A DNA stretch of 64,000 nucleotides, taken from the NCBI GenBank assembly GCA_948567375.1, contig OX419762.1:33671465-33735464 (forward strand), given 5' to 3'. This DNA is from Lunularia cruciata. Taxonomy: Eukaryota; Streptophyta; Marchantiopsida; Lunulariales; Lunulariaceae. The translations under genes were made by a program, and so were the position numbers. Of this stretch, positions 1 to 64,000 are shown piece after piece. Positions within the stretch are counted from its first letter, which is position 1, and every line of letters begins with the position of its first letter. The notes below the pieces were generated by a model. It saw only the letters and a list, made by a program, of their open reading frames with translations, did no database searches and had not been told where the DNA came from.

Positions 1-931
1 TCACAAGATCCTCTCAATAATGCACTTCTCTCTTCAGGTCTTCAATTACCCGACTTCTCACTACTGCCTCCGCTCACAGTACTTCTCTTTCCTCTTCATC
101 TCGGGTTATACCCTTCTTCAACTCCGAGTTTTCTTCTTCTAGTCTTGCTAATACCTGCAACACAATCTTCACCTCTGGACAAGTCAACTGCATCTCCTTC
201 TTCTTGTACTCTAGCTTTACTAACAATGGACACATAGCTTCTCGCAGGTACTCCACTCCATCACTGGCAACTACTTCAACCTGTGGAGTGATCTCCTTCT
301 TTACCTCTTCTTCTCCCAATACTCGCCTTCTCCTCTACAGTAGTCATATCGGAATAGACGCCTCACTTCCCGAGCTTTTGTGTGCTTCTTCCTTCACTGT
401 ACTTGGACCCGCTTTGTACTTTGCCTTACGTCTCGAGCAAACTCCTCTCTGCACTGTGATCTTTTTCTCTTCGGGCTCAGTTACTTCATCTTCCAACTGT
501 GTGTGGTCCTCGGCTTTGATTTCTTCCTACACTTCGTCTTCTTCTATAGCAGCTGGTGCCGATGCCATTTCTCCTCCTTCATCGCTATCGCTATTCGTAT
601 CTCCACTCTATAGCGTTAGCTCGGGCTCCTCCTCGTGTTCCGAGTCTTCAGTCTTAAGCTTGGCATCACCTTCCGAGTCTTCATCCTCTGACTCGATCAC
701 CACCATACCTCACCTTGGGTTACCTCTCCTGGTCTTCTAAGGTTTCTTTGTGTCTTCGGCTTTGCCCTGCCAACTTCTCTTCTTTGTATTCATGGTACTC
801 ACCTCAATCTCCACCTACTTCCCTGTCTTCATATAGTAGTCATCGGTGCTCCTGATTTGCAAGATGTATTGTTGCTCCTCAACATTGACCTCCTTTTGCA
901 AATCAAGATGGAAGTACGACACCATCCGAGT
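1..931 (-). pseudogene. Family-X protein, charged linker and start of coiled coil (copy A, frameshifted)
   Basis: Continues the copy A coding region in other frames after a frameshift near 931. Translation shows the Lys/Glu/Ser-rich linker and then the start of the coiled coil. An 81-residue open stretch at 319-74 carries EVKKEITPQVEVVASDGVEY and EEENSELKKGITRDEEEREV, matching the same place in copies B, D and E. Several in-frame stops and a frameshift mean it cannot make the full protein. The remainder lies beyond the window edge. Confidence 0.6.
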
Positions 932-1702
932 TCACTCCGCCAAGTTCAGCAAATTCAACCTGAGGTAGAAATGCGCTGCAAACAGCATGATGTAGTGTGG
1001 AGGCAATTTATCCCATAGATTCCACACCATTTGTCTCCTTCTCCCATGGAAACACCTTGCCCATTTAATTGGTTCTCTTGCAAATAACTTGTGAAAGAAC
1101 ACCGCTTGGTGTTTCATCACATACGTGGTTCTCTCTGGCTTTAGGATGGCCATCAGCGCACTCACAATTCCTCTCTTCACAGGGTCTTTGTAGCTCTCAA
1201 CTTTGTACCCATTCTTTGTCCGCTTGGACGAGAATGCATCTCTCACCTCTTGAGTTTCTTGAGCTATCTCTCCCTTCTCCAAGAACGTGGCCCCCTGCTC
1301 CGAGCCTACTTCCTTCCGGAGTACAAGTCTCCAATCCGACTCTGTCCAGCGAACCGGATTTCCTCTCTTCTCTTCCTCCTCGGGTCCATCAAGACACTTG
1401 CTCTTGATGATTTCTATCATGAAACCTAGAAAGCTCACATTCCAGTTCCATGCCAAGAAAGTGATCCAAAGTTGGCTCAAGACTTTGATCCTAGCAATCA
1501 CATCTAACCTCTGAATCACATGATTTCTCACTATGAATTCAGAGTTCTTCTTTCCTCCTCCCATCTCTTCTGCCTTCTCACTCTCTCTTGATTTCACTCT
1601 CGCGACTTCTCCCTTACACACTAACGCGATTCCAACTCTATATCCCTTCCCACTATCACCTGCAAGATGACTTCTCAACGGCAAAGGAAAATTACTCGAC
1701 AT
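932..1702 (-). pseudogene. Family-X protein, N-terminal domain (copy A)
   Basis: Open from the conserved start MSSNFPLPLRS at 1702 down to 932, about 257 residues. It carries the N-terminal domain shared by all copies: a basic start, the block ARIKVLSQLWITFLAWNWNV, then YKDPVKRGIVSALMAILKPE, MKHQAVFFHKLFA and HFYLRLNLLNLAE. The domain looks helical with regular hydrophobic spacing, and shows no DDE, RT, protease or helicase motif. I do not recognise it as a named family; the sense is of a retroelement gag-like or plant-transposon-associated domain, but that is only an impression. A TATA-like TATAAAAAT (minus strand, 1729-1721) lies just upstream. The frame breaks at about 931. The ATG twelve codons upstream (1738) overlaps the TATA box, so I prefer 1702. 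Confidence 0.65.
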
Positions 1703-2116
1703 TTCATCATTGCAAGTTTGATTTTTATAGAGTTGCACTTTCTTTGTCTTTCTTCACTTTGAGTTTCTACAGAGAAATCACACCTCCTACATGCACCTGT
1801 CACTGTCAATCAACCTTTGTACGTATGGGCCGCCGGTTTTTGAACGGTCCCTTCTTGAATTTCTCACCCCAACGAAAGGTTGTTATACTGTCTTTGCCTC
1901 GGGTTGAGCTCCTCCCAATACAAAGACACTTTACTTTAGGTTGTATGCTGACAGGGCATTTCTGAGTACTTTGCCTTATGACCCAAAGTCACTTTACTTT
2001 GGGTTTCATCCCGAAGACTCTTTTCTTTGCCTTCTTTGGCCATACATGCACAATTCGACTTCTCTATACACTTCTTCTTCTTTATTTTGAAAAAAACAAA
2101 AAATGTAGGCACCACA

Positions 2117-3348
2117 AAGATTGCACGAGTTGAAGTTGTTGGTGCAGGAGACGAGGAGGAGAAATACAAAGGAAAAAGACTTGAATGCCTTACTCATCAA
2201 TCTAAGAACTTGTGTAGATAGAAAGATATTGGAGGTAGAAGACAATATCACAATTAGATTAGACTTAGTAAAATTAGCGATAGATAAACTTTGGAAGGAT
2301 GTCAGAGCAAAAGCCAAAGTAGATAACATAGGAGTGCAGATGTCTTTGGAGTTACCATCAGAGATATTGGAGAAGAGTGGGTTGGGAGATAAGGAGTTAG
2401 ATAGATAACCCACTAGTGGAATTGCAGATTAGGAAAGAGAATTGTTAGAATTGGTAGAGGAATTAGGAGTTGTGAAACACAAGGATAGAGTAGTAGTGAG
2501 TGAATTTACTTCAGGATTGAAAGCCAAGGAGGAAGTAGACATCGGATCGGATTAGTAACAATTTTGAGATTTGAAGAGACAGATATGAAGAGGTGTATTG
2601 TCAGTTTGGATCTGCAGGTTAGAAGAGTTGTTGTAGAATGGTATAGTTGTTAGAATTGTCGTTTGCTTCACTATTTAAGAGTGGCATTTGTAGGAAAATG
2701 TTGTTCAATGCTCATAATTTCTGAGAATAGATAAAGCAAAGTGATGTGGAGCAGGCTCGTCGCTTGAGCTTGATTCCTAGTATCAACATTGTGTTTGTGT
2801 TTGTGAGTGTGTGGAGAATTTTGAAGTGCAAATCAATGTACTTGCTAGATGTTGGATTCCGCAACCTTGATCTTCACTCTATGTGTTTGATCTTTAATGT
2901 AGTGCAATTGAAGCAATGCCTTGACAGATCTAAGAGGAATTGTAGTGTTGGTAGTATTCTACATTTGTGAGTGCAGCGCAAAGTTGATGTGAAGCAATTT
3001 TGATCAAGGAAGTTGTGCCTTCAGTAGAGGAGTAGAACACAATTCTAAGGCAAAGTTGTTTTGTAGTGAAGTGCCATTTTTGGGAGAGCCTGAATCATCA
3101 TAATCAAGATTGTTTGGAAAGATTTGATGGAGTTTTGATTAAGGAGTGTTACTTCATAACGAGATTGCAAATCAATGCTTGCTACTCTCTTTTGGGTGTG
3201 GTTTCTACTTGAGAGATTAAAGACGCAACCAAGAAGAACTACATTGTGACATTTGACTTTGTATTTTGACATTTCTGACTAGTATCTCTACAAGAACAAA
3301 CTTTACTTACTTGATTACCACAAAAGTGATTTTTGCCAGGTTGTCACA
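2117..3348 (+). mobile_element. Family-X element, copy A' (3' third, interrupted by copy A)
   Basis: Plus-strand 3' part of a family-X element. It enters at 2117 inside the coiled-coil coding region and ends at 3348 with the family 3' terminus (...GATTACCACAAAAGTGAT...GTTGTCACA). Bases 2121-2408 encode the C-terminal end of the family protein, including DRKILEVEDNITIRLDLVKL; about 940 bases of 3' untranslated sequence follow. The 5' two thirds should lie left of the window, beyond copy A, which is nested in it. The bases after its end (CCTAC) begin the 3' part of the DNMT retrotransposon, so A' is itself inserted in that element. Confidence 0.8.
2121..2408 (+). pseudogene. Family-X protein, C-terminal end (copy A')
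   Basis: 95-residue open stretch equal to the C-terminal part of the family-X coiled coil: HELKLLVQETRRR, a DRKILEVEDNITIRLDLVKL block and GVQMSLELPSE near the end. The same blocks occur in copy B (about 7100-7400), D (17538-17203) and E (42700-42556). A TAG at 2406 closes it where copy B reads on for some 50 more codons. It is only a remnant, because the upstream part is cut off by copy A. Confidence 0.7.
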
Positions 3349-3429
3349 CCTACGCTGCTCTGCCAAGCCAAGGCTCATAATCCAGGTCAAACAATTTAGG
3401 TCCATAGCCTGACCTAACACCTAATGCCT

Positions 3430-4487
3430 AGATGCCTCTAACCCTACTAGAACAACGGTAATACCAATGCAAAAACTATCGCCCGCTCTCTCTCATTAGC
3501 ATTAGGCTCTACCAACTGCTATAACTATGAGTCCCAAACAATTTCAGGTCCTCCTTCTCAAAAAGCATGAGAGCATGGGAAATTCATGATTGTAGGAAAT
3601 GGGGCTCTAGGCTATCCAACTAGGTTCACCACTACCATAGGTGATCTATTAGCCACTACTACTGTCTGAGACTTACACCCAACATCCAAGACATCATCAA
3701 CAAGGATATGGTCAAGTCATTGAATCCCATTATAAGCACAGTGTAAAACCTCTCTAGGTAAGAGATTCATCCACCAAAGACAAAGACAATGAGCCCATGA
3801 TCCCACTCTGGCTGTATCTAACAATACAACAGGTCCTATCTAACAATGGACCTAATGTGTACTCACCACCACTTTGGTGCGAGAATCACCCATCAAAGGA
3901 ACATTCTCTAAAAGGTAAGCTGGAGAAATGGACTAATGAACCTAGAGATGTCACAGTATCTGTAACATCTCCCAAAACACACTAGAACAAGGATCTTGAA
4001 GACCCAAACCTTGGCCCGCACGTGTATGTCCTTGACATGGCCATCCAAAAATCACCAAGAGAATAGGCCCATGTTTCTCCAGATCATGCGCCCCTAGTAA
4101 GGAAATATTTGCTGGTAGGGCCTTTTGGTAACCTCCGACTGTTGACATCGGTAATAATTCTGGATACCAATAAGCCAAGTGTGCCATATGATGTAGAAAG
4201 ACTTGCCTAGCAATCTCATCTCTCTCTACATACAAGTACCTCTGTACTTGTATACCCGCCTGTAATACCGCAGCTAGTCCGGTGCTAATCCCACCAAACA
4301 ACTCCAATAGACATATCTCCTCTATTGGATACTGCCAAGCAATGAGTGTGGTATCCAGAGGTGTCAAAGTAATTGACTCTAGAGGCTCATCCTCACACTC
4401 ATCTCTTGATGGTACAAAGGCTCCACTCCAAGCCTGTTGCACCAATTGATCTGCATGCTGTTGTAACGCCTCCTCTAAACTCCACAA
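3430..4487 (-). pseudogene. C5-cytosine DNA methyltransferase domain inside a Ty3/gypsy retrotransposon
   Basis: C5-MTase fold enzymes transfer a methyl group from S-adenosylmethionine to cytosine C5. Seen here, in order: motif I as LLELFGGISTGL (about 4310-4275); an acidic motif II region YVERDEIA; motif IV as GWPCQGHTRAG with the catalytic Cys of PCQ at 4037-4035; a DP..S.FWE helix; then a frameshift near 3951. After the shift, motif VI appears as ENVPLMGDSRTK (ENV at 3908-3900), a motif VIII-like GSWAHCLCLWWMN (about 3810-3765), and a motif IX/X-like VEPNANERERA near 3450. So a nearly complete catalytic domain of about 300 residues was present before decay. It lies in frame downstream of gag and protease, not next to host exons. 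Retrotransposon-borne DNMTs are known from charophyte algae and dinoflagellates. Domain call is firm; activity of this copy is excluded by the shift and stops. Confidence 0.88.
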
Positions 4488-4556
4488 TAGAACATCCGAG
4501 GTAAATGGAAAAATCCCACTTGTACATTAAATCCGAGTGATCTCCTCTGGTACTAG

Positions 4557-4561
4557 AGTAT
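4557..4561. repeat. Target-site duplication AGTAT, left of copy B
   Basis: AGTAT at 4557-4561 immediately precedes the copy B 5' end (TGTGGTACCC) and is repeated exactly at 8338-8342 right after its 3' end (GTTGTCACA). Five bases is typical of LTR-retrotransposon integration. Confidence 0.85.
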
Positions 4562-4946
4562 TGTGGTACCCACATTTTTTGTTTATTTTGAAATGGAGAA
4601 GAAGAAGTATATAGAGAAGTTGGATTCCGCCTGTATGGCCAAAGAAGGCAAAGAAAAGAGTCTTTGGGATGAAACCCGAGGTAAAGTAGCTTCGGGTCAT
4701 AAGGCAAAGTACTTGGACTTGCCCTGTCAGCATACAACCCAAAGTAAGGAGTCTTCGTATTGGGGGGAGCTCAACCCAAGACAAAGATAGTGTAACAACC
4801 TTTCTTTGGGGCAAGAAATTCAAGAAGGGATCGTTCAAAACCGGCGGCCATACGCATGAAGTACAATTGACAGTGACAAGCGCATGCAAGTGGTGTGATT
4901 TCTTGGTAGAAACTTGAATTGAAGAGAGACGAAGAAGGCATGACTC

Positions 4947-4954
4947 TATAAAAA
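4947..4954 (+). promoter_or_regulatory. TATA box of family-X copy B
   Basis: TATAAAAA lies 27 bases before the conserved ATG at 4974. The same box is present at the same place in copies A (1729-1721, minus), D (19710-19704, minus) and E (44941-44934, minus). At usual TATA-to-start spacing, transcription would begin almost at the ATG, leaving essentially no 5' untranslated region. Confidence 0.5.
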
Positions 4955-4973
4955 TTGGGCTAATGACAAAGCA

Positions 4974-7563
4974 ATGTCAAGCAATTTTCCTTTGCCGTTG
5001 AGGAGTCGTCCTGCAAGAGATCGTGGGAAGGGAAGTAGAGTTGAAGACACGCTAGTGTGTAGAGGAGGATTCAAGAGAGTGAAACCAAGAGACAATGAGG
5101 AAGCAGGAAAGATGGAAGGAGGAAAAAAGTACTCCAAATTTTCAGTGCAAAATCATGCAATTCGGAGGTTAGATGTGATTGTGAGAATCAAAGTCTTGAG
5201 CCGACTTTGGATCACATTCTTGGCATGGAATTGGAATGTAAGTTTTCCAAGTTTCATGACTGAGATAATCGAGAGTAAGTGTCTTGATGGCCCCAAGGAA
5301 GAGGGGAAGAGAGGAAATCCGGCTTGCTAGACAGAATTGGATTGGAGATTAGTGCTCGGAAGAGAGGCAAGAGCGGAGCAAGTGCCACATTCTTGGGGAA
5401 GGGAGAGGTAGCCAAAGAAACCCAAGAAGTGAGGGATGCTTTCTCTTCAAAGAGAACAAAGAATGGGTATAAGGTCGAGAGTTACAAAGATCCAGTGAAG
5501 AGAGGGATCGTGAGTGCTCTCATGGCAATCCTGAAGCCGGAGAGGATGACTTATGTGATGAAACACCAAGCGGTGTTCTTCCATAAGATGTTTGCAGGAG
5601 AACCTATCAACTGAGCGAGGTGCTTCCATGGGAGGACAAGACAGATGGTGTGGAATTTGTGGGATAAGTCACCTCCACACTACATTGTGTCATTTGAAGC
5701 ACATTTCTACCTCGGGTTGAATTTGCTCAATTCAGCGGAGCGCAATAGAATGGTGTCTTACTTCCATCCCAACTTGAGAAGAGAAGTTGACACGGAGGAG
5801 CAACAATACATTCAAATCCAAAGCACGGATGAGTACTATGCGCAGACATGCAAGAGCGTGGGGGTAGAAGTGAGTACTCCAAAGTCAAAGAAGCGGAGTC
5901 GACAAGGAGAAGGCAAAGACATGGAGAAGACAAGACCTCGGAAGACCAGGAGAGGAAACCCAAGGAGAGGCATAGTGGTGATCAAGTCATCAGAGGAAGA
6001 CTTGGAAGGCAAAGCCGAGTGCAAGTCCAAAGACTCGAAACACAAGGAAGAACCAGAGCTCATACTGCAAAGTGGAGATACAAGTAGCGATAGTGATGAA
6101 GGTGGGGAGATGATGTCGGTACCTGCTGCCAAAGAAGAAGAAGTTTGGGTGGAGCTCAAAGAAGAAAATAATGCAAAGTTGGAGGATGAGGTACCCGAGC
6201 CAAAGGAGAGGAAGTTTACAATTCAGAGAGGAGTATGGTCAAGATGCAAGGCAAAGTGTGAAGCAGGTCTGAGCAAGGCAAAGGAAGAGGCAAATGCTAG
6301 CTCAAGGAGTGAAGCGTCTTTCCGATACAACGACTACAGAGAAGAAAGCAAGTATTGGGTGAAGAAGAGGTAAAGAAGGAGATCTCTATGCAAGGGGAAG
6401 TAGGTGCAAGTGATGGAGTGGAGTACCTACAAGAAATTGTGTGCCCGTTGTTGGTGAAGTTAGAGCACAAGAAGAAGGAGATGCAGTCAACATGTCCAGA
6501 GGTGAAGACTGTGTTGCAAGTTTTGGCAAGACTGGAAGAAGAGAACTCGGAGTTGAAGAAGAGTATAACCTGAGGCAAGGAGGAAAAGGAAGTACTGCGA
6601 GGGGATGCAGTAGTACAGAGTCAAGTTATTGAGGACTTGAAGAGAGAAGCGAGGTATCGAGAAGAACTTGTAAAGAAGAGTGACATAGCAAGGGAGAGAC
6701 AAGTAGTAGAGTATGAAATCTTGAAGCAGCAGTTTGCTAATTCTAGACTAGAAATTATCCATGCTATGGCAAGGGTAGCAGAGAAGGAACAAGAACTCAA
6801 TAGAGTGATGGAGAGTGTAGAAGAGAAGCAATTGTGGTAGCAGGAGTTGACAGTGAGATATAGGGAAGAAGAGCGATTACGAGAGTAATTTCGTAATCAA
6901 GAAGAGAAGTTTGTGCAAAAGGAGAAGGAGAAAGAAACTGTGAAAGCCAAGTTTGAGGTAGAGTTGGCAATGTACAAGGAAGATTGGCTTGCAGATCGGG
7001 AGCGTGAAAGGAAGATGAGATTGGAGCCATTGAAGGAGATCGTAATCAAGATGAATGCGATGCTGAGTACAAAAGCCAGTGTTTGTATTGAAGAGACAAG
7101 GCTGCACGAGTTGAAGAAGTTGGTGCAGGAGATGAGGAGGAGACATGCAAAGGATACAGACTTGAATGCTCTGTTAATTAGTCTTAGAACTTGGGTAGAT
7201 AGAAAGATATTGGAGGTCGAAGACAATATCACAATTAGATTAGATCTAGTGAAGTTAGAGAAAGATAAACTTCGGAAAGATGTTAGAGCCAAACTCGAAG
7301 TAGATGAAATAGGAGTGCAAATGTCTTTGGAGTTACCATTTGAGACATTAAAGAAGAGTGGGTCAGCAGATAAGGAGTTAGATAGATTACCCACTAGTGA
7401 AATTTTAGATAAGGAAAGAGATATTAGATTTGGTAGAAGATGTAGGAGTTATGAAACCCGAGGACAAAGTAGTAGGAAGTACAGTTACTTCAGGATTGGG
7501 TTTGAAAGCCGAGGAAGAAGTAGACATCGGATCGGATTAGAAACCAATTTGAGATTTAAATAG
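4974..7563 (+). pseudogene. Family-X coiled-coil protein (copy B, disrupted)
   Basis: Best view of the whole protein, about 850 residues before decay. Residues 1-~240: N-terminal domain starting MSSNFPLPLRSR, with the blocks RIKVLSRLWITFLAWNWNV, MKHQAVFFHKMFAGEPIN and HFYLGLNLLNSAERNRM. Next ~150 residues: a Lys/Glu/Ser linker with SSDSDEGGEMM and KR-rich runs like nuclear signals. The last ~430 residues are a long coiled coil (EYLQEIVCPLLVKLEHKKKE, REELVKKSDIARERQVVEYE, AKVEFELA-like heptads) ending near 7563. Disruptions: a frameshift near 5325, TGA for Trp at 5611, stops at 6571 and 6838, and a stop at 6886. The architecture (compact N-domain, acidic linker, coiled coil) suggests a structural or nucleic-acid-packaging role. 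No enzymatic motif is seen and I do not recognise the family. Confidence 0.65.
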
Positions 7564-8337
7564 GCAGATATGAAGAGGTGCATTGTCATTTCAGATTTGC
7601 AGGTTTGTAGAGTCATTAGGAAGAGGTATCTTAGGAAGATAACTGTTGATTGTTTCACTATTTAATAGTGGTATTCGCAGTATCATGTTGTTCAATGCTC
7701 ATTTTTTCTGAGAATAGATAAAGCAAAGTGCTATGAAGCAGTGCTCGTTGCTTAAGCTTGATTCCAAGTATCAACTTTGCAATTGTGTTTATGAGTGTGT
7801 GAAGAATTTCAAAGTGCAAGTCAGTGTGTTTGTTTGATGTTGGATTCCACAGCCTTGATCTTCATTTTGTGTGTTTGATCCTGAGTGAAGTGCAATCAAA
7901 GCAATGCCTTGATAGATCTGAGAAAAATTGTAGTGTTGGTAATATTCTGTATTTGTGAGTGCAGTGTGAGGTTGATGTGAAGCAATTTTGATCGAGGAAG
8001 TTGTGCCTTCAGTGGAGGGGTGGAACACAATTCTGAGTCGAAGTCATTTTGCAATGAAGTGCCACTTTTGAGAGAGTTTGAATCATCACAATCAAGATTG
8101 TTTGGAAAGAATTGATGGAGTTGTGATTAAGAAGTGTGAATTCATGACGAGACTGTGAATCAGTGCTTGTTACTCTCTTTTAGGTGTGGTTTCTACCTGA
8201 GAGATTAAAGATGCAACCAAGAAGAACTACATTGTTACTGTTTGACTTTGTATTTGACCAATTCTGACTCGTATCTTTGCGTGAATGAACTTTACTTACC
8301 TGATTACTGCAAAAGTGATATTTGGCGGGTTGTCACA
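7564..8337 (+). other. 3' untranslated region and 3' terminus of copy B
   Basis: About 770 bases without the main frame. They are conserved in copies A', C, D and E, including a block around 7860-7960 that is open in the sense direction in A', D and E and in the antisense direction in B, C and D. The end holds an inverted ACCCG...CGGGT-type pair (clearest in copy C, 10222-10253) before the final GTTGTCACA. Confidence 0.5.
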
Positions 8338-8347
8338 AGTATCTTTT

Positions 8348-10260
8348 TGTGGTACCCACATTTTTCATTTTGGACAAGTTTTGAAGAAAAAATGGCTTGC
8401 TGAAACCAAATTGAAACCAAATGGAGAAGAAATGAGTGCAAACTTGTGTTTTGATCAGACCCGAGAGAGTCTACATTGTGTGAGAGGAAGAAGGTCTTGG
8501 ACTGGATCAAACCCGAAGAAGTTTACTTTGTGTCAAAGGAGGGAAAAACTCGGATCATACGTTGAAGGAGTGCAAACTGGAAGGAGAAATAGAAGTTGCA
8601 GGTCAGGATTCTTGCGGGGGCCATATCTCAATGCACACAAGTCCAAATCAAGCATGCTATATCTCGTTGGAAGCGTCTCGTTCAGGGCTTTTTGTTACAA
8701 CCAAAATCGCAAAGTTTGAAGGTCTATAGAAGAAGTTACAAGCATTTGAAGTTTCGGGAGTAGATGTGAAGAGTAGTTTGGTGTCTTTAGGTCAATGTGA
8801 CTTCGGACTGCGTACTTCGGACTTTGGGTTTACATGACTTCGGGTCTAAGGACTTTGCCTCAAGACTAAGATGACCGACTAAATCCAAGGAAGTCGGACT
8901 TTGGAGTGCAGTGAAGGTGACTTCGGGAATCTTGCGGGAAGCATGAGAGGAAATTAGAGTAGGGAAAAAAGATAGTTATGATACCCATGATTTCAATTTC
9001 AGTTCTAATTGAAGATGGAACATGAATTGAAGGAGAAGTAGCAATAGTGAATAAACCCAAAGTGCAAGATCAGACTATAAGTGTCTTTGGGTCAGTTACA
9101 TGAGTGATTAAGGGAAAATAGGTTACAAATTGAAGGTGTAGATAGTGTATTCATGCTTTCAATTACAATTCTTGACGATGACACAGTAGAATTAGTAAAG
9201 GAATTGATAGTAGTTAGACCTAAAGTAAGAGAGATAAGAGTGAAGGTGTCTTCGGATTTGACATTTGACACCTTAAAGAAGAGTGGGTCGGGAGATAGAG
9301 ATTTAGAAGGCTTAATTATGATAGGAATTGTAGATCAAGAAGGAGAAGTGTTAGAATTAGTAGAGGAATTGAGAGTTGTGAAACCCGAGGACAAAATATT
9401 AGGAAGAAAAGTTACTTTGGGTTCGGGTTTGAATAAAGAAAAAGAAGGAGACATCGGATCGGAGTAGAAACCGATTTGAGATTTGAATAGATAAATATGA
9501 AGAGTTGCATTGTCATTTCGGATCTGTAGGTTAGAAGAGTTGTTGTAGAACAGTATAGTTGTTAGAACTATCAATTTGTTCACTATTTAAGAGTGGCATT
9601 TGCAGTCAGATGTTGTTTAGTGTTCATAATTTCTGAGAATAGATAAAGCAAAGTGCTGTGAAGCAATGCTTGTCGCTTGAGCTTGATTCCAAGTATCAAC
9701 GTTGTACTTGTGTTTGTGAGTGTATGAAGAAATTTGAAGTGCAAGTCAATGTGCTTGTTGGATGTTGGATTCTGTAGCCTTGATCTTCATTCTGTGTGTT
9801 TGATCTTGAGTGAAGTGCAATCGGAGCAATGCCTTGACAGATCTGAGAGGAATTGTAGTGTTGGTAGTATTCTACATTTGTGAGTGCAGTGCAAAGTTGA
9901 TGTGAAGCAATTTCAATCAAGGAATTTGTGCCTTTAGTGGAGGGGTGGAACACAATTCTGAGGCAAAGTTGTTTTGCAGTGAAGTGCCATTTTTGGGAGA
10001 GCCTGAATCATCACAATCAAGATTGTTTGGAAAGATTTGATGGAGTTGTGATTAAGGAGTGTGAAATTCATGACAAGACTACGAGTCAGTGCTTGTTACT
10101 CTCTTTTGGGTGTGGTTTCTACTTGAGAGATTAAAGACGCAACCAAGAAGAACTAAATTGTTACTTTGCTTTGTATTTGGAAGTTTCTGACTTGTATCTC
10201 TACGGGAACGAACTTTACTTACCCGATTACCGCAAAAGTGATATTTGCCGGGTTGTCACA
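8348..10260 (+). mobile_element. Family-X element, copy C (short variant with different interior, 1913 bp)
   Basis: Begins TGTGGTACCCACATTTTTC and ends CCGGGTTGTCACA like copy B, and its 3' half (from about 9150) aligns with the C-terminal coding end and 3' region of copy B. The 5' half (8370-9100) is unrelated to the N-domain and linker of the other copies; it contains a 95-codon ORF at 8432-8719 without a recognised domain, and an array of ACTTCGG-type repeats at about 8770-8940. Flanking pentamers CTTTT (8343-8347) and CCTTT (10261-10265) differ at one base, acceptable for an old duplication. It sits inside the DNMT retrotransposon and probably landed before copy B. Confidence 0.75.
9153..9467 (+). 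pseudogene. Family-X protein C-terminal tail variant (copy C)
   Basis: 104 residues matching the last part of the family protein: FDTLKKSGSGDRDLEGL corresponds to FETLKKSGSADKELDRL in copy B, and GSGLNKEKEGDIGSE to the GFESRGRSRHRIG region read in a different frame. The ORF is intact but too short for the coiled coil, and its first ~30 residues have no counterpart. Whether copy C ever encoded its own protein is unclear. Confidence 0.4.
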
Positions 10261-11100
10261 CCTTTGCATGGGTGTTCCCCTCCAACAAGTCACCAAGCCA
10301 AGTAGCTGCACCATTGAAAGCTAAAATTGATGCTGCCATGGTCCCAGACTATAGTGAGCCAAGACTGCCACTACTGAAGCGTACTGGTAGGCGATATACC
10401 CATCTCTTGCCAGATTGCCAACCTAGTCTATAGGAGGTTGTCTCCCCCCAATAGTCAATATTGAAACCCATGGGGTATAACACTGCTCCTCCAACTAGCA
10501 CATCATATGACTCAGCTATTGTCGTAACAGCCTAAGCTCTCACCACCAAGCTATCAATTGGATGACCAAGCTGAACCTAACCAACAAGCTCCCCACATGT
10601 GATATACTGTGTCAAACCACCACCTAGAGATGTCTAGATCTAAAATGGACACCTCTCCACATTGGTCTCCCGTAACTGCAGACTGACTACTACAACCTTC
10701 TCCAACATAAGGGACTGCGTACCACAGTCTAACAAGACTCTCTATGGTGTATAGACCTTCCTGAAGGTCCCACCAAACGGAAAATCCTCCTCTGGTTATC
10801 CAACATGACAACATCAGGTGTGAACCGCACTCTCTCAAAGGCTGGTCTAGTTGGCAACTCCTCCAATCTAGCCATTATTGCTTGCCATAAACCACTGGTT
10901 GCTAAACAGATTCCATGCTCCTCAACCAAGTCAGCTCCACTTCTAACCACCTTTGCTCTAGTAGTAGGAACCGCATCATCCCTACTCTCATAAAGCATGG
11001 CAGCCAACCAAAACATTGGGGCTAAGTCAACTCCTAATATAAACATATCACTGGCTGAAAACAAAGGGCACCGCATAATTGGCTGAGCCGCCTCCAACAT
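10261..11100 (-). pseudogene. Retroviral-type aspartic protease region of the DNMT element
   Basis: Reads on the minus strand from FERVRFTPDVVMLDNQRR through a protease active-site region seen as LDCGTQSLML (about 10727-10698), where DSG/DTG would be expected, to AESYDVLVGGAVLYPMGFN (about 10520-10460). YDVLVGG corresponds to the hydrophobic-Gly motif near the end of the protease fold. Three or more in-frame TAG codons and the DSG-to-DCG change show it is dead. Downstream the frame passes through the copy C/B insertion site into the methyltransferase. The N-terminal 120 residues (11100-10729) are an open connector following the zinc knuckle. Confidence 0.65.
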
Positions 11101-11573
11101 TGTGCTAGACTCAATCTATATAGTAGCAAGTAGCTGACTAGCAAGTAGTTGATCATGCACTCCATCACCACCTACCACACTTGCACTAGGATGTCTAGGA
11201 GCCATGGATGTTGTCTGCAATGCCTCAAATAGCATGAAAGATTAGGGAAGTCTAACCTGTCTCCCAACCTCTCCTCTTTGTGGGTCCAACTTCACTGATG
11301 CTCCTCTAGGCTCTAGAGCACGTACTACACTCCTAGTCACTGTTGTAGATGCATCCACCTGTGTTGCTCCGCACATGAAGTCCAAAGCATCTCTATCACC
11401 AACATATGAAGTGGAAGCCTCAGCACTTGAATCTGATCTCCTCTAAGCAATGGCCATACTAGCCAATCTCTGCTCCAACGACACAATCCGAGTAGCCATA
11501 GCTTTATCAAAAGTAAGGGCAAGTACTACACCCCTATTAGGTGTAGATCCTCTACCACCTTGTTCTCCATGAA

Positions 11574-13034
11574 CTAGAGCTCCTCTACTGCTTGCCATAG
11601 TAGCCCTACCACTCCGTAACTCCAGGTGTAGGTCAAAGCATCGGTCACTAGTGTGACCAAATTTGTGGCAATGCTCACATTGCCTCTATGCTGGCTATGA
11701 TGCACCCAAGGTATCAGGTCCACTACCCTGAGTACACTCTCTCCGATGGTGAGGTCCACCACAAGTCCAACAAGCAACACTACTACTCATTGGCTCCTGT
11801 TGACCCAAAAATGAAGGTAAGGGTCTCTAGCTCCACTAGGTCCTCCACTCGCTCCACTAGGTCCTCTACTCACTCCATAGGATTTGGGCTATCCACCTTG
11901 TCCTCAAAAACCAACTAGGCATGGTGCATTTTGTTGCACTCTAGAAGAAGTAACAATTGTGCATGAGGTCTCCCTACCAAATCCAGATGTCACCACCCTC
12001 TCCTCCACCATGTTTAGCTCAATATGCTCAACCAAACCAAAGACTAGTACCAAAGTAGGCAAAGTAGCCTATAATAATGTAGCATCACAAACTCTATGTC
12101 GCAACTCCCTGTCAAGTATCCCATACCAAAACTGGACTGCTTGGGCCTCAATAACTCCTTGAGTGAAACTGATCAGCCGCCCCATGCGAGTGTATGCTTC
12201 ACGTATGCTCTTTCCAACCTTCTATTTGAACTCTTGCAAGCTCCTCAACTTGTCAGTCCGCACTCCCTGGTAGTTCTACCTCAAACACTAGAAGAACTCC
12301 ACCATGAGGTTAAACCCCAATACCACACCACCTCTTGTAGTGGTACCTCCACTCATTGTAGCACTATTTCTAGCTAGTGTACCTCCACTAGCTCCACCAA
12401 CACTACTTGAGCTAGAACTCATAGGTACAACCAATCTACTCTTGGCCACCAAGCTTGAAGTGATAGAGACATAGTTTAGAGACCAATACTGTCTCCATAA
12501 CTCAATCTCTTCCAAATGAGCTCTCTTGAACTCATGGTAGTCATCCATTGGTGGGCCCTCCAAATGCTGAAACAACCCTTTCCATGCTATGAAGAGCGTA
12601 AACAAAGCCGGGTTCCGCATCTATTGCAAATCACACCAACTATCAAACTCTTGGATGAAGTCATCCAACTCAATGGTACCCATTGTACCAGAGTAACGCC
12701 TAGGGCCTTTGGAGGCCCCATAAATCTTGTCCATGTCTCACAACAATAGTGTGGACACACCAAGTGCACTCTTAACTAAATCAGCTCCTATGTCAAACTC
12801 CAACTCAGAGTCAATCTCCTCCCTCACTGGGACTTGAGATATAGACTGATACGGAGCACCACTCCGAGTAAATCCATTGCATACTATAGGGCTAACTCCT
12901 CTAGAATCCCCAATGAACTCCGTCATGACAAAGTAACCGCAACTGCAACTGCAAACCAGAACCACAAATTGCAACCGCAAGTCGCAACCACAAGTACCCC
13001 ACCAAGTGCAAACACCACCAAGTGCCAATACCAA
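11574..13034 (-). pseudogene. Ty3/gypsy gag of the DNMT element, with CCHC zinc knuckle
   Basis: Gag forms the retrotransposon particle and binds its RNA. The capsid part is at 12700-12288, with FIQEFDSWCDLQ, a TAG replacing an expected Gln codon, then NPALFTLFIAWKGLFQHLEG and DYHEFKRAHLEE. A Ser/Gly/Thr-rich stretch follows. The CCHC knuckle CEHCHKFGHTSDRC is intact at 11678-11638. A short tandem repeat lies on the plus strand at about 11835-11880 (CTCCACTAGGTCCTC units). Reading continues in shifted frames to the protease. The N-terminal 98 residues (13034-12738) are open, low-complexity and probably part of the same gag. Confidence 0.7.
11638..11678 (-). other. CCHC zinc knuckle of gag
   Basis: Minus-strand CEHCHKFGHTSDRC keeps the exact C-X2-C-X4-H-X4-C spacing of retroviral nucleocapsid knuckles, which bind single-stranded nucleic acid. 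Confidence 0.85.
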
Positions 13035-13349
13035 CTAAGCACTACCCACTAATGTAACTCTAACCAAGATAACTACACTAGGAGAAAGTGCAACTTGTAA
13101 CCTACCATCACAACACGCACTCTCACGGTCTGCAAGTCATCACTTCCTACCTCACCAAAGAGAAACAAAGATAGTCTGACTAGTCATCACTCTAGCCTCA
13201 CTACCAAGAGCATACCAGAGCACCAATGCTCAAAATTCAAGGCACCTCACACAAACATGGTGCACAAACAAGAAGTAGAGAATGGATAGGATCTAATCAC
13301 AAGAAATCTAAACAAAAACCCTCCATCTCATAAAACAACATGGGACTGA

Positions 13350-13362
13350 CTCTGTCACCATT
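13350..13362 (-). promoter_or_regulatory. Primer binding site of the DNMT element
   Basis: Minus-strand TGGTGACAGAGTC resembles the initiator-Met tRNA complement TGGTATCAGAGC found in the chromovirus at 32787, with a few changes. It lies two bases past the likely LTR end, where a primer site belongs. Confidence 0.55.
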
Positions 13363-13364
13363 TG

Positions 13365-14811
13365 GTATTTGACATAAGAGAAGTTTGTATCTAAGTCTTA
13401 AGCTATCAAGATCACCAAGAATGGGATCAAACTGGCTCTCCTAGCCAAAGCTACAAGTGTTTAGATAATAGTGGCACAGTCACTAGGACAACAAGTGAGG
13501 GTGGACCAATTGGCTAGGGCACTAGTCTAGGAACAAGAGATTTAGGGGTCAAACCCTATTGTGCACAATCTAGCAGGATGGGCATATTTTTCCAACCAAT
13601 GACCAAGATCTACTCTAAACTAGCTAGCCTCACGCCAGCAAGCTGGCTTGCTAGCCCTTCGTAGCCTCTCATAGCCCACAACCCACAACCCTATGCCTCA
13701 AAGCCTTGAAATACCAAAATTCAGCCAAATGACAACTTGCAACAAATTGGTCATGCCTTCACCTCTTGAGCTCAAAATCACAACCACTGCTCAAAAATTG
13801 CTTCTTCTGTGCTTAAAAATTGGCCAGCACTTCCACACATTGCCAAATCTACAATGAGCTTCTGCACACCGGGGAAAAACTGAACTTCAATTGAGCTACC
13901 AACGATCTACCATGCTTGGACATACCACCAACACTCAAAGTTCTTGCACCCAATTTCCCCCTGATTTCACTTCTTTGATGTAATCAGATCGTTTACAACT
14001 CTCAAATACACTCAACTCAGATCAATACTTGATCTATCACTCTATAAACTGCCAACAATTGGGCGCTAATTACAGTCAACCCACATCCACTCTAGCTAAG
14101 AGAATCCAGGTGACGCTCACCGACCTCTATCCACCATAGTTAAGAACTCAAAGGCTCAACATCAAAGAAGTCAGCTCTTTGGAGCTACACTTCCAAGGTA
14201 TACTCTTGATTTCAACCTAGGTCTCATCCCAATGGTCCCGTTGATGGCACACCCGACGGCATGGATGGTGTAAGTGACGGTGGGCCCCACCATGAAGTCA
14301 GTACCCTAAACACAAAATCTGACCATCGGAAGTAGTCTATGAGTAACTACCAAAATGCCTCTAACTACTAACATTGGAACTCCAATGTCCGAGCAAATAG
14401 ATGCAACACTACAAATGGCGTGACAAAACTCTCAAGTGAGGGAAAGTCCAAATTCCTAGTTTGGTCTTGGCTTGGGTATTTATAAGTAACTAGGTACAAG
14501 ACTCCCAGGAGCTTCTAAGGAAAGTTCTTTCTAAGAGCCATCTTACTTGGAATGCAAGCTAAACTAGGTTTTTACTTGGTGTACAAGCTAAGCTAGCAAT
14601 AAGCTTGGCATACAAGTTATTCTACCCTTAGAAAGTTTCTAGAAGTAATCACCAAGAAGCTTCCTATGTGCTTCTAGAATATTCTACCCATAAGCTTTCT
14701 CTATGCTTCTAGCACATTCTTAGGCTAGTTGTACTTCTTTTTGCTATATTTAGCTTAGACTAATAACTCATTAGCTTCTACTAACTTATCTATTAACTCC
14801 GTATTATTACA
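13365..14811 (-). repeat. 5' LTR of the DNMT element (about 1.45 kb)
   Basis: On the minus strand it starts TGTAATAATACGG at 14811 and probably ends ...ATACCA at 13365, just before the primer site. A TATA box (TATAAATA, 14484-14477) lies about 330 bases in. The first ~450 bases align by eye with the chromovirus LTRs at 32429 and 61878, including AGCTAATGAGTTA, the heat-shock-type block and CACTTGAGAG; the remaining ~1 kb is unique to this LTR. The partner 3' LTR is not in the window, so the end is inferred. Confidence 0.6.
14672..14684. promoter_or_regulatory. Heat-shock-element core in the DNMT-element LTR
   Basis: TTCTAGAATATTC is three perfect alternating pentamers (TTCnnGAAnnTTC), the binding consensus of heat-shock factor trimers, located upstream of the TATA box. 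The same block is found in the other LTRs of this window. Confidence 0.55.
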
Positions 14812-16282
14812 ACAAGGCTGGTTTTCCTTATCATCTTGAGCAAGAACTTTAAAATAGTGACTTAATTCCTTTGGAGTCTATCCTCCTTGCAAGAGATGCA
14901 TTTGATTTCATGGGTCCGCTTGGATCTTAAACTCATCTCCTTGAACATGTGCTTGTTAGATCTAGCTTTCCTCTTATTGTCACTCAATTTCTACCTTCAT
15001 TTTTCAATCTCTAATTGAGCATACTCAACTTATATCTTCATCAAAGTCTTCTCTATTTTCCTCATGTTAATGGCTTTTAGTTTAGTGAGATGTAACCTCT
15101 CCCTAGATTATATATATTTTTCCTTAAGCATGATGATCTTTGCTAAATCATGAGACATAGATATGTTTGGTGACATTATTGATACGCCTTTGCAATAGTG
15201 CAATTTCTTCCCTTGGGTCACTTTCTCCATCTTTGTCATTGAAAGCTCCCTTGAACCCATCCCTTGTTTAGACTAGTGGAGGTGGTGCAACAAAAGGTGA
15301 CTCCTTTAGTGTGCTTTCTTGTATTCCATTTTCCAAGCCTTCTATGTAAACATTAGCTAAACCTTCCATCCCTTGGATGTTTGGGACAAGTTAAAAGCAT
15401 GAGTTGAGAAGCACCATCTTTGGAGGAGAGGAGAATTGATTGCTAGGCAATATGTTTTCTTTAAACTATGGAAACTGCTCCACTCCTTGACCTATGCATG
15501 TGACATGAATTGGAGTTCAATATCCTAAACTTACCATAGCATGTGGCATAATTTTTACCTAAATCCCAAACATGTCTCTATTCTAGCAAAATAGGACACA
15601 TTTCATTCAATTTTTCACCTATGGTTCTCCATTCTTTGCCATACTCTTTCTTTGTGAGCCTTCTCTAGTTGACTTATTTTTCAACTCCCAAGCTTCCTTG
15701 TAAGATTTCATGTACCTTAGCCATTTCTTGTAAAGTTGAGCATCTATCATAATAGCTAGAAATCCTTACCTCTCACAAACCAAAAATGTGGCCATGAAAC
15801 TAAAAGTTGTGGGCTTATGAATGAAAATTTTTGCAATTACCACCATGAATCTATGCAAAATGTTTTGGATCTGTCAAATATTCAAAGATCTGTCCAAAAT
15901 GGTGGTTTACTATTTGGAACTATTGTCCTCCTTTGCTTTGCTAAGAACAAAAGACACCATCCTCAATAATTCTCCAAAATTCCAATCTGAGGGTCTTGGT
16001 TTTGAGTATGATGTGAGTCTAAAATGGTGTCACGACCTAGAGAAGGAAATTGGATGTCTCTATTGCCAATTTTTCTCTACCCTTTTGCATTGGAATTTCT
16101 TGACCCTCAATCAATTCTTGGTTGCCACTACTGGTGGTGTATAACTATTCATAACTCTCAAATTTCCTTGCCACGCACTAAGTCTACCGACAAAAATACC
16201 ACCAAAATTTGAAATGACCGTAACCACATGCTTAGTGAAAGGAGTAGCTTGTAGCAAACACAGTCAAAGATCTAGTTCAAGA
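14812..16282. other. Unassigned decayed sequence between the DNMT element and copy D
   Basis: No intact gene. Minus-strand translation shows broken stretches such as EGLANVYIEGLENGIQEST and EEIALLQRRI (15400-15200) with stops, reminiscent of old retroelement polyprotein or coiled coil but not identifiable. The plus-strand 107-residue ORF at 15821-16144 shows no motif. Confidence 0.3.
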
Positions 16283-16287
16283 GTAGG
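16283..16287. repeat. Target-site duplication GTAGG, left of copy D
   Basis: GTAGG at 16283-16287 is repeated exactly at 20092-20096, flanking the two termini of copy D. Confidence 0.88.
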
Positions 16288-19200
16288 TGTGACAACCCGG
16301 CAAATATCACTTCTGCGGTAATCGGGTAAGTAAAGTTCGTTCCCGTAGAGATACTAGTCATAAATGTCCAAATACAAAGTCAAACGGTAACAATGCAGTT
16401 CTTCTTGGTTGCTTCTTTTATCTCTCAAGTAGAAACCACACCCAGAAGAGAGTAACAAGCACTGATTCGCAATCTTGTCACAAATTAACACTCCTTAATC
16501 ACAACTCCTTCAATTCTTTCCAAACAATCTTGATTGTGATGATTCAAGCTCTCCCAAAAATGGCACTTCACTGCAAAATGACTTCACCTCAGAATTGTGT
16601 TCCACCCCTCCACTGAAGGCACAACTTCCTCAATCAAAATTGCTTCACATCAACCTTGCACTGCACTCACAAATGTAGAATACTACCAACACTACAATTC
16701 CTCTCAGATCTGTCAAGGCATTGCCCCGATTGCACTTCACTCAAGATCAAACACACAGAATGAAGATCAAGGTTGTAGAATCCAACATCCAACAAGCACA
16801 CTAACTTGCACTCAAATTTCTCCAAACACTCACAAACACAATTGAAAAGTTGATACTCGGAATCAAGCTTAAGCGAGCTTGATTCCAAGCACTGCTTCAT
16901 AGCACTTTGCGTTATCTATTCTCAAAAATTATGAGCACTGAATAACATGATACTGCAAATGCCACTCTTAAGTAGTGAACAAATTGATAGTTCTAACAAC
17001 TATACTGTTTTACAACAACTCTTCTAACCTGCGATCCAAAATGACAATGCACCTCTTCATATCTGCCTCTTCAAATCTCAAAATTGTTACTACTCCGATC
17101 CGATGTCTACTTGGTCATCGGCTTACAAACCCAAACCCAAAGTAATTGTACTTCCTACTACTCTATCCTCGGGTTTCACAACTTCTAATTCTTCTACCAG
17201 ATCTAGCAATTCTCTTTCCCGACCCACTCTTCTCCAATGTCTGAATTTCCACTAGTGGGTAACTTATCTAACTCCTTATCTCCCGACCCACTCTTCTCCA
17301 ATGTCTCCGATGGTAACTCCAAAGACATCTGTACTCCTACTTCATCTACCTTGGGTTTTGCTCTAACATCTTTCCGAAGTTTGTCTATCTCCAACTTTAC
17401 TAAGTCTAATCTAATCGTGATATTATCTTCTACCTCTAATATCTTCCTATCTACACGAGTCCTGAGACTTATCAACAGCGCATTCAAATTTGTATCTTTC
17501 GCATGTCTTTGCCTCGTCTCCTGCACCAACAATTTCAACTCCTACAGCCTCGTTTCTTCAATTCAAATGCTGGCCTTTGTACTTAACATCGCATTCATCC
17601 TGAGGACAATCTCCTTCAATGGCTCCAATAGCATCTTTCTTTCTTGCTCTCGATCTACAAGCCAATCCTCCTTGTACATCGCCAACTCTGCTTTGAACTC
17701 GGCTTTCACCGTTTCCTTCTCCTTCTCCTTCTATACAACCTTCTCTTCTTGATTACGAAGTAACTCTCGTAATCTCTCTTCTTCTCTATATCGTGCTGCT
17801 AACTCCCTTTGCCAGAGTTGCTTCTTCTCTTCTACACTCTCCATGACTCTATTGAGCTCTTGTTCCTTTGCCGATACCCTTGCCATAGCATGGATAAGTT
17901 CTACCCTTGAATCAGCAAACTGCTGCTTCAAAATCTCATACTCTGCTATTTGTCTTTCCCTCGCTATGTAACTCTTCTTAACAAGCTCTTCTCAATATCT
18001 CTCTTCTCTCTGCAAGTCTTCAATTACCTGAGTCTTCACTACTGCCTCCGCTCGTAGTACTTCACTTTCCTCCTCACCTTGGGTTATGATTTTCTTCAAC
18101 GAGTTCTCTTCTTCTAATCTTCTTTTGCTAAGACCTACAAAACAGTCTTCACTTTTAGACAAGTTGACTGCATTTCCTTCTTCTTGTGCTCCAATTTCAC
18201 CAGCAGTGGACACATGATCTCCCGCAAGTACTCTACTCCATTACTCGCTACTACCTCCTCTTGCGGAGCCATCTCCCTTCTCACTTCTATTCCCCCCAAT
18301 ACTCGCCTTCGTCCCTGCAGTCTTTGTATCGGAACTGACGCCTCGCTTCCCGAGCTTTCATTCACTTCTTCTTTTACTTTACTCGGACTTGCCTCACACT
18401 TTGCCTTGCGTCTTAAGCGGACTTCCCTCTGAATCGCAATCGTCTTTTCTTCAGCCTCAAGTATTTCATCCTCCAACTTTGTGTTGTCCTCGGCCTCAAT
18501 CTCTGCTTGCACTTCTTCTTCTTCCTTGGCAATTTCTGGCACCGACATCATTTCTCCACCTTCATCGCTGTCACTACTTGTATCTCCACTTTGTAGCATT
18601 AGCTTGGGTTCCTCCTTGCGTTCTGAGTCTTTGGATTGCACTTGGCTTCACCTTTCGAGTCTTCGTCTTCCAACTTGATCACCACCATTCCTTGCCTTGG
18701 GTTTCCTCTCCTGGTCTTCCAAGGTTTTGTCTTGTCTTTGGCTTCGGCCTGCCGACTTTGCTTCTTCAATTTTGGAGTACTCGCTTCTATCTCCATATTC
18801 TTCCCCGTCTTCTTGTAGTACTCGTCTGTGCTTTGGATTTGAAGGATGTATTGTTGCTCCTCTACATCGACTTCTCTTCTTAAGTCGGAGTGGAAGTGCG
18901 ACACCATTTGAGCTCGCTCCGCCAAGTTCAGCAAATTCAACCCGAGGTAGAAGTGCGCTACAAACGGCACAATGTAATGTGGAGGCGATTTATCCCGCAA
19001 ATTCCACACCATTTGTCGTGTTCTTCCATGGAAGCACCTCGCCCAATTTATTGGGTCTCCTGCAAAAAATTTGTGAAAGAACACCGCTTGGTGTTTCATC
19101 ACATAGGTTGTTCTCTCCGGCTTCAGGATTGCTATCAGAGCACTCACAATCCCCCTCTTGATAGGATCTTTATAGCTCTTTACTTTGTATCCATTCTTTG

Positions 19201-20091
19201 TCCGCTTTGACGAGAATGCATCCCTCACTTCTTGGGTTTCTTTGGCTATCTCTCCCTTCCCCAAGAACATGGCACCCTGCTCCGTCCTGCTTCCTTTCCG
19301 AGTACTAATCTCCAATCCGACTCTGTCCAGCGAGCCGAATTTCCTCTCTTCCCTTCTTCCTCGGGTCCATCGAGACACTTGCTCTTGATGATCTCAATCA
19401 TGAAACCTAGAAAACTAACATTCTAGTTCCATGCCAAGAATGTAATCCGAAGTCGGTTCAAGACTTTGATTCTTGCAATTACATCCAACCTCCGAATTGC
19501 ATGATTCCTTACTACAAGTTTGGAGTTCTTCTTTCCTCCTCCCATCTCTCCTGCTTTCACACTATCTCTTGATTTCACTCTTGCGACTTCTCCCTTACAC
19601 ACTAGTGCGTCTTCCACTCTATTTCCCTTCCCACGATCACTTGTAGGATGACTTCTCAACAACTAAGGAAAATTGCTCGACATTGCTTCATCATGAGCTC
19701 AACTTTTATAGAGTTGCGCTTTCTTCATCTCTCTTCAATTTGAGTTTCTACCGAGAAATCACACCTCCTGCATGCACCTATCATTGTCAATCATACTTTG
19801 CGCGTATGGGCCGCCAGTTTTGAACGGTCCCTTCTTGAATTTCTTGCCCCGACAAAAGGCTATTAGACTGACTTTGCCTCGGGTTGAGCTCCCCCAAAAT
19901 GAAGACTCCTTACTTCGGGTTGTATGCTGACAGGGCATTTCCAAGTACTTTGCCTTATGACCCAAAGTCACTTTACTTTGGGTTTCATCCCGAAGACTCT
20001 TTTCTTTGCCTTCTTTGGCCATACAAGCGCAATCCGACTTCTCTATACACTTCTTCTTCTCTATTTTGAAAAAAAAAATGTATGCACCATA
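16288..20091 (-). mobile_element. Family-X element, copy D (complete, 3804 bp)
   Basis: Complete minus-strand copy: plus-strand coordinates open with TGTGACAACCCGGCAAATAT (its 3' end) and close with ...ATGTATGCACCATA (its 5' end, one base changed from ACCACA). A perfect 5-bp duplication GTAGG flanks it. It has the same leader, TATA box, coding region and 3' region as copy B. As in B, there is no terminal direct repeat and no RT, integrase or transposase. Confidence 0.88.
17203..19683 (-). pseudogene. Family-X coiled-coil protein (copy D, disrupted)
   Basis: Start ATG at 19683 (MSSNF, followed by a TAG where B has Leu). The N-domain and linker run as a 259-residue open stretch at 19378-18599, including YKDPIKRGIVSALIAILKPE, MKHQAVFFHKFFAGDPINW and HFYLGLNLLNLAERAQM, then a KKQSRQAEAKDKTK linker. 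The linker and start of the coiled coil continue in another frame (18641-18135), with further coiled-coil pieces at 17931-17731 and 17538-17203. The disruptions differ from those in B and E, so each copy decayed independently after insertion. Comparison of the copies would give a clear consensus protein. Confidence 0.65.
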
Positions 20092-20096
20092 GTAGG

Positions 20097-23000
20097 AATG
20101 CATGTTTTGAGCACTATCCACCAAAAGGCTTTTCAAATATATTCCTATACGTCACCTTCCATAGATATGGCAGTCCAATTTGTTATCCATGGTTACCTAT
20201 TTTGTCTAATATTATTTCATTATGGCACAGCTAAACATAAGTAAGCGAGAGTTTGATTTTTATAAAGAATCAATGAACAAGAATGAACACAGGTTGCACT
20301 ATTTTTTCCATCTTGGAAATTAGAGGTTCAATTATTAGCTCATGATTGGCTTACAAAGTTCACTAAAAAAGTTATAGATTTTGGTATTTTTCCTTACACA
20401 CTAGTGGAATTTGTTTCTGAAACCTCCTGATGTATCACATTTTCTTTGCTCTAAAAGAAAGTATAACTAATCGATTTCCATGAAGCCGCTCACCCAAGAA
20501 AGTGGATTTAAACAAGATGGTAATTTATATGATACTTAACCCTCATACCAACCCACCAATTGCTATTCCACTTCATTCATCATTTAATCTTCAAGTTTTA
20601 CAAAGATTTTTGTTCACAAACTATACTTGTGGCAAATATACACATCATTCATTGGATATAAAGATTAGAACATTGTCAATGTTGATGAAAAAGTTATGCA
20701 CCCGGATGGTTAAGATGCCACAATGAAGGGTGTCAAGATACTAGTAATTTTTTGGTCAAATTATTGGTTAGCTGAAATCTGGTGCTATGAGTAAGGCTTT
20801 CATAATTTCACATGTGATATAGTTTTAGAAAAGATGATTTCTCATGTTTTGGATGGACGGCAAGTGGAAAAGACTAAGGTTTTCAAGTATACAAGAATAG
20901 TGATATACAAGTAGATTATCATTTTGTTCTTTTGACTTCTAACTTTAAAATTATGTAGAGCTATGGATATAGAGTTTGTCATATTTATCAAAGATGATTG
21001 GAAATTTTATCATTTTCAATTTTTACTTTTTAACTTGTTGAGATAGCAGATATTTATTGATCAATAAAGTATAGATAACTAGCAATCATCCTAAATCATA
21101 TCTCTTTTATCCTTCAATAATACATGTATTATGTGAGCCAAATGACTTACATGAATTTTTTTCTCCAAAATATAAAACCATATTTCATTATAGTGATATG
21201 AAAACTCAATACCATTTTAGACTAAAATTAAAAATCATATTTCAGTACAATAGTAAAATTCAATACTATTTTAGTCCATTGGGAAGAAAGCCGACCTCAT
21301 AGAACACAAGAAGGATGGGAAGACCCCATCAAGCCAAACAAGGGAGAGACAAAAGAGGTAAAATGGGGCTAGGCCCCAATAGTATTGATATGAGAAATTT
21401 GCCCTTCCACACTTAAGATATCTGAGTTATGCAAGTTGTAAGGTTTACAAACTACTATAGCATCCAAAGAAGCATCACCTAGAGTGATTGCTCTCTTATG
21501 GATTGCACCAGCCAATGCTCTCAGTAGAGCAATGGACACAAGTTGTCTAAAGTATGAGAGTGAGAGTGGAACCCCTTGGTGTTTAATATGATAAGCTCTC
21601 ACACACTCCCTAACAAATGTGTCGAATGCCATGTCCATAGCTCTATATAACTCCAAGGCTAGAGGAACAAAGAGGTGTCCTCACTACATACCTCTCTACT
21701 TGAAGACCTTGTGTGCTATAGCACCGCTTGCTGTCCATCCAAGAGGGCAAGTAATCACTCCCTCCAAAACTACATCATGCATGTAGGGTCTATAACCACA
21801 ACATCTACCATTCTCATCTGATCATCTCCGACCAAATATAAGTCTACTCTTACACATGTCGTATGCATGTATCTACTATTTAGTCCATTCAGTTTTCTTC
21901 TTTTGTATGGCCTAATTGAGCTTCTCGTACTTCTCATACTTCGTCTTGGATTGCTTCCCCATTTGTATTAACTTTTGTGATTCTGAGAAAATACACACAT
22001 TTTATGATTGTCTCTCCGTTAGACATTATTTGGAGACTATTACACTTGACAAAATAATATGAGGAAGTTGCGTTGTCATAAAACTTCAATTTGTGATGTA
22101 ATATTGCGGTCCTCGTTCCGGTCTTATTGTAGTATCTTAAGTGAAAACTGTTGAATTGGTGATTACTTTATCAAATCACGTATTTCGAGACTCTGTATTT
22201 TCTAAATATACATGATTCATCTAGGTTTCCTTCTATCTTGTTTCTGTTTCCTATTTTTACCTAAGTACTTTTGCATAATTTCCTTACATCTGCCTGAATA
22301 GTTTAGCAAAACATGGTATCCATGACGCCACTTCATCCTCTTCATATTAATAATCATCTTTCTTAATTCCTATTAAAATGGAAAATTAAAATGATTCGAC
22401 AAGGATTGAGTCCTCTAGCATGAAGGTTCTTCGCCAAATGTATTAATTTATTGTCTAGATATAGAAAAGAGACAAGAAGGAAATTTTTTGAAGAAAATTT
22501 TGCATCGTATAGGATTTTTAATTATTATAACTAGAATTTTTAATCTAGAAAAGAGTAAAAAATATCTAAACTTTGAGGAGAATACCAGTTTTTATTTTAT
22601 TTAAATACTCTTGATTTGAGTTCTTACTACTATCTGACCATTGGGTTCCTGAGCAATTGCTTGAGAGGCCTTTGCGGAATGCTCTGCATCATGTCAGTTC
22701 ATATAACAGGCCATATATATATATATTTCCATTGTTTAAAAATTGCCGTTCTTGTATGTAATTTTAAGGAAAGAATATATCTGTTCTAACTTTTAAATGA
22801 TCAATCTCACGAACGGTGTTAAAGGGTGAACATCGGGACAACGATTATAAGTCTATGAGAATTGGATTCTTGACTTGCCCAGTGTGTGTGCCTCAAATGT
22901 ATGAAGACAATAATATTTATTGTGTTTCTGTAATTCAATTTTAACCCCGGATTTCAGTTAACTTTTTTTGAGTAGAAATCGTTCGTTTGGAATTGCCACT

Positions 23001-23350
23001 TGGAATGAATATCTAGTTACAATAGTGAATGAAGCTGTTATTCCTCGACGTGCTTAGGAATGCGTATGGTTCATTTCATGATGCTAAGGTGATGGCTATT
23101 TTAATTTGAAATAGGAAAAGTGGCTGTTTTCAGTCTTTATTCTCAATTTTTGCAATTTCTTAATCTCAAAAATAAATCAGAAAAGAGTGGAGGATTTTTA
23201 CCGCAGTTGAATTGAGTCATGGGAGGCTTTCATCTGGACGTGGTAGGTTTACTGCGTTAGCAGCATCTTGGGGCCTGATGTGGCTCATCCCTGTCCTGCT
23301 TACGTGGACGCTGCTCTGCGATCAACAGGGGCCGATTTGAATCGTTTACT
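20097..23350. other. AT-rich intergenic region with one unplaced ORF
   Basis: No supported gene. The only notable reading frame is minus 21656-21369 (95 residues, ELYRAMDMAFDTFVRECVRA onwards); the same reading extends upstream, with stops, to about 21830 (CGYRPYMHDVVLEGVITCP). It may be a fragment of a transposon or host gene, but I cannot name it. A short (AT)n run sits near 22714. The last 500 bases become GC-richer toward the host gene promoter. Confidence 0.35.
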
Positions 23351-23632
23351 TTACTCGTCTTCTTCGTCTTCGATTCGAAGGTCTACCGAGGGAAACTGAT
23401 GTACCCGGCCCAAGCAATTGTGTTCCCGGATTCCACCTCTCGTCTTCGTCTGCGTGGAAGCCTCATTACTGTGGAGTGCTGCTGATGAGCGAAATATAAC
23501 TTGACTGTCAGAAGAAACAGGCCTTTTCCCCGCCTCAAACTTGCGATGCTGGGTGGTCCTCGTGGAGTTCGCACCTCTAGCTTGTAACAGAAATGGAAGG
23601 TTCTTCTCTGTCAATCGAGAATTGTGATTTCC

Positions 23633-23760
23633 ATGGCCATTGTTGTTGATGAGGACTCCTTGACGAGAAATCGGGTCAGATTTTCAAGTTTTTGGAGTGA
23701 GGAGGCGAGGCAGTTGGAAGTTCAGCGTAACTTGATGAGCCTGCTGGAGTTCGCAGATAG
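23633..23760 (+). CDS. Possible first coding exon of the host gene, with an RVRF motif
   Basis: Opens with ATG at 23633 and stays open for 42 codons to a donor-like GTACGC at 23761. It includes NRVRFSSFW, which fits the RVxF pattern that docks protein phosphatase 1. KNL1-type kinetochore proteins carry an RVSF-type motif near their N-terminus. A possible 27-base microexon lies at 23959-23985 between CCCCTCAG and GTAAGT, but I could not connect it in frame to the exon at 24444. It may be 5' untranslated. Low confidence. Confidence 0.3.
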
Positions 23761-24443
23761 GTACGCACGCAGAGAGAGTTGACATTTCGAAGTTTGCTAT
23801 ACTGGATGTGATTTCAATTTCGGTGTTACCATGTGGATTAGATGATGGTACTGGTGTGTAGGATTTTAAAGTCCTCATTTGAAAATGGCGAAGCTTAAGT
23901 AAAAGAATCCGGTAATAATGCAGCCTGCTGTCCAAGAATTCTTCAACGTGCCCCTCAGTGTAGGAAGGAACGAAACACGATTTGAGTAAGTTCTTTAATT
24001 CGTGTCCTTAAAAATATGGAACTCCATTGTGATTTTCAGTACGACCCGAGAAACGGAACAACCGCTTTGACTGTAACAGAAAATTAAAGTAAGCAAGCCA
24101 AGCTGTGCAGATTCTATCCCAGTCAGTAAATTGCATCGGCGGACAATTCCTTCAGGTAGCGTCCACATGAAGGCACATAGAAGTGGCATATATTGTCTAC
24201 AATTCAATCTGCATCCCGATTTCGCGTTTGTGTTCCGATATAACCATTTGCACCGTTTGTTACTTGCGTGAACGTTATGTTTATTGCAGTACCCGCTGGC
24301 ACTAATATGGTTCCCAACTCAGCTTGCAGGTTGGCGTAACAACTCCGCAGAGGCCGGGAGGAGACAACTGGGGAAGCTCTTCCGGATGGTTGAAATAAAA
24401 TGAAGATTTTGACACTTTGACATATCTTGAGCGAACTAACAAT

Positions 24444-27400
24444 ATGGAAGAAGAGTTGGACTCCGGTTCTGGCCTTGTGAAGCATTTAGACTTTGCCGAT
24501 GTTACATTCACTTTGCCGACTATTTCCCTACCAGTGACAGCCGCATCCAAAAATGTCGATGATCAAGATGTTCCTGCCAAGAACTCCGTTTTTACGCTCA
24601 AGGATGTCGGAGAAAATAATGCTATTGAAGAGCTTCGACGAGAAGCGCGGAATATCCGCGAGTAGGTTGCTTGTTATGTGCTCTGCTGCATTTAACTAGA
24701 TGTGTCCTTGGAGGGAATCAAGTTTCCATGCATCTTGGATCTCGCGTATTATGCATTTTTCGCTCCAACTGAGTTCAACAATCAGCATCATCTGGAAGGA
24801 ATTTGGGCTGAGACTTTCGTTTATATGATGCTCTTCTCTTGATTTCACAAAATATACACAAGTCTGTCAAATCAAGCTTGAGATTAAACGTGGAAGCACA
24901 ACTGCCTTAGATTTTGACGACTACTTTTCAATACTTGAATTCATTCTGCCCAGGAACTTGGCAGAGTTACATGGTGTGAGTATCTTTCCGCAGTCCTTCA
25001 AAGAGCAGATTATGGAAGCAGGAGTTCAAGATGGTAGCGTGAAGGAACTGAAGGTGTGTGCCATCTAGCACAAAGGAAGTGAAACTAAAGCAATGGTTGA
25101 ATCCTGTTTAAATCGCTTCCTGTCATCTATCCTACACGCGTTCTTAATTTAGCCTGTCAATTGTCTGCAAGTCATCCTGTGGAGATTCTGTTGTAACTTC
25201 ACCACTTTGAGTTTCTTTTCTATTCTCCCATTTCGTTCAGAAACTATTTTCCTTCTTAAAGTCCGAGTACCTGGAGCTGGCTGCTAAGGAAGGGCTTCTC
25301 ACACTGGTCACCGAGTTTAAAGAGGACAAGAAAGAATGTGACAGTTGGCTATCTGATGATGGTTAGTTATATACATCTTCTTTATGCACAAATCAATACA
25401 TGCACTCAATACATATTCTTCCTCCGTTATGAGCTAGATTCGCTCATGGATAAGTAATTCATCTGGGGTTCACGGACTTTCTCTTCCCTGCATAAGGTTA
25501 TGTCGATTTTACAGTAGCATTTGTATTTATTACACAAGAAGCCTCTGAGTCTCGCACGTCTTGAATATAACCCAGCCTCGACAAATTCGTAGGCATAACT
25601 TCACTGACAATCTCTTTCGTGATATTCCTTGGCAGTGCCTGAAATTCAACGCTTGCGGGGACAGCTGATGACTCTCAAGCGCTCAAATGCAGACACAATC
25701 GAGGAGATTGAGACCATGATAAACTCTGTTGCCTTTGGTGCGTTAATTACTAAGCAGTGTGCGCTATGGCTTTGAATTTGTAGTCTGCACCACGTGCTCT
25801 CCACTTGACATCTTGAAGCCAGACCGTTCATTTTCTTACACGTGTTTGCAGATATGGATAGCTTCGAGAAGAACCTCAGTTCTGCAACCAATTGCCTGGA
25901 GACGTGCGATTTGGAGGTTAGGCTCCATGCTCTTTGACAAGTATCTTGCATCGATATCTGATAATCTCTCACATTACATTCTTAAGATAGGTAGGTGGTG
26001 TACAATAACTCTCAATCACATTGCTAGGAGAGGTAGCCTTTTAGTTCGTCCGCAATCCGATCAAAGATGAAGGTTGACTGAACTTTATTTTACGTCTGGC
26101 TAATGATTTCGACAGCAGCCAAACAATAGCGGTCTAATCAGTTGATGGGGCTGTCTGAAGACATCAGAATACACAATCAGCTAAGATCTCGGATCTATTG
26201 TTGTTGTTGTGCAGGTGGAAAGGCTGGCTAAAGGGGAAAGTAATCCAGTAAGTGTGCGATGTGAGCTTTGTGGAATGACTATTAGTGCTTAAATGAATTA
26301 TCTCAATTCCAACCTATAAAACGTAAATCAATTTCTCCCTATTGAGTCTTACTAAGATATACCACCGCTGCGAATGGGTTGGAGTAAAGTGCACCTTTCA
26401 CCATTTATTCATATGCTAATTCTACGCAATTAATGTCTTTTGCAGAACGACAATGCCCGCAGCTTGGCGTTGATTTGTCCTTTGGAAACTCCACAAGACC
26501 TCGAAGAAACAATCAGACTTCTGGTGAGTTTTAGCAAGACCAAATGTTCTGTTCAAAATACTTGTCTGGTTCCTAGTGGATCAATTGGGGTACTTGATCG
26601 ATACTTGACCAGTTTATTGACATGGTGGATGTTCTTGTGTTCAGGAAGAGCAACTAAGGCAAAATGAAAGAGATTATGAGGATACGGAAGCAGCGATGAA
26701 ACAAAGAATTGAACAATACAATCTCGAGGTAATAATAGTAGACAGTCTGGACAGTCACTGCAAACCTACTCCTAAGAACCTATCATAGTTTTCAAACCTA
26801 ATGCAAACAGCGGTGCTCTTTGTATTTCAGATGGAGGAATTGCAAGAGCAAGCTAGGCAGTTGGACAAAGAAGAAGAATCCCTAAGAATGATCGTTGATG
26901 TCAGTAGCAGGTAAATTCTAGTTACATACGTTCTTTTTGGTTTTCTTGCACTTCTACTGTGCATGCTATTTCGGTTTTTTGCTGCAAGAAGTACTTTTAT
27001 ATGCCCATGCACCAAATCTACGCTTCAAGTACCGGTACTACCGTAAGGTAGACACAACTCTTTGGATCAACAAAGTATTTTGGCTGTTGGCTTCCTTGAA
27101 TTTGTCCTAGCTTTAGTAGAATATTCACTTCAAGGGGTCTGCAGATGCCTAAAATCCCAGACTCTGCTGGAATCTATCAATGATGTGGCGGTCCTGAGTG
27201 TTGGCGACGACTTCATTGAGCTTCAACTAACTACTGATACTCCAACCATGGATGGACCTGATGAAACCACAAGCCGTCCGGAAGTGAAGCCAATACTAAA
27301 ACACAAACTTTACATAAAGGTCAATGCAACGTCGATGGAGATCGAAACAGCAGAGGTAGTTCGTTGTCAAACCTTGCTTTCTGCTAAGCTCACATTATGC

Positions 27401-29290
27401 AAAAGATTGTTTAACAAGAATCCACCAGTGGCAGGAAGCAACCAAAATTATTTATATGATTTTGCATGATTGAACTCTTATGGCTAGTCTACTGCTCTGC
27501 TCCAAACATCTTCCCTCAGAGACCTAACCCACTCGTTTGTTATGTTAGGCACACTTAGCTCTTGAAAAGTACAACTTTCGTCCCTACTGAGAACACGCAC
27601 TTCTCAACGAAAGCTTAGAATTTGTAAAAATTACAGAGATTTTTCCATGATTGAGATGCGTCAAAGACTTTCAGAAGAGCAGTTCAGTCGTTGTATCGAT
27701 TTGGAAAGAACTCTGATAGCTTCGTTCTTGCTTTAACCTAAAGTCGGGTTAAGTCAGCAACTTGTAAACTCTACGTATACCCTATGCTAGATTAGGTGTT
27801 GAAAATGTCCTTTTATATGAGCTATCGGTCTGGTAGTAGGATTGCTTCTCAAGATTTTGACTCGGAAGTTCTCTATGCAGCTGATACCTGGAGAAGTGCC
27901 AATCGATGATCTAGTATATGCTGCAAGACAAACAAGGTATCAGAAGATGAATTCAAATTTTCTTCTTTGCCATATATAGATAAATGTCAGACAAATATGC
28001 AGATCCTCGTTCTCGGAACGGATTCGTCATACCATTACTCAAATGTATGTCAGATAAAAGTCAATATAGTCATGAGATGTCTCGTAACGTTTATTACATC
28101 TAGCTCTGCATATTTAATTCAGGTGTACATTTCTTGAGTCGAATCTGTGCAATTATTTGCAGGAGCAATTTGATTGAATCCATCGACAAATCTTTCGAAT
28201 CAGTAAAGGAGGGCGAAAATGCTGAGTTTGGCCATCAATTCGCGTTTTTAGTGCGAACTGTGCACCACCGAATTAGCATTTTCGCTCTAAAAGCTGCTTC
28301 TCTGTCTTCCGCCTCGAACGATCCTAGGTATGTCGCACTGCTCAGGGTTCGTGAGGCAGTATCTTCACGCTCATATCTTTGTTTCCAATGGTCTACTCAA
28401 TACCTAGGTCTATCCTAACCACATCTGAATATAGTATCAGTATTTTATCTTTTGTGCTATGATGATAATACCGGATGTGGTCACCTGAATAGGTAGAAGC
28501 AGGTACAGGAGTCGACCTTCCATTTGTGTTATTATAGTTGATGAATGATACATGATGCATGATAGAACTTTCTGTTTGCTTGGTAATCCGGTCAGTACGG
28601 TCTTGGAAGGGACCCACTATTGTGATTTATTGTGTAGAACCTTTTCAAGGTCAAGCGAGAAACTCTAATGAGAGAAATGTTTTCTAAATTCCTCCATCCC
28701 GTGCGCAGATATTGTGTGGAGTATTTGCCAGATAGCTCGGTGATCACAGTTACAGTACCAGGAAAGTTGAGAGCTTTAGTGGAAGTACCTCAAGGGTGGC
28801 CAATGCAGGGCTTCTCACTTCGTTTGCGCTCTTTACACTCACTAAAGGAGGAAAGCTCCGCAACTCTCGACTTCTTGCAGGAAGTACTGGTGAGAACTAC
28901 TTTATCACCGCTCGCTGAGGTCAAATGACCTTTTGGTTTTCAATTATACTATTCTCTGAAGTCGATCCTAGTGGACGTGCAAGACTCCTTTGATCAGGAA
29001 GGTCCGCACATTTCATCTGCTCAGGTATTGAAGTTTCCTCGATGTCAGCCGTTTCTGAGTTACTGTAGATTTCCAGTTATGAGTTGGCATGTTCTTCTCA
29101 CATATAGGTTCACTTTCCAAGTAGATTTTGAAGGACACCAGTCAGTTATTAACTTCTCCGATTTCTGTATCTGCAGGAGTTAGCAAATAACATGCCAGAG
29201 TACACTCGACATGATATTCTCAGTTTTGTCCAGGGTGTAGAAAGAATAGTGACCGAAAGAGACTCTCATACCCGTCTTTTGTCCTTGTGA
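24444..29290 (+). CDS. Coiled-coil protein with RWD-like C-terminus, candidate KNL1/Zwint-class kinetochore protein
   Basis: Intact 14-exon gene, 535 codons with all GT-AG introns in phase. Exons: 24444-24661, 24954-25053, 25241-25361, 25636-25737, 25852-25916, 26215-26247, 26446-26523, 26645-26728, 26831-26910, 27145-27355, 27881-27936, 28163-28327, 28709-28889, 29177-29290. Residues 1-~75 are acidic and probably disordered; ~100-300 are alpha-helical with coiled coils (ETIRLLEEQLRQNERDYEDT, MEELQEQARQLDKEEESLRM). The C-terminal ~230 residues alternate strands and helices (DDFIELQLTT, KLYIKVNATSMEIETAE, SVITVTVPGKLRALVEVPQG) ending in a helix, as in paired RWD domains. Coiled coil followed by RWDs is the KNL1 C-terminal plan; a Zwint-like or other RWD protein is possible. 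Structure is firm, function tentative. The start ATG is the first in frame after a stop at 24396; an upstream exon may exist. Confidence 0.72.
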
Positions 29291-31070
29291 ACAACTTTCG
29301 TTGTGTTTCTGAGTCACTGTGGGTTATGTTCAGCCTTTAGGGGGCCACCATTTAACCTCGCCCTTTGAGAGAAAACTCCAGCTCACGAACAGTAAACTTA
29401 GATCCAACCACGTACAATATCGAGGTCATCCCGCTTTATTTACATTAGGAATCGAAAGCGGTAGATCCGAACGTAATGTGTTACTATGTCACTTCCATTG
29501 TTATCCGCAGTTCGAGGACACGCAGTGGTTGATCGATAAGTTCGTGTTCGTAAAATCCGTTATGGGCCGCTGGAGAGATATAGATCTCCGAATCCTGAAT
29601 AATCTTACCTTTTAACTGCATTCATTGCCGACAACTAAGATCAACGTTAGAACAAGGGAGATTCCGGCCCGTGTCTGCATGTGTTTGGGGGCACTCAGCT
29701 GGGTGTTAGAAAAGATAAAGTGAGACATGCTTCTCAACCAAAGAAAGATAGAAAGAAGTAGCAACGGGTGGTCGTGATGAAGATTGTTGCTGTTCCAGAT
29801 AATAAAACTTAACAATTCTTTTAGAATAAGAACAGTACTGTAGTTCTAGTTCGAACCGCGGGAGAACAATGGTGCCTAGGGGCACTTAGAGAGAGAACTC
29901 AGAACATTATCAGTAGGGCGTGTTCCCTTTAGGTCCGGTAATTCGCCGCCTAGTTTTGGACAATGGATGTGCACATTTTGACAGTAACGTAACGAGGTTG
30001 TCGTAAGTATTGGGATGAGGCTGTAATTCTACTCGTAGTGAACTTCATTTGAAGATTCGAGTCAACATGCCATCATAGAGCCCAGATATTTCTTAGTAGC
30101 CAATCGCAGAGCGCGGCGATCTCCATCCATCTATAGCTAGGCACACTGAAGGTAATGTCTCAACCGACTGTCGCATACTTAATACTCAATTTCTGTCTCA
30201 TACTCACTTAATCAAGTCATTTGTTTGGTCATTTGAAGTGCTGATGCACTGATACCGCATATCAGTAAGACTTGCAATGCTAACTGCAAGCAGAATCCCC
30301 TCCCTAGCTCTGCAGCTGGAAAGTATTTGTCTCTAATCGAGGGATCCACGCAAATCCACGCAAATCGAACCTACTCAAACATGTGAGCTCCTATAGCAGT
30401 TATCTATGAAACATTCCAAAGCTATCATATACTGTGCATTATTTTATCTGCGTTTCTCTTTTGAATTGAATTGAGGGACATTTTTAAAGCTAAGTATTCT
30501 TTCTTCACCTTTTAAATGGTCAAATGTATCACGTTTCATTTTTCTGAACTCCCTATTTATTGAAATGTTGATCTTTCAAATATATTCACCAATTTTCATC
30601 TTTTTTCAGATTATTTCAGAAGATAAGAAATGGTATGATGGAAATATTCGAAATATATTAATATTAAAGAAATATAAAGAAATAAAGATATGTGAGATGC
30701 TTGATATAATTGTAATAAAATGCTATTTTAACTAATAAAAATATGACTAATTTTACAGCTGATTTTGCAGAATCATAGTCCAAATTGAGACCAAAAAAAA
30801 TCATAATTTTATATAAAATGATGATATAACATAAAACTAAAACATACCAGTAAATTCTAACATATATAAAATTCTCTAATGGACAAGTATCAAAATTATA
30901 TTCAAGGTCATTTGATATTGCAATCTTAATTCTCATTGACACATCAACTTCATAAAATGTAGGCCATGATTATCTCGACATTGAATGTAGCACTACGAGT
31001 GAAACTTTTGGTCTATGACTACTATACCATGCAACCTGACCATTAAAAAAGGGGATTACTAATTAGACCA
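29291..31070. other. 3' flank of the host gene and AT-rich spacer
   Basis: No gene seen. A short direct repeat ACGCAAATC(C/G) occurs twice near 30350. From 30480 on the sequence is very AT-rich with no reading frame of interest. Confidence 0.4.
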
Positions 31071-32003
31071 CTCTATGGTATATGAAGTCATTGTGTCTTT
31101 GAGTCATCACAATAGTGCATTAATGGAGTTTGTGAGTCATGTAGCACCATAATTTTGTGTGAGTCAAACCTAGTACCATAGTAAACATAGCTTATGCTAG
31201 GTGGTCAATTAAGAGAGACATGAATGTTGGAAGAGACCATATAGTAGCTATTGCTTCACCTGCAATGAGGAATCACAATGGAAGAGGAGGACTCAAACTA
31301 TATTGCATGTGGTAAGGCACAAAATCATCTCAAACCTCCCAAGATGAAGTCAATAATGCATCTTCATTGTCAAATAAGAAGCTCAATTCACAAGTAGATC
31401 AAAAGCTTGTACCATCAAACATCTCCACCCCAAGCAACATCAAGAGATCAAACTAGTGGGTACTTGAATGGGTAGAGGTGAGCCAAACACAAAATTGGAG
31501 TTGGGTTATAGGTACAAGAATCCATGCAGTAGAGAAGGAGAAATTCATGAGGGTTTACGGATGACATTGTATACTTTATGCTCATTGGACATTAATGCTA
31601 CTACTATTCTTTTGCTAGCAATTATACTTATCTCCATACTTGAAAACTTAAATAGTGTTCTTACTAAAAACATTTGGACCTTCAAGTTCAGCAAACAAAG
31701 TAGTATGGCTTTGGATATCGAGAGACTAAATAAATTTGAGATCTACTTGATGGTATGGTTCCCTCTTCTAACCACTAACTTCTAGTTAAATCCCAATTAT
31801 TGTCATGTTTCTAAATACATGTTTGATTGATTGACTCTTAAGTCACACTCTTTTCAGGGTCCTCCTTTATCAAAACTTGTAGAGGCACCTACAAGTGATT
31901 GAATTCCCAATATTGACAAGCAACAACATAGATCTTTCTGTATTCATCTACAAGAAATCAAAAGCTCCAAGAATCACAATCACAAATCTACTCTGGTCTG
32001 ATG
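31071..32003 (+). repeat. 0.93-kb repeat, unit 1 of a tandem pair
   Basis: Starts near GAAGTCATTGTGTCTTTGAG (31079) and ends near 32003. Unit 2 follows immediately at 32004 with the same order of landmarks: AGTGCATTAAT, CATAGC(T/C)(T/C)ATGCTAG, CAATTCACAAGTAGATCAAA, then TACAAGAATCCATG. No coding content was recognised. An inverted third copy occurs at 50940-52412, so this is a dispersed repeat, probably part of an old retroelement. Confidence 0.65.
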
Positions 32004-32428
32004 TATTTGAAGTCATTGTGTCTTTGAGTCATCATGGTAGTGCATTAATTGATTTTTGTGAGTCACGTATATCCAAAATCTTGTGTGAGTTGGACGTAGG
32101 ACCATAATAAACATAGCCCATGCTAGTTGGTCAATTAAGAGAGGCATGTATGTTGGAAGAGAACATATAGTAGCTACAACTTCACCCACAATGAGGAAGC
32201 ACCAATGGAAGAGTAGAACTCAAACAAGATTGCATGTGGTAACGCACAAAGTCATCTCAAACCCCCCCAAGCTTAAGTCAATAGTGCATCGGTATTTCAA
32301 ATAAGAAGCGCAATTCACAAGTAGATCAAAAGCTTGTACCATCAAATATATCCATATCTCCAAGCAACCTCAGGAGATCAACGGTATTGCAATGGGATAA
32401 AAGTCATCCAATCACAAAACTGAGGTTA
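32004..32428 (+). repeat. 0.93-kb repeat, unit 2, left part
   Basis: First ~425 bases of the second unit, broken by the complete chromovirus at 32429. The rest resumes after the target duplication at 37863. Confidence 0.65.
32424..32428. repeat. Target-site duplication GGTTA of chromovirus 1
   Basis: GGTTA at 32424-32428 is repeated exactly at 37858-37862, directly after the 3' LTR. The host sequence across it matches unit 1 of the 0.93-kb repeat (GGGTTATAGGTACAAG). Confidence 0.92.
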
Positions 32429-32785
32429 TGTAACAATATGGAGTTTAGCAACGTAGTTAGTAAGGCTAATGAAGTAGAGAAAAAGCCAAATTATTCTAGA
32501 ATATTCCAGAAGCATCTAAGAAGCTTCTTGGGAAGCTTCTCAACTAGATTAACTTCACCCCGATCAGGTAGCTTCTAGAAGGAAGCTTCTAGAACCTTCT
32601 AACTAGCTTAGCTTGCACGCCAAGTAGGTGGCTTCTAGAATGAAGCTTCTTGAGAAGCTTCTCAAGGGCCTTGTATGCTACCCAGAAATACTAAAGCCAA
32701 AGCTCATGCTATGCATTCATAGTTTTCCCACATTCAAGTGTCCCAATGTGAGTTTTTATTCTCTTATTTGGCTCAGTCTTTTACA
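32429..32785 (+). repeat. 5' LTR of chromovirus 1
   Basis: TGTAACAATATGGAG...CTTTTACA, 357 bp, matching the 3' LTR at 37506. Rich in palindromic TTCTAGAA and GAAGCTTC units (heat-shock-element type). Confidence 0.92.
32494..32599. promoter_or_regulatory. Heat-shock-element arrays in the chromovirus 1 LTR
   Basis: Two perfect four-pentamer sites: TTCTAGAATATTCCAGAA at 32494-32511 and GAAGCTTCTAGAACCTTC at 32582-32599, each alternating nGAAn/nTTCn in exact phase. Additional GAAGCTTC units lie between and after them (for example 32523-32540). Such arrays bind heat-shock factors and drive heat-induced transcription of the plant retrotransposon ONSEN; here the role is inferred. Confidence 0.6.
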
Positions 32786-32786
32786 T

Positions 32787-32798
32787 TGGTATCAGAGC
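32787..32798 (+). promoter_or_regulatory. Primer binding site, initiator Met tRNA
   Basis: TGGTATCAGAGC one base after the 5' LTR is the standard plant LTR-retrotransposon complement to the 3' end of initiator tRNA-Met. Confidence 0.92.
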
Positions 32799-33017
32799 AG
32801 GAATAGGATGGATGGAATCTATGGACCACCAAATCCACTTCCACCAAACCATTGGGATTTTTGTGTCCAATTACTCCCAAGCATTGTTTCACACAATTCA
32901 TCATCTCACACTTTGGACAAGTTTTTCTACATATGATCACCATATTTGGTGCTTCCGATTGTAACTTAGGAGAACGGTGGATGTGCTGCTTCTATGTGTT
33001 AATAAATCAGATAAATT

Positions 33018-33950
33018 AGGGGTGTCATGATAGAGTAGCAACCATGGCGGCAATGCACAATGTTATCCTTGCTATGCAACAATAAATCGAGCACCTTACT
33101 TGATTGTTGGATGAACAAGATCTTCAACGACAAAAGCATATAGAGAGAGTACCAGTTCGAGGAGGAGAAGATCAACTCCAATTCTCTAAACCCAATGTAT
33201 TTGAAGGAAAGAATATCTTGGGTGCAATGAAGAATTTTGTGTTTGACTATGAATGGTATTTTGAAGCTACCAATCTGCAAAACAAGCAAAAATAGATTCT
33301 GTTGGCTTCTAGCCAATTGGATGAAGTAGCAAAGCTATGGTGGAGATTTTGATTAGAGCAAGCTGAATGGAAAATTGTTTCACCAATCTTGACATGGGAA
33401 AAATTCAAGAGTGCAATAATTAGTAGATTCCAAGCTATAAATGCCATACAAGCTGCACGGGATAGGTTGGCAGAGTTGAAATAGATTGACTCTGTAAGAA
33501 GTTACATTGTGCAATTCAAGAACATCATCATGCAAATTCCAAATATACTAGAAGGTGCATCTTTGGATCAATTTGTGAGGGGCTTGAAGTCAAGAACCAA
33601 ATTAGAGGTAACCATGCGAGAGCCACAACACTTGGAGGAAGCCATGCGGTTAGCCAAACATTTTGATTCCTTGGTTGTAACAACTTAGTCTTGACCTTGA
33701 CCTCCATAAACCTACCAATACACTACATATGGGTGGAGGACACCAATGGAGATTGATGCTGTTTAACAAAGACCACTTGGCATTGTAGATAGAGAGCAAT
33801 TGCAACAAAATGGTGGTTGTTTTTATTGTTGCCATTTGGGACATTACATTATTGAATGTCCACTCAAGAATGGGCGACCTCAACAAGTTGCCGAGATGGA
33901 GTTTATGGAGTGGAATGATCAAGGAAATCAGGAATCCCAATAGGAAATTT
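33018..33950 (+). pseudogene. gag of chromovirus 1
   Basis: Capsid and nucleocapsid protein. Recognisable retrotrans_gag stretch at about 33180-33600 (KFKSAIISRFQAINAIQAA, YIVQFKNIIMQIPN, DQFVRGLKSRTKLEV), then a CCHC knuckle CFYCCHLGHYIIEC at 33818-33859. At least five TAG/TGA stops interrupt it, typically where Gln or Trp is expected. It is followed by the protease after a short linker. No functional product expected. Confidence 0.85.
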
Positions 33951-34017
33951 TGAGCTACCTATTGGGAGCTTGATTAGTTCCAATGGGATTTAAGGCTCAA
34001 CCTATGCAAGTTTGCTT

Positions 34018-37000
34018 CACTTGCAAGGTACAATATCTAATTGAGGTTGTAGGATTTTGGTTGATTCTGGAAGTTCATAGAATTGCATGTCTATGCAAGT
34101 AGTGAAGGAATTGGGTATTCCTATCAAGCCAATAATTGGAAGTAGATTGATGATGGCGGATGGTAGAAAAGGTTTTGCATTCCGTACCTCGCATCTTGTT
34201 ACCGTCAAGATTGGGAAGGAGTATTTAGAGTGTATGAGGTTTGTAGTGGCACCTCTACACTATGATGTCATTCTTGGATTACCTTGGCTTGAATGTCATA
34301 AGGTTCAATTTGATTAGAATCGATGACAAATTCAAGTACGGCACCAAGGTAGGAATTTCTGATTAGGTTTTCTGGCATCTTTGAGTAAGACACCTAAAAA
34401 TATTAAGTCCCAAGATGGGAAGTTTGTCAAGAAGGTAGCTATAGAGCAAGCCTTGAAGTGGGATGAGTCCCAAGATGGGAAGTTTACCAAGAAAGCAGCC
34501 ATGGAGCAAGCTTTGAAGAAAAATGAGTCCCTAGATGTGAAGTTTGTTAGTGAAGCAGCCATAGAGCAAGCTTTGGAAGAAGATAAGTCTATTTTTGCGG
34601 TGTGGATCAAGCCGATTGCACAATGACAATCTGAGGAGGGCCAAGAGCCTCATCAAGCAATGGTTGACTAAATAGTTTAGGAGTTTGCAGACATGTTTCT
34701 AGATGATCTGCCGAAGGGATTACCCTCTGATTGTGGTATGCCCTTCAAGATTAAGTTATTGCTAAGGAGTACTCTAGTAAGTAGACCAATCTATTGGCTC
34801 CCACCAAAGGAGGTGGAGGAGTTGCACAAAATACTTACATAGTTGTTGGAGAAGGACTTCATACAACATAGTACCTCTCCTTGGGAAGCACCGATACTAT
34901 TTGTTCCAAAGAAGGATGGAGGACTTCATTTTTGTATTGATTACCGTGTGCTCAATAAGCAAACAATCCTTGCATAGTGAAGAATGCATATCCCTTACCT
35001 CAGATTGATGACTTGCTTGATCAACTAAGTGGAGCACAATAATTTTCCAAGTTGGATCTCCATAATGGCTATTAGAAAATCCTCATTGATAAGGAGGATG
35101 TGCAAAAGACTACCTTTTGCACAAGGTATGGGCATTTTGAATGGAGAGTTCTACCTTTCAGGCTCACTAATGCTCCCATAGTCTTCATGGATTAGATGCA
35201 TTGGGTGTTGGATGGACTATTGGATCAGTACATGGTGGTGTTCTTGGATGATATATAGTGGAAATTTTATTGCAAAAAGTCAAAGTGCGCCTTTTGGCAT
35301 AGGAAGTCACCTTCTTGGGTCACAAGGTCTCATCAGAAGGGATCAAGATGGAAGAGGAGAGAATCAAGGCCATTACTGATTGAACTACTCCAAAAGATGC
35401 TACAAAAGTATGGCATTTAATAGATTAGCTAATTTTTATTGACGGTTCATCCATTATTATGCTCATGTGGCTGCACCATTGACTGACCTCTTGGGGAAGA
35501 ACTCAAGCTTCCAATGGACCACCAAGCATGAAGAAGCATTCCAGAAGCTGAAACATATGGTGTCTTCAAGACCCATCCTTCAACCATATGATCCTAAGCT
35601 ACTTTGTGTGGTTGATTTTGATGCTTCTAACTTTGCAATTGGAGCAATGTTGCAACAAGAATTCCTAGATGGACTACATCCCATTGCCTTTGTGTCTTGC
35701 CAACTAAACATCGATAAAAGAAATTAATCTACTCAAGATCAAGAACAACTTGCAATGGTATATGCCACCAAAGTATGGAGGCATTATCTCTTGGGTAAAC
35801 AAGTGATCATGCAAACTGATCACAAACTATTGTTGTAGACCTTACACTTGGAACACATGAAGAGTCGACATCATTGATGGGAGGAGAAACTCCAATTTTT
35901 TGACATCAAACTTGAGTACAAACCAGGTTGGTTCTATGTCATCCTTGATGCTCTATCATGATGACTTGATTTGAAGTCTCTTCCTCTCATCATGACGGTA
36001 ATTACAACTGTAGCAATTGACTCCAAGGTCCAAAATGAATTTTGGTAAGCTCTACGACAAGATCCCTTCTTCCAAATGGTACATGGTTGTCTTATAACAT
36101 GCAAAAAGGAGTACAACACCTTCTCCTTCAAGGAAGGCCTTCTATTCCATGAGGACTGGATCTATGTTCCAACCAAAGGTGATATTCAACTTGTGCGCCT
36201 TCAAGAAGCCCATGATTTACCAATAGTTGGTCACATGGGTGTGGACAAGACCTTGGGTACCCTCCAACACCAATAGTGGTGGCCCAACTTGACACAAGAT
36301 GTATAGCGTTTGTTCGATCATGTGAGAGCTGCAAACATAACAAGGCCAACAACCAGAAGCCAAGTGGACTCCTTCAACCACTCCCCATTCACTCCGCTCA
36401 ATGGGAACACGTGAGCTTGGCTCTCATCACATCCTTGCCCAAGACAAAGCAAGGACACAGATCAATCATGGTGTTTGTGGATAAGCTTAGTAAGAAAATC
36501 CACTTGGCACCAACCTTTGATACCATGGATGCTCCAACCTTAGTGCAAATCTACTTTGACAATGTCTTCAAGCATCATGGGATGCCACATGTACTCATAT
36601 CCAACCATGATCCTTATTCACTAGGAAGTTTTGGCAAGCACTCTTCCAGATACTCGACACCAGGGTTGCTTTATCCACAACCTATCATCCTCAAACTGAT
36701 AGACAAACCAAACATGAAAATCATACCTTGGAAGATATGCTACGTGCCTTTGTCAATGTTCACCATACCAATTGGGATGAATGTCTTGTAGCTGCAGAGT
36801 TTACCTACAATAATTCCAAAAAGGCAAGCACTAGATTTTCTCCTTTCTTTCTCAATTTTGGCCAAGATCCGCTTGTTCAAGATTCTCTTCTTGCTCCTCC
36901 TCCATCTTAGGCCCCTCACACTTCAACCTTTTTGACCACCATATCCCAATCTCTCCAACAAGCCAAATCTCACCTCCTTGTTGCTTAGAATTGCCAATAA

Positions 37001-37480
37001 CAATATGCGGACCACCATAATTGTGATCTCACTTTTGAAGGTGGTGATAAAGTCATGCTATCCTCTAGTAACATGCCCCTTCTACTTGATACCCAAGTTT
37101 TTAAACTTGCCCCTAATTGGATAGGACCCTTTGATGTCACCCAAATCATCTCTCATGTTGCTTATCAACTTGCCTTGTCATATGCGCATCCACCCTATCT
37201 TTCACATTTCCAAGTTGAAACCCTTTGTTCCTAACCCATCTTCTTTTCCTTCTCTTGTCCAACCTCCTCCTCCTCCCATCCCTATCAATGATCATGAGGA
37301 CTACAAAATTGATTGTATCCTTGCACGTCGCCATATTCAACGAGGATGACACAAATATATGGAGTACAAGGTCCTTTGGAAAGGGTATCCCCTTCATGAT
37401 GCCACATGGGAACCTCATTCTCACCTCCAAAATGCACAGATGGCCATCCAAGAGTTTGAAGCTTTTATGGCAACAAGGAC
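34018..37480 (+). pseudogene. pol of chromovirus 1 (protease, RT, RNase H, integrase, chromodomain)
   Basis: Aspartic protease with DSGSS at 34063 and YDVILGLPWL at 34261-34290. RT from about 34680: [28 protein letters not shown], and the catalytic VFLDD at about 35238-35252, with bases missing right after it. RNase H at 35467-35960 (VVDFDASNFAIGAMLQQE, MQTDHKLLL). Integrase from about 36180: HHCC zinc finger with GHMGVDKT and CESCKHNK, catalytic core with VFVDKLSKKIH and a degenerate second Asp (ISNHDP). Chromodomain YKVLWKGYPLHDATWEPHSH at about 37362-37421. Stops and frameshifts throughout (for example 34979, 35256, 36274). Domain order is that of plant chromoviruses. Inactive. Confidence 0.9.
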
Positions 37481-37493
37481 GTTGCCAACTAGC

Positions 37494-37505
37494 GGTGGGG
37501 GAATA
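37494..37505 (+). promoter_or_regulatory. Polypurine tract
   Basis: GGTGGGGGAATA directly before the 3' LTR; primes plus-strand DNA synthesis in LTR retrotransposons. Confidence 0.85.
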
Positions 37506-37857
37506 TGTAACAATATGGAGTTTAATGATGTAGTTAGTAAAGCTAACAAAGTAGAGAATAAGCCAAATTAGCCCAAAATATTCTAGAAGCATCTAGGAAG
37601 CTTCTTGGGAAGCTTCACAACTAGCTTAACTTGCACCCCAAGCAGGTAGCTTCTAGAACCTTCTAACTAGCTTAGCTTGCACGCCAAGTAGGCAACTTCT
37701 AGAAAGAAGCTTCTTGAGAAGCTTCTTAAGGGCCTTGTTTGCTACCTATAATACCAAAGCCAAAGCTCATGCTAGGCATTCAGACTTTTCCCACATTCAA
37801 GTGTCCCAACGTGAGTTTCCATTCTCCTATTTCTCTCTTCGGGCTTGGTCTTTTATA
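37506..37857 (+). repeat. 3' LTR of chromovirus 1
   Basis: TGTAACAATATGGAG...CTTTTATA, 352 bp, similar to the 5' LTR with scattered differences (TTTTACA has become TTTTATA; the first heat-shock site is reduced to TTCTAGAA at 37581). Visible divergence between the LTRs indicates an old insertion. Confidence 0.92.
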
Positions 37858-37862
37858 GGTTA

Positions 37863-38345
37863 GGCAAAAGGTACAAGAGTCCATGAAATAGAGAAGGAGA
37901 AATTCATGAGGATTTATGAATAACATTTTCCACTTTACATTGGTTAGATAGTAATGCTACTACAATATTTTTTTGGCTGCAATTATACTCATCTCCATAC
38001 TTGACAATCTAAATATTTTCTCATTAAATGTTTTTTGTCCGGCCAACAAAGCAATTTTACTTTGGATGCCATGAGACCAAATAAATTTCATATTGACTTG
38101 ATGGTATGGTTCTCTTTTCTTACCAATAGCTTCTTGTTACATCCCATTTATTGTCATGTTTTTAAATACATGTTTAGTTGACTGATTCTCAAGTCATACT
38201 CTTTTCAAGCTCCTCCTACATCAAAACTTGTAGTGCACCTACAAGTGATCAAATTTCTAATACTTGCAAGCAGCAATATAGATCTTCATGGATCCATCTA
38301 TATGAGATCAAAAACTTTAAGAATAATGGTCATAAATAAGAGCTA
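37863..38345 (+). repeat. 0.93-kb repeat, unit 2, right part
   Basis: Resumes GGCAAAAGGTACAAGAGTCC and matches unit 1 from 31497 on (GAGAAGGAGAAATTCATGAGG, ATGGTATGGTTC, CCTACAAGTGAT) until about 38345. Confidence 0.65.
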
Positions 38346-40549
38346 GAAAATGTTAGATCTTTAAAGAGATGAGTATTCTGATTCAATAGCAATTGCTTTA
38401 CATACGTAATCAAGAGTTACCTCAAGAAGCCATGATTCATCATGACTATAGGGTACTAGATTTCTTTACTAGAAAAAGATCATAGAGCAAGCGGCTTAAT
38501 CATTCCTTCATGCTCTTGCTTCATAACATGATTTTAGTTTTAAGTACAAACTTCACACTATAGAAGCTAGGGCATATTGGGTTCTTTTCCTAATCAATCT
38601 TGGAAATGTGCAACTCCCCTATACTTGTATAGCCTTCAAAAAATAAGAGAAGGCTTGTGGTTGCTATTGCTTGTACTAAACTCAATGACAACATTAGAGA
38701 TGCTCTACTAATACGGGTAGCCTCTCAAAACTCAACTTTTCTTGAAATGTAACTGCTATAAAACTTAAAATGTACTTTGTGACCTACAAAAGCAATTTGG
38801 ATAAGATATAATTGTATTTTGGATAGTTGTCAACAAAGTAAATGATGGGTTGCAGTAGTGAATTTTTTACCAAATATTTATTGCCATATCTTCTTAGGCA
38901 AGAATGCATTGCACCTTCTTCATTCACAAGGTTTAGCAATCTTTAAAAAAATAGAAATTAATTGTCACTAATAGTATCAACATCCAGTAGAAGAAGAAGC
39001 TAAATGAAGGTAGGCACTAGCAACACCATGTGTAAATGAACCTCTATCCAACAAAAACTCTACAAATTTCTAGTAGCAAAGAGAAAAAATTGAGAATTGT
39101 TCAGAGAGAGCAAGAGAGAGAATAAGAGTGCGGAATCAAACCCTACCCCAATTCATGTTTATCTTCTGAACTCCACTCCACCTCTTTCTATGGTTTGTTA
39201 GATAATTGTTCCTTCCTAAACTACCAATATTGCGTAGATCTCCCAACCTAAGTTCCTTTTTCTTTGTCCATGCCGTAATCTTTATAATGTTATTGAACCA
39301 TAAAAGAAATGAAAAAATTTGGTGTTTAGAAGTAGAGCAAAGCAGGGTCATGTATTTTGCATTTTTTGAAAGCCTTAACCTTATGAAGATACTACTTGGA
39401 AGTACATGCATGTACCTTGTATTGGTCTTGGATTTTTATTGTCAAATTGCTTCATTCTTGAAACTGATACCAAAACAAAAAGAAGGCAATTGTAAATGAG
39501 TGTACCAGCAATAGATCCATATTGCTCTTCAGCCTCACTCAAATGACAAACTAATCTTATGATTATAATAAGTGTAGAAGGTAATCCATTGACTAGACAC
39601 TTTGATCACCAAGTACTAATGTAAGAGAAAGAAGCACTGATCCTCATATATGAGGATCAGTGTCATGAGATTTCTTTATATCGCTGTAAAAGAAGTTTGA
39701 CTATTCTTTGAGTGTAAGAATAAAATCAACAAACTACTAGTATCCAAGACATTTAAGGTTTGCTAGTCTTTAAAATGAGGAAGATTGACGTGCTATTGAT
39801 TCATAGTGATATTTTTAGTAAAAGTTCCAAGGGAAAAGACTTAATTTATTCAAACCAAAAATTCTTGAGGAACATACTATCTAGTTTAGCTTAGTGTGCT
39901 TAGAAAGTCATGGAGTGCACTCACTCTCAACCAAAGTGACAAAATCTTCTCCCAACATATGAAGCCATTTCTATTATGACTTTTGGACATATTTTCTATA
40001 AGAATTGTCTCAACAGATGCAAGCAAGAGAACATAGGATGTTACAATGACAAAAGGAGTGACTTTATAAGAGGTATACTTAGTGACCTCTTCATCTATCT
40101 CAATCCTTTGATAGCTGAATTGGTGAGGCAACTAAGTGTATTTTCTAAAATATCATGTGAAAATACACACATGTAGGAACGCATGTGCTCTTCTAAAGCC
40201 CAAGATGTCATGGCTATACTTAAAAGAAAGCATAAATTAATAGAGAAGAAAATAGAGCATTCTAAGATGACAATGAGAAAAATAAGTTAAATGTAAGAGA
40301 TACATGTACAAGAAAAAGATAATGAAGAGCAGCATGAGTGGAGAGATCATTGGAGAATAGAAAGAGGCAATTTCATAAATTGAATGATATGAATCTGAAT
40401 ATGAAACATGTTTGTTAGCCAAAAGATAGTCTATGCTTATCTAATTAATTATCATGATAGAAAAAATATTCTAGTGATTCGTGAAATAGGACAAACTCTA
40501 GTATCTTTGTCTTATTTTAAACTCTTTCTCTATTCACATATATGATGCA
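38346..40549. other. Unassigned decayed sequence
   Basis: No recognisable gene. Several short ORFs of 60-100 codons on either strand show no motif. The plus-strand reading around 39976-40400 is Lys/Glu-rich and coil-like but broken. Likely old transposon debris. Confidence 0.3.
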
Positions 40550-41948
40550 TTTCACTTTATTATTTTTTGTTCAATATGTCTTTCTTTGGTATTTTCTTTT
40601 GCTACATTTCTTCTAACTTTGTGATGAAAACATGATACACTGAGGGCAATTTTATGCATTATATCCAATATCCTACTGGACTCCACAACATCTAAGTCTT
40701 GCTTGTGAACTTGATCCTCCACCCACTCATATTGTGAAGCCTCTCTTTGCATAAAGGACTCAAGTCTACCAACACATTGATTTTTTTGTTGGAAATTCCC
40801 TCAAGAGCTTTGAGGATGAACACAAGTATGTTAGATTGGTGGATTCTCCAAAGCCAATGCTCCAAAATAAATATTTAAGAGTTTACTTCATAATTGATCT
40901 TGTTGATGAGGTGGTACTATCTAATAAATCTGATGAATAACACTAAAACTAGGATCCAGGCTTGGTAGGATATCAGGCTAAAAAATTCCTATTGGTCTTG
41001 GTGTGATAATCTCATATATACTTAATGTTTGCCAAATGCTACATAGGATGAAAATCACACATTGAAAGCAAATCCTTACCATTCAGCAGTTGTAGAACAT
41101 GATGCTCATAAGGTAATCCCATTATCTTCATAAAGATATGAGGAAAAATCTACAATTCTTGACCTTTGTCCTCTAGTGCAATCAATAATTATTTGTGAAC
41201 TTTCTTTAGCAAATAGAAGGATACTCATTGGATCACATTCCAATAAAATGATTGATTGTGATCATGCATAACCCAAATATGCTCCATGCTTTGTTGTGTT
41301 TTGATTTCTTTGACTCTATTCTCAAAGGCATGAGATAGTCAAACTTGAACATCTTGTAGATCTTAGGTGTAGACCTTAAAATGTTATTTTACCATTTAGA
41401 GTTGACCCTCAACTTGAGAAGATGTAAGTTTTCCAAAATGAATATGTTGATTTGTCCATACTGCTACAAAGTGTTATTTGTATACAATCCATGTTTTCCT
41501 TAGATAGTTAATCATTGTTGGAATTGAGTCATACATTCTATATCGAGCACTCTATAGTTTAGTAAACATTTCTAGAGTCTTTTACTGCACCACATTCATC
41601 CATTCACCCATGAAGGTATTCTAGTCACCTTTAGAACCAAAGTACTTCTTACAATTGGGTAAAACATTCTTTTGATTGTGCCAAATGAAAATAAGATGTG
41701 TTGAAGAAAGAAATGTAGATGGAAGAGCATTCACCAAAGCAAGCTCACAATGTATTGAAATTCTAAGTGGTTTGGCGGGATTGTACAAGATTTCAATGTG
41801 ATCTAAAGCCCATTGGTAGTATACTTGTGTTTCTTCTTGCAAGAAAGAGATTGAAACTAATAAATGATGTGTTTTAATCCAAATGAGTGGGTCATTCCTC
41901 TTGGAAAAACACTAGCTACTAAGATTAAGTAATTTTGAGGGGAGAAAA
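40550..41948 (-). pseudogene. MULE (Mutator-like) transposase remnant
   Basis: On the minus strand, 41870-41621 reads ISFLQEETQVYYQWALDHIE, then CELALVNALPSTF and HLIFIWHNQKNVLPNCKKYF, the C-terminal half of the MULE transposase domain including the Asp/Glu-LALMNA and WH..KN motifs. Further on (about 41640-41430) follow DTWNTFMGEWMNVV, a YLRKTWIVYK-like segment and WTNQHIHFGK, also typical of MULE/FAR1-type proteins. A 66-residue tail lies at 40752-40552. Many stops. The N-terminal half would lie beyond copy E, which inserted at 41949-45319, but I could not recognise it there. MULE transposases cut and paste DNA elements. Confidence 0.75.
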
Positions 41949-44900
41949 TATGACAACCCGGCAAATATCACTTTTGTGGTAATTGGGTAAGTAAAGTTTG
42001 TTCACACAGAGATACTAGTCAGAATTGGTCAAATACAAAGTCAAAAGTCACAATATACTTCTTTTTGAGTTCTTCTTTAGTCTCTCAAGTAGAAACCACA
42101 CCCAGAAGAGAGTAACAAGCACTAATTCTCAATCTTGTCACGAAGTAACACTCCTTAATCACAACTCCATCAAATCTTTCCAAACAATCTTGATTGTGAT
42201 GATTCAAGCTCTCCCAAAAATAGCACTTCACTGCAAAACGACTTCACCTTAGAATTGTGCTCCACCCCTCCACTAGAGGCACAACTTCCTCGATTGAAAT
42301 TGCTTCACATCAACTTCACATTGCACTCACAAATGCAGAATACTACCAACACTACAATTCCTCTCAGATCTGTCAAGGCATTGCTTCAATTGCACTTCAC
42401 TCAAGATCAAACACACAAAATGAAGATCAAGGCTATGGAATCCAACGTCCAACAAGCACACTGACTTGCACTTTGAATTTCTCCACACACTCACAAACAC
42501 AAACACAAAGTTGATACTTGGAATCAAGCTCAAGCGACGAGCACTGCTTCATGCACTAATGTTTCCAATGGTAACTCCGAGGACATCTGCACTCCTACTT
42601 CATCTACTTCGGGTCTTGCTCTAACATCTTTCCAAAGTTTATCTATCTCCAATTTTACTAAGTCTAATCTAATTGTGATATTGTCTTCTACCTCCAATAT
42701 CTTCCTATCTACACGAGTTCTGAGACTAATCAACAATGCATTCAAATTGGTATCCTTTGCATGTCTCCTCCTTGTCTCCTGCACCAACAACTTCAACTTG
42801 TGTAGCCACGTCTCCCCGATACGCACACTGGCCTTTGTACTCAACATTGCATTCATCCTAATTACAATTTCCTTCAAGGGTTCTAGTCTCATCTTCCTCT
42901 CATGCTCCCGATTTGCAAGCCAATCCTCTTGGTACATTGCCAATTTTTCTTTGACCTCGGCCTTCATTGTTTCCTTCTCCTTCTGATTACGAAGTAACTC
43001 TTGCAATCTCTCTTCTTCCCTATATCTCATTGTCAACTCTCGTTGCCACAGTTGCTTCTTCTCTTCTACACTCTCCATCACCCTATCGAGCTCTTGTTCC
43101 TTCTCTGCTACTCTTGCCATAGCATGGATAATTTCTAGTCTTGAATCAGTAAACTGTTGCTTCAAGATCTCATATTCAACAATTTGTCTTTCCTTTGCTA
43201 TGTCACTGTGCTTCACAAGTTCCTCTTGATACCTTGCTTCTCTCCTCAAGTTTTCTACCACTTGACTCTGCACTACTGCATCCACTCGCAGTACTTCCCT
43301 TTCCTTGTCACCTCGGATTATACTCTTCTTCAACTCCGAGTTTTCTTCTTCTAGTCGTGCTAATACCTGCAATATAGTCTTCACCTCCAGACACTTTGAC
43401 TACATCTCCTTCTTCTTGTGTTCCAATTTCACCAACAGAGGATACACAACTTCACGCAGGTACTCTACTCTGTCACTCGTGACTACTTCAACTAGCAGAG
43501 TGATCTCCTTCTTTACCTCTTCTTCTCTTGATACTCGCCTTCTTCTCTATAGTCGTCGTATCGGAATGGATGCTTCACTCCCCAAATTGGCATTCTCTTC
43601 CTCCCTTGCCTTGCTTGGACCCACTTCACACTTTGCCTTTTTCCTGGACCAAACTCCTCTTTGAATGGTAATCTTCTTCTCCTCCTGCTCTAGCACTTTG
43701 TCTTCTAGCTTCACATTACTCTCTTCCTTGAGCTCCATCCGAACTTCTTCTTTTGCTGTGGGAACCAATGTCATCTCCCTGCCTTCATTGTTGTCACTAC
43801 TCATATCTCCACTCTGTAGTGTGAGCTTGGGTTCTTCCTTGCATTTTGAGTCTTTGGACTTGCACTTGGCTTTGCCCTCCAAGTCTTCTTCCGACGACGC
43901 GATTACCACCATACCTTTCCTTGGGTTTACTCTTTTGGTATTCCGAGGTCTCGTTTTCTCAATGTCTTTGCCTTCTCCTTGTCGATTCCACTTCTTCGAC
44001 TTTGGAGTACTTACATCCACCTACGCACTCTTCTCCGTCTGCGTGTAGTACTCATTGCTGCTTTGGATTTGAAGAATGTACTGTTGCTCCTCCGTGTCGA
44101 CCTCCTTTCTTAAGTCAGGATGAAAATGCGACACCATTCTGTTGCGCTCTACCGCATTGAGCAGATTCAGCCCGAGGTAGAAATGTGTTGCAAATGGCAC
44201 AATGTAATGTGGAGGTGATTTATCCTGCAAGTTCCACACCATCTGCCTCGTTCGCCCATGGAAGCACCTTGCCCAGTTGATTGGCTCTCCTGCAAACATC
44301 TTATGGAAGAACACCGCTTGGTGCTTCATCACATAAGTTGTTCTCTCCGGCTTTAGGATTGCCATGAGAGCACTCACAATCCCTCTCTTGATCGGATCTT
44401 TGTAAAATCTCTACTTTGTACCCATTCTTTGTACGCTTCAAAGAGAATCCATCCCTCACTTCTTGGGTTTCTTTGGCTACCTCTCCCTTCCCCAAGAACA
44501 TGGCACCCTGCTCCACGCTTGCCTCTCTTCCAAGTACTAATCTCCAATCCGACTCCATTTAGCAAGCCGGATTTCCTCTCTTCTCCTCTTCCTCGGGGCC
44601 ATCGAGACATTTACTCTTGATTATCTCGGTCATGAATCCTGGAAAACTCACGTTCCAGTTCCATGCCAAGAATGTGATCCAAAGTTGGCTCAAGACTTTG
44701 ATTCTGGCGATCACATCTAACCTCCAAATCGCATGATTTCTCACATTGAATTCGGAGTTCTTCTTTCTTCCTCCCATCTTTCTTTGTTCCTAATTGTCTC
44801 TTGGATTTCTCTCTTGAATTCTTTTATACACACCAGTGCATCTTCAACTCTACTTCCCTTCCCTCGATCTCTTGCAGGACGACTCCTCAACAACAAAGGA

Positions 44901-45319
44901 AAATTGCTTGACATTGCTTTGTCCTTAGCCCAATTTTTATAGAGTTGTGCCTTCTTCATCTCTCTTCAATTGAGTTTCTACCAAGAAATCACACCTCTTG
45001 CATGCGCCTGTCACTATCAAGTGTCTTTCACGCGTATGACTGCCAGTTTTTGAACGATCCCTTCTTGAATTTCTTGCCCCGAAGAAAATTTGTTACATTG
45101 TCCTTGCCTTGGGTTGAGCACTCCTCAATACGAAGACTTCTTACTTCGGGTTGTATGCTAATAGGGCAAGTCCGAGTACTTTGCCTTATGACCCAAAGCC
45201 ACGTTACCTTGGGTTTCATCTTGCTTTCTTTGCCTTCTTCGGCCATATAAGTGCAATCCAACTTCTCTATACACTTCTTCTTCTCCATTTTAAAAAAAAC
45301 AAAAAATGTCTGTACCACA
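41949..45319 (-). mobile_element. Family-X element, copy E (3371 bp, internal deletion)
   Basis: Both termini present: plus-strand TATGACAACCCGGCAAATAT at 41949 (3' end, one base changed) and ...AAAAAATGTCTGTACCACA at 45319 (5' end). Flanks GAAAA (41944-41948) and GAAAG (45320-45324) fit a 5-bp duplication with one change. Shorter than B and D by about 400 bp, mostly because the coding end is joined directly to the 3' region near 42556, removing what corresponds to roughly 7350-7730 in copy B. Inserted into or next to the MULE remnant. Confidence 0.85.
42530..44914 (-). pseudogene. Family-X coiled-coil protein (copy E, least disrupted)
   Basis: Start MSSNFPLLLRSRPARD at 44914 with the TATA box at 44941-44934. 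The N-domain reads at 44777-44021 in two or three frames (WITFLAWNWNVSFPGFMTEI, MKHQAVFFHKMFAGEPINWA, HFYLGLNLLNAVERNRMVSH). The linker is open at 44020-43547 (KKWNRQGEGKDIEKTRPRN, basic; SSDNNEGREM, acidic). The coiled coil is one 285-residue stretch at 43384-42530 (ARLEENSELKKS-type heptads, REELVKHSDIAKERQIVEYE-type repeats, DRKILEVEDNITIRLDLVKL), the longest intact coil among the copies. Its last residues (HEAVLVA) come from the deletion junction, not the native C-terminus. Frameshifts near 44560 and 44400 and a stop before 43384 break the full frame. Confidence 0.68.
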
Positions 45320-45849
45320 GAAAGCATATTGCAATCAATAGATTGTAGGTGTTTTAGAGAGAGAGGATGGGATAGAGGCTCTTGGAGGACAATTTCCTAC
45401 ACTCCACTTGCCATTCTTGAATTTGTTCTACATAAAGATTATTATATCTAATGTGAACAAGTGAGAGTATATCTTGTTTACTGTTTCATAGTAGAGTTCA
45501 TGGACATAGTGATGAATTTGGCAAACTCGGTGATTTTACATGTGGTGATATATGATAAAAAATGAGATTTGAAAATCTATATTTTGTTATAATGCAATGG
45601 TTATGAATGTAACAAATCTTCTCTCTTTCAACACTCAAGTAGAAATCTATTAATTAGTTAGACCAAAAGTGATATTTAGGGATTTCATAGTCCACAATTT
45701 TGGTAAGGCATATTATCAAAGAATGATAGGCTCTAAGGTCCTAATGTTAGTCTTAATTTTTTGTGCCCCCTCTTGAGTGATCATTTTAACCATCCATTGA
45801 AGTTGGAAGTAACAATTGAGTGTTTACCATGTGTACAAATCATGGAGCT
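45320..45849. other. Spacer between copy E and chromovirus 2
   Basis: AT-rich, no supported gene. It may hold the missing N-terminal side of the MULE remnant or the lost 5' LTR of chromovirus 2; neither can be recognised. Confidence 0.3.
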
Positions 45850-45999
45850 GTAGTTGTAGGATTTGATGGAAGGAGTTTGAGAGATCAAGATTTGATGCAA
45901 CAAGTTTTGGGAGATCAAGATGACAATGGAGGCATGCAAAGTCAAGTCTATACCTTCAGGAATAATCAAATAATATAACAAGGAGAATCATCCTAAAAC

Positions 46000-46900
46000 C
46001 CAATACCAACGGACAAAGTACTTGGAGCATCACTCATGTTGCTAACACCAACCTTGGTCAACAACAAAGTCACATTGTTACTACAGATGAAAAAGACATG
46101 CAACATTGAGCCTTAAAAGGAACATTATTCCATGGGACTAATGGAAAACTAGATTTGAAGGATAAATTGATGCTTTTGATTATTCACAACTAAGATCATT
46201 GATCATTCTGTATGCATGTTTGCATGTGAAAACTTAACCGATAAAGCCTTCACACGGTATGATGCTTAGGAATGATCAATGGTGGCAAAAGGAAGAGAGA
46301 TCACTTGGACAACAATGCAAGAAGAACTATTGAAAAATTTCTAATCCGTGGATCATGTGTAAATAGATCAAACCCAACTATGGGGGTTGAAGCAAAAGGA
46401 TATCATATAAGAGTATGTGGAGGCATTTCTTGATGTACACGTTGTGATTATTGATATGAGTCTAGTAGAAACTCTTGACAATTCAAAATAGGTTAAAGAG
46501 CAAATTTGCCAAGAGGTAATTATACCAAATCCTTGCATTGTTTTTGAAGCCATTGCATGCACTTAGAGAATAGCAAGGGTGCTTGGAAGAGGTGAAGGAG
46601 TAGTCATGACTCAACTCTATTTGAAACACCGTAATTTGGTGAACTAGTTCTTATGGAATTGGACAACATTGGTTCTAGATCAAGGACCACAACTACTATG
46701 AGGAGAACTAGGATGGGTTGAAGAAAGGAGAGATGGAGTTCCACAAGGAGAAGGAGCTTGAGCAGAATAAAAATGTTGTTATAATTGTGGCTGCGTTTAG
46801 CACAATTGTTTGCACAACAATCAATTGTTGTGCTTGTCTTCCTAGAGGCCCTTGGCCTCCATATAGGTGACCTTTGAACAACATGGAGAGACAAATTGAA
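46000..46900 (+). pseudogene. gag of chromovirus 2
   Basis: Broken gag with NLTDKAFTRYDA, REITWTTMQEELLKNF and a retrotrans_gag-like KDII.EYVEAFLDVHVV. A degenerate CCHC knuckle follows at about 46770-46815 (CYNCGC, a stop, HNC), with shortened spacing. Stops every few dozen codons. Confidence 0.6.
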
Positions 46901-46984
46901 GAAGAGGATGCTGAAATCATATTGAAAACAAATATCACTAGTAAATGTACCTCACAACCTTATGGGCTCAATGGAGAAGAGTAA

Positions 46985-49900
46985 AAGTGGGAGGAGGAAG
47001 AGGATGAGTGCACAGAAGTTGAAGAAGACAAATGCATAATTGATTGTTGTAAATGGAGTCCTAAAAGAGAATCAGGTGAGAGTATTGATAGACCTTGGAG
47101 TAAGAAATAATTTTTTGTCTTGCTCTATAGCAATAAGGTTGGGGATGGAACAAGGGAAGGATGAGATTGAAGAAGTAGAATCACTTAATGGTCAAAAAGA
47201 GAAGATTGAGTCATTGCTTAGAAAAGTAGCACTCTTTGTAAGAGAGTATCAATAAAAGATTGAGTGGCAAGTGATATAGTTAGCTTGTATGTGATCTTAG
47301 GCATGTTGTGGATGGTGCACTACAATCCCATGGTTGATTAGAGAAAGAAAGTAGTGAGAACTAGCCAATGGAAGATCATTGGAGATAAAGAAAGATTGCA
47401 AAGGCTAGAATTGCCTCTCTATGTCATAGGGACAATTGGTATTGGTATGAAAAATAGATGATTTATAGGTCTAATAAGAGAAGTCTAGAGTGCAAAACTT
47501 GATGGACAAATTCCTGAATTTTAAAGATGTGGTCAATGAGTTTCAAGATGTCTTTCTTGATGATTTACCCTCAGGATTACTAGCAAAAGGGAGAGTAGAT
47601 GATAAAATCAAGATACTTCCTAGAAATACATCTCCTTGTAAGGCCCCATATCTACTATCACCTCATGAGTTGAAGGAGTGTAAAGCTTAAATCAGGGATA
47701 TGCTAAAGAAAAGGTTTATCCAACCCAGAAATTCTATCACCACATGGGGCTCCTATCTTGTTTGTGAAGGAGAAAGATGGTATTGGGGCCTAAATCAAAA
47801 AATGGTGAAGAAAAAATACCCGTTACCTTGCAAGATGACCTATTCAATCAACTCAATGAGGCAAACCACTTCACCTAAATTGATCTACAAAGTGGTTACA
47901 ATCAAATCAGTGTAACATAGGAAGATGTACTAAAAACTGCCTTTCAATCAAGGTATGGTCACTTTGAGTACTTGGTGATACAGTTTGGCCTCACCAACAC
48001 ACCAACCAATTTTATGTGTTTGATGAATGATATATTTCACCCATACTTGGATAAATATGTTATCATTGTCCTTGATGAAGTCTTAGTCTACAAGAGTACA
48101 AGATAAAGCACAAGTAACATCTATAAGAAGTCCCCCAAATTCTATAATAAAATCAATTTTATGCTAAAATCTCAAAGTGAAAGTTTAGCAGGTCTAAAGT
48201 AGACTACTTGGGGCATGAAGTAAGCACAAAAGGTATCCTTGTTAACCAAATAAAATAGAGGTCATTCAGAAATGGGGTGCTCCAAAAGATTAGACTAAAC
48301 TCAAGAGTTTCTTGGGATTGATGGGTCTATCATCAATTTGTCAAGGACTTCTCTAAGGTTGCACAACCTTTAATGGAACTACTTGGCAAGGGAAAGAAGT
48401 GGATGTGAGGAACCATACAAGAATTGGTCTTCCAAGAATTGAAAGATGCATAACTATAAGCACCAATCTTAAATGGTATGACCCAAAATGTCCAATCAAC
48501 TTGGCTATAGATGCATTAGCCATTGTGATAGGAGCAGTCCTACAATAGGAATAGAATGATAGATGGCACCTAGTTGTATATTTCTCTTGAAAGCTTTTTC
48601 CACTAGAATGCAACTATCACACCACTGAATGAGAAGAGCTGGCCATTTCCCTTACAACCAAGCATTGAAAGCACTATGTTGGCAAGAGGCATTTGTAGTG
48701 GAGAAAAATCACAAACCTCTAGTCTACCTTGAGACCAAAAAAAATCTATCTCATTAATAGATTTTGTGAACAAAGTGGAGACAACGGTTCAACATGATCA
48801 TTGTATATGTGGAAGGCAAGAAGTAATTTGTAGTTATATTCACCTAAATGCATATGGCAAACAATCTGGTGGTAGAAGCCAAGATGAACCCAAAATTTTG
48901 GCTAAGGTTTCTTACAACTACAAAGACTGACCCATAGATTGTAGGATCTCAATCATCCAAAGGCATAACCAATACCAAAGGACTCACCTTTCATGATGAC
49001 AAGTTATGGATCCTAGATGCCATAGACCTAAGAACCACCCTCTTAGCAAAATATCATGATTCTACCATTGTAGGCCATGTTGGAGTGGATAAGACCTTAG
49101 ATGCAATTGATTGCCATTACTATTAGCCCAAGATGAGCAATGATATGATGGAGTATGTTCAAAGCGGCATATTCTATCAATAAAATAAGCCTCTAATTAG
49201 GCTCTCATATGACTCCTTCATTCTTCCTTACTCTTACACAACATTGGGAGCATGTCAACATGGATTTGGTTTGTGAATTGCCCAAAACCACCTCAAGGTT
49301 TGACTCTATTGTAGTCCTTGTAGACCAATTTAACAAAATGATTCATGTGAGTCCTACAACCAATGATGTGATTGCTCTACATTTAGCATGATTATACTAA
49401 GCTATAGTATTTTCTCTTCATGGCCTATCTTGAGTGCTCATCATTGATTGAGGCATTCAATTCACTAGTTTATTTTAGAGAACACTGTTTGGTGTCTTCA
49501 AAACCAAATTGGCCATATCCACAACATACCATCTACAAGTCAATAGAAAAATAGAGCGGGCTAATTGCACTATTCAGGACATGCTCTAGAGATTCACCTT
49601 AATGGATCAAGAAAGGTGATACACCTTACTTCCACTGGTAGAATTTGCCTATAACAATTCAATGAATACATCTACACACATCACACTATTCTTCCTCATG
49701 TATAGAGAGCACCTTTGCACACCTTCAGGCTTGGTAAAGATCCACCTAGTGGCTACAAAAGTTGACATTGTCAATACTTTTGTTGCTAGAATCCAAGAAG
49801 GTATGGAGAATACCAAACACAAGTTGCAAATCACCCAAAATTGATAAAAACAATATGCATATGCACATTGTAGGTGCATAGAGTTCAATTGTAGGGATCA

Positions 49901-50280
49901 AGTCTACCTGTCCACAACCAATATCACTTTAGTTGGCCCTTGTTAGTTCAGACCTTGTTTTATTAGGCCTTTTTGTATCCTCTATCAAATTTGCAAAGTG
50001 GTTTATCACCTTGAGCTACCGCCACACAAGAAGATTCATCTTGTGTTCCATGTTTCCTTACTATGCAGTTATGCACTCTAATTGCTCCACTTTTGTTCCA
50101 TACAAGAATTTAGACCTTGTTCAACACTCATTGATGGCACAAAAGGGAAATGAAGTCAAATGCATTCTCCAAAATATATCCATGATACCCACCATCCATA
50201 TGTGGAATATCTTGTACATTGGAAAGGGTACCCATCACATGAAGTAGCATGGGAGCCAATAGCTAACTTAGCCCATGTAC
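46985..50280 (+). pseudogene. pol of chromovirus 2 (protease to chromodomain)
   Basis: Protease near 47040-47255 with VRVLIDLGVRNNFLS, where DSGA would be expected. RT from 47490: [45 protein letters not shown] and the active-site region IVLDEVLVY near 48065 (second Asp lost). RNase H at about 48490-48720 (LAIDALAIVIGAVLQ). Integrase HHCC-type HDSTIVGHVGVDKTLDAIDC at about 49053-49110, then HWEHVNMDLVCELPKT at 49240 and the core to AYNNSMNTSTH at 49650. Chromodomain VEYLVHWKGYPSHEVAWEP at about 50204-50260. Frameshifts and stops throughout. Confidence 0.8.
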
Positions 50281-50290
50281 GGGTGTAAGT

Positions 50291-50939
50291 GCAATCTTTT
50301 GAGCAATAGCTTTGCAATGATGACATTGCATCTTAGAAGATGAGAGTTTATAATACCATTAGCTAGACATATTATCTAGAGGTGGAAATTGGCTTGGTAA
50401 TATCTAAAATTATGTTATATATGATGGTCTGAATAGATCAGATAGAGATGTCACCAAAAGAGTACTTTCACTAATAAGGAAAAGGTCAAAAACACCTTGC
50501 AAACTTCAAAGCCAATTTTGGAGGCCTAAATGGATGAATGAAGTCTCAAAAAGAAGGATGTCACCTCTTCCAAGGGAAAAGGTGTTGACTTCTCCCTCCC
50601 TTTTTTGTCTCATTGAGAGCTTTCCAATGGTATCTCACCTATATTGTTTTAAGCTTCAAATAGAAGATTCCCCAAAGATTCCCATTAGTAAAACTTGTTT
50701 GAGTAATCAAATAGGACAAGGATGGACATAATCTAAGTGTGGAGCTTGATGACATGTCACCAATCCATGTATCTGATCCAAGGGTGGAGCTCACTTTGAG
50801 TGGATCCTCTTTGTTATATAATAAAGACAAGGTGCTCTTTTGGAGCATTGGAGTATTGAGGGATGAAACCTTGTGTTTCTCTTGGGGGTTCTCCTGTCCT
50901 TGGAACATTACACATTTTTAAACTTAATATAATTACTCA
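50291..50939. other. Region 3' of chromovirus 2
   Basis: Non-coding sequence that may contain what is left of its 3' LTR, but no boundary (TG...CA plus polypurine tract) could be fixed. Only short ORFs without motifs. Confidence 0.3.
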
Positions 50940-52412
50940 CATGAACTCTAGAGATTCTATGATAGATATTACAAGGCCTTGGAAATTTGATCACTTGTAG
51001 GTGTTACTACAAGCTTTGATGTGGGAGGAGCTTGAAAAGAACCTTGTTTTTCTTGCCTTGATTTTAGCATTATCATGCTACGCTCTTTGTATGTTTGCTT
51101 AAGTTTTTGTAGAGAATAATTACATGCAATAAGCTTGTCAAAAACTCTCTATAGTCAAACAACATTTCTTGAGAAACAATATAAGATAGAAGTAATTCAA
51201 CCATTCAAGCTTAATGTAGTGGAAAAAGCTATGATAAGTATGATGCATCATGAATTTGAACTACTACCTATTTTCTATAGATCAAGTTGAGAAGTTGATA
51301 TATTGCACAAAGGGACAATTGCCAATAAATATTGAAGGACTTTGTTAGACCTGATAGAATTACTCATATGAAATTTTTTAGGAGGATCTTTGCTTAGACA
51401 TTGTAGAGGCCTACAAAATTTGACCATGTTTATTAGGCTACACAAATAATGAAGCACAACTCAAAGGAGACCACAAAACTTATCAATATAATTATCTTTG
51501 AGGCAAACCATATGTCAAATTATGCACATTTTGTACTCACAAAGAATTCAAATACAATTGTTGAAGCAATATAATTGTATTTCATGATAGTTACTAGCAA
51601 AAAAGCTATTGAAATTTATGCACTAGAAGCTTAAAAGCTCATGTTAGGTTTTATGGTAAATAATTGCAATGTCTTGAGTAGAGCATTAAAGAAATCTCCA
51701 AAAGCTCAAGCTTTGCATCAAGACTTACTAATGTAGCAAGTGGTAGAGTTAGGTTTGGAAAAATGCTTGGATAGAATCAAGACGTCTCTATGGTTAAGAG
51801 TCAATCAATCAAAAATGTAATTAAAAACATGACAATAATTAGGATGTGACAAGAAGCTTGTGGTAAGAAGAGAGAAATATACCGTCAAGTTAATATTGAA
51901 TTTATTTGGTCTCCTAATATCCAAAATTAGACTACTTTGTTGGCTGGACTTAAGATTCCAATTTTTTTTAGTGAGAAAACTATTTAGACGGTCAAGTATG
52001 GAGATGCATATAATTTCTAGCAAAGCAATACCATAATAAAAGTACTATTGAGCAAGCATAAAGTGTACTATTGAGCAAGCATAAAGTGTGCACTTTCATC
52101 CATAAATCTATATGCATTTATCTTTCTCTACTACATGGACTCCTGTACCTTTACCCTAGCTCCAAATTCATGATCAACTCACTTCTAGCCATTGTAGTAC
52201 CCATTGGTTTGATCTCCCAAGTTGAGATTGCTTGGGGCAAAGATATGGCTGATGGTATGTGCTTTTGATCTACTTGTGGATTGAGCTTCTTATCTAAAGA
52301 TGTAGATGTGCTATTGACTTCAACTTTGGGGGTTTGAGTTGAGAAACAGTTGAGAAATTGTGCCTTACCACACACAATCTCATTTGAGTTCTCTAGTTCA
52401 CCCATGCTTCCT
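50940..52412 (-). repeat. 0.93-kb repeat, inverted third copy, split by ~730 bp
   Basis: Minus-strand match to the repeat at 31071: 52412-51793 covers CACAAGTAGATCAAAAGC and ATTATTGTCATGTTT...GATTGATTGACTCTTAA, and 51062-50940 covers CTTTTCAAG...CACCTACAAGTGATCA. Bases 51063-51792 between them are foreign and unidentified. A 23-bp direct duplication (TACTATTGAGCAAGCATAAAGTG) sits at 52043-52088. Confidence 0.55.
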
Positions 52413-54650
52413 CATTGCGGGTCAAGCTGCAACTATTATATGGTCAACTCTAACACACTTACCTCTCCTAATCAACCACCCAATGTAGGCCATGTTTATT
52501 GTAGTCTTGCATTCTTATGTCCTAATTGGATGAAATTGTGTAATCATGGGACTCACAAAAAATACATTAATACATTACCTTGGCTACTCAAAGTCATAAT
52601 GATAGTGATTTCACATAGAGAAGACTAAGGTGGGTAGATTTAACAACCGCAATAACAAATGTGATATGTACTTAAGGAGAACTAGTGAAGTAGATTTGTG
52701 CAACACTTTGGGCCTTCAACACCAATGGTTACACAAATGGCAATGTGCCACATACTTATCCATGAACTTGCACTTTAAAGTGTTCCTAAGAGTTGTAGGC
52801 TTCTCTATTGATCGCAACAATTTGCACATGGGTAATGCTTGTCATCAGGAGGTGTAGATTGTATCAACTACCTACCTCTCAGCCTTTGTCAACTTTATGC
52901 AAAATATCAATATGATATTGATGGAAAATTGCAAAAGAAACTTGATTTTCATCATCATGTTAAGTTAACATTCATAGCATTGTTTTACCAAAACATATAT
53001 ATATTACTTTTGTTAGTCACTTGAAATATCAAAAAAACTGAAGGCAAAAACTAGAAAAGAGAAACTGAGAAAAAAAAATGAAAACTATGAAGTAAAAAGA
53101 CAAAGGAAAGCTGAAAAAGAGAAACAAAAATATAATTTCAAATTAGATTTCATTCTATGACATAATATAAGAGATTGTATATTTCAATCATTTAAATTAA
53201 TCAATAAATTGAGATCTCAATTTGGGTTATATTTTGCATTACATTGTTTTGGTATTGAAGTCATATTTATTTCTAGAAACTAGTAATTTTTTTATATAAC
53301 TATAGAGTTTAGGATATCCGCTCCTAAAATAGTGGATGAATGTAAAACCTTTCAATATACTTTGAGCTTATTTAGAATTTATATTAACCATTTACATTCA
53401 AATCTATCTTTTATATATATGTTTTGAACCTAGATGTTCTCTTCTTAGACTAATATATGATTGTATAACCTCTCAATATCATTTATGGTTATTGAGATTA
53501 AAATTTAATTATTATTATAGATGAAAATAATTATATAACTATATAAACCTATAAACGCCTTAGTTAATACTTGATAGTAAAACCTTCAATATAGTTAAGA
53601 TGTATGTTAATCTATATGTATGTAAATAACTTGAGGAAAAATATTGAAATAAATTATATCTCTATATATAATTAAAATTTTATTTTCAGTTCAATTTTAT
53701 TGATAGAATGGCATGTATATAAATTTTAAGCAAGATCTAAAGCTCATAATTCTATCTTTAGTTGATTTTCTTTTAGAGCTACTTAAGGTTTGTTTGGTTA
53801 GAAGTTGTAGTTGTAGCTTCAGTTTCTAAAACATATAAAACTATATTTGCAGATGAAAAATTATACCTATAAAGCCAAAATTTGTGATTATACTTATATT
53901 TGTATGCTTGGAGTGCTTTAATATGTTTCTTCATCTCTTGTGTAATATCTTATATGTAATTTGATTGCAATTTTGAATTGATAATATCTTTAGTGATTCC
54001 TCTTGACTTCCTTGGAGCCAAATTTCAATTTTTTTTTATTAATTTACTAATTCTAGTACATAGTATGGCAGAAGGTAGTATATAGAGGCAAAAAAATAGC
54101 ATTGGTCTTTGAACAAGCATGTCACAAAGTGAACAATTCCCTCATACAATGACTACAACCCAATTCCAAGGGCCTAGTGCCAAATTTTTGTATTGTAATA
54201 GGGTTTCCTTGATGGCCTATTGTTCTTACAAGAGCATCACTACAAAGATCCTTTGTTTCAAATTGCATCTCTACAAAGTTATGTTGAAACAAGCTCACTT
54301 TCTTACAAAGATCAATGAAAACAAAGTCATGTCAATAAAACTTCCACAGTCAATCAAAGAATTGCAAAATTTTGCACCAATAAAAAAATTCATAACTGCC
54401 GTATGAATGTACTACCAAAGGAATTACTCCCAACCATTTGGCATCAAGCAACATGTGTTTATGGTATGACCATAATTGCTTATCAAGCACTGTGATGGAT
54501 GAAGGACAGACCGGTTTTAACATGACTCTAAAATCAATCCTATGCTACAAGAACTTTTTACTTTTAATTTTTCTCTGTGATCAAAGTTTTGTCATGATGT
54601 AGGATTCTACCATTGCTACCAATAGGACTCACATTTTTTAGAAAAAAGTG
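52413..54650. other. AT-rich spacer
   Basis: No supported gene. The 95-codon ORF at 54119-54406 (MSQSEQFPHTMTTT...) may be a fragment of a retroelement polyprotein, but no motif is clear. 53000-54000 is extremely AT-rich. Confidence 0.35.
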
Positions 54651-57120
54651 CAAAACAAATTTGAGAGACTATATAAGAGTGTGTTAGTGATAGAGTAGAT
54701 TTGCAAATCCAAATAATTCAACAGTGGCACCCAAAATTGCTAGGATGGAAACAGAGGCCACCAATAGAACTAGTAAGCAAATCTTTAGAGATTTCCAAAT
54801 GGGGTTGGTATTACAGGCTGGATTACCTCAAGATTTGGAAGTTGGCATTCTTGTTGTGGGATTGGAGTCTATTGAATGTCTCCTTGCTAGAGGAAATTTG
54901 TAATAATGTTGACGTGAGTGGGAAGAGGTTGAGTGCATGCCTAACAATGTGGATAGAGGAACACTGGCAACAAGTACTAAGAGAAGAGTACTCTCTATTT
55001 GTCCATATCCACATGAAAAATTTGTGGGTAGAAAGTCAACTAATAGGTACATTAAGGACCTTATTCAATGAGTCATCACCAAAACCATTATGAAGTTGTT
55101 TAGATCAAAGAGAATTGCCTATGTGAAGCTAAATCAGGCAATCTTCTTTTAGATCTTGCACAAACAACAACTTGTGAGTTGTGCAAGGACATTCCAAGAA
55201 TTGGTCATCAAGCTATTAGATGACATAGCTAAAAGGCACCCCCACAATCATAGCCCTATTTATCATGCATTTCTACATAGGGATGAACCTCCTAAACAAG
55301 GAGGAGAAGGAGAAATACCCTAGCATATTCTACCATCCAACATATTTCAATGTGCACCTTGACCTGCCCAAAGAAATTACAAAGTACCATAAGACAAACA
55401 AGGAGTTTGCAAAAAGAAGTTGCAAAAAGAAGTGTTCTTTCACCAAGACCTATAATAAAATAATCTTATGCAAGAAGGAGATTGGATCAGTCCCAAGATT
55501 CAAGATTCAAGCTTCCAAGAAGCATAGAAAAGCGGTTCAAATGATAGACATATCGTCTAGTGACAATGGAAGCAAAGGTGCCCAAGAAATGATGAGGGAC
55601 TTGAAGAAAGAAGAGAGGTCAAAAAATCCGCCCCACAAACAAGTAGGAATAAATCTCACTAGAAAATGAGAAATTTGCAAGTGATGGCTCTTTCACCCAA
55701 TTCTCATCATCCAAAAATGATGAGGTAAATGTGGGAGGCAATAATAATGAAGCACAATTGTTACCCCTTGCAATTGATACAACTGTGGAAATAGTTGTAT
55801 CAAGAGAAAGAGCTAGAGGAGAAAGAGGAGGGTACCCTTATAGCAAATTTGAGGTGAACTTTGACATAAATCTTAGCCTTCATTGAATTCATTTTAACAA
55901 TGCAAAACAAGGAAGCAAAGCCACTTGGTGTGCAGCAAACAATGACAAGATGCAACAAACGAGGCATGAAGTGATAGATCCAAGAAGTTGCACAAGTAAA
56001 GAGTCACTTCCAAGAGACAACCCAATCACTATAAGGGTGGACGAGTCTTCAAGTGGACAACAATAGGCAGATCAAATAGTAGAAGAGGCTAATGAGAAAG
56101 TTACAATTGATGTAGAGGACAAACCAACTCAATTGGCATTGCGCTAAGCAAACAATAATGAACGACCTATGAACACAAGTAAAGGCCAATAAAGGCCTTC
56201 CTAAATTTTATGAAATACAAAGGTAAATCACTTGCATGGTTGATGACGGTCTACATGGTGAACATTATTACACTTGCCATGGAAGCCTTGGAGGAGTTTC
56301 TACCATTCTAGAAAGAACTCAACACCATGATCAATGATCTAGTGGTGTTAGTTCAACACTTGCATATGATGACATAGTCAATAGCCAAGGGAAAAGCACT
56401 CCTCCACAACAAAGTAAAAAAAAAGCCAAATCTTGGAGTGAAGAGAAAGATAAGGAGTTGAAGAAGTTCCAAAAAGATGAGCTCAAACAACATGAGCACT
56501 ACAAGACACTACTTGCATAGCCGAAGTCCAAAGTTGACAACCATAGTCTTGAGGTTTTCTACCTTCAAGAGAAGTACAAAGATGAGCTACAAATATGAAC
56601 AACAAACTAAAAGACATACAAGCTGAAAATTGATAGATGCTCACACCAAAATGACAACAACAAAAAAAGATACAAGAACTTAAAGATGGTAAATTGCCTC
56701 TATATCTAGGACTTAATTATGAGTATGAAATTTCAACAAGAGAAGGAGTTAGAATAGCAAGCAAAGGTCCTTGGTGACCAAATGAGCCTAGAAAATGAAT
56801 AAACATGGGTGCTTGAAACAATCAGGCATAGAATAACACAATTACTAAACAATTAGAATATATGGCCAATAAGAACCCCCGTGTACAAAGGTGAAAGATC
56901 TTTGAACACAAGTTGATGCACTAGAAAGGAAAGTAAATATGTGTGAATAGCTCAAGGTAATTTTCATAAAATTGCAAGGGCATACCAACTCCAAGTTTGT
57001 AGAGACCCGGACTAGCTTTGTATAAGTAATTAAAGTGTACAAGAAGGAGCTTATAGAGTTAATCCAAATGTGTAGTGGGATGAGCAATTTGTCATAAGTA
57101 CCACCTATTTTCATCAATGC
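54651..57120 (+). pseudogene. Divergent family-X-like protein (type F)
   Basis: Same plan as family X at low similarity. About 55083-55160 reads IMKLFRSKRIAYVKLNQAIFF (seen as two pieces), aligning with AILKPERTTYVMKHQAVFF. Then 55265-55669 is an open 134-residue stretch beginning HFYIGMNLLNKEEKEKYPS, aligning with HFYLGLNLLNLAERNRMVSH, followed by a Lys-rich linker and DISSSDNGSKGAQEM. Further down, 55690-56100 is a low-complexity acidic region and 56180-57100 is Lys/Glu-rich coiled coil in several frames. No family-X termini were found around it, so it may be an older lineage or carried by another element. Heavily broken. Confidence 0.5.
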
Positions 57121-60100
57121 CAAGTAACACCACCACCAACTTCATACAAGATAAGCAGCGGCCAACTTTGTAAAAAACAACTAAGTGTCATCTTGTAAGT
57201 AGGATAGTGTAGATTTGTAGTCATAGACCAAGACCGTTCATTTTTATACATACTTCATACATAATACTTAGAGATACAAAGGACTTGTGTTAGTCTAGCA
57301 ATCAATAAGCTAAAGGTAGATGACCACATGCCAAGGTGGCTATAGCCATGGTCCACCCTTACTTGAGGATTAGGTTTAGAGTTAGTGGATAAGATATGAT
57401 CAGCATGGAGTGCCTTAGATGTAATTAGGAGATTTCTAGCTCATTGTAACTATTGAATTTCTTTGCAATTGAGTAGGGAGCAAGTAATAGGCTTAAGCTT
57501 GATGATTATTGCGTCCATTTGGTGCATCCTTCTTTTGAAAATAAATGACGTTTATGCCATCAAGACAATGTATGTGTATTAGTCTGCACTTTGCATGCTT
57601 AGTTGGATAGGAGTGAGGAAACTTCACGTATGAGTAGAAGCACTTGAGTGAGGCAAATCATTCATGTGGAACTAGAATGCACAACAGGGCACTGTAGAGG
57701 TCATCAATGACATAGAGATAGGTTACTAAAAGCTTGCAATATCATAAAGTAACACTGCCATGTGTGATTGAGCATCATGATCACTCCAAACTCTTGTGAT
57801 GTTGTTCTTTATGGGAAGGATGAAACACTATGTCATAGTATAAGACACTATTTGTAAGACACCTTAGTACTATCAATTTCATACAACATGAATCCCATGA
57901 TATGAGAGCAGATCGTAGTAATTTTGATTGCTTTGTCAATAGTTGTCCCAAATTTGACCAAGTAATAGGGAAGGTACAAAAATTTTGAGGCAAAGTGAGA
58001 CATTTGTTACAAATGAGCCATTACTTTAAGGAGTTCTTTGTATTCAATCTATAGTGAGCATAATCCTTGGTTAACCATCTTTTGATAGTGTCCCAAGAGT
58101 GGCGACATTACCCTCTTCTAGGAAATGATTTCACCCAAGAGGTTAAGCATGAAACAATTGATAGTCATCATAGTTACATCTTGTATTCTTATGAGAACAA
58201 CCTATTCTTATTATTTATACTATTTTTCTGTTCACACTAGGTTGTTGCAGTATTTAATTCACAATATTTGTTATACATATATCAGTAATTTCATAAATAT
58301 TTAATAGACTAAAATTTTTACTTGATAATCTTATGAGCATTTTCCATGCATCATAAATTATTTTTTTGCATTATATTTGCATTATATTATTTTCTATTTT
58401 AAATTTTCATATAATAGTTATTATTTTATTAATTTTCTATAGCAAAATGGGTTAATGTTTCTTTTTCTTATCCTTGATTTTTCTATTTAGGGAGATTACA
58501 ATTCTACTTATGTCTACTTTATTCAACTTCCGTAATATTAATAAGGTGATGCATAAGTAAGTACCCATATAACCATATAATGCATATGAACTAATGATAG
58601 AGTGAATTCTAGGGATTATCCATTGAATATTTTGTACATATCTCTTGCTCTCTCTCTTGTGACTTATGTCATTTAAGAAGTATGCTTAGACTTTTGCTAG
58701 ATTTTCTTGTTCAGTGATTGTAATATATATCTATTATACTCAAATATTTATATTTTGTGACTTGCTTCATTTATGGGTACTATTTAATTATAATAAACTG
58801 TGAAGTAATTTAGTATGATTAATGTGAAGAATAGGATATTTATATTTCATTTAATTAATTTTATTTTTACTTTTTATTAAAAATGGAATATTGTGAATAA
58901 TTGTGAACAATAGTTACACTATCTACATTCCTGGTTGAATTTAAAATGATTATTTTCAACTTACATTGAAGTTTTAGTTTATATTATTAGGTTTAAAATA
59001 AGTAGAGCAATTTAGGTTTTCCAAAAAGTATCTAACATCATTTATAATTGCAATATTTATGTGTCAATATCAGCTATTGGCAACTGTCCGCTTATGTTTT
59101 TCATGTAAGTTTAATTTCTTTACTTTCAAGTTCAAAATTTTAAACAACTTTCAAATTAAAATTTTAATAAGATAATAACATAGATATAATCTTAGAAAAT
59201 TAACAGCAAATAAATATTTTCAGTTATTGTAACCGGAATAAAAATTTAAATTTTTTATAATATTCTTTGTAAGAAAACCATATTTAAAACCTGATTTAAA
59301 TCAATGAACCAAATGAGACATATCTATCCGACGCTAACACGAACCACCTCAATTCCAGCAGCGTTCATATGGTCCATGTTTCCAATATTGTTAAACAATG
59401 AATCTATCGTTGAACGAAATATAATGTAAGTTTATTTTGTTTTGAGTGCACACGGGACACTTTTATAGTTGGATGCCCGTGCCATGCATTGGATGCACAT
59501 ACAATAAATTTATTGAACACGTAAAGATTTTGAAATAGAGTCCTGAAATGATATTATATTTGTAGTATCATCCTGCAATTTATTAGATTCTGTGGGTTTT
59601 TACTTACTGTTCACTCTACTCCATTAGATTCCAGTAGACTTAATCTTTGCTTAATAATATAGATTAAAGAATGTTTTCATTTCTGCCAACACTTCAAAAG
59701 CTCATCTTGTCGACCCTTACAAACATAAAAGAGAGAATAGATTTATTCTCGTCAAGCTTCCCATCTTCTCAACTATGATAAAGTATGATCATAAAATGTA
59801 ATCAGGATAGATGGGGAGGTTTATGTATAACCTTCAACTTTCAGTGAATAAGTAAAGGTAATGTGCATGAGAGAATCGTTAACGTATCAATCAATTGGGT
59901 GGTTAAGGAGGAATGGTTAGAGCTAATTTAGTTTATGTTAACTTCACTCAATAGACTAGACTTGGCAGTTCAGCGTGATATTTTGTTTATTCACGTCATT
60001 ACAAAGACTCGAAGACACACGAGGTCGCCGGGCAATTTCAAGCGCGATATCAAATTCGTAGATATTTAGATGTTTGTGTATTTAAGAAACGTGGTTGCTT

Positions 60101-60160
60101 ATTCAAGCAGAGCAAGCAACAATCCCGGGATATCGTGGTGTTATATAAGTACATAACTGA
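57121..60160. other. AT-rich intergenic region
   Basis: Nothing supported. 58200-59700 is strongly AT-rich with only chance ORFs. After 59900 the base composition rises toward the ORFs at 60161. Confidence 0.4.
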
Positions 60161-60448
60161 GATTGTCAGTCCCACTATAAAGCTGCCTTGGATTTCAAGA
60201 GAGGACTGGAGATAGAACGACTGAATCAGTCGATTTCAGATTGGAGTCACTTCATTAACTTAGAACAAGATGGCTTGAACTCAACGGGTTACTCGTCCTC
60301 GTTCTGGTCGGGGCAATTGTACACGTACCATCTGTTTCTGATCGAGAGGGCACTTGAGCTCCGAAAGTCTGGTGCAGAAACTCTCAAGTCCGGCTTCGAT
60401 GGTTTTAGCAGCTATAACGACTCAAGAACTCCCCGATTAACAGTATAA
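60161..60448 (+). CDS. Unrecognised ORF, possible exon
   Basis: Open for 95 codons without an ATG at its beginning (no in-frame ATG opens it; a TTG at 60188 is the nearest alternative), ending TPRLTV and a stop at 60446. Composition is balanced and unlike the surrounding AT-rich spacer (IERLNQSISDWSHFINLEQD, SFWSGQLYTYHLFLIERALE). It could be an exon or a decayed gene fragment. No domain recognised. A second open frame starts at 60453 in a different phase. Confidence 0.35.
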   Translation, partial: DCQSHYKAALDFKRGLEIERLNQSISDWSHFINLEQDGLNSTGYSSSFWSGQLYTYHLFLIERALELRKSGAETLKSGFDGFSSYNDSRTPRLTV

Positions 60449-60452
60449 ATGA

Positions 60453-60707
60453 CAACGGTATAGGGAAAGTGTCCCCCATACACACTGGCATAAAAAGGCA
60501 AATGGAACAACTATCTCCGAAACACTCACTGTCAAGGTATCAAGATTAGGTTGTGCCTCACTGGTTATTGTGCCGAACATCCATAATGCTATCGGTTTGG
60601 ATGCTGATGACCTTGTCTCTGTTGAGCATTGGATTCCTTCTACATGTAAAAGAGCATACGCTTTTGGTGGCTGCACGGTACGTGACTTAGATGCGGTTTG
60701 CATTTAG
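60453..60707 (+). CDS. Unrecognised ORF, possible exon or frameshifted continuation
   Basis: Open for 84 codons (HTHWHKKANGTTISETLTVK, LGCASLVIVPNIHNAIGLDA, DDLVSVEHWIPSTCKRAYAF) ending at TAG 60705. Follows the previous ORF by 4 bases in another frame, so the two may be one gene split by a 1-base indel or by an intron. Composition is protein-like. No family recognised. The copia promoter region begins just downstream. Confidence 0.35.
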   Translation, partial: QRYRESVPHTHWHKKANGTTISETLTVKVSRLGCASLVIVPNIHNAIGLDADDLVSVEHWIPSTCKRAYAFGGCTVRDLDAVCI

Positions 60708-60745
60708 GGTTGGGCTTAGGGTTAACATAGCTGGCCGTGTTCTAT

Positions 60746-60753
60746 TATAAATA
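60746..60753 (+). promoter_or_regulatory. TATA box, probable copia 5' LTR
   Basis: TATAAATA within GTTCTATTATAAATAGAAC, about 290 bases before the LTR end at 61039. The LTR start could not be located. Confidence 0.45.
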
Positions 60754-61039
60754 GAACTTCTTTGTTTCAATTGGAGGTTGATTCCAACTATACAAACACT
60801 AGGTGTGTTATATGGAGGAGAGACGGGGGAGAGTTTCAACTAAGAAAGAAAAAAGTTCTTTCTTCTATTAGTTCTTGGGTAATACTCTTTTGTAACAATC
60901 CTATTGAGTTTAGTGGAACTCACAGAAAAGTATCTCTTTGCAAGGGCATAGCCCACGTTGGGTGAACCTCGATACCAAATCTTGTGTCTATTTCATGTTT
61001 ACTTTTTATCTTTGATTGAGTTAGCATTTGTTCATAACA
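60746..61039 (+). repeat. Ty1/copia 5' LTR, 3' part
   Basis: Ends ...CATAACA at 61039, one or two bases before the primer site. It has the usual copia layout: TATA, short R/U5, then a site for initiator Met tRNA. The 5' boundary is unknown and the 3' LTR is not in the window. Confidence 0.5.
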
Positions 61040-61041
61040 AT

Positions 61042-61053
61042 TTGTATCAAAGC
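61042..61053 (+). promoter_or_regulatory. Degenerate primer binding site of the copia element
   Basis: TTGTATCAAAGC differs at two positions from TGGTATCAGAGC and follows the sequence ATAACA, the usual copia LTR end. Confidence 0.6.
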
Positions 61054-61074
61054 AATGTTGGGGTAAAGATATTT

Positions 61075-61877
61075 TTTGGAAGAAAAGTCAATGTTGCTAG
61101 ATTCAAAGGCAGGTAAGAATGGTGGAAGATAAAATTAGAGTTGAGAAAATTTCATGGACAAGATTTTGGATGGTGGAAACTTCAGATTGAAGGCTATCTA
61201 TACTAGAAGAATTTGTATGCTCTACTTGAAGATGTGAAGCCAAAAAGAGCAGAAGTTGATCCAATGGCAAATGCCAAATGGATGATTCTTGATTGAAAGG
61301 CACGTGGTGCAAGTCGTCTAGGCTTTGCTAAAAAAATGGGGTACCACATTGCAAAGGCTAAAATAACCAAAGAAGAGATAGATGTTTTGACAAATATGTA
61401 TGAGAAGCACACCACATCCAATCAGATATTTCTACTAAAGAATATGGTGAATATGAAATTCATTGACAAGGGATCTGTAGTAGAGCATGTTAATAGCTTT
61501 ATGCAGGTTACAATTTATCAGAATCAACAAGCGTAGATCTAAACAAGAAGATGCAAGTTTTATTACTTTTATTCAAGATAGTTATAATACAATAGTGTAA
61601 GGGATTTATAGCACCACAAAAGATGATTTTACACTTGACATTGTTGTAAGTAGCATCATGGACAAAGAGATGCAGAGAATAGCTTCTAGGAGAGACAATC
61701 ACTTAGCATCTAGATCTTCTATGGCATTGGGAATGGAAAATTGTGCAAGAAGTCAAAGTTGGTCCAAAATCAATGGTTGTGATAGATCAAAGTCTAAAGA
61801 GAAGACAAGAGGTAAGAAAGCTCTATTATCAAACCACCGTGGTTGGTATTGCCACCAAACCAAACAAAAAAGGCATG
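61075..61877 (+). pseudogene. Ty1/copia gag, truncated by chromovirus 3
   Basis: Plus-strand gag of copia type (UBN2-like): FKGR-type start near 61110, LKKW-type block at 61325, MDKEMQRIASRRDNH at 61658 on, and a degenerate zinc knuckle reading GWYCHQTKQKRHV at about 61842-61880. Numerous TAG/TGA stops. The element is cut at 61878 by the LTR of chromovirus 3; protease, integrase and RT are absent. Confidence 0.7.
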
Positions 61878-62398
61878 TGTAATAATATTGAATCAATAGA
61901 CAAGTTAGCAAGGGCTAATGAGTTAGTGAAATAAGCTAAATATAATTAGGAATTAAGAGCATTGATTATAAGAATATAGGAATTAAGAGCATTGATTATA
62001 AGAATTTAGGAATTAAGAGCATTGATTTTAAGAATATTTTAAAAGTATATAGTAAGCTTCTTGGTAGAATATTCTAGAAGCACCTAAGAAGTACCTTGGT
62101 GGGAAGTTTCTAGGTACCTTCTAAGGATTGGGTAACTTGTACACCATTTTCATGGTTAGTTTAGTTTATATGCCAAGTAGGTTGCTACTAGAAGGAATTT
62201 TCCTTACAAGCTTCTTGGTTAGCTTAGCTTAGCTTGCTCTTCAAGAAGGCAGCTTTGGGAAGGAAACTTCTCAAGACCCTTGTATTGCTTCACTATAAAT
62301 ACTGAAGTCCAAGCTCATGCTAGGCATTTGGATTTTCTCTTACTTGAGAGTTCCAATGCAATCTTCCATTCTACTTTTTCTCTCTTTGGTCTTTTACA
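61878..62398 (+). repeat. 5' LTR of chromovirus 3
   Basis: TGTAATAATATTG...CTTTTACA, 521 bp, same family as the LTR at 32429 and as the first part of the DNMT-element LTR. Longer partly because of a 30-bp triplication at 61948-62037. TATA box TATAAATA at 62294-62301. A heat-shock core GAATATTCTAGAA lies at 62067-62079. The 3' LTR is not in the window. Confidence 0.82.
61948..62037 (+). repeat. Three tandem 30-bp repeats in the LTR
   Basis: Three consecutive copies of AGGAATTAAGAGCATTGATT plus a ten-base tail, with one or two differences, at 61948-61977, 61978-62007 and 62008-62037. Not present in the LTR at 32429. Confidence 0.92.
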
Positions 62399-63072
62399 AT
62401 GGTATTAGAGAAAGAATGGGATGGATGGAATCTATGGACCACCAAATCTATTTCCTCCAAACTATGGGAATTTTGGTGTCTATATACTACGAAAGCATCA
62501 TTTCACATAGTTCATTGTTTCATGCTTTGGGCAAAATTCTTTGAATATCATTACCTTGTTTGATAAACCATTGATCCTTTGGATTGTAACTTATGGGGAG
62601 TAATGGACATGTTGCATCTATGTGTTAACTTAGATAATTACAAGTAGATTGTTTGGTAGAGTAATAGTCAAGGTGGTGATGCTTGAAGTTATCATTGCTA
62701 TGCAACAATAGATTCAACACCTTACTTGATTGATGGAAGAGAAAGATCATGATAGTCAATGAAGAGAGGAAGTAAAGAGAGTAGCATTTTGAGAAGGAGA
62801 AGATCAAGTTTGAGTTCCAAAGCCAAAATCATTTGAAGGCAAGAATATACCAAGTGAAATAGAGAATTTTGTGTTTAATTATGAATGTTATTTTGATACT
62901 ACAAATTACCTAGATGAATGGAGACAGATTGTCTTGGTTTAAAAAAAATTAAATGGAGTGGAAATTATAAGTAGAGTAAGGTCAACAAATGTTTTTTTCT
63001 CTGATCTTGACATGGCAAGAATTCAAGAGGGCAATAATTAGGCAATTTTAAGCAATGAATGTTGTATAAGCC
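62399..63072 (+). pseudogene. Chromovirus 3 primer site and start of gag
   Basis: TGGTATTAGAG (one change from the Met primer site) begins at 62400, followed by the same leader as chromovirus 1 (GGATGGATGGAATCTATGGACCACCAAATC). Gag can be followed in broken frames to about 63060, where the match to chromovirus 1 (AGCTATAAATGCCATACAAG) stops abruptly and family-X-like coding begins. Confidence 0.75.
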
Positions 63073-64000
63073 ATGAATACCCGATTCGGACCCAATTTGG
63101 AGAAGTATTGTGGGGGCAATGATGGCCATGTTCAAGTTAGAACGAACAACATATGTGAACATGCAGCAAGCCGTCTTCTTCCACCAAATGTTTGCAGGAG
63201 TTCCGGTGAATTGGGCAAAGTGCTTTCACCACCGAACGAGGCAAATGGTGATCAATTGGCAAACAGGTTCTCCGCTGCATTATTTTGCACCGTTTGTAGT
63301 GCACTTCTCCTTTGGGTTGAACCTGCTGATAGTAGCGGAGCGTCATTGCATGGTGTCTCATGTTCATCCTGACTTACGATGGGAAGTGGACAAAGAAGAG
63401 CAATAGTATATGCTACATCTGCGAGCCAACGATGAGTATTTCTTGAAGACCGGACAATGGAAGGTCAAAGAAGTCACCAGTCTGAAGACAAAGAAACGCG
63501 GTAAACCTGAAGAAGCAAAGTCGCCTCCCACTCAAAGGAAGACTTGAAGACTGGTTATGAAGAATACAAAGATGGTGAGAGAAGCATCATCGGGATCAGA
63601 GTATGAGGAAGAAACCGAGTCGCAAGAGGAGGAATCCAAAGAAGAGGAGCTCACCTTAAAAAGTTAGGAGTCCGGAAGTGATAGCAAGGAGGAACCTGAA
63701 GTTCAGCAATTGGTGGTGGTTAGTGAAGCTTGTCAGGCGATGGTGGATAGAGAACCTGGAACAACGAGTCACTGCGTAGCTATAGTGGTGAACAAGCCGA
63801 GACCAGAGGAGAAGGAGGAGTATCCAGCGGGGCCAAGTTCAATAGGTAAAGAAGAGGAAAGTACAGAAATAATGTCTCTGAAGATACAAAGATCGCAACT
63901 TCGGATGAAGGAGCCAATGAAGGAGTTGAAGACTCAAGACAAAGACGGTGACAAAGATGAAGAAAACTTTGGTGGGATATCTTATTTGACAAAAGTGGTC
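63073..64000 (+). pseudogene. Divergent family-X-like protein (type G), continues past window end
   Basis: Joined directly to the truncated chromovirus gag. From about 63100 it reads VGAMMAMFKLERTTYVNMQQ, AVFFHQMFAGVPVNWAKCFH, VHFSFGLNLLIVAERHCMVS and HPDLRWEVDKEEQ, closely parallel to the family-X N-domain. A charged linker follows (EYEEETESQEEESKEEEL, SGSDSKEEPE, acidic) to the window end. Only three TAG stops occur in over 280 codons (63404, 63545, 63667), in at least two cases at likely Gln codons. The start of the N-domain is missing at the junction. The coiled coil should lie beyond 64000. Confidence 0.6.

What the first reader, a model, noticed from the sequence alone, without database searches (positions are those of the whole stretch)
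3430..4487. DNA methyltransferase encoded inside a plant Ty3/gypsy retrotransposon
Seen: C5-MTase motifs I (LLELFGGISTGL), IV (GWPCQGHTRAG), VI (ENVPLMG), VIII and IX/X-like, on the minus strand, in the same element and frame as a gag with CCHC knuckle and an aspartic protease. Known: retrotransposons that captured DNMTs have been reported in charophyte algae and dinoflagellates, with evidence that such enzymes can methylate CG sites. Inference: this element comes from the same or a related capture, retained in a lineage with a much larger, repeat-rich genome. An element that methylates its own DNA could tame or camouflage itself, or shape host methylation.
Basis: partly seen in the sequence, partly recalled or inferred. 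Interest (0 to 1): 0.9.

Follow-up and report, generated by a model that had tools for sequence, protein, structure and literature searches.

The report
Liverwort retrotransposon carrying a DNA methyltransferase
A jumping element present in thousands of copies in a plant genome, probably a liverwort's, carries its own DNA-methylating enzyme next to its capsid and protease genes, which makes it possible to ask why a mobile element would bring along the mark that hosts use to silence it.

Summary
Window 3349-4367 (-) is the decayed DNMT3-type methyltransferase domain of a Ty3/gypsy element that starts at 14425. Gag and protease lie in the same element but in other frames, across a nested insertion; its RT-integrase half lies left of the window behind a second insertion. 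Better-kept copies show gag-protease-DNMT in one frame, then UAG-CAG-CCA, then in-frame RT-RNaseH-integrase-PHD finger. TAG stands in 50 of 50 distinct copies where the spot was found. Repeats are A-coding-B-A-B with 4-bp target duplications in 8 of 8 copies with both ends read. RT and DNMT motifs occur at 4,079 and 2,745 places. Common DNMT variants are depleted of amino-acid changes. Relatives occur in Marchantia, Riccia, Calypogeia, Sphagnum, Closterium, Haematococcus and Volvox. The kind is known (KnitGypsy-Dnmt3 in Klebsormidium, PMC5890265). New, as far as my searches go: land plants, the copy number, the Gag-side DNMT before a likely leaky stop, the PHD finger. What the enzyme does is inferred: most likely it methylates the element's own cDNA.

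The parts
3349..14425 (-). Decayed DNMT-bearing Ty3/gypsy element, 5' end at 14425, cut at 3349; contains a nested insertion. The RT-RNaseH-integrase half continues left of the window (genome C12:33667256 down to 33664536).
   Evidence: blastn with copy L040; continuation L067 91% identical to L040 5784-8506
13981..14425 (-). Terminal repeat A1 (5' end of the element, begins TGTCACGCC)
   Evidence: 82% identity over 450 columns to A1 of L040
11835..13034 (-). Gag, first part (residues 1-398 of the L040 frame)
   Evidence: tblastn 80%
10756..11826 (-). Gag second part, CCHC knuckle and region towards the protease (residues 394-754)
   Evidence: tblastn 79.5%
11638..11679 (-). CCHC knuckle CEHCHKFGHTSDRC
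10262..10783 (-). Aspartic protease region (residues 746-919), frame-shifted against gag
   Evidence: tblastn 74.7%; copy L040 shows LLDSGAQ at residues 762-768
4562..10260 (.). Nested insertion (repeat DNA related to that at 1-3348) that splits protease from DNMT
   Evidence: L040 matches stop at 4561 and resume at 10261; self-comparison of 1-18000
3349..4367 (-). DNMT3-type C5-methyltransferase domain, decayed (residues about 985-1325 of the L040 frame; limits by linear mapping)
   Evidence: tblastn 80% over 3471-4565, blastn 88.6% over 3349-4561; type
4275..4310 (-). Motif I LLELFGGISTGL
4014..4046 (-). Motif IV GWPCQGHTRAG (catalytic Cys)
   Evidence: Cys invariant in 13 aligned rows
3888..3917 (-). 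Motif VI YLLENVPLMG
   Evidence: Glu-Asn invariant in 13 rows
3789..3812 (-). Motif VIII-like ARVGSWAH (L040: DAARVGSRAHRLR)
1..3348 (.). Right part of a second nested insertion (about 7.5 kb, begins left of the window) that splits DNMT from RT
   Evidence: element coordinates 5784-5788 occur on both sides, a 5-bp overlap

Best explanation
A Ty3/gypsy-type retrotransposon of about 9.9 kb whose first reading frame encodes gag, protease and a complete, non-rearranged DNMT3-type cytosine methyltransferase, closed by a UAG in a leaky-stop context; read-through would add RT, RNase H, DDE integrase and a C-terminal PHD finger (shown from sequence, except that read-through itself is inferred). Because the DNMT lies before the stop it would be made in step with Gag, in excess over RT and integrase, and enter the particle (inferred). 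There it most likely methylates the element's own newly made cDNA, so that the copy arrives in chromatin already marked (inferred). Integrase inserts the copy with a 4-bp target duplication (shown); the PHD finger would read histone H3 to choose the site (inferred). Ends are regenerated from split repeats, A-coding-B-A-B (layout shown, path unknown).
Against: No activity, expression or read-through was measured. In none of the 12 fetched copies are both frames fully open: ORF1 is open over its whole length in 5 (L039-L043), ORF2 in 2 (L046, L047). 27 of 42 DNMT copies carry a stop and 6 a frameshift indel; variants of middling frequency are near neutral (76 N: 40 S, 0.77). Marchantia gene models P0007, P0008, P0011 and P0014 join DNMT to RT, and Closterium P0049, P0101, P0114, Riccia P0152 and environmental P0185, P0187, P0229 run through without a stop, so the stop is not general. 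The Klebsormidium enzyme showed no activity in yeast, called inconclusive by its authors. C>T and G>A changes are symmetric at CpG (singletons 60 and 57 of 293 each) and not significantly different elsewhere; small G>A excesses in shared CHG changes (103 of 515 against 77 of 486, p 0.10) and single changes in other contexts (125 of 2062 against 49 of 1100, p 0.06) would point the other way. CpG observed/expected is 0.41-0.50 in 12 loci against 0.38 for the window. The conservation of TAG against a nearby codon (12 of 649 against 134 of 771 changed) is confounded by CHG context. No RNA structure after the stop (z 0.37).
Confidence: 0.6

Rival explanations
1. The methyltransferase acts in trans on the host: released from particles or made without assembly, it methylates host loci and upsets host silencing, which helps the element spread.
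For: The DNMT would be the more abundant product if the stop is leaky; thousands of copies; PMC5890265 speculates on effects on the Symbiodinium methylome.
Against: [quoted passage not shown] selection on an enzyme acting in trans would be weak in a family of thousands, yet common DNMT variants show depletion similar to the protease's, 0.34 and 0.28.
Confidence: 0.15
2. The domain works on RNA or as a nucleic-acid-binding part of the particle, e.g. m5C on the packaged genome or primer tRNA, rather than on DNA.
For: Gag-side placement with the CCHC knuckle; PMC5890265 raises RNA methylation for the LINE-borne enzymes.
Against: Nearest solved structures are de novo DNA methyltransferases DNMT3A/B; tRNA methyltransferases of the DNMT2 kind match only at E about 0.05.
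Confidence: 0.15
3. A passenger without function, carried along because it does not harm the element.
For: 27 of 42 copies have a stop in the domain, middling variants are near neutral; five rows of the type II RT clade show no DNMT in the same frame.
Against: Common variants depleted of amino-acid changes; invariant catalytic residues in rows 34-70% identical to L040; 8 of 8 RT places tested keep the DNMT.
Confidence: 0.06
4. An ordinary host DNMT gene or a chance insertion of a host gene fragment beside a retrotransposon.
Against: Thousands of places with the motif, and one layout wherever it was read; host DNMT3-like, DRM and CMT pieces are separate loci and the DNMT3-like one falls outside the element's group.
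Confidence: 0.01

Closest known systems
KnitGypsy-Dnmt3 of Klebsormidium nitens (PMC5890265; parts 1-5 of 7 of the text read)
   Same: Gypsy domain set, unrearranged Dnmt3-type domain inside the element, repeats in the DIRS-like A-coding-B-A-B order, purifying selection on the domain.
   Different: Here the DNMT sits between protease and RT, upstream of a UAG; the paper puts its DNMT in the Pol polyprotein ORF, and its exact place, any stop and any PHD finger are not stated in the parts read (the drawing is not held). Here there are thousands of motif places in a land plant; the paper says K. nitens has fewer copies. No sequence comparison was possible.
SymbioDIRS-Dnmt3 and SymbioLINE-Dnmt (PMC5890265)
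   Same: Retrotransposons with a DNMT; SymbioDIRS also occurs in two domain orders.
   Different: Those are DIRS (tyrosine recombinase) and LINE elements; here a DDE integrase and 4-bp target duplications.
Type II relatives: RT-RNaseH-DNMT-integrase-PHD polyproteins (Haematococcus P0245, Volvox P0222 in part, environmental)
   Same: Same PHD-bearing integrase and homologous DNMT.
   Different: The DNMT lies between RNase H and integrase, not before RT; a separate RT clade (SH-aLRT 100).
Mammalian DNMT3A/DNMT3B catalytic domain
   Different: No ADD or PWWP domain listed by Pfam at E<=0.1 on L040 and L043; fused behind gag-protease.

Membership tests
DNMT3-type C5 cytosine methyltransferase | Motifs I, IV (Cys), VI (ENV), VIII, X in unrearranged order | tested here: met
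   Motif names recalled.
DNMT3-type C5 cytosine methyltransferase | Closer to DNMT3 than to DRM, DNMT2 or bacterial enzymes | tested here: met
DNMT3-type C5 cytosine methyltransferase | Methylates DNA | not testable with these tools
   no assay
Ty3/gypsy (Metaviridae) retrotransposon | Gag with CCHC, protease, RT, RNase H, then DDE integrase, in this order | tested here: met
   Pfam on ORF2 of L047; CCHC and DSG motifs; Retrotrans_gag only weak, E 0.056
Ty3/gypsy (Metaviridae) retrotransposon | Two identical full LTRs as the element's ends | tested here: not met
   8 of 8 copies with both ends read are A1 ... B1-A2-B2; no B match on the 5' side in 12 of 12 loci
Ty3/gypsy (Metaviridae) retrotransposon | Short target duplication by a DDE integrase | tested here: met
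   4 bp, 8 of 8
Chromovirus | Chromodomain after the integrase | tested here: not met
   PHD finger there instead, E 6.5e-11; no chromodomain listed at E<=0.1 (one copy)
DIRS-like retrotransposon | Split direct repeats A-coding-B-A-B | tested here: met
DIRS-like retrotransposon | Tyrosine recombinase, no target duplication | tested here: not met
   rve integrase; 4-bp duplications
KnitGypsy-Dnmt3 | Gypsy domains, Dnmt3 in the element, DIRS-like repeats | tested here: met
   against the text of PMC5890265
KnitGypsy-Dnmt3 | Common descent of the DNMT and RT with the Klebsormidium copies | not testable with these tools
Type-I leaky stop (UAG-CAR-YYA, recalled from tobamovirus work) | Context sequence | tested here: met
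   47 of 50 distinct copies
Type-I leaky stop (UAG-CAR-YYA, recalled from tobamovirus work) | Measured read-through | not testable with these tools
   no assay

The most novel reading that the evidence does not exclude
The DNMT is not late cargo but a core enzyme of an ancient retroelement lineage of green plants and algae, marked by a PHD-tailed DDE integrase and split repeats. It was present before the lineage split into a DNMT-before-RT form (liverworts, mosses, Closterium) and a DNMT-before-integrase form (Haematococcus, Volvox), and it is needed at each replication round: in the liverwort form it is made at Gag level and marks the cDNA for a chromatin-reading integrase.
Probability: 0.3. 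Interest if true: 0.9.

Novelty: new variant of a known kind. Interest (0 to 1): 0.72.

Why it matters
Hosts use cytosine methylation to silence such elements, so an element that spends about a quarter of its first protein on a methyltransferase, and keeps it under selection in a family of thousands, goes against expectation. If the reading is right, de novo methylation is part of a retroelement's own life cycle in land plants, in an experimentally accessible group (Marchantia carries relatives). It may also bear on why Lunularia has a genome almost twice the size of its relatives' through bursts of Ty3/Gypsy (PMC9985172, passages seen), if the host is Lunularia, and it warns that some proteins named DNA methyltransferase in bryophyte databases are transposon pieces.

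Tried and rejected
Host gene or chance motif: rejected. DNMT-less subfamily in this genome: sought by taking 8 RT places without an exact DNMT motif in the list; all 8 had a colinear DNMT. First-strand methylation footprint: none significant. CpG depletion of the element: not found. RNA structure after the stop: none (one copy). Relatives in viral contigs: 4 pattern matches, none confirmed (records near the window's genome may be left out there). Strength of the stop-codon conservation: first looked striking (12 of 649 against 134 of 771 changed, p 4e-25), but sequence context explains most of it, so I do not use it as proof. Common capture by trees: the type I/II split is strong in RT, but the DNMT tree is weak on the type I side (SH-aLRT 81) and one type II row (P0027) is loose; its outgroups are partial sequences, and both trees are quick searches. 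The repeat ends suggest a circular or joined cDNA intermediate cut at the B-GC-A palindrome; I could not test it.

Literature: searches (all 10 allowed; open PMC papers only). In the listings and passages that I saw there is no report of DNMT-bearing gypsy elements in liverworts or mosses, nor of a PHD finger or leaky stop in such elements. Most subscription papers and preprints are not covered. Papers: PMC5890265 parts 1-5 of 7; passages of PMC12344493, PMC9985172, PMC6453930, PMC10952607, PMC5784723 and PMC8616336; the rest as listings only.

Full report
What was seen. The minus strand of 3430-4487 carries C5-methyltransferase motifs I, IV, VI and VIII in one frame, with 13 stops. Alone, the open 191-aa stretch is below the Pfam cut-off (E 0.031). 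In the window's own genome (566 Mb held) 150 places were scored out of 10,390 candidates; one is the window itself, the other 149 are 84-88% identical. Copies with long frames pass the PF00145 cut-off. The domain is real and the window copy is a decayed one.

The window copy. Against a better-kept copy (L040) the element starts at 14425 with repeat A1 and runs to 3349. Gag lies at 13034-10756 in two shifted frames, the protease region at 10783-10262, then a nested insertion (10260-4562), then the DNMT. At 3349 a second insertion of about 7.5 kb begins; beyond it, left of the window, the RT-RNaseH-integrase part resumes at 91% identity and keeps the TAG-CAG-CCA junction. So the DNMT belongs to a once complete element. 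Gag and DNMT are not in the same frame in this copy.

Layout of the element. Twelve places chosen for long open frames were read. ORF1 (about 1,330 aa if it starts where Marchantia proteins start; the open frame is 1,428 aa in L040) holds gag with a CCHC knuckle, a protease motif LLDSGAQ and the DNMT. It ends in UAG; the next codon opens ORF2 in the same frame: RT, RNase H, H2C2 and DDE integrase, PHD finger (1,037 aa in L047; Pfam). ORF1 is open over its whole length in 5 of the 12, ORF2 in 2 of the 12, both in none. In the 50 distinct copies where the junction was found (pattern with up to 7 or 9 mismatches; not found in L017), the stop is TAG in 50 and UAG-CAR-YYA holds in 47 (40 of 41; 7 of 9). 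Genome-wide, 637 of 649 sites with exact flanks keep TAG; at the YYA codon 144 of 781 sites differ from CCA, and the 18 variants among the rows listed (the first ones, on C1) are all still YYA. The codon after it, GTC, differs in 134 of 771, but it lies in CHG contexts, which mutate several times faster here, so this contrast is weak evidence. UAG-CAR-YYA as a leaky stop is recalled from tobamovirus work.

The stop in relatives. ORF1 proteins P0003 and P0005 (Marchantia) and P0006, P0016, P0017, P0020, P0022 (environmental) also end between DNMT and RT. Against this, Marchantia gene models P0007, P0008, P0011 and P0014 run on into RT, perhaps through predicted introns, and Closterium P0049, P0101 and P0114, Riccia P0152 and environmental P0185, P0187 and P0229 run through without a stop. 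The stop is therefore a feature of part of the type I group.

Ends. In 8 of 8 copies with both ends read, the order is A1 (449 bp) - coding - B1 (107 bp) - GC - A2 - B2, flanked by identical 4-bp duplications; A1 and A2 are 96.4-99.3% identical, so these insertions look recent (one A2 has a deletion and is compared over 295 columns). No B match lies on the 5' side in 12 of 12 loci. This is the DIRS-type layout that PMC5890265 describes for KnitGypsy-Dnmt3, here with a DDE integrase and target duplications. The joint GACA-GC-TGTC carries two bases that are absent at the integrated ends. How such ends arise is not known; a joined or circular cDNA opened at that joint would fit.

Numbers. A 30-mer over the DNMT catalytic motif occurs 2,745 times and one in RT 4,079 times with up to 3 mismatches, reversed controls 0. 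Eight RT places without an exact DNMT motif were fetched; all eight have the DNMT in place, colinear at 92-98%. If every RT place were a full 9.9-kb copy this would be about 40 Mb, 7% of the genome; that is an upper estimate for these places. PMC5890265 speaks of hundreds of DNMTs in Symbiodinium.

The enzyme. A 13-row alignment (L040 and 12 relatives) gives invariant motif residues. AlphaFold2 reaches pLDDT 88.2 in the best of five models (59.8-88.2). The nearest solved structures by sequence and fold are DNMT3A and DNMT3B. Selection: in 42 copies (the window's own copy and three duplicate loci left out), singletons are near neutral (156 N: 71 S, 0.89 of expectation), variants in a few copies too (76: 40, 0.77), while common variants, in about a tenth of the copies or more, are 29 N: 34 S (0.34); singletons against common p=0.0017. 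The protease behaves alike (common 0.28, 41 copies). Gag and RT-RNaseH (12 copies each) show lower ratios for shared variants (0.22, 0.31); integrase (11 copies) does not (6 N: 2 S, 1.15), with small numbers. 27 of the 42 DNMT copies have a stop and 6 a frameshift indel. The loci were mostly picked by similarity to the window piece or by long frames, so they are not a random sample.

Relatives. The DNMT search found Marchantia polymorpha polyproteins, Sphagnum fallax, Closterium and environmental proteins (49 hits); a profile search added Calypogeia fissa, Riccia sorocarpa, Marchantia paleacea and Sphagnum troendelagicum (120 of 210 hits listed); the integrase-PHD search added Haematococcus lacustris and Volvox (120 of 368 listed). 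Each search scored only the nearly 8,000 candidates sharing most words. Among 286 proteins, by a local rule, 12 have the DNMT before RT (type I), 62 behind RT or RNase H or directly before integrase (type II), 135 show only DNMT, 41 RT and integrase without DNMT in frame, 36 other. The RT-RNaseH-integrase tree of 69 rows splits at SH-aLRT 100: 25 type II with 5 rows that show no DNMT in frame, against 6 type I with 33 ORF2 rows without an in-frame DNMT, as in this element. In the DNMT tree of 73 rows (selected full domains plus two partial outgroups) all retroelement DNMTs lie apart from human DNMT3A and the host's DNMT3-like exon (99); 42 of 43 type II rows group with one DNMT-only row at 97, the type I side at only 81. 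One capture followed by a move fits; two captures are not excluded.

How it may work. Shown: coding order, stop context, repeats, target duplication, motif counts, selection. Inferred: read-through, Gag-level dosage of the DNMT, packaging, methylation of the element's cDNA, PHD-guided insertion. The PHD is closest to CHD4, KMT2D, KMT2C (MLL3), PHF12, DPF3, KAT6A and KDM5B fingers, several of which read the H3 tail (recalled). Against self-methylation: at CpG and CHG sites changes are frequent on both strands, the host CG/CHG kind; C>T and G>A do not differ significantly in any class, though G>A is somewhat commoner among shared CHG changes (p 0.10) and single changes elsewhere (p 0.06); CpG is not specially depleted; and the Klebsormidium enzyme was silent in yeast, inconclusively.

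Host. Closest named relatives are liverworts, and the genome is 566 Mb with eight contigs of 60-85 Mb (contig lengths). Lunularia cruciata fits: almost twice its relatives' genome size through Ty3/Gypsy bursts, and 580 Mb in a passage that I take to be about it (PMC9985172). This is an inference. That paper's main text does not contain the word methyltransferase. The Marchantia methylome paper lists five DNMTs, none described as transposon-borne in the passages seen (PMC5784723).

Verdict. A true finding: a known kind of element (DNMT-bearing retrotransposon) in a new variant that is abundant in a land plant, with the methyltransferase on the Gag side of a probable leaky stop. Function remains to be tested.

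Noticed in passing
L040 114-9901 (element sense strand): Composition is strand-asymmetric: CpA 1.53 against TpG 1.12 in the 9.9-kb locus, and CAG 2.23 against CTG 0.83 in the element, although new C>T and G>A changes are symmetric at CpG. Unexplained; codon use may be the cause.
   Followed up: partly
window 1-3348, 4562-10260, 16280-18000: Related repeats, two of them nested in the DNMT element, some in inverted order to each other; ends read ...TTGTCACA at 3348, 8337 and 10260.
   Followed up: partly
window 34989-35255 and 47834-48504 (+): Pieces of other, distant RT genes (38% and 29-31% identical to ORF2).
   Followed up: no
L001, L002, L003, L004: Host methyltransferase pieces: DNMT3-like exons (L001, L004), an open 404-aa DRM-type frame with rearranged motifs (L002), a CMT-like exon (L003) (families judged from motifs, recalled).
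   Followed up: partly
P0056: A DNMT of this family (51% identical) filed under a Candidatus Obscuribacterales MAG on a 2.4-kb contig; probably plant DNA in the bin.
   Followed up: no
P0075, P0093, P0003, P0158: Database proteins of Sphagnum and Marchantia named DNA (cytosine-5-)-methyltransferase by a source (names cut short in the listing) that belong to this element family; they would inflate host DNMT counts.
   Followed up: no
P0174: A transcript-derived ORF2 relative (RT to PHD, 1,083 aa) from a EukProt transcriptome, so some relative is transcribed; species not shown.
   Followed up: no
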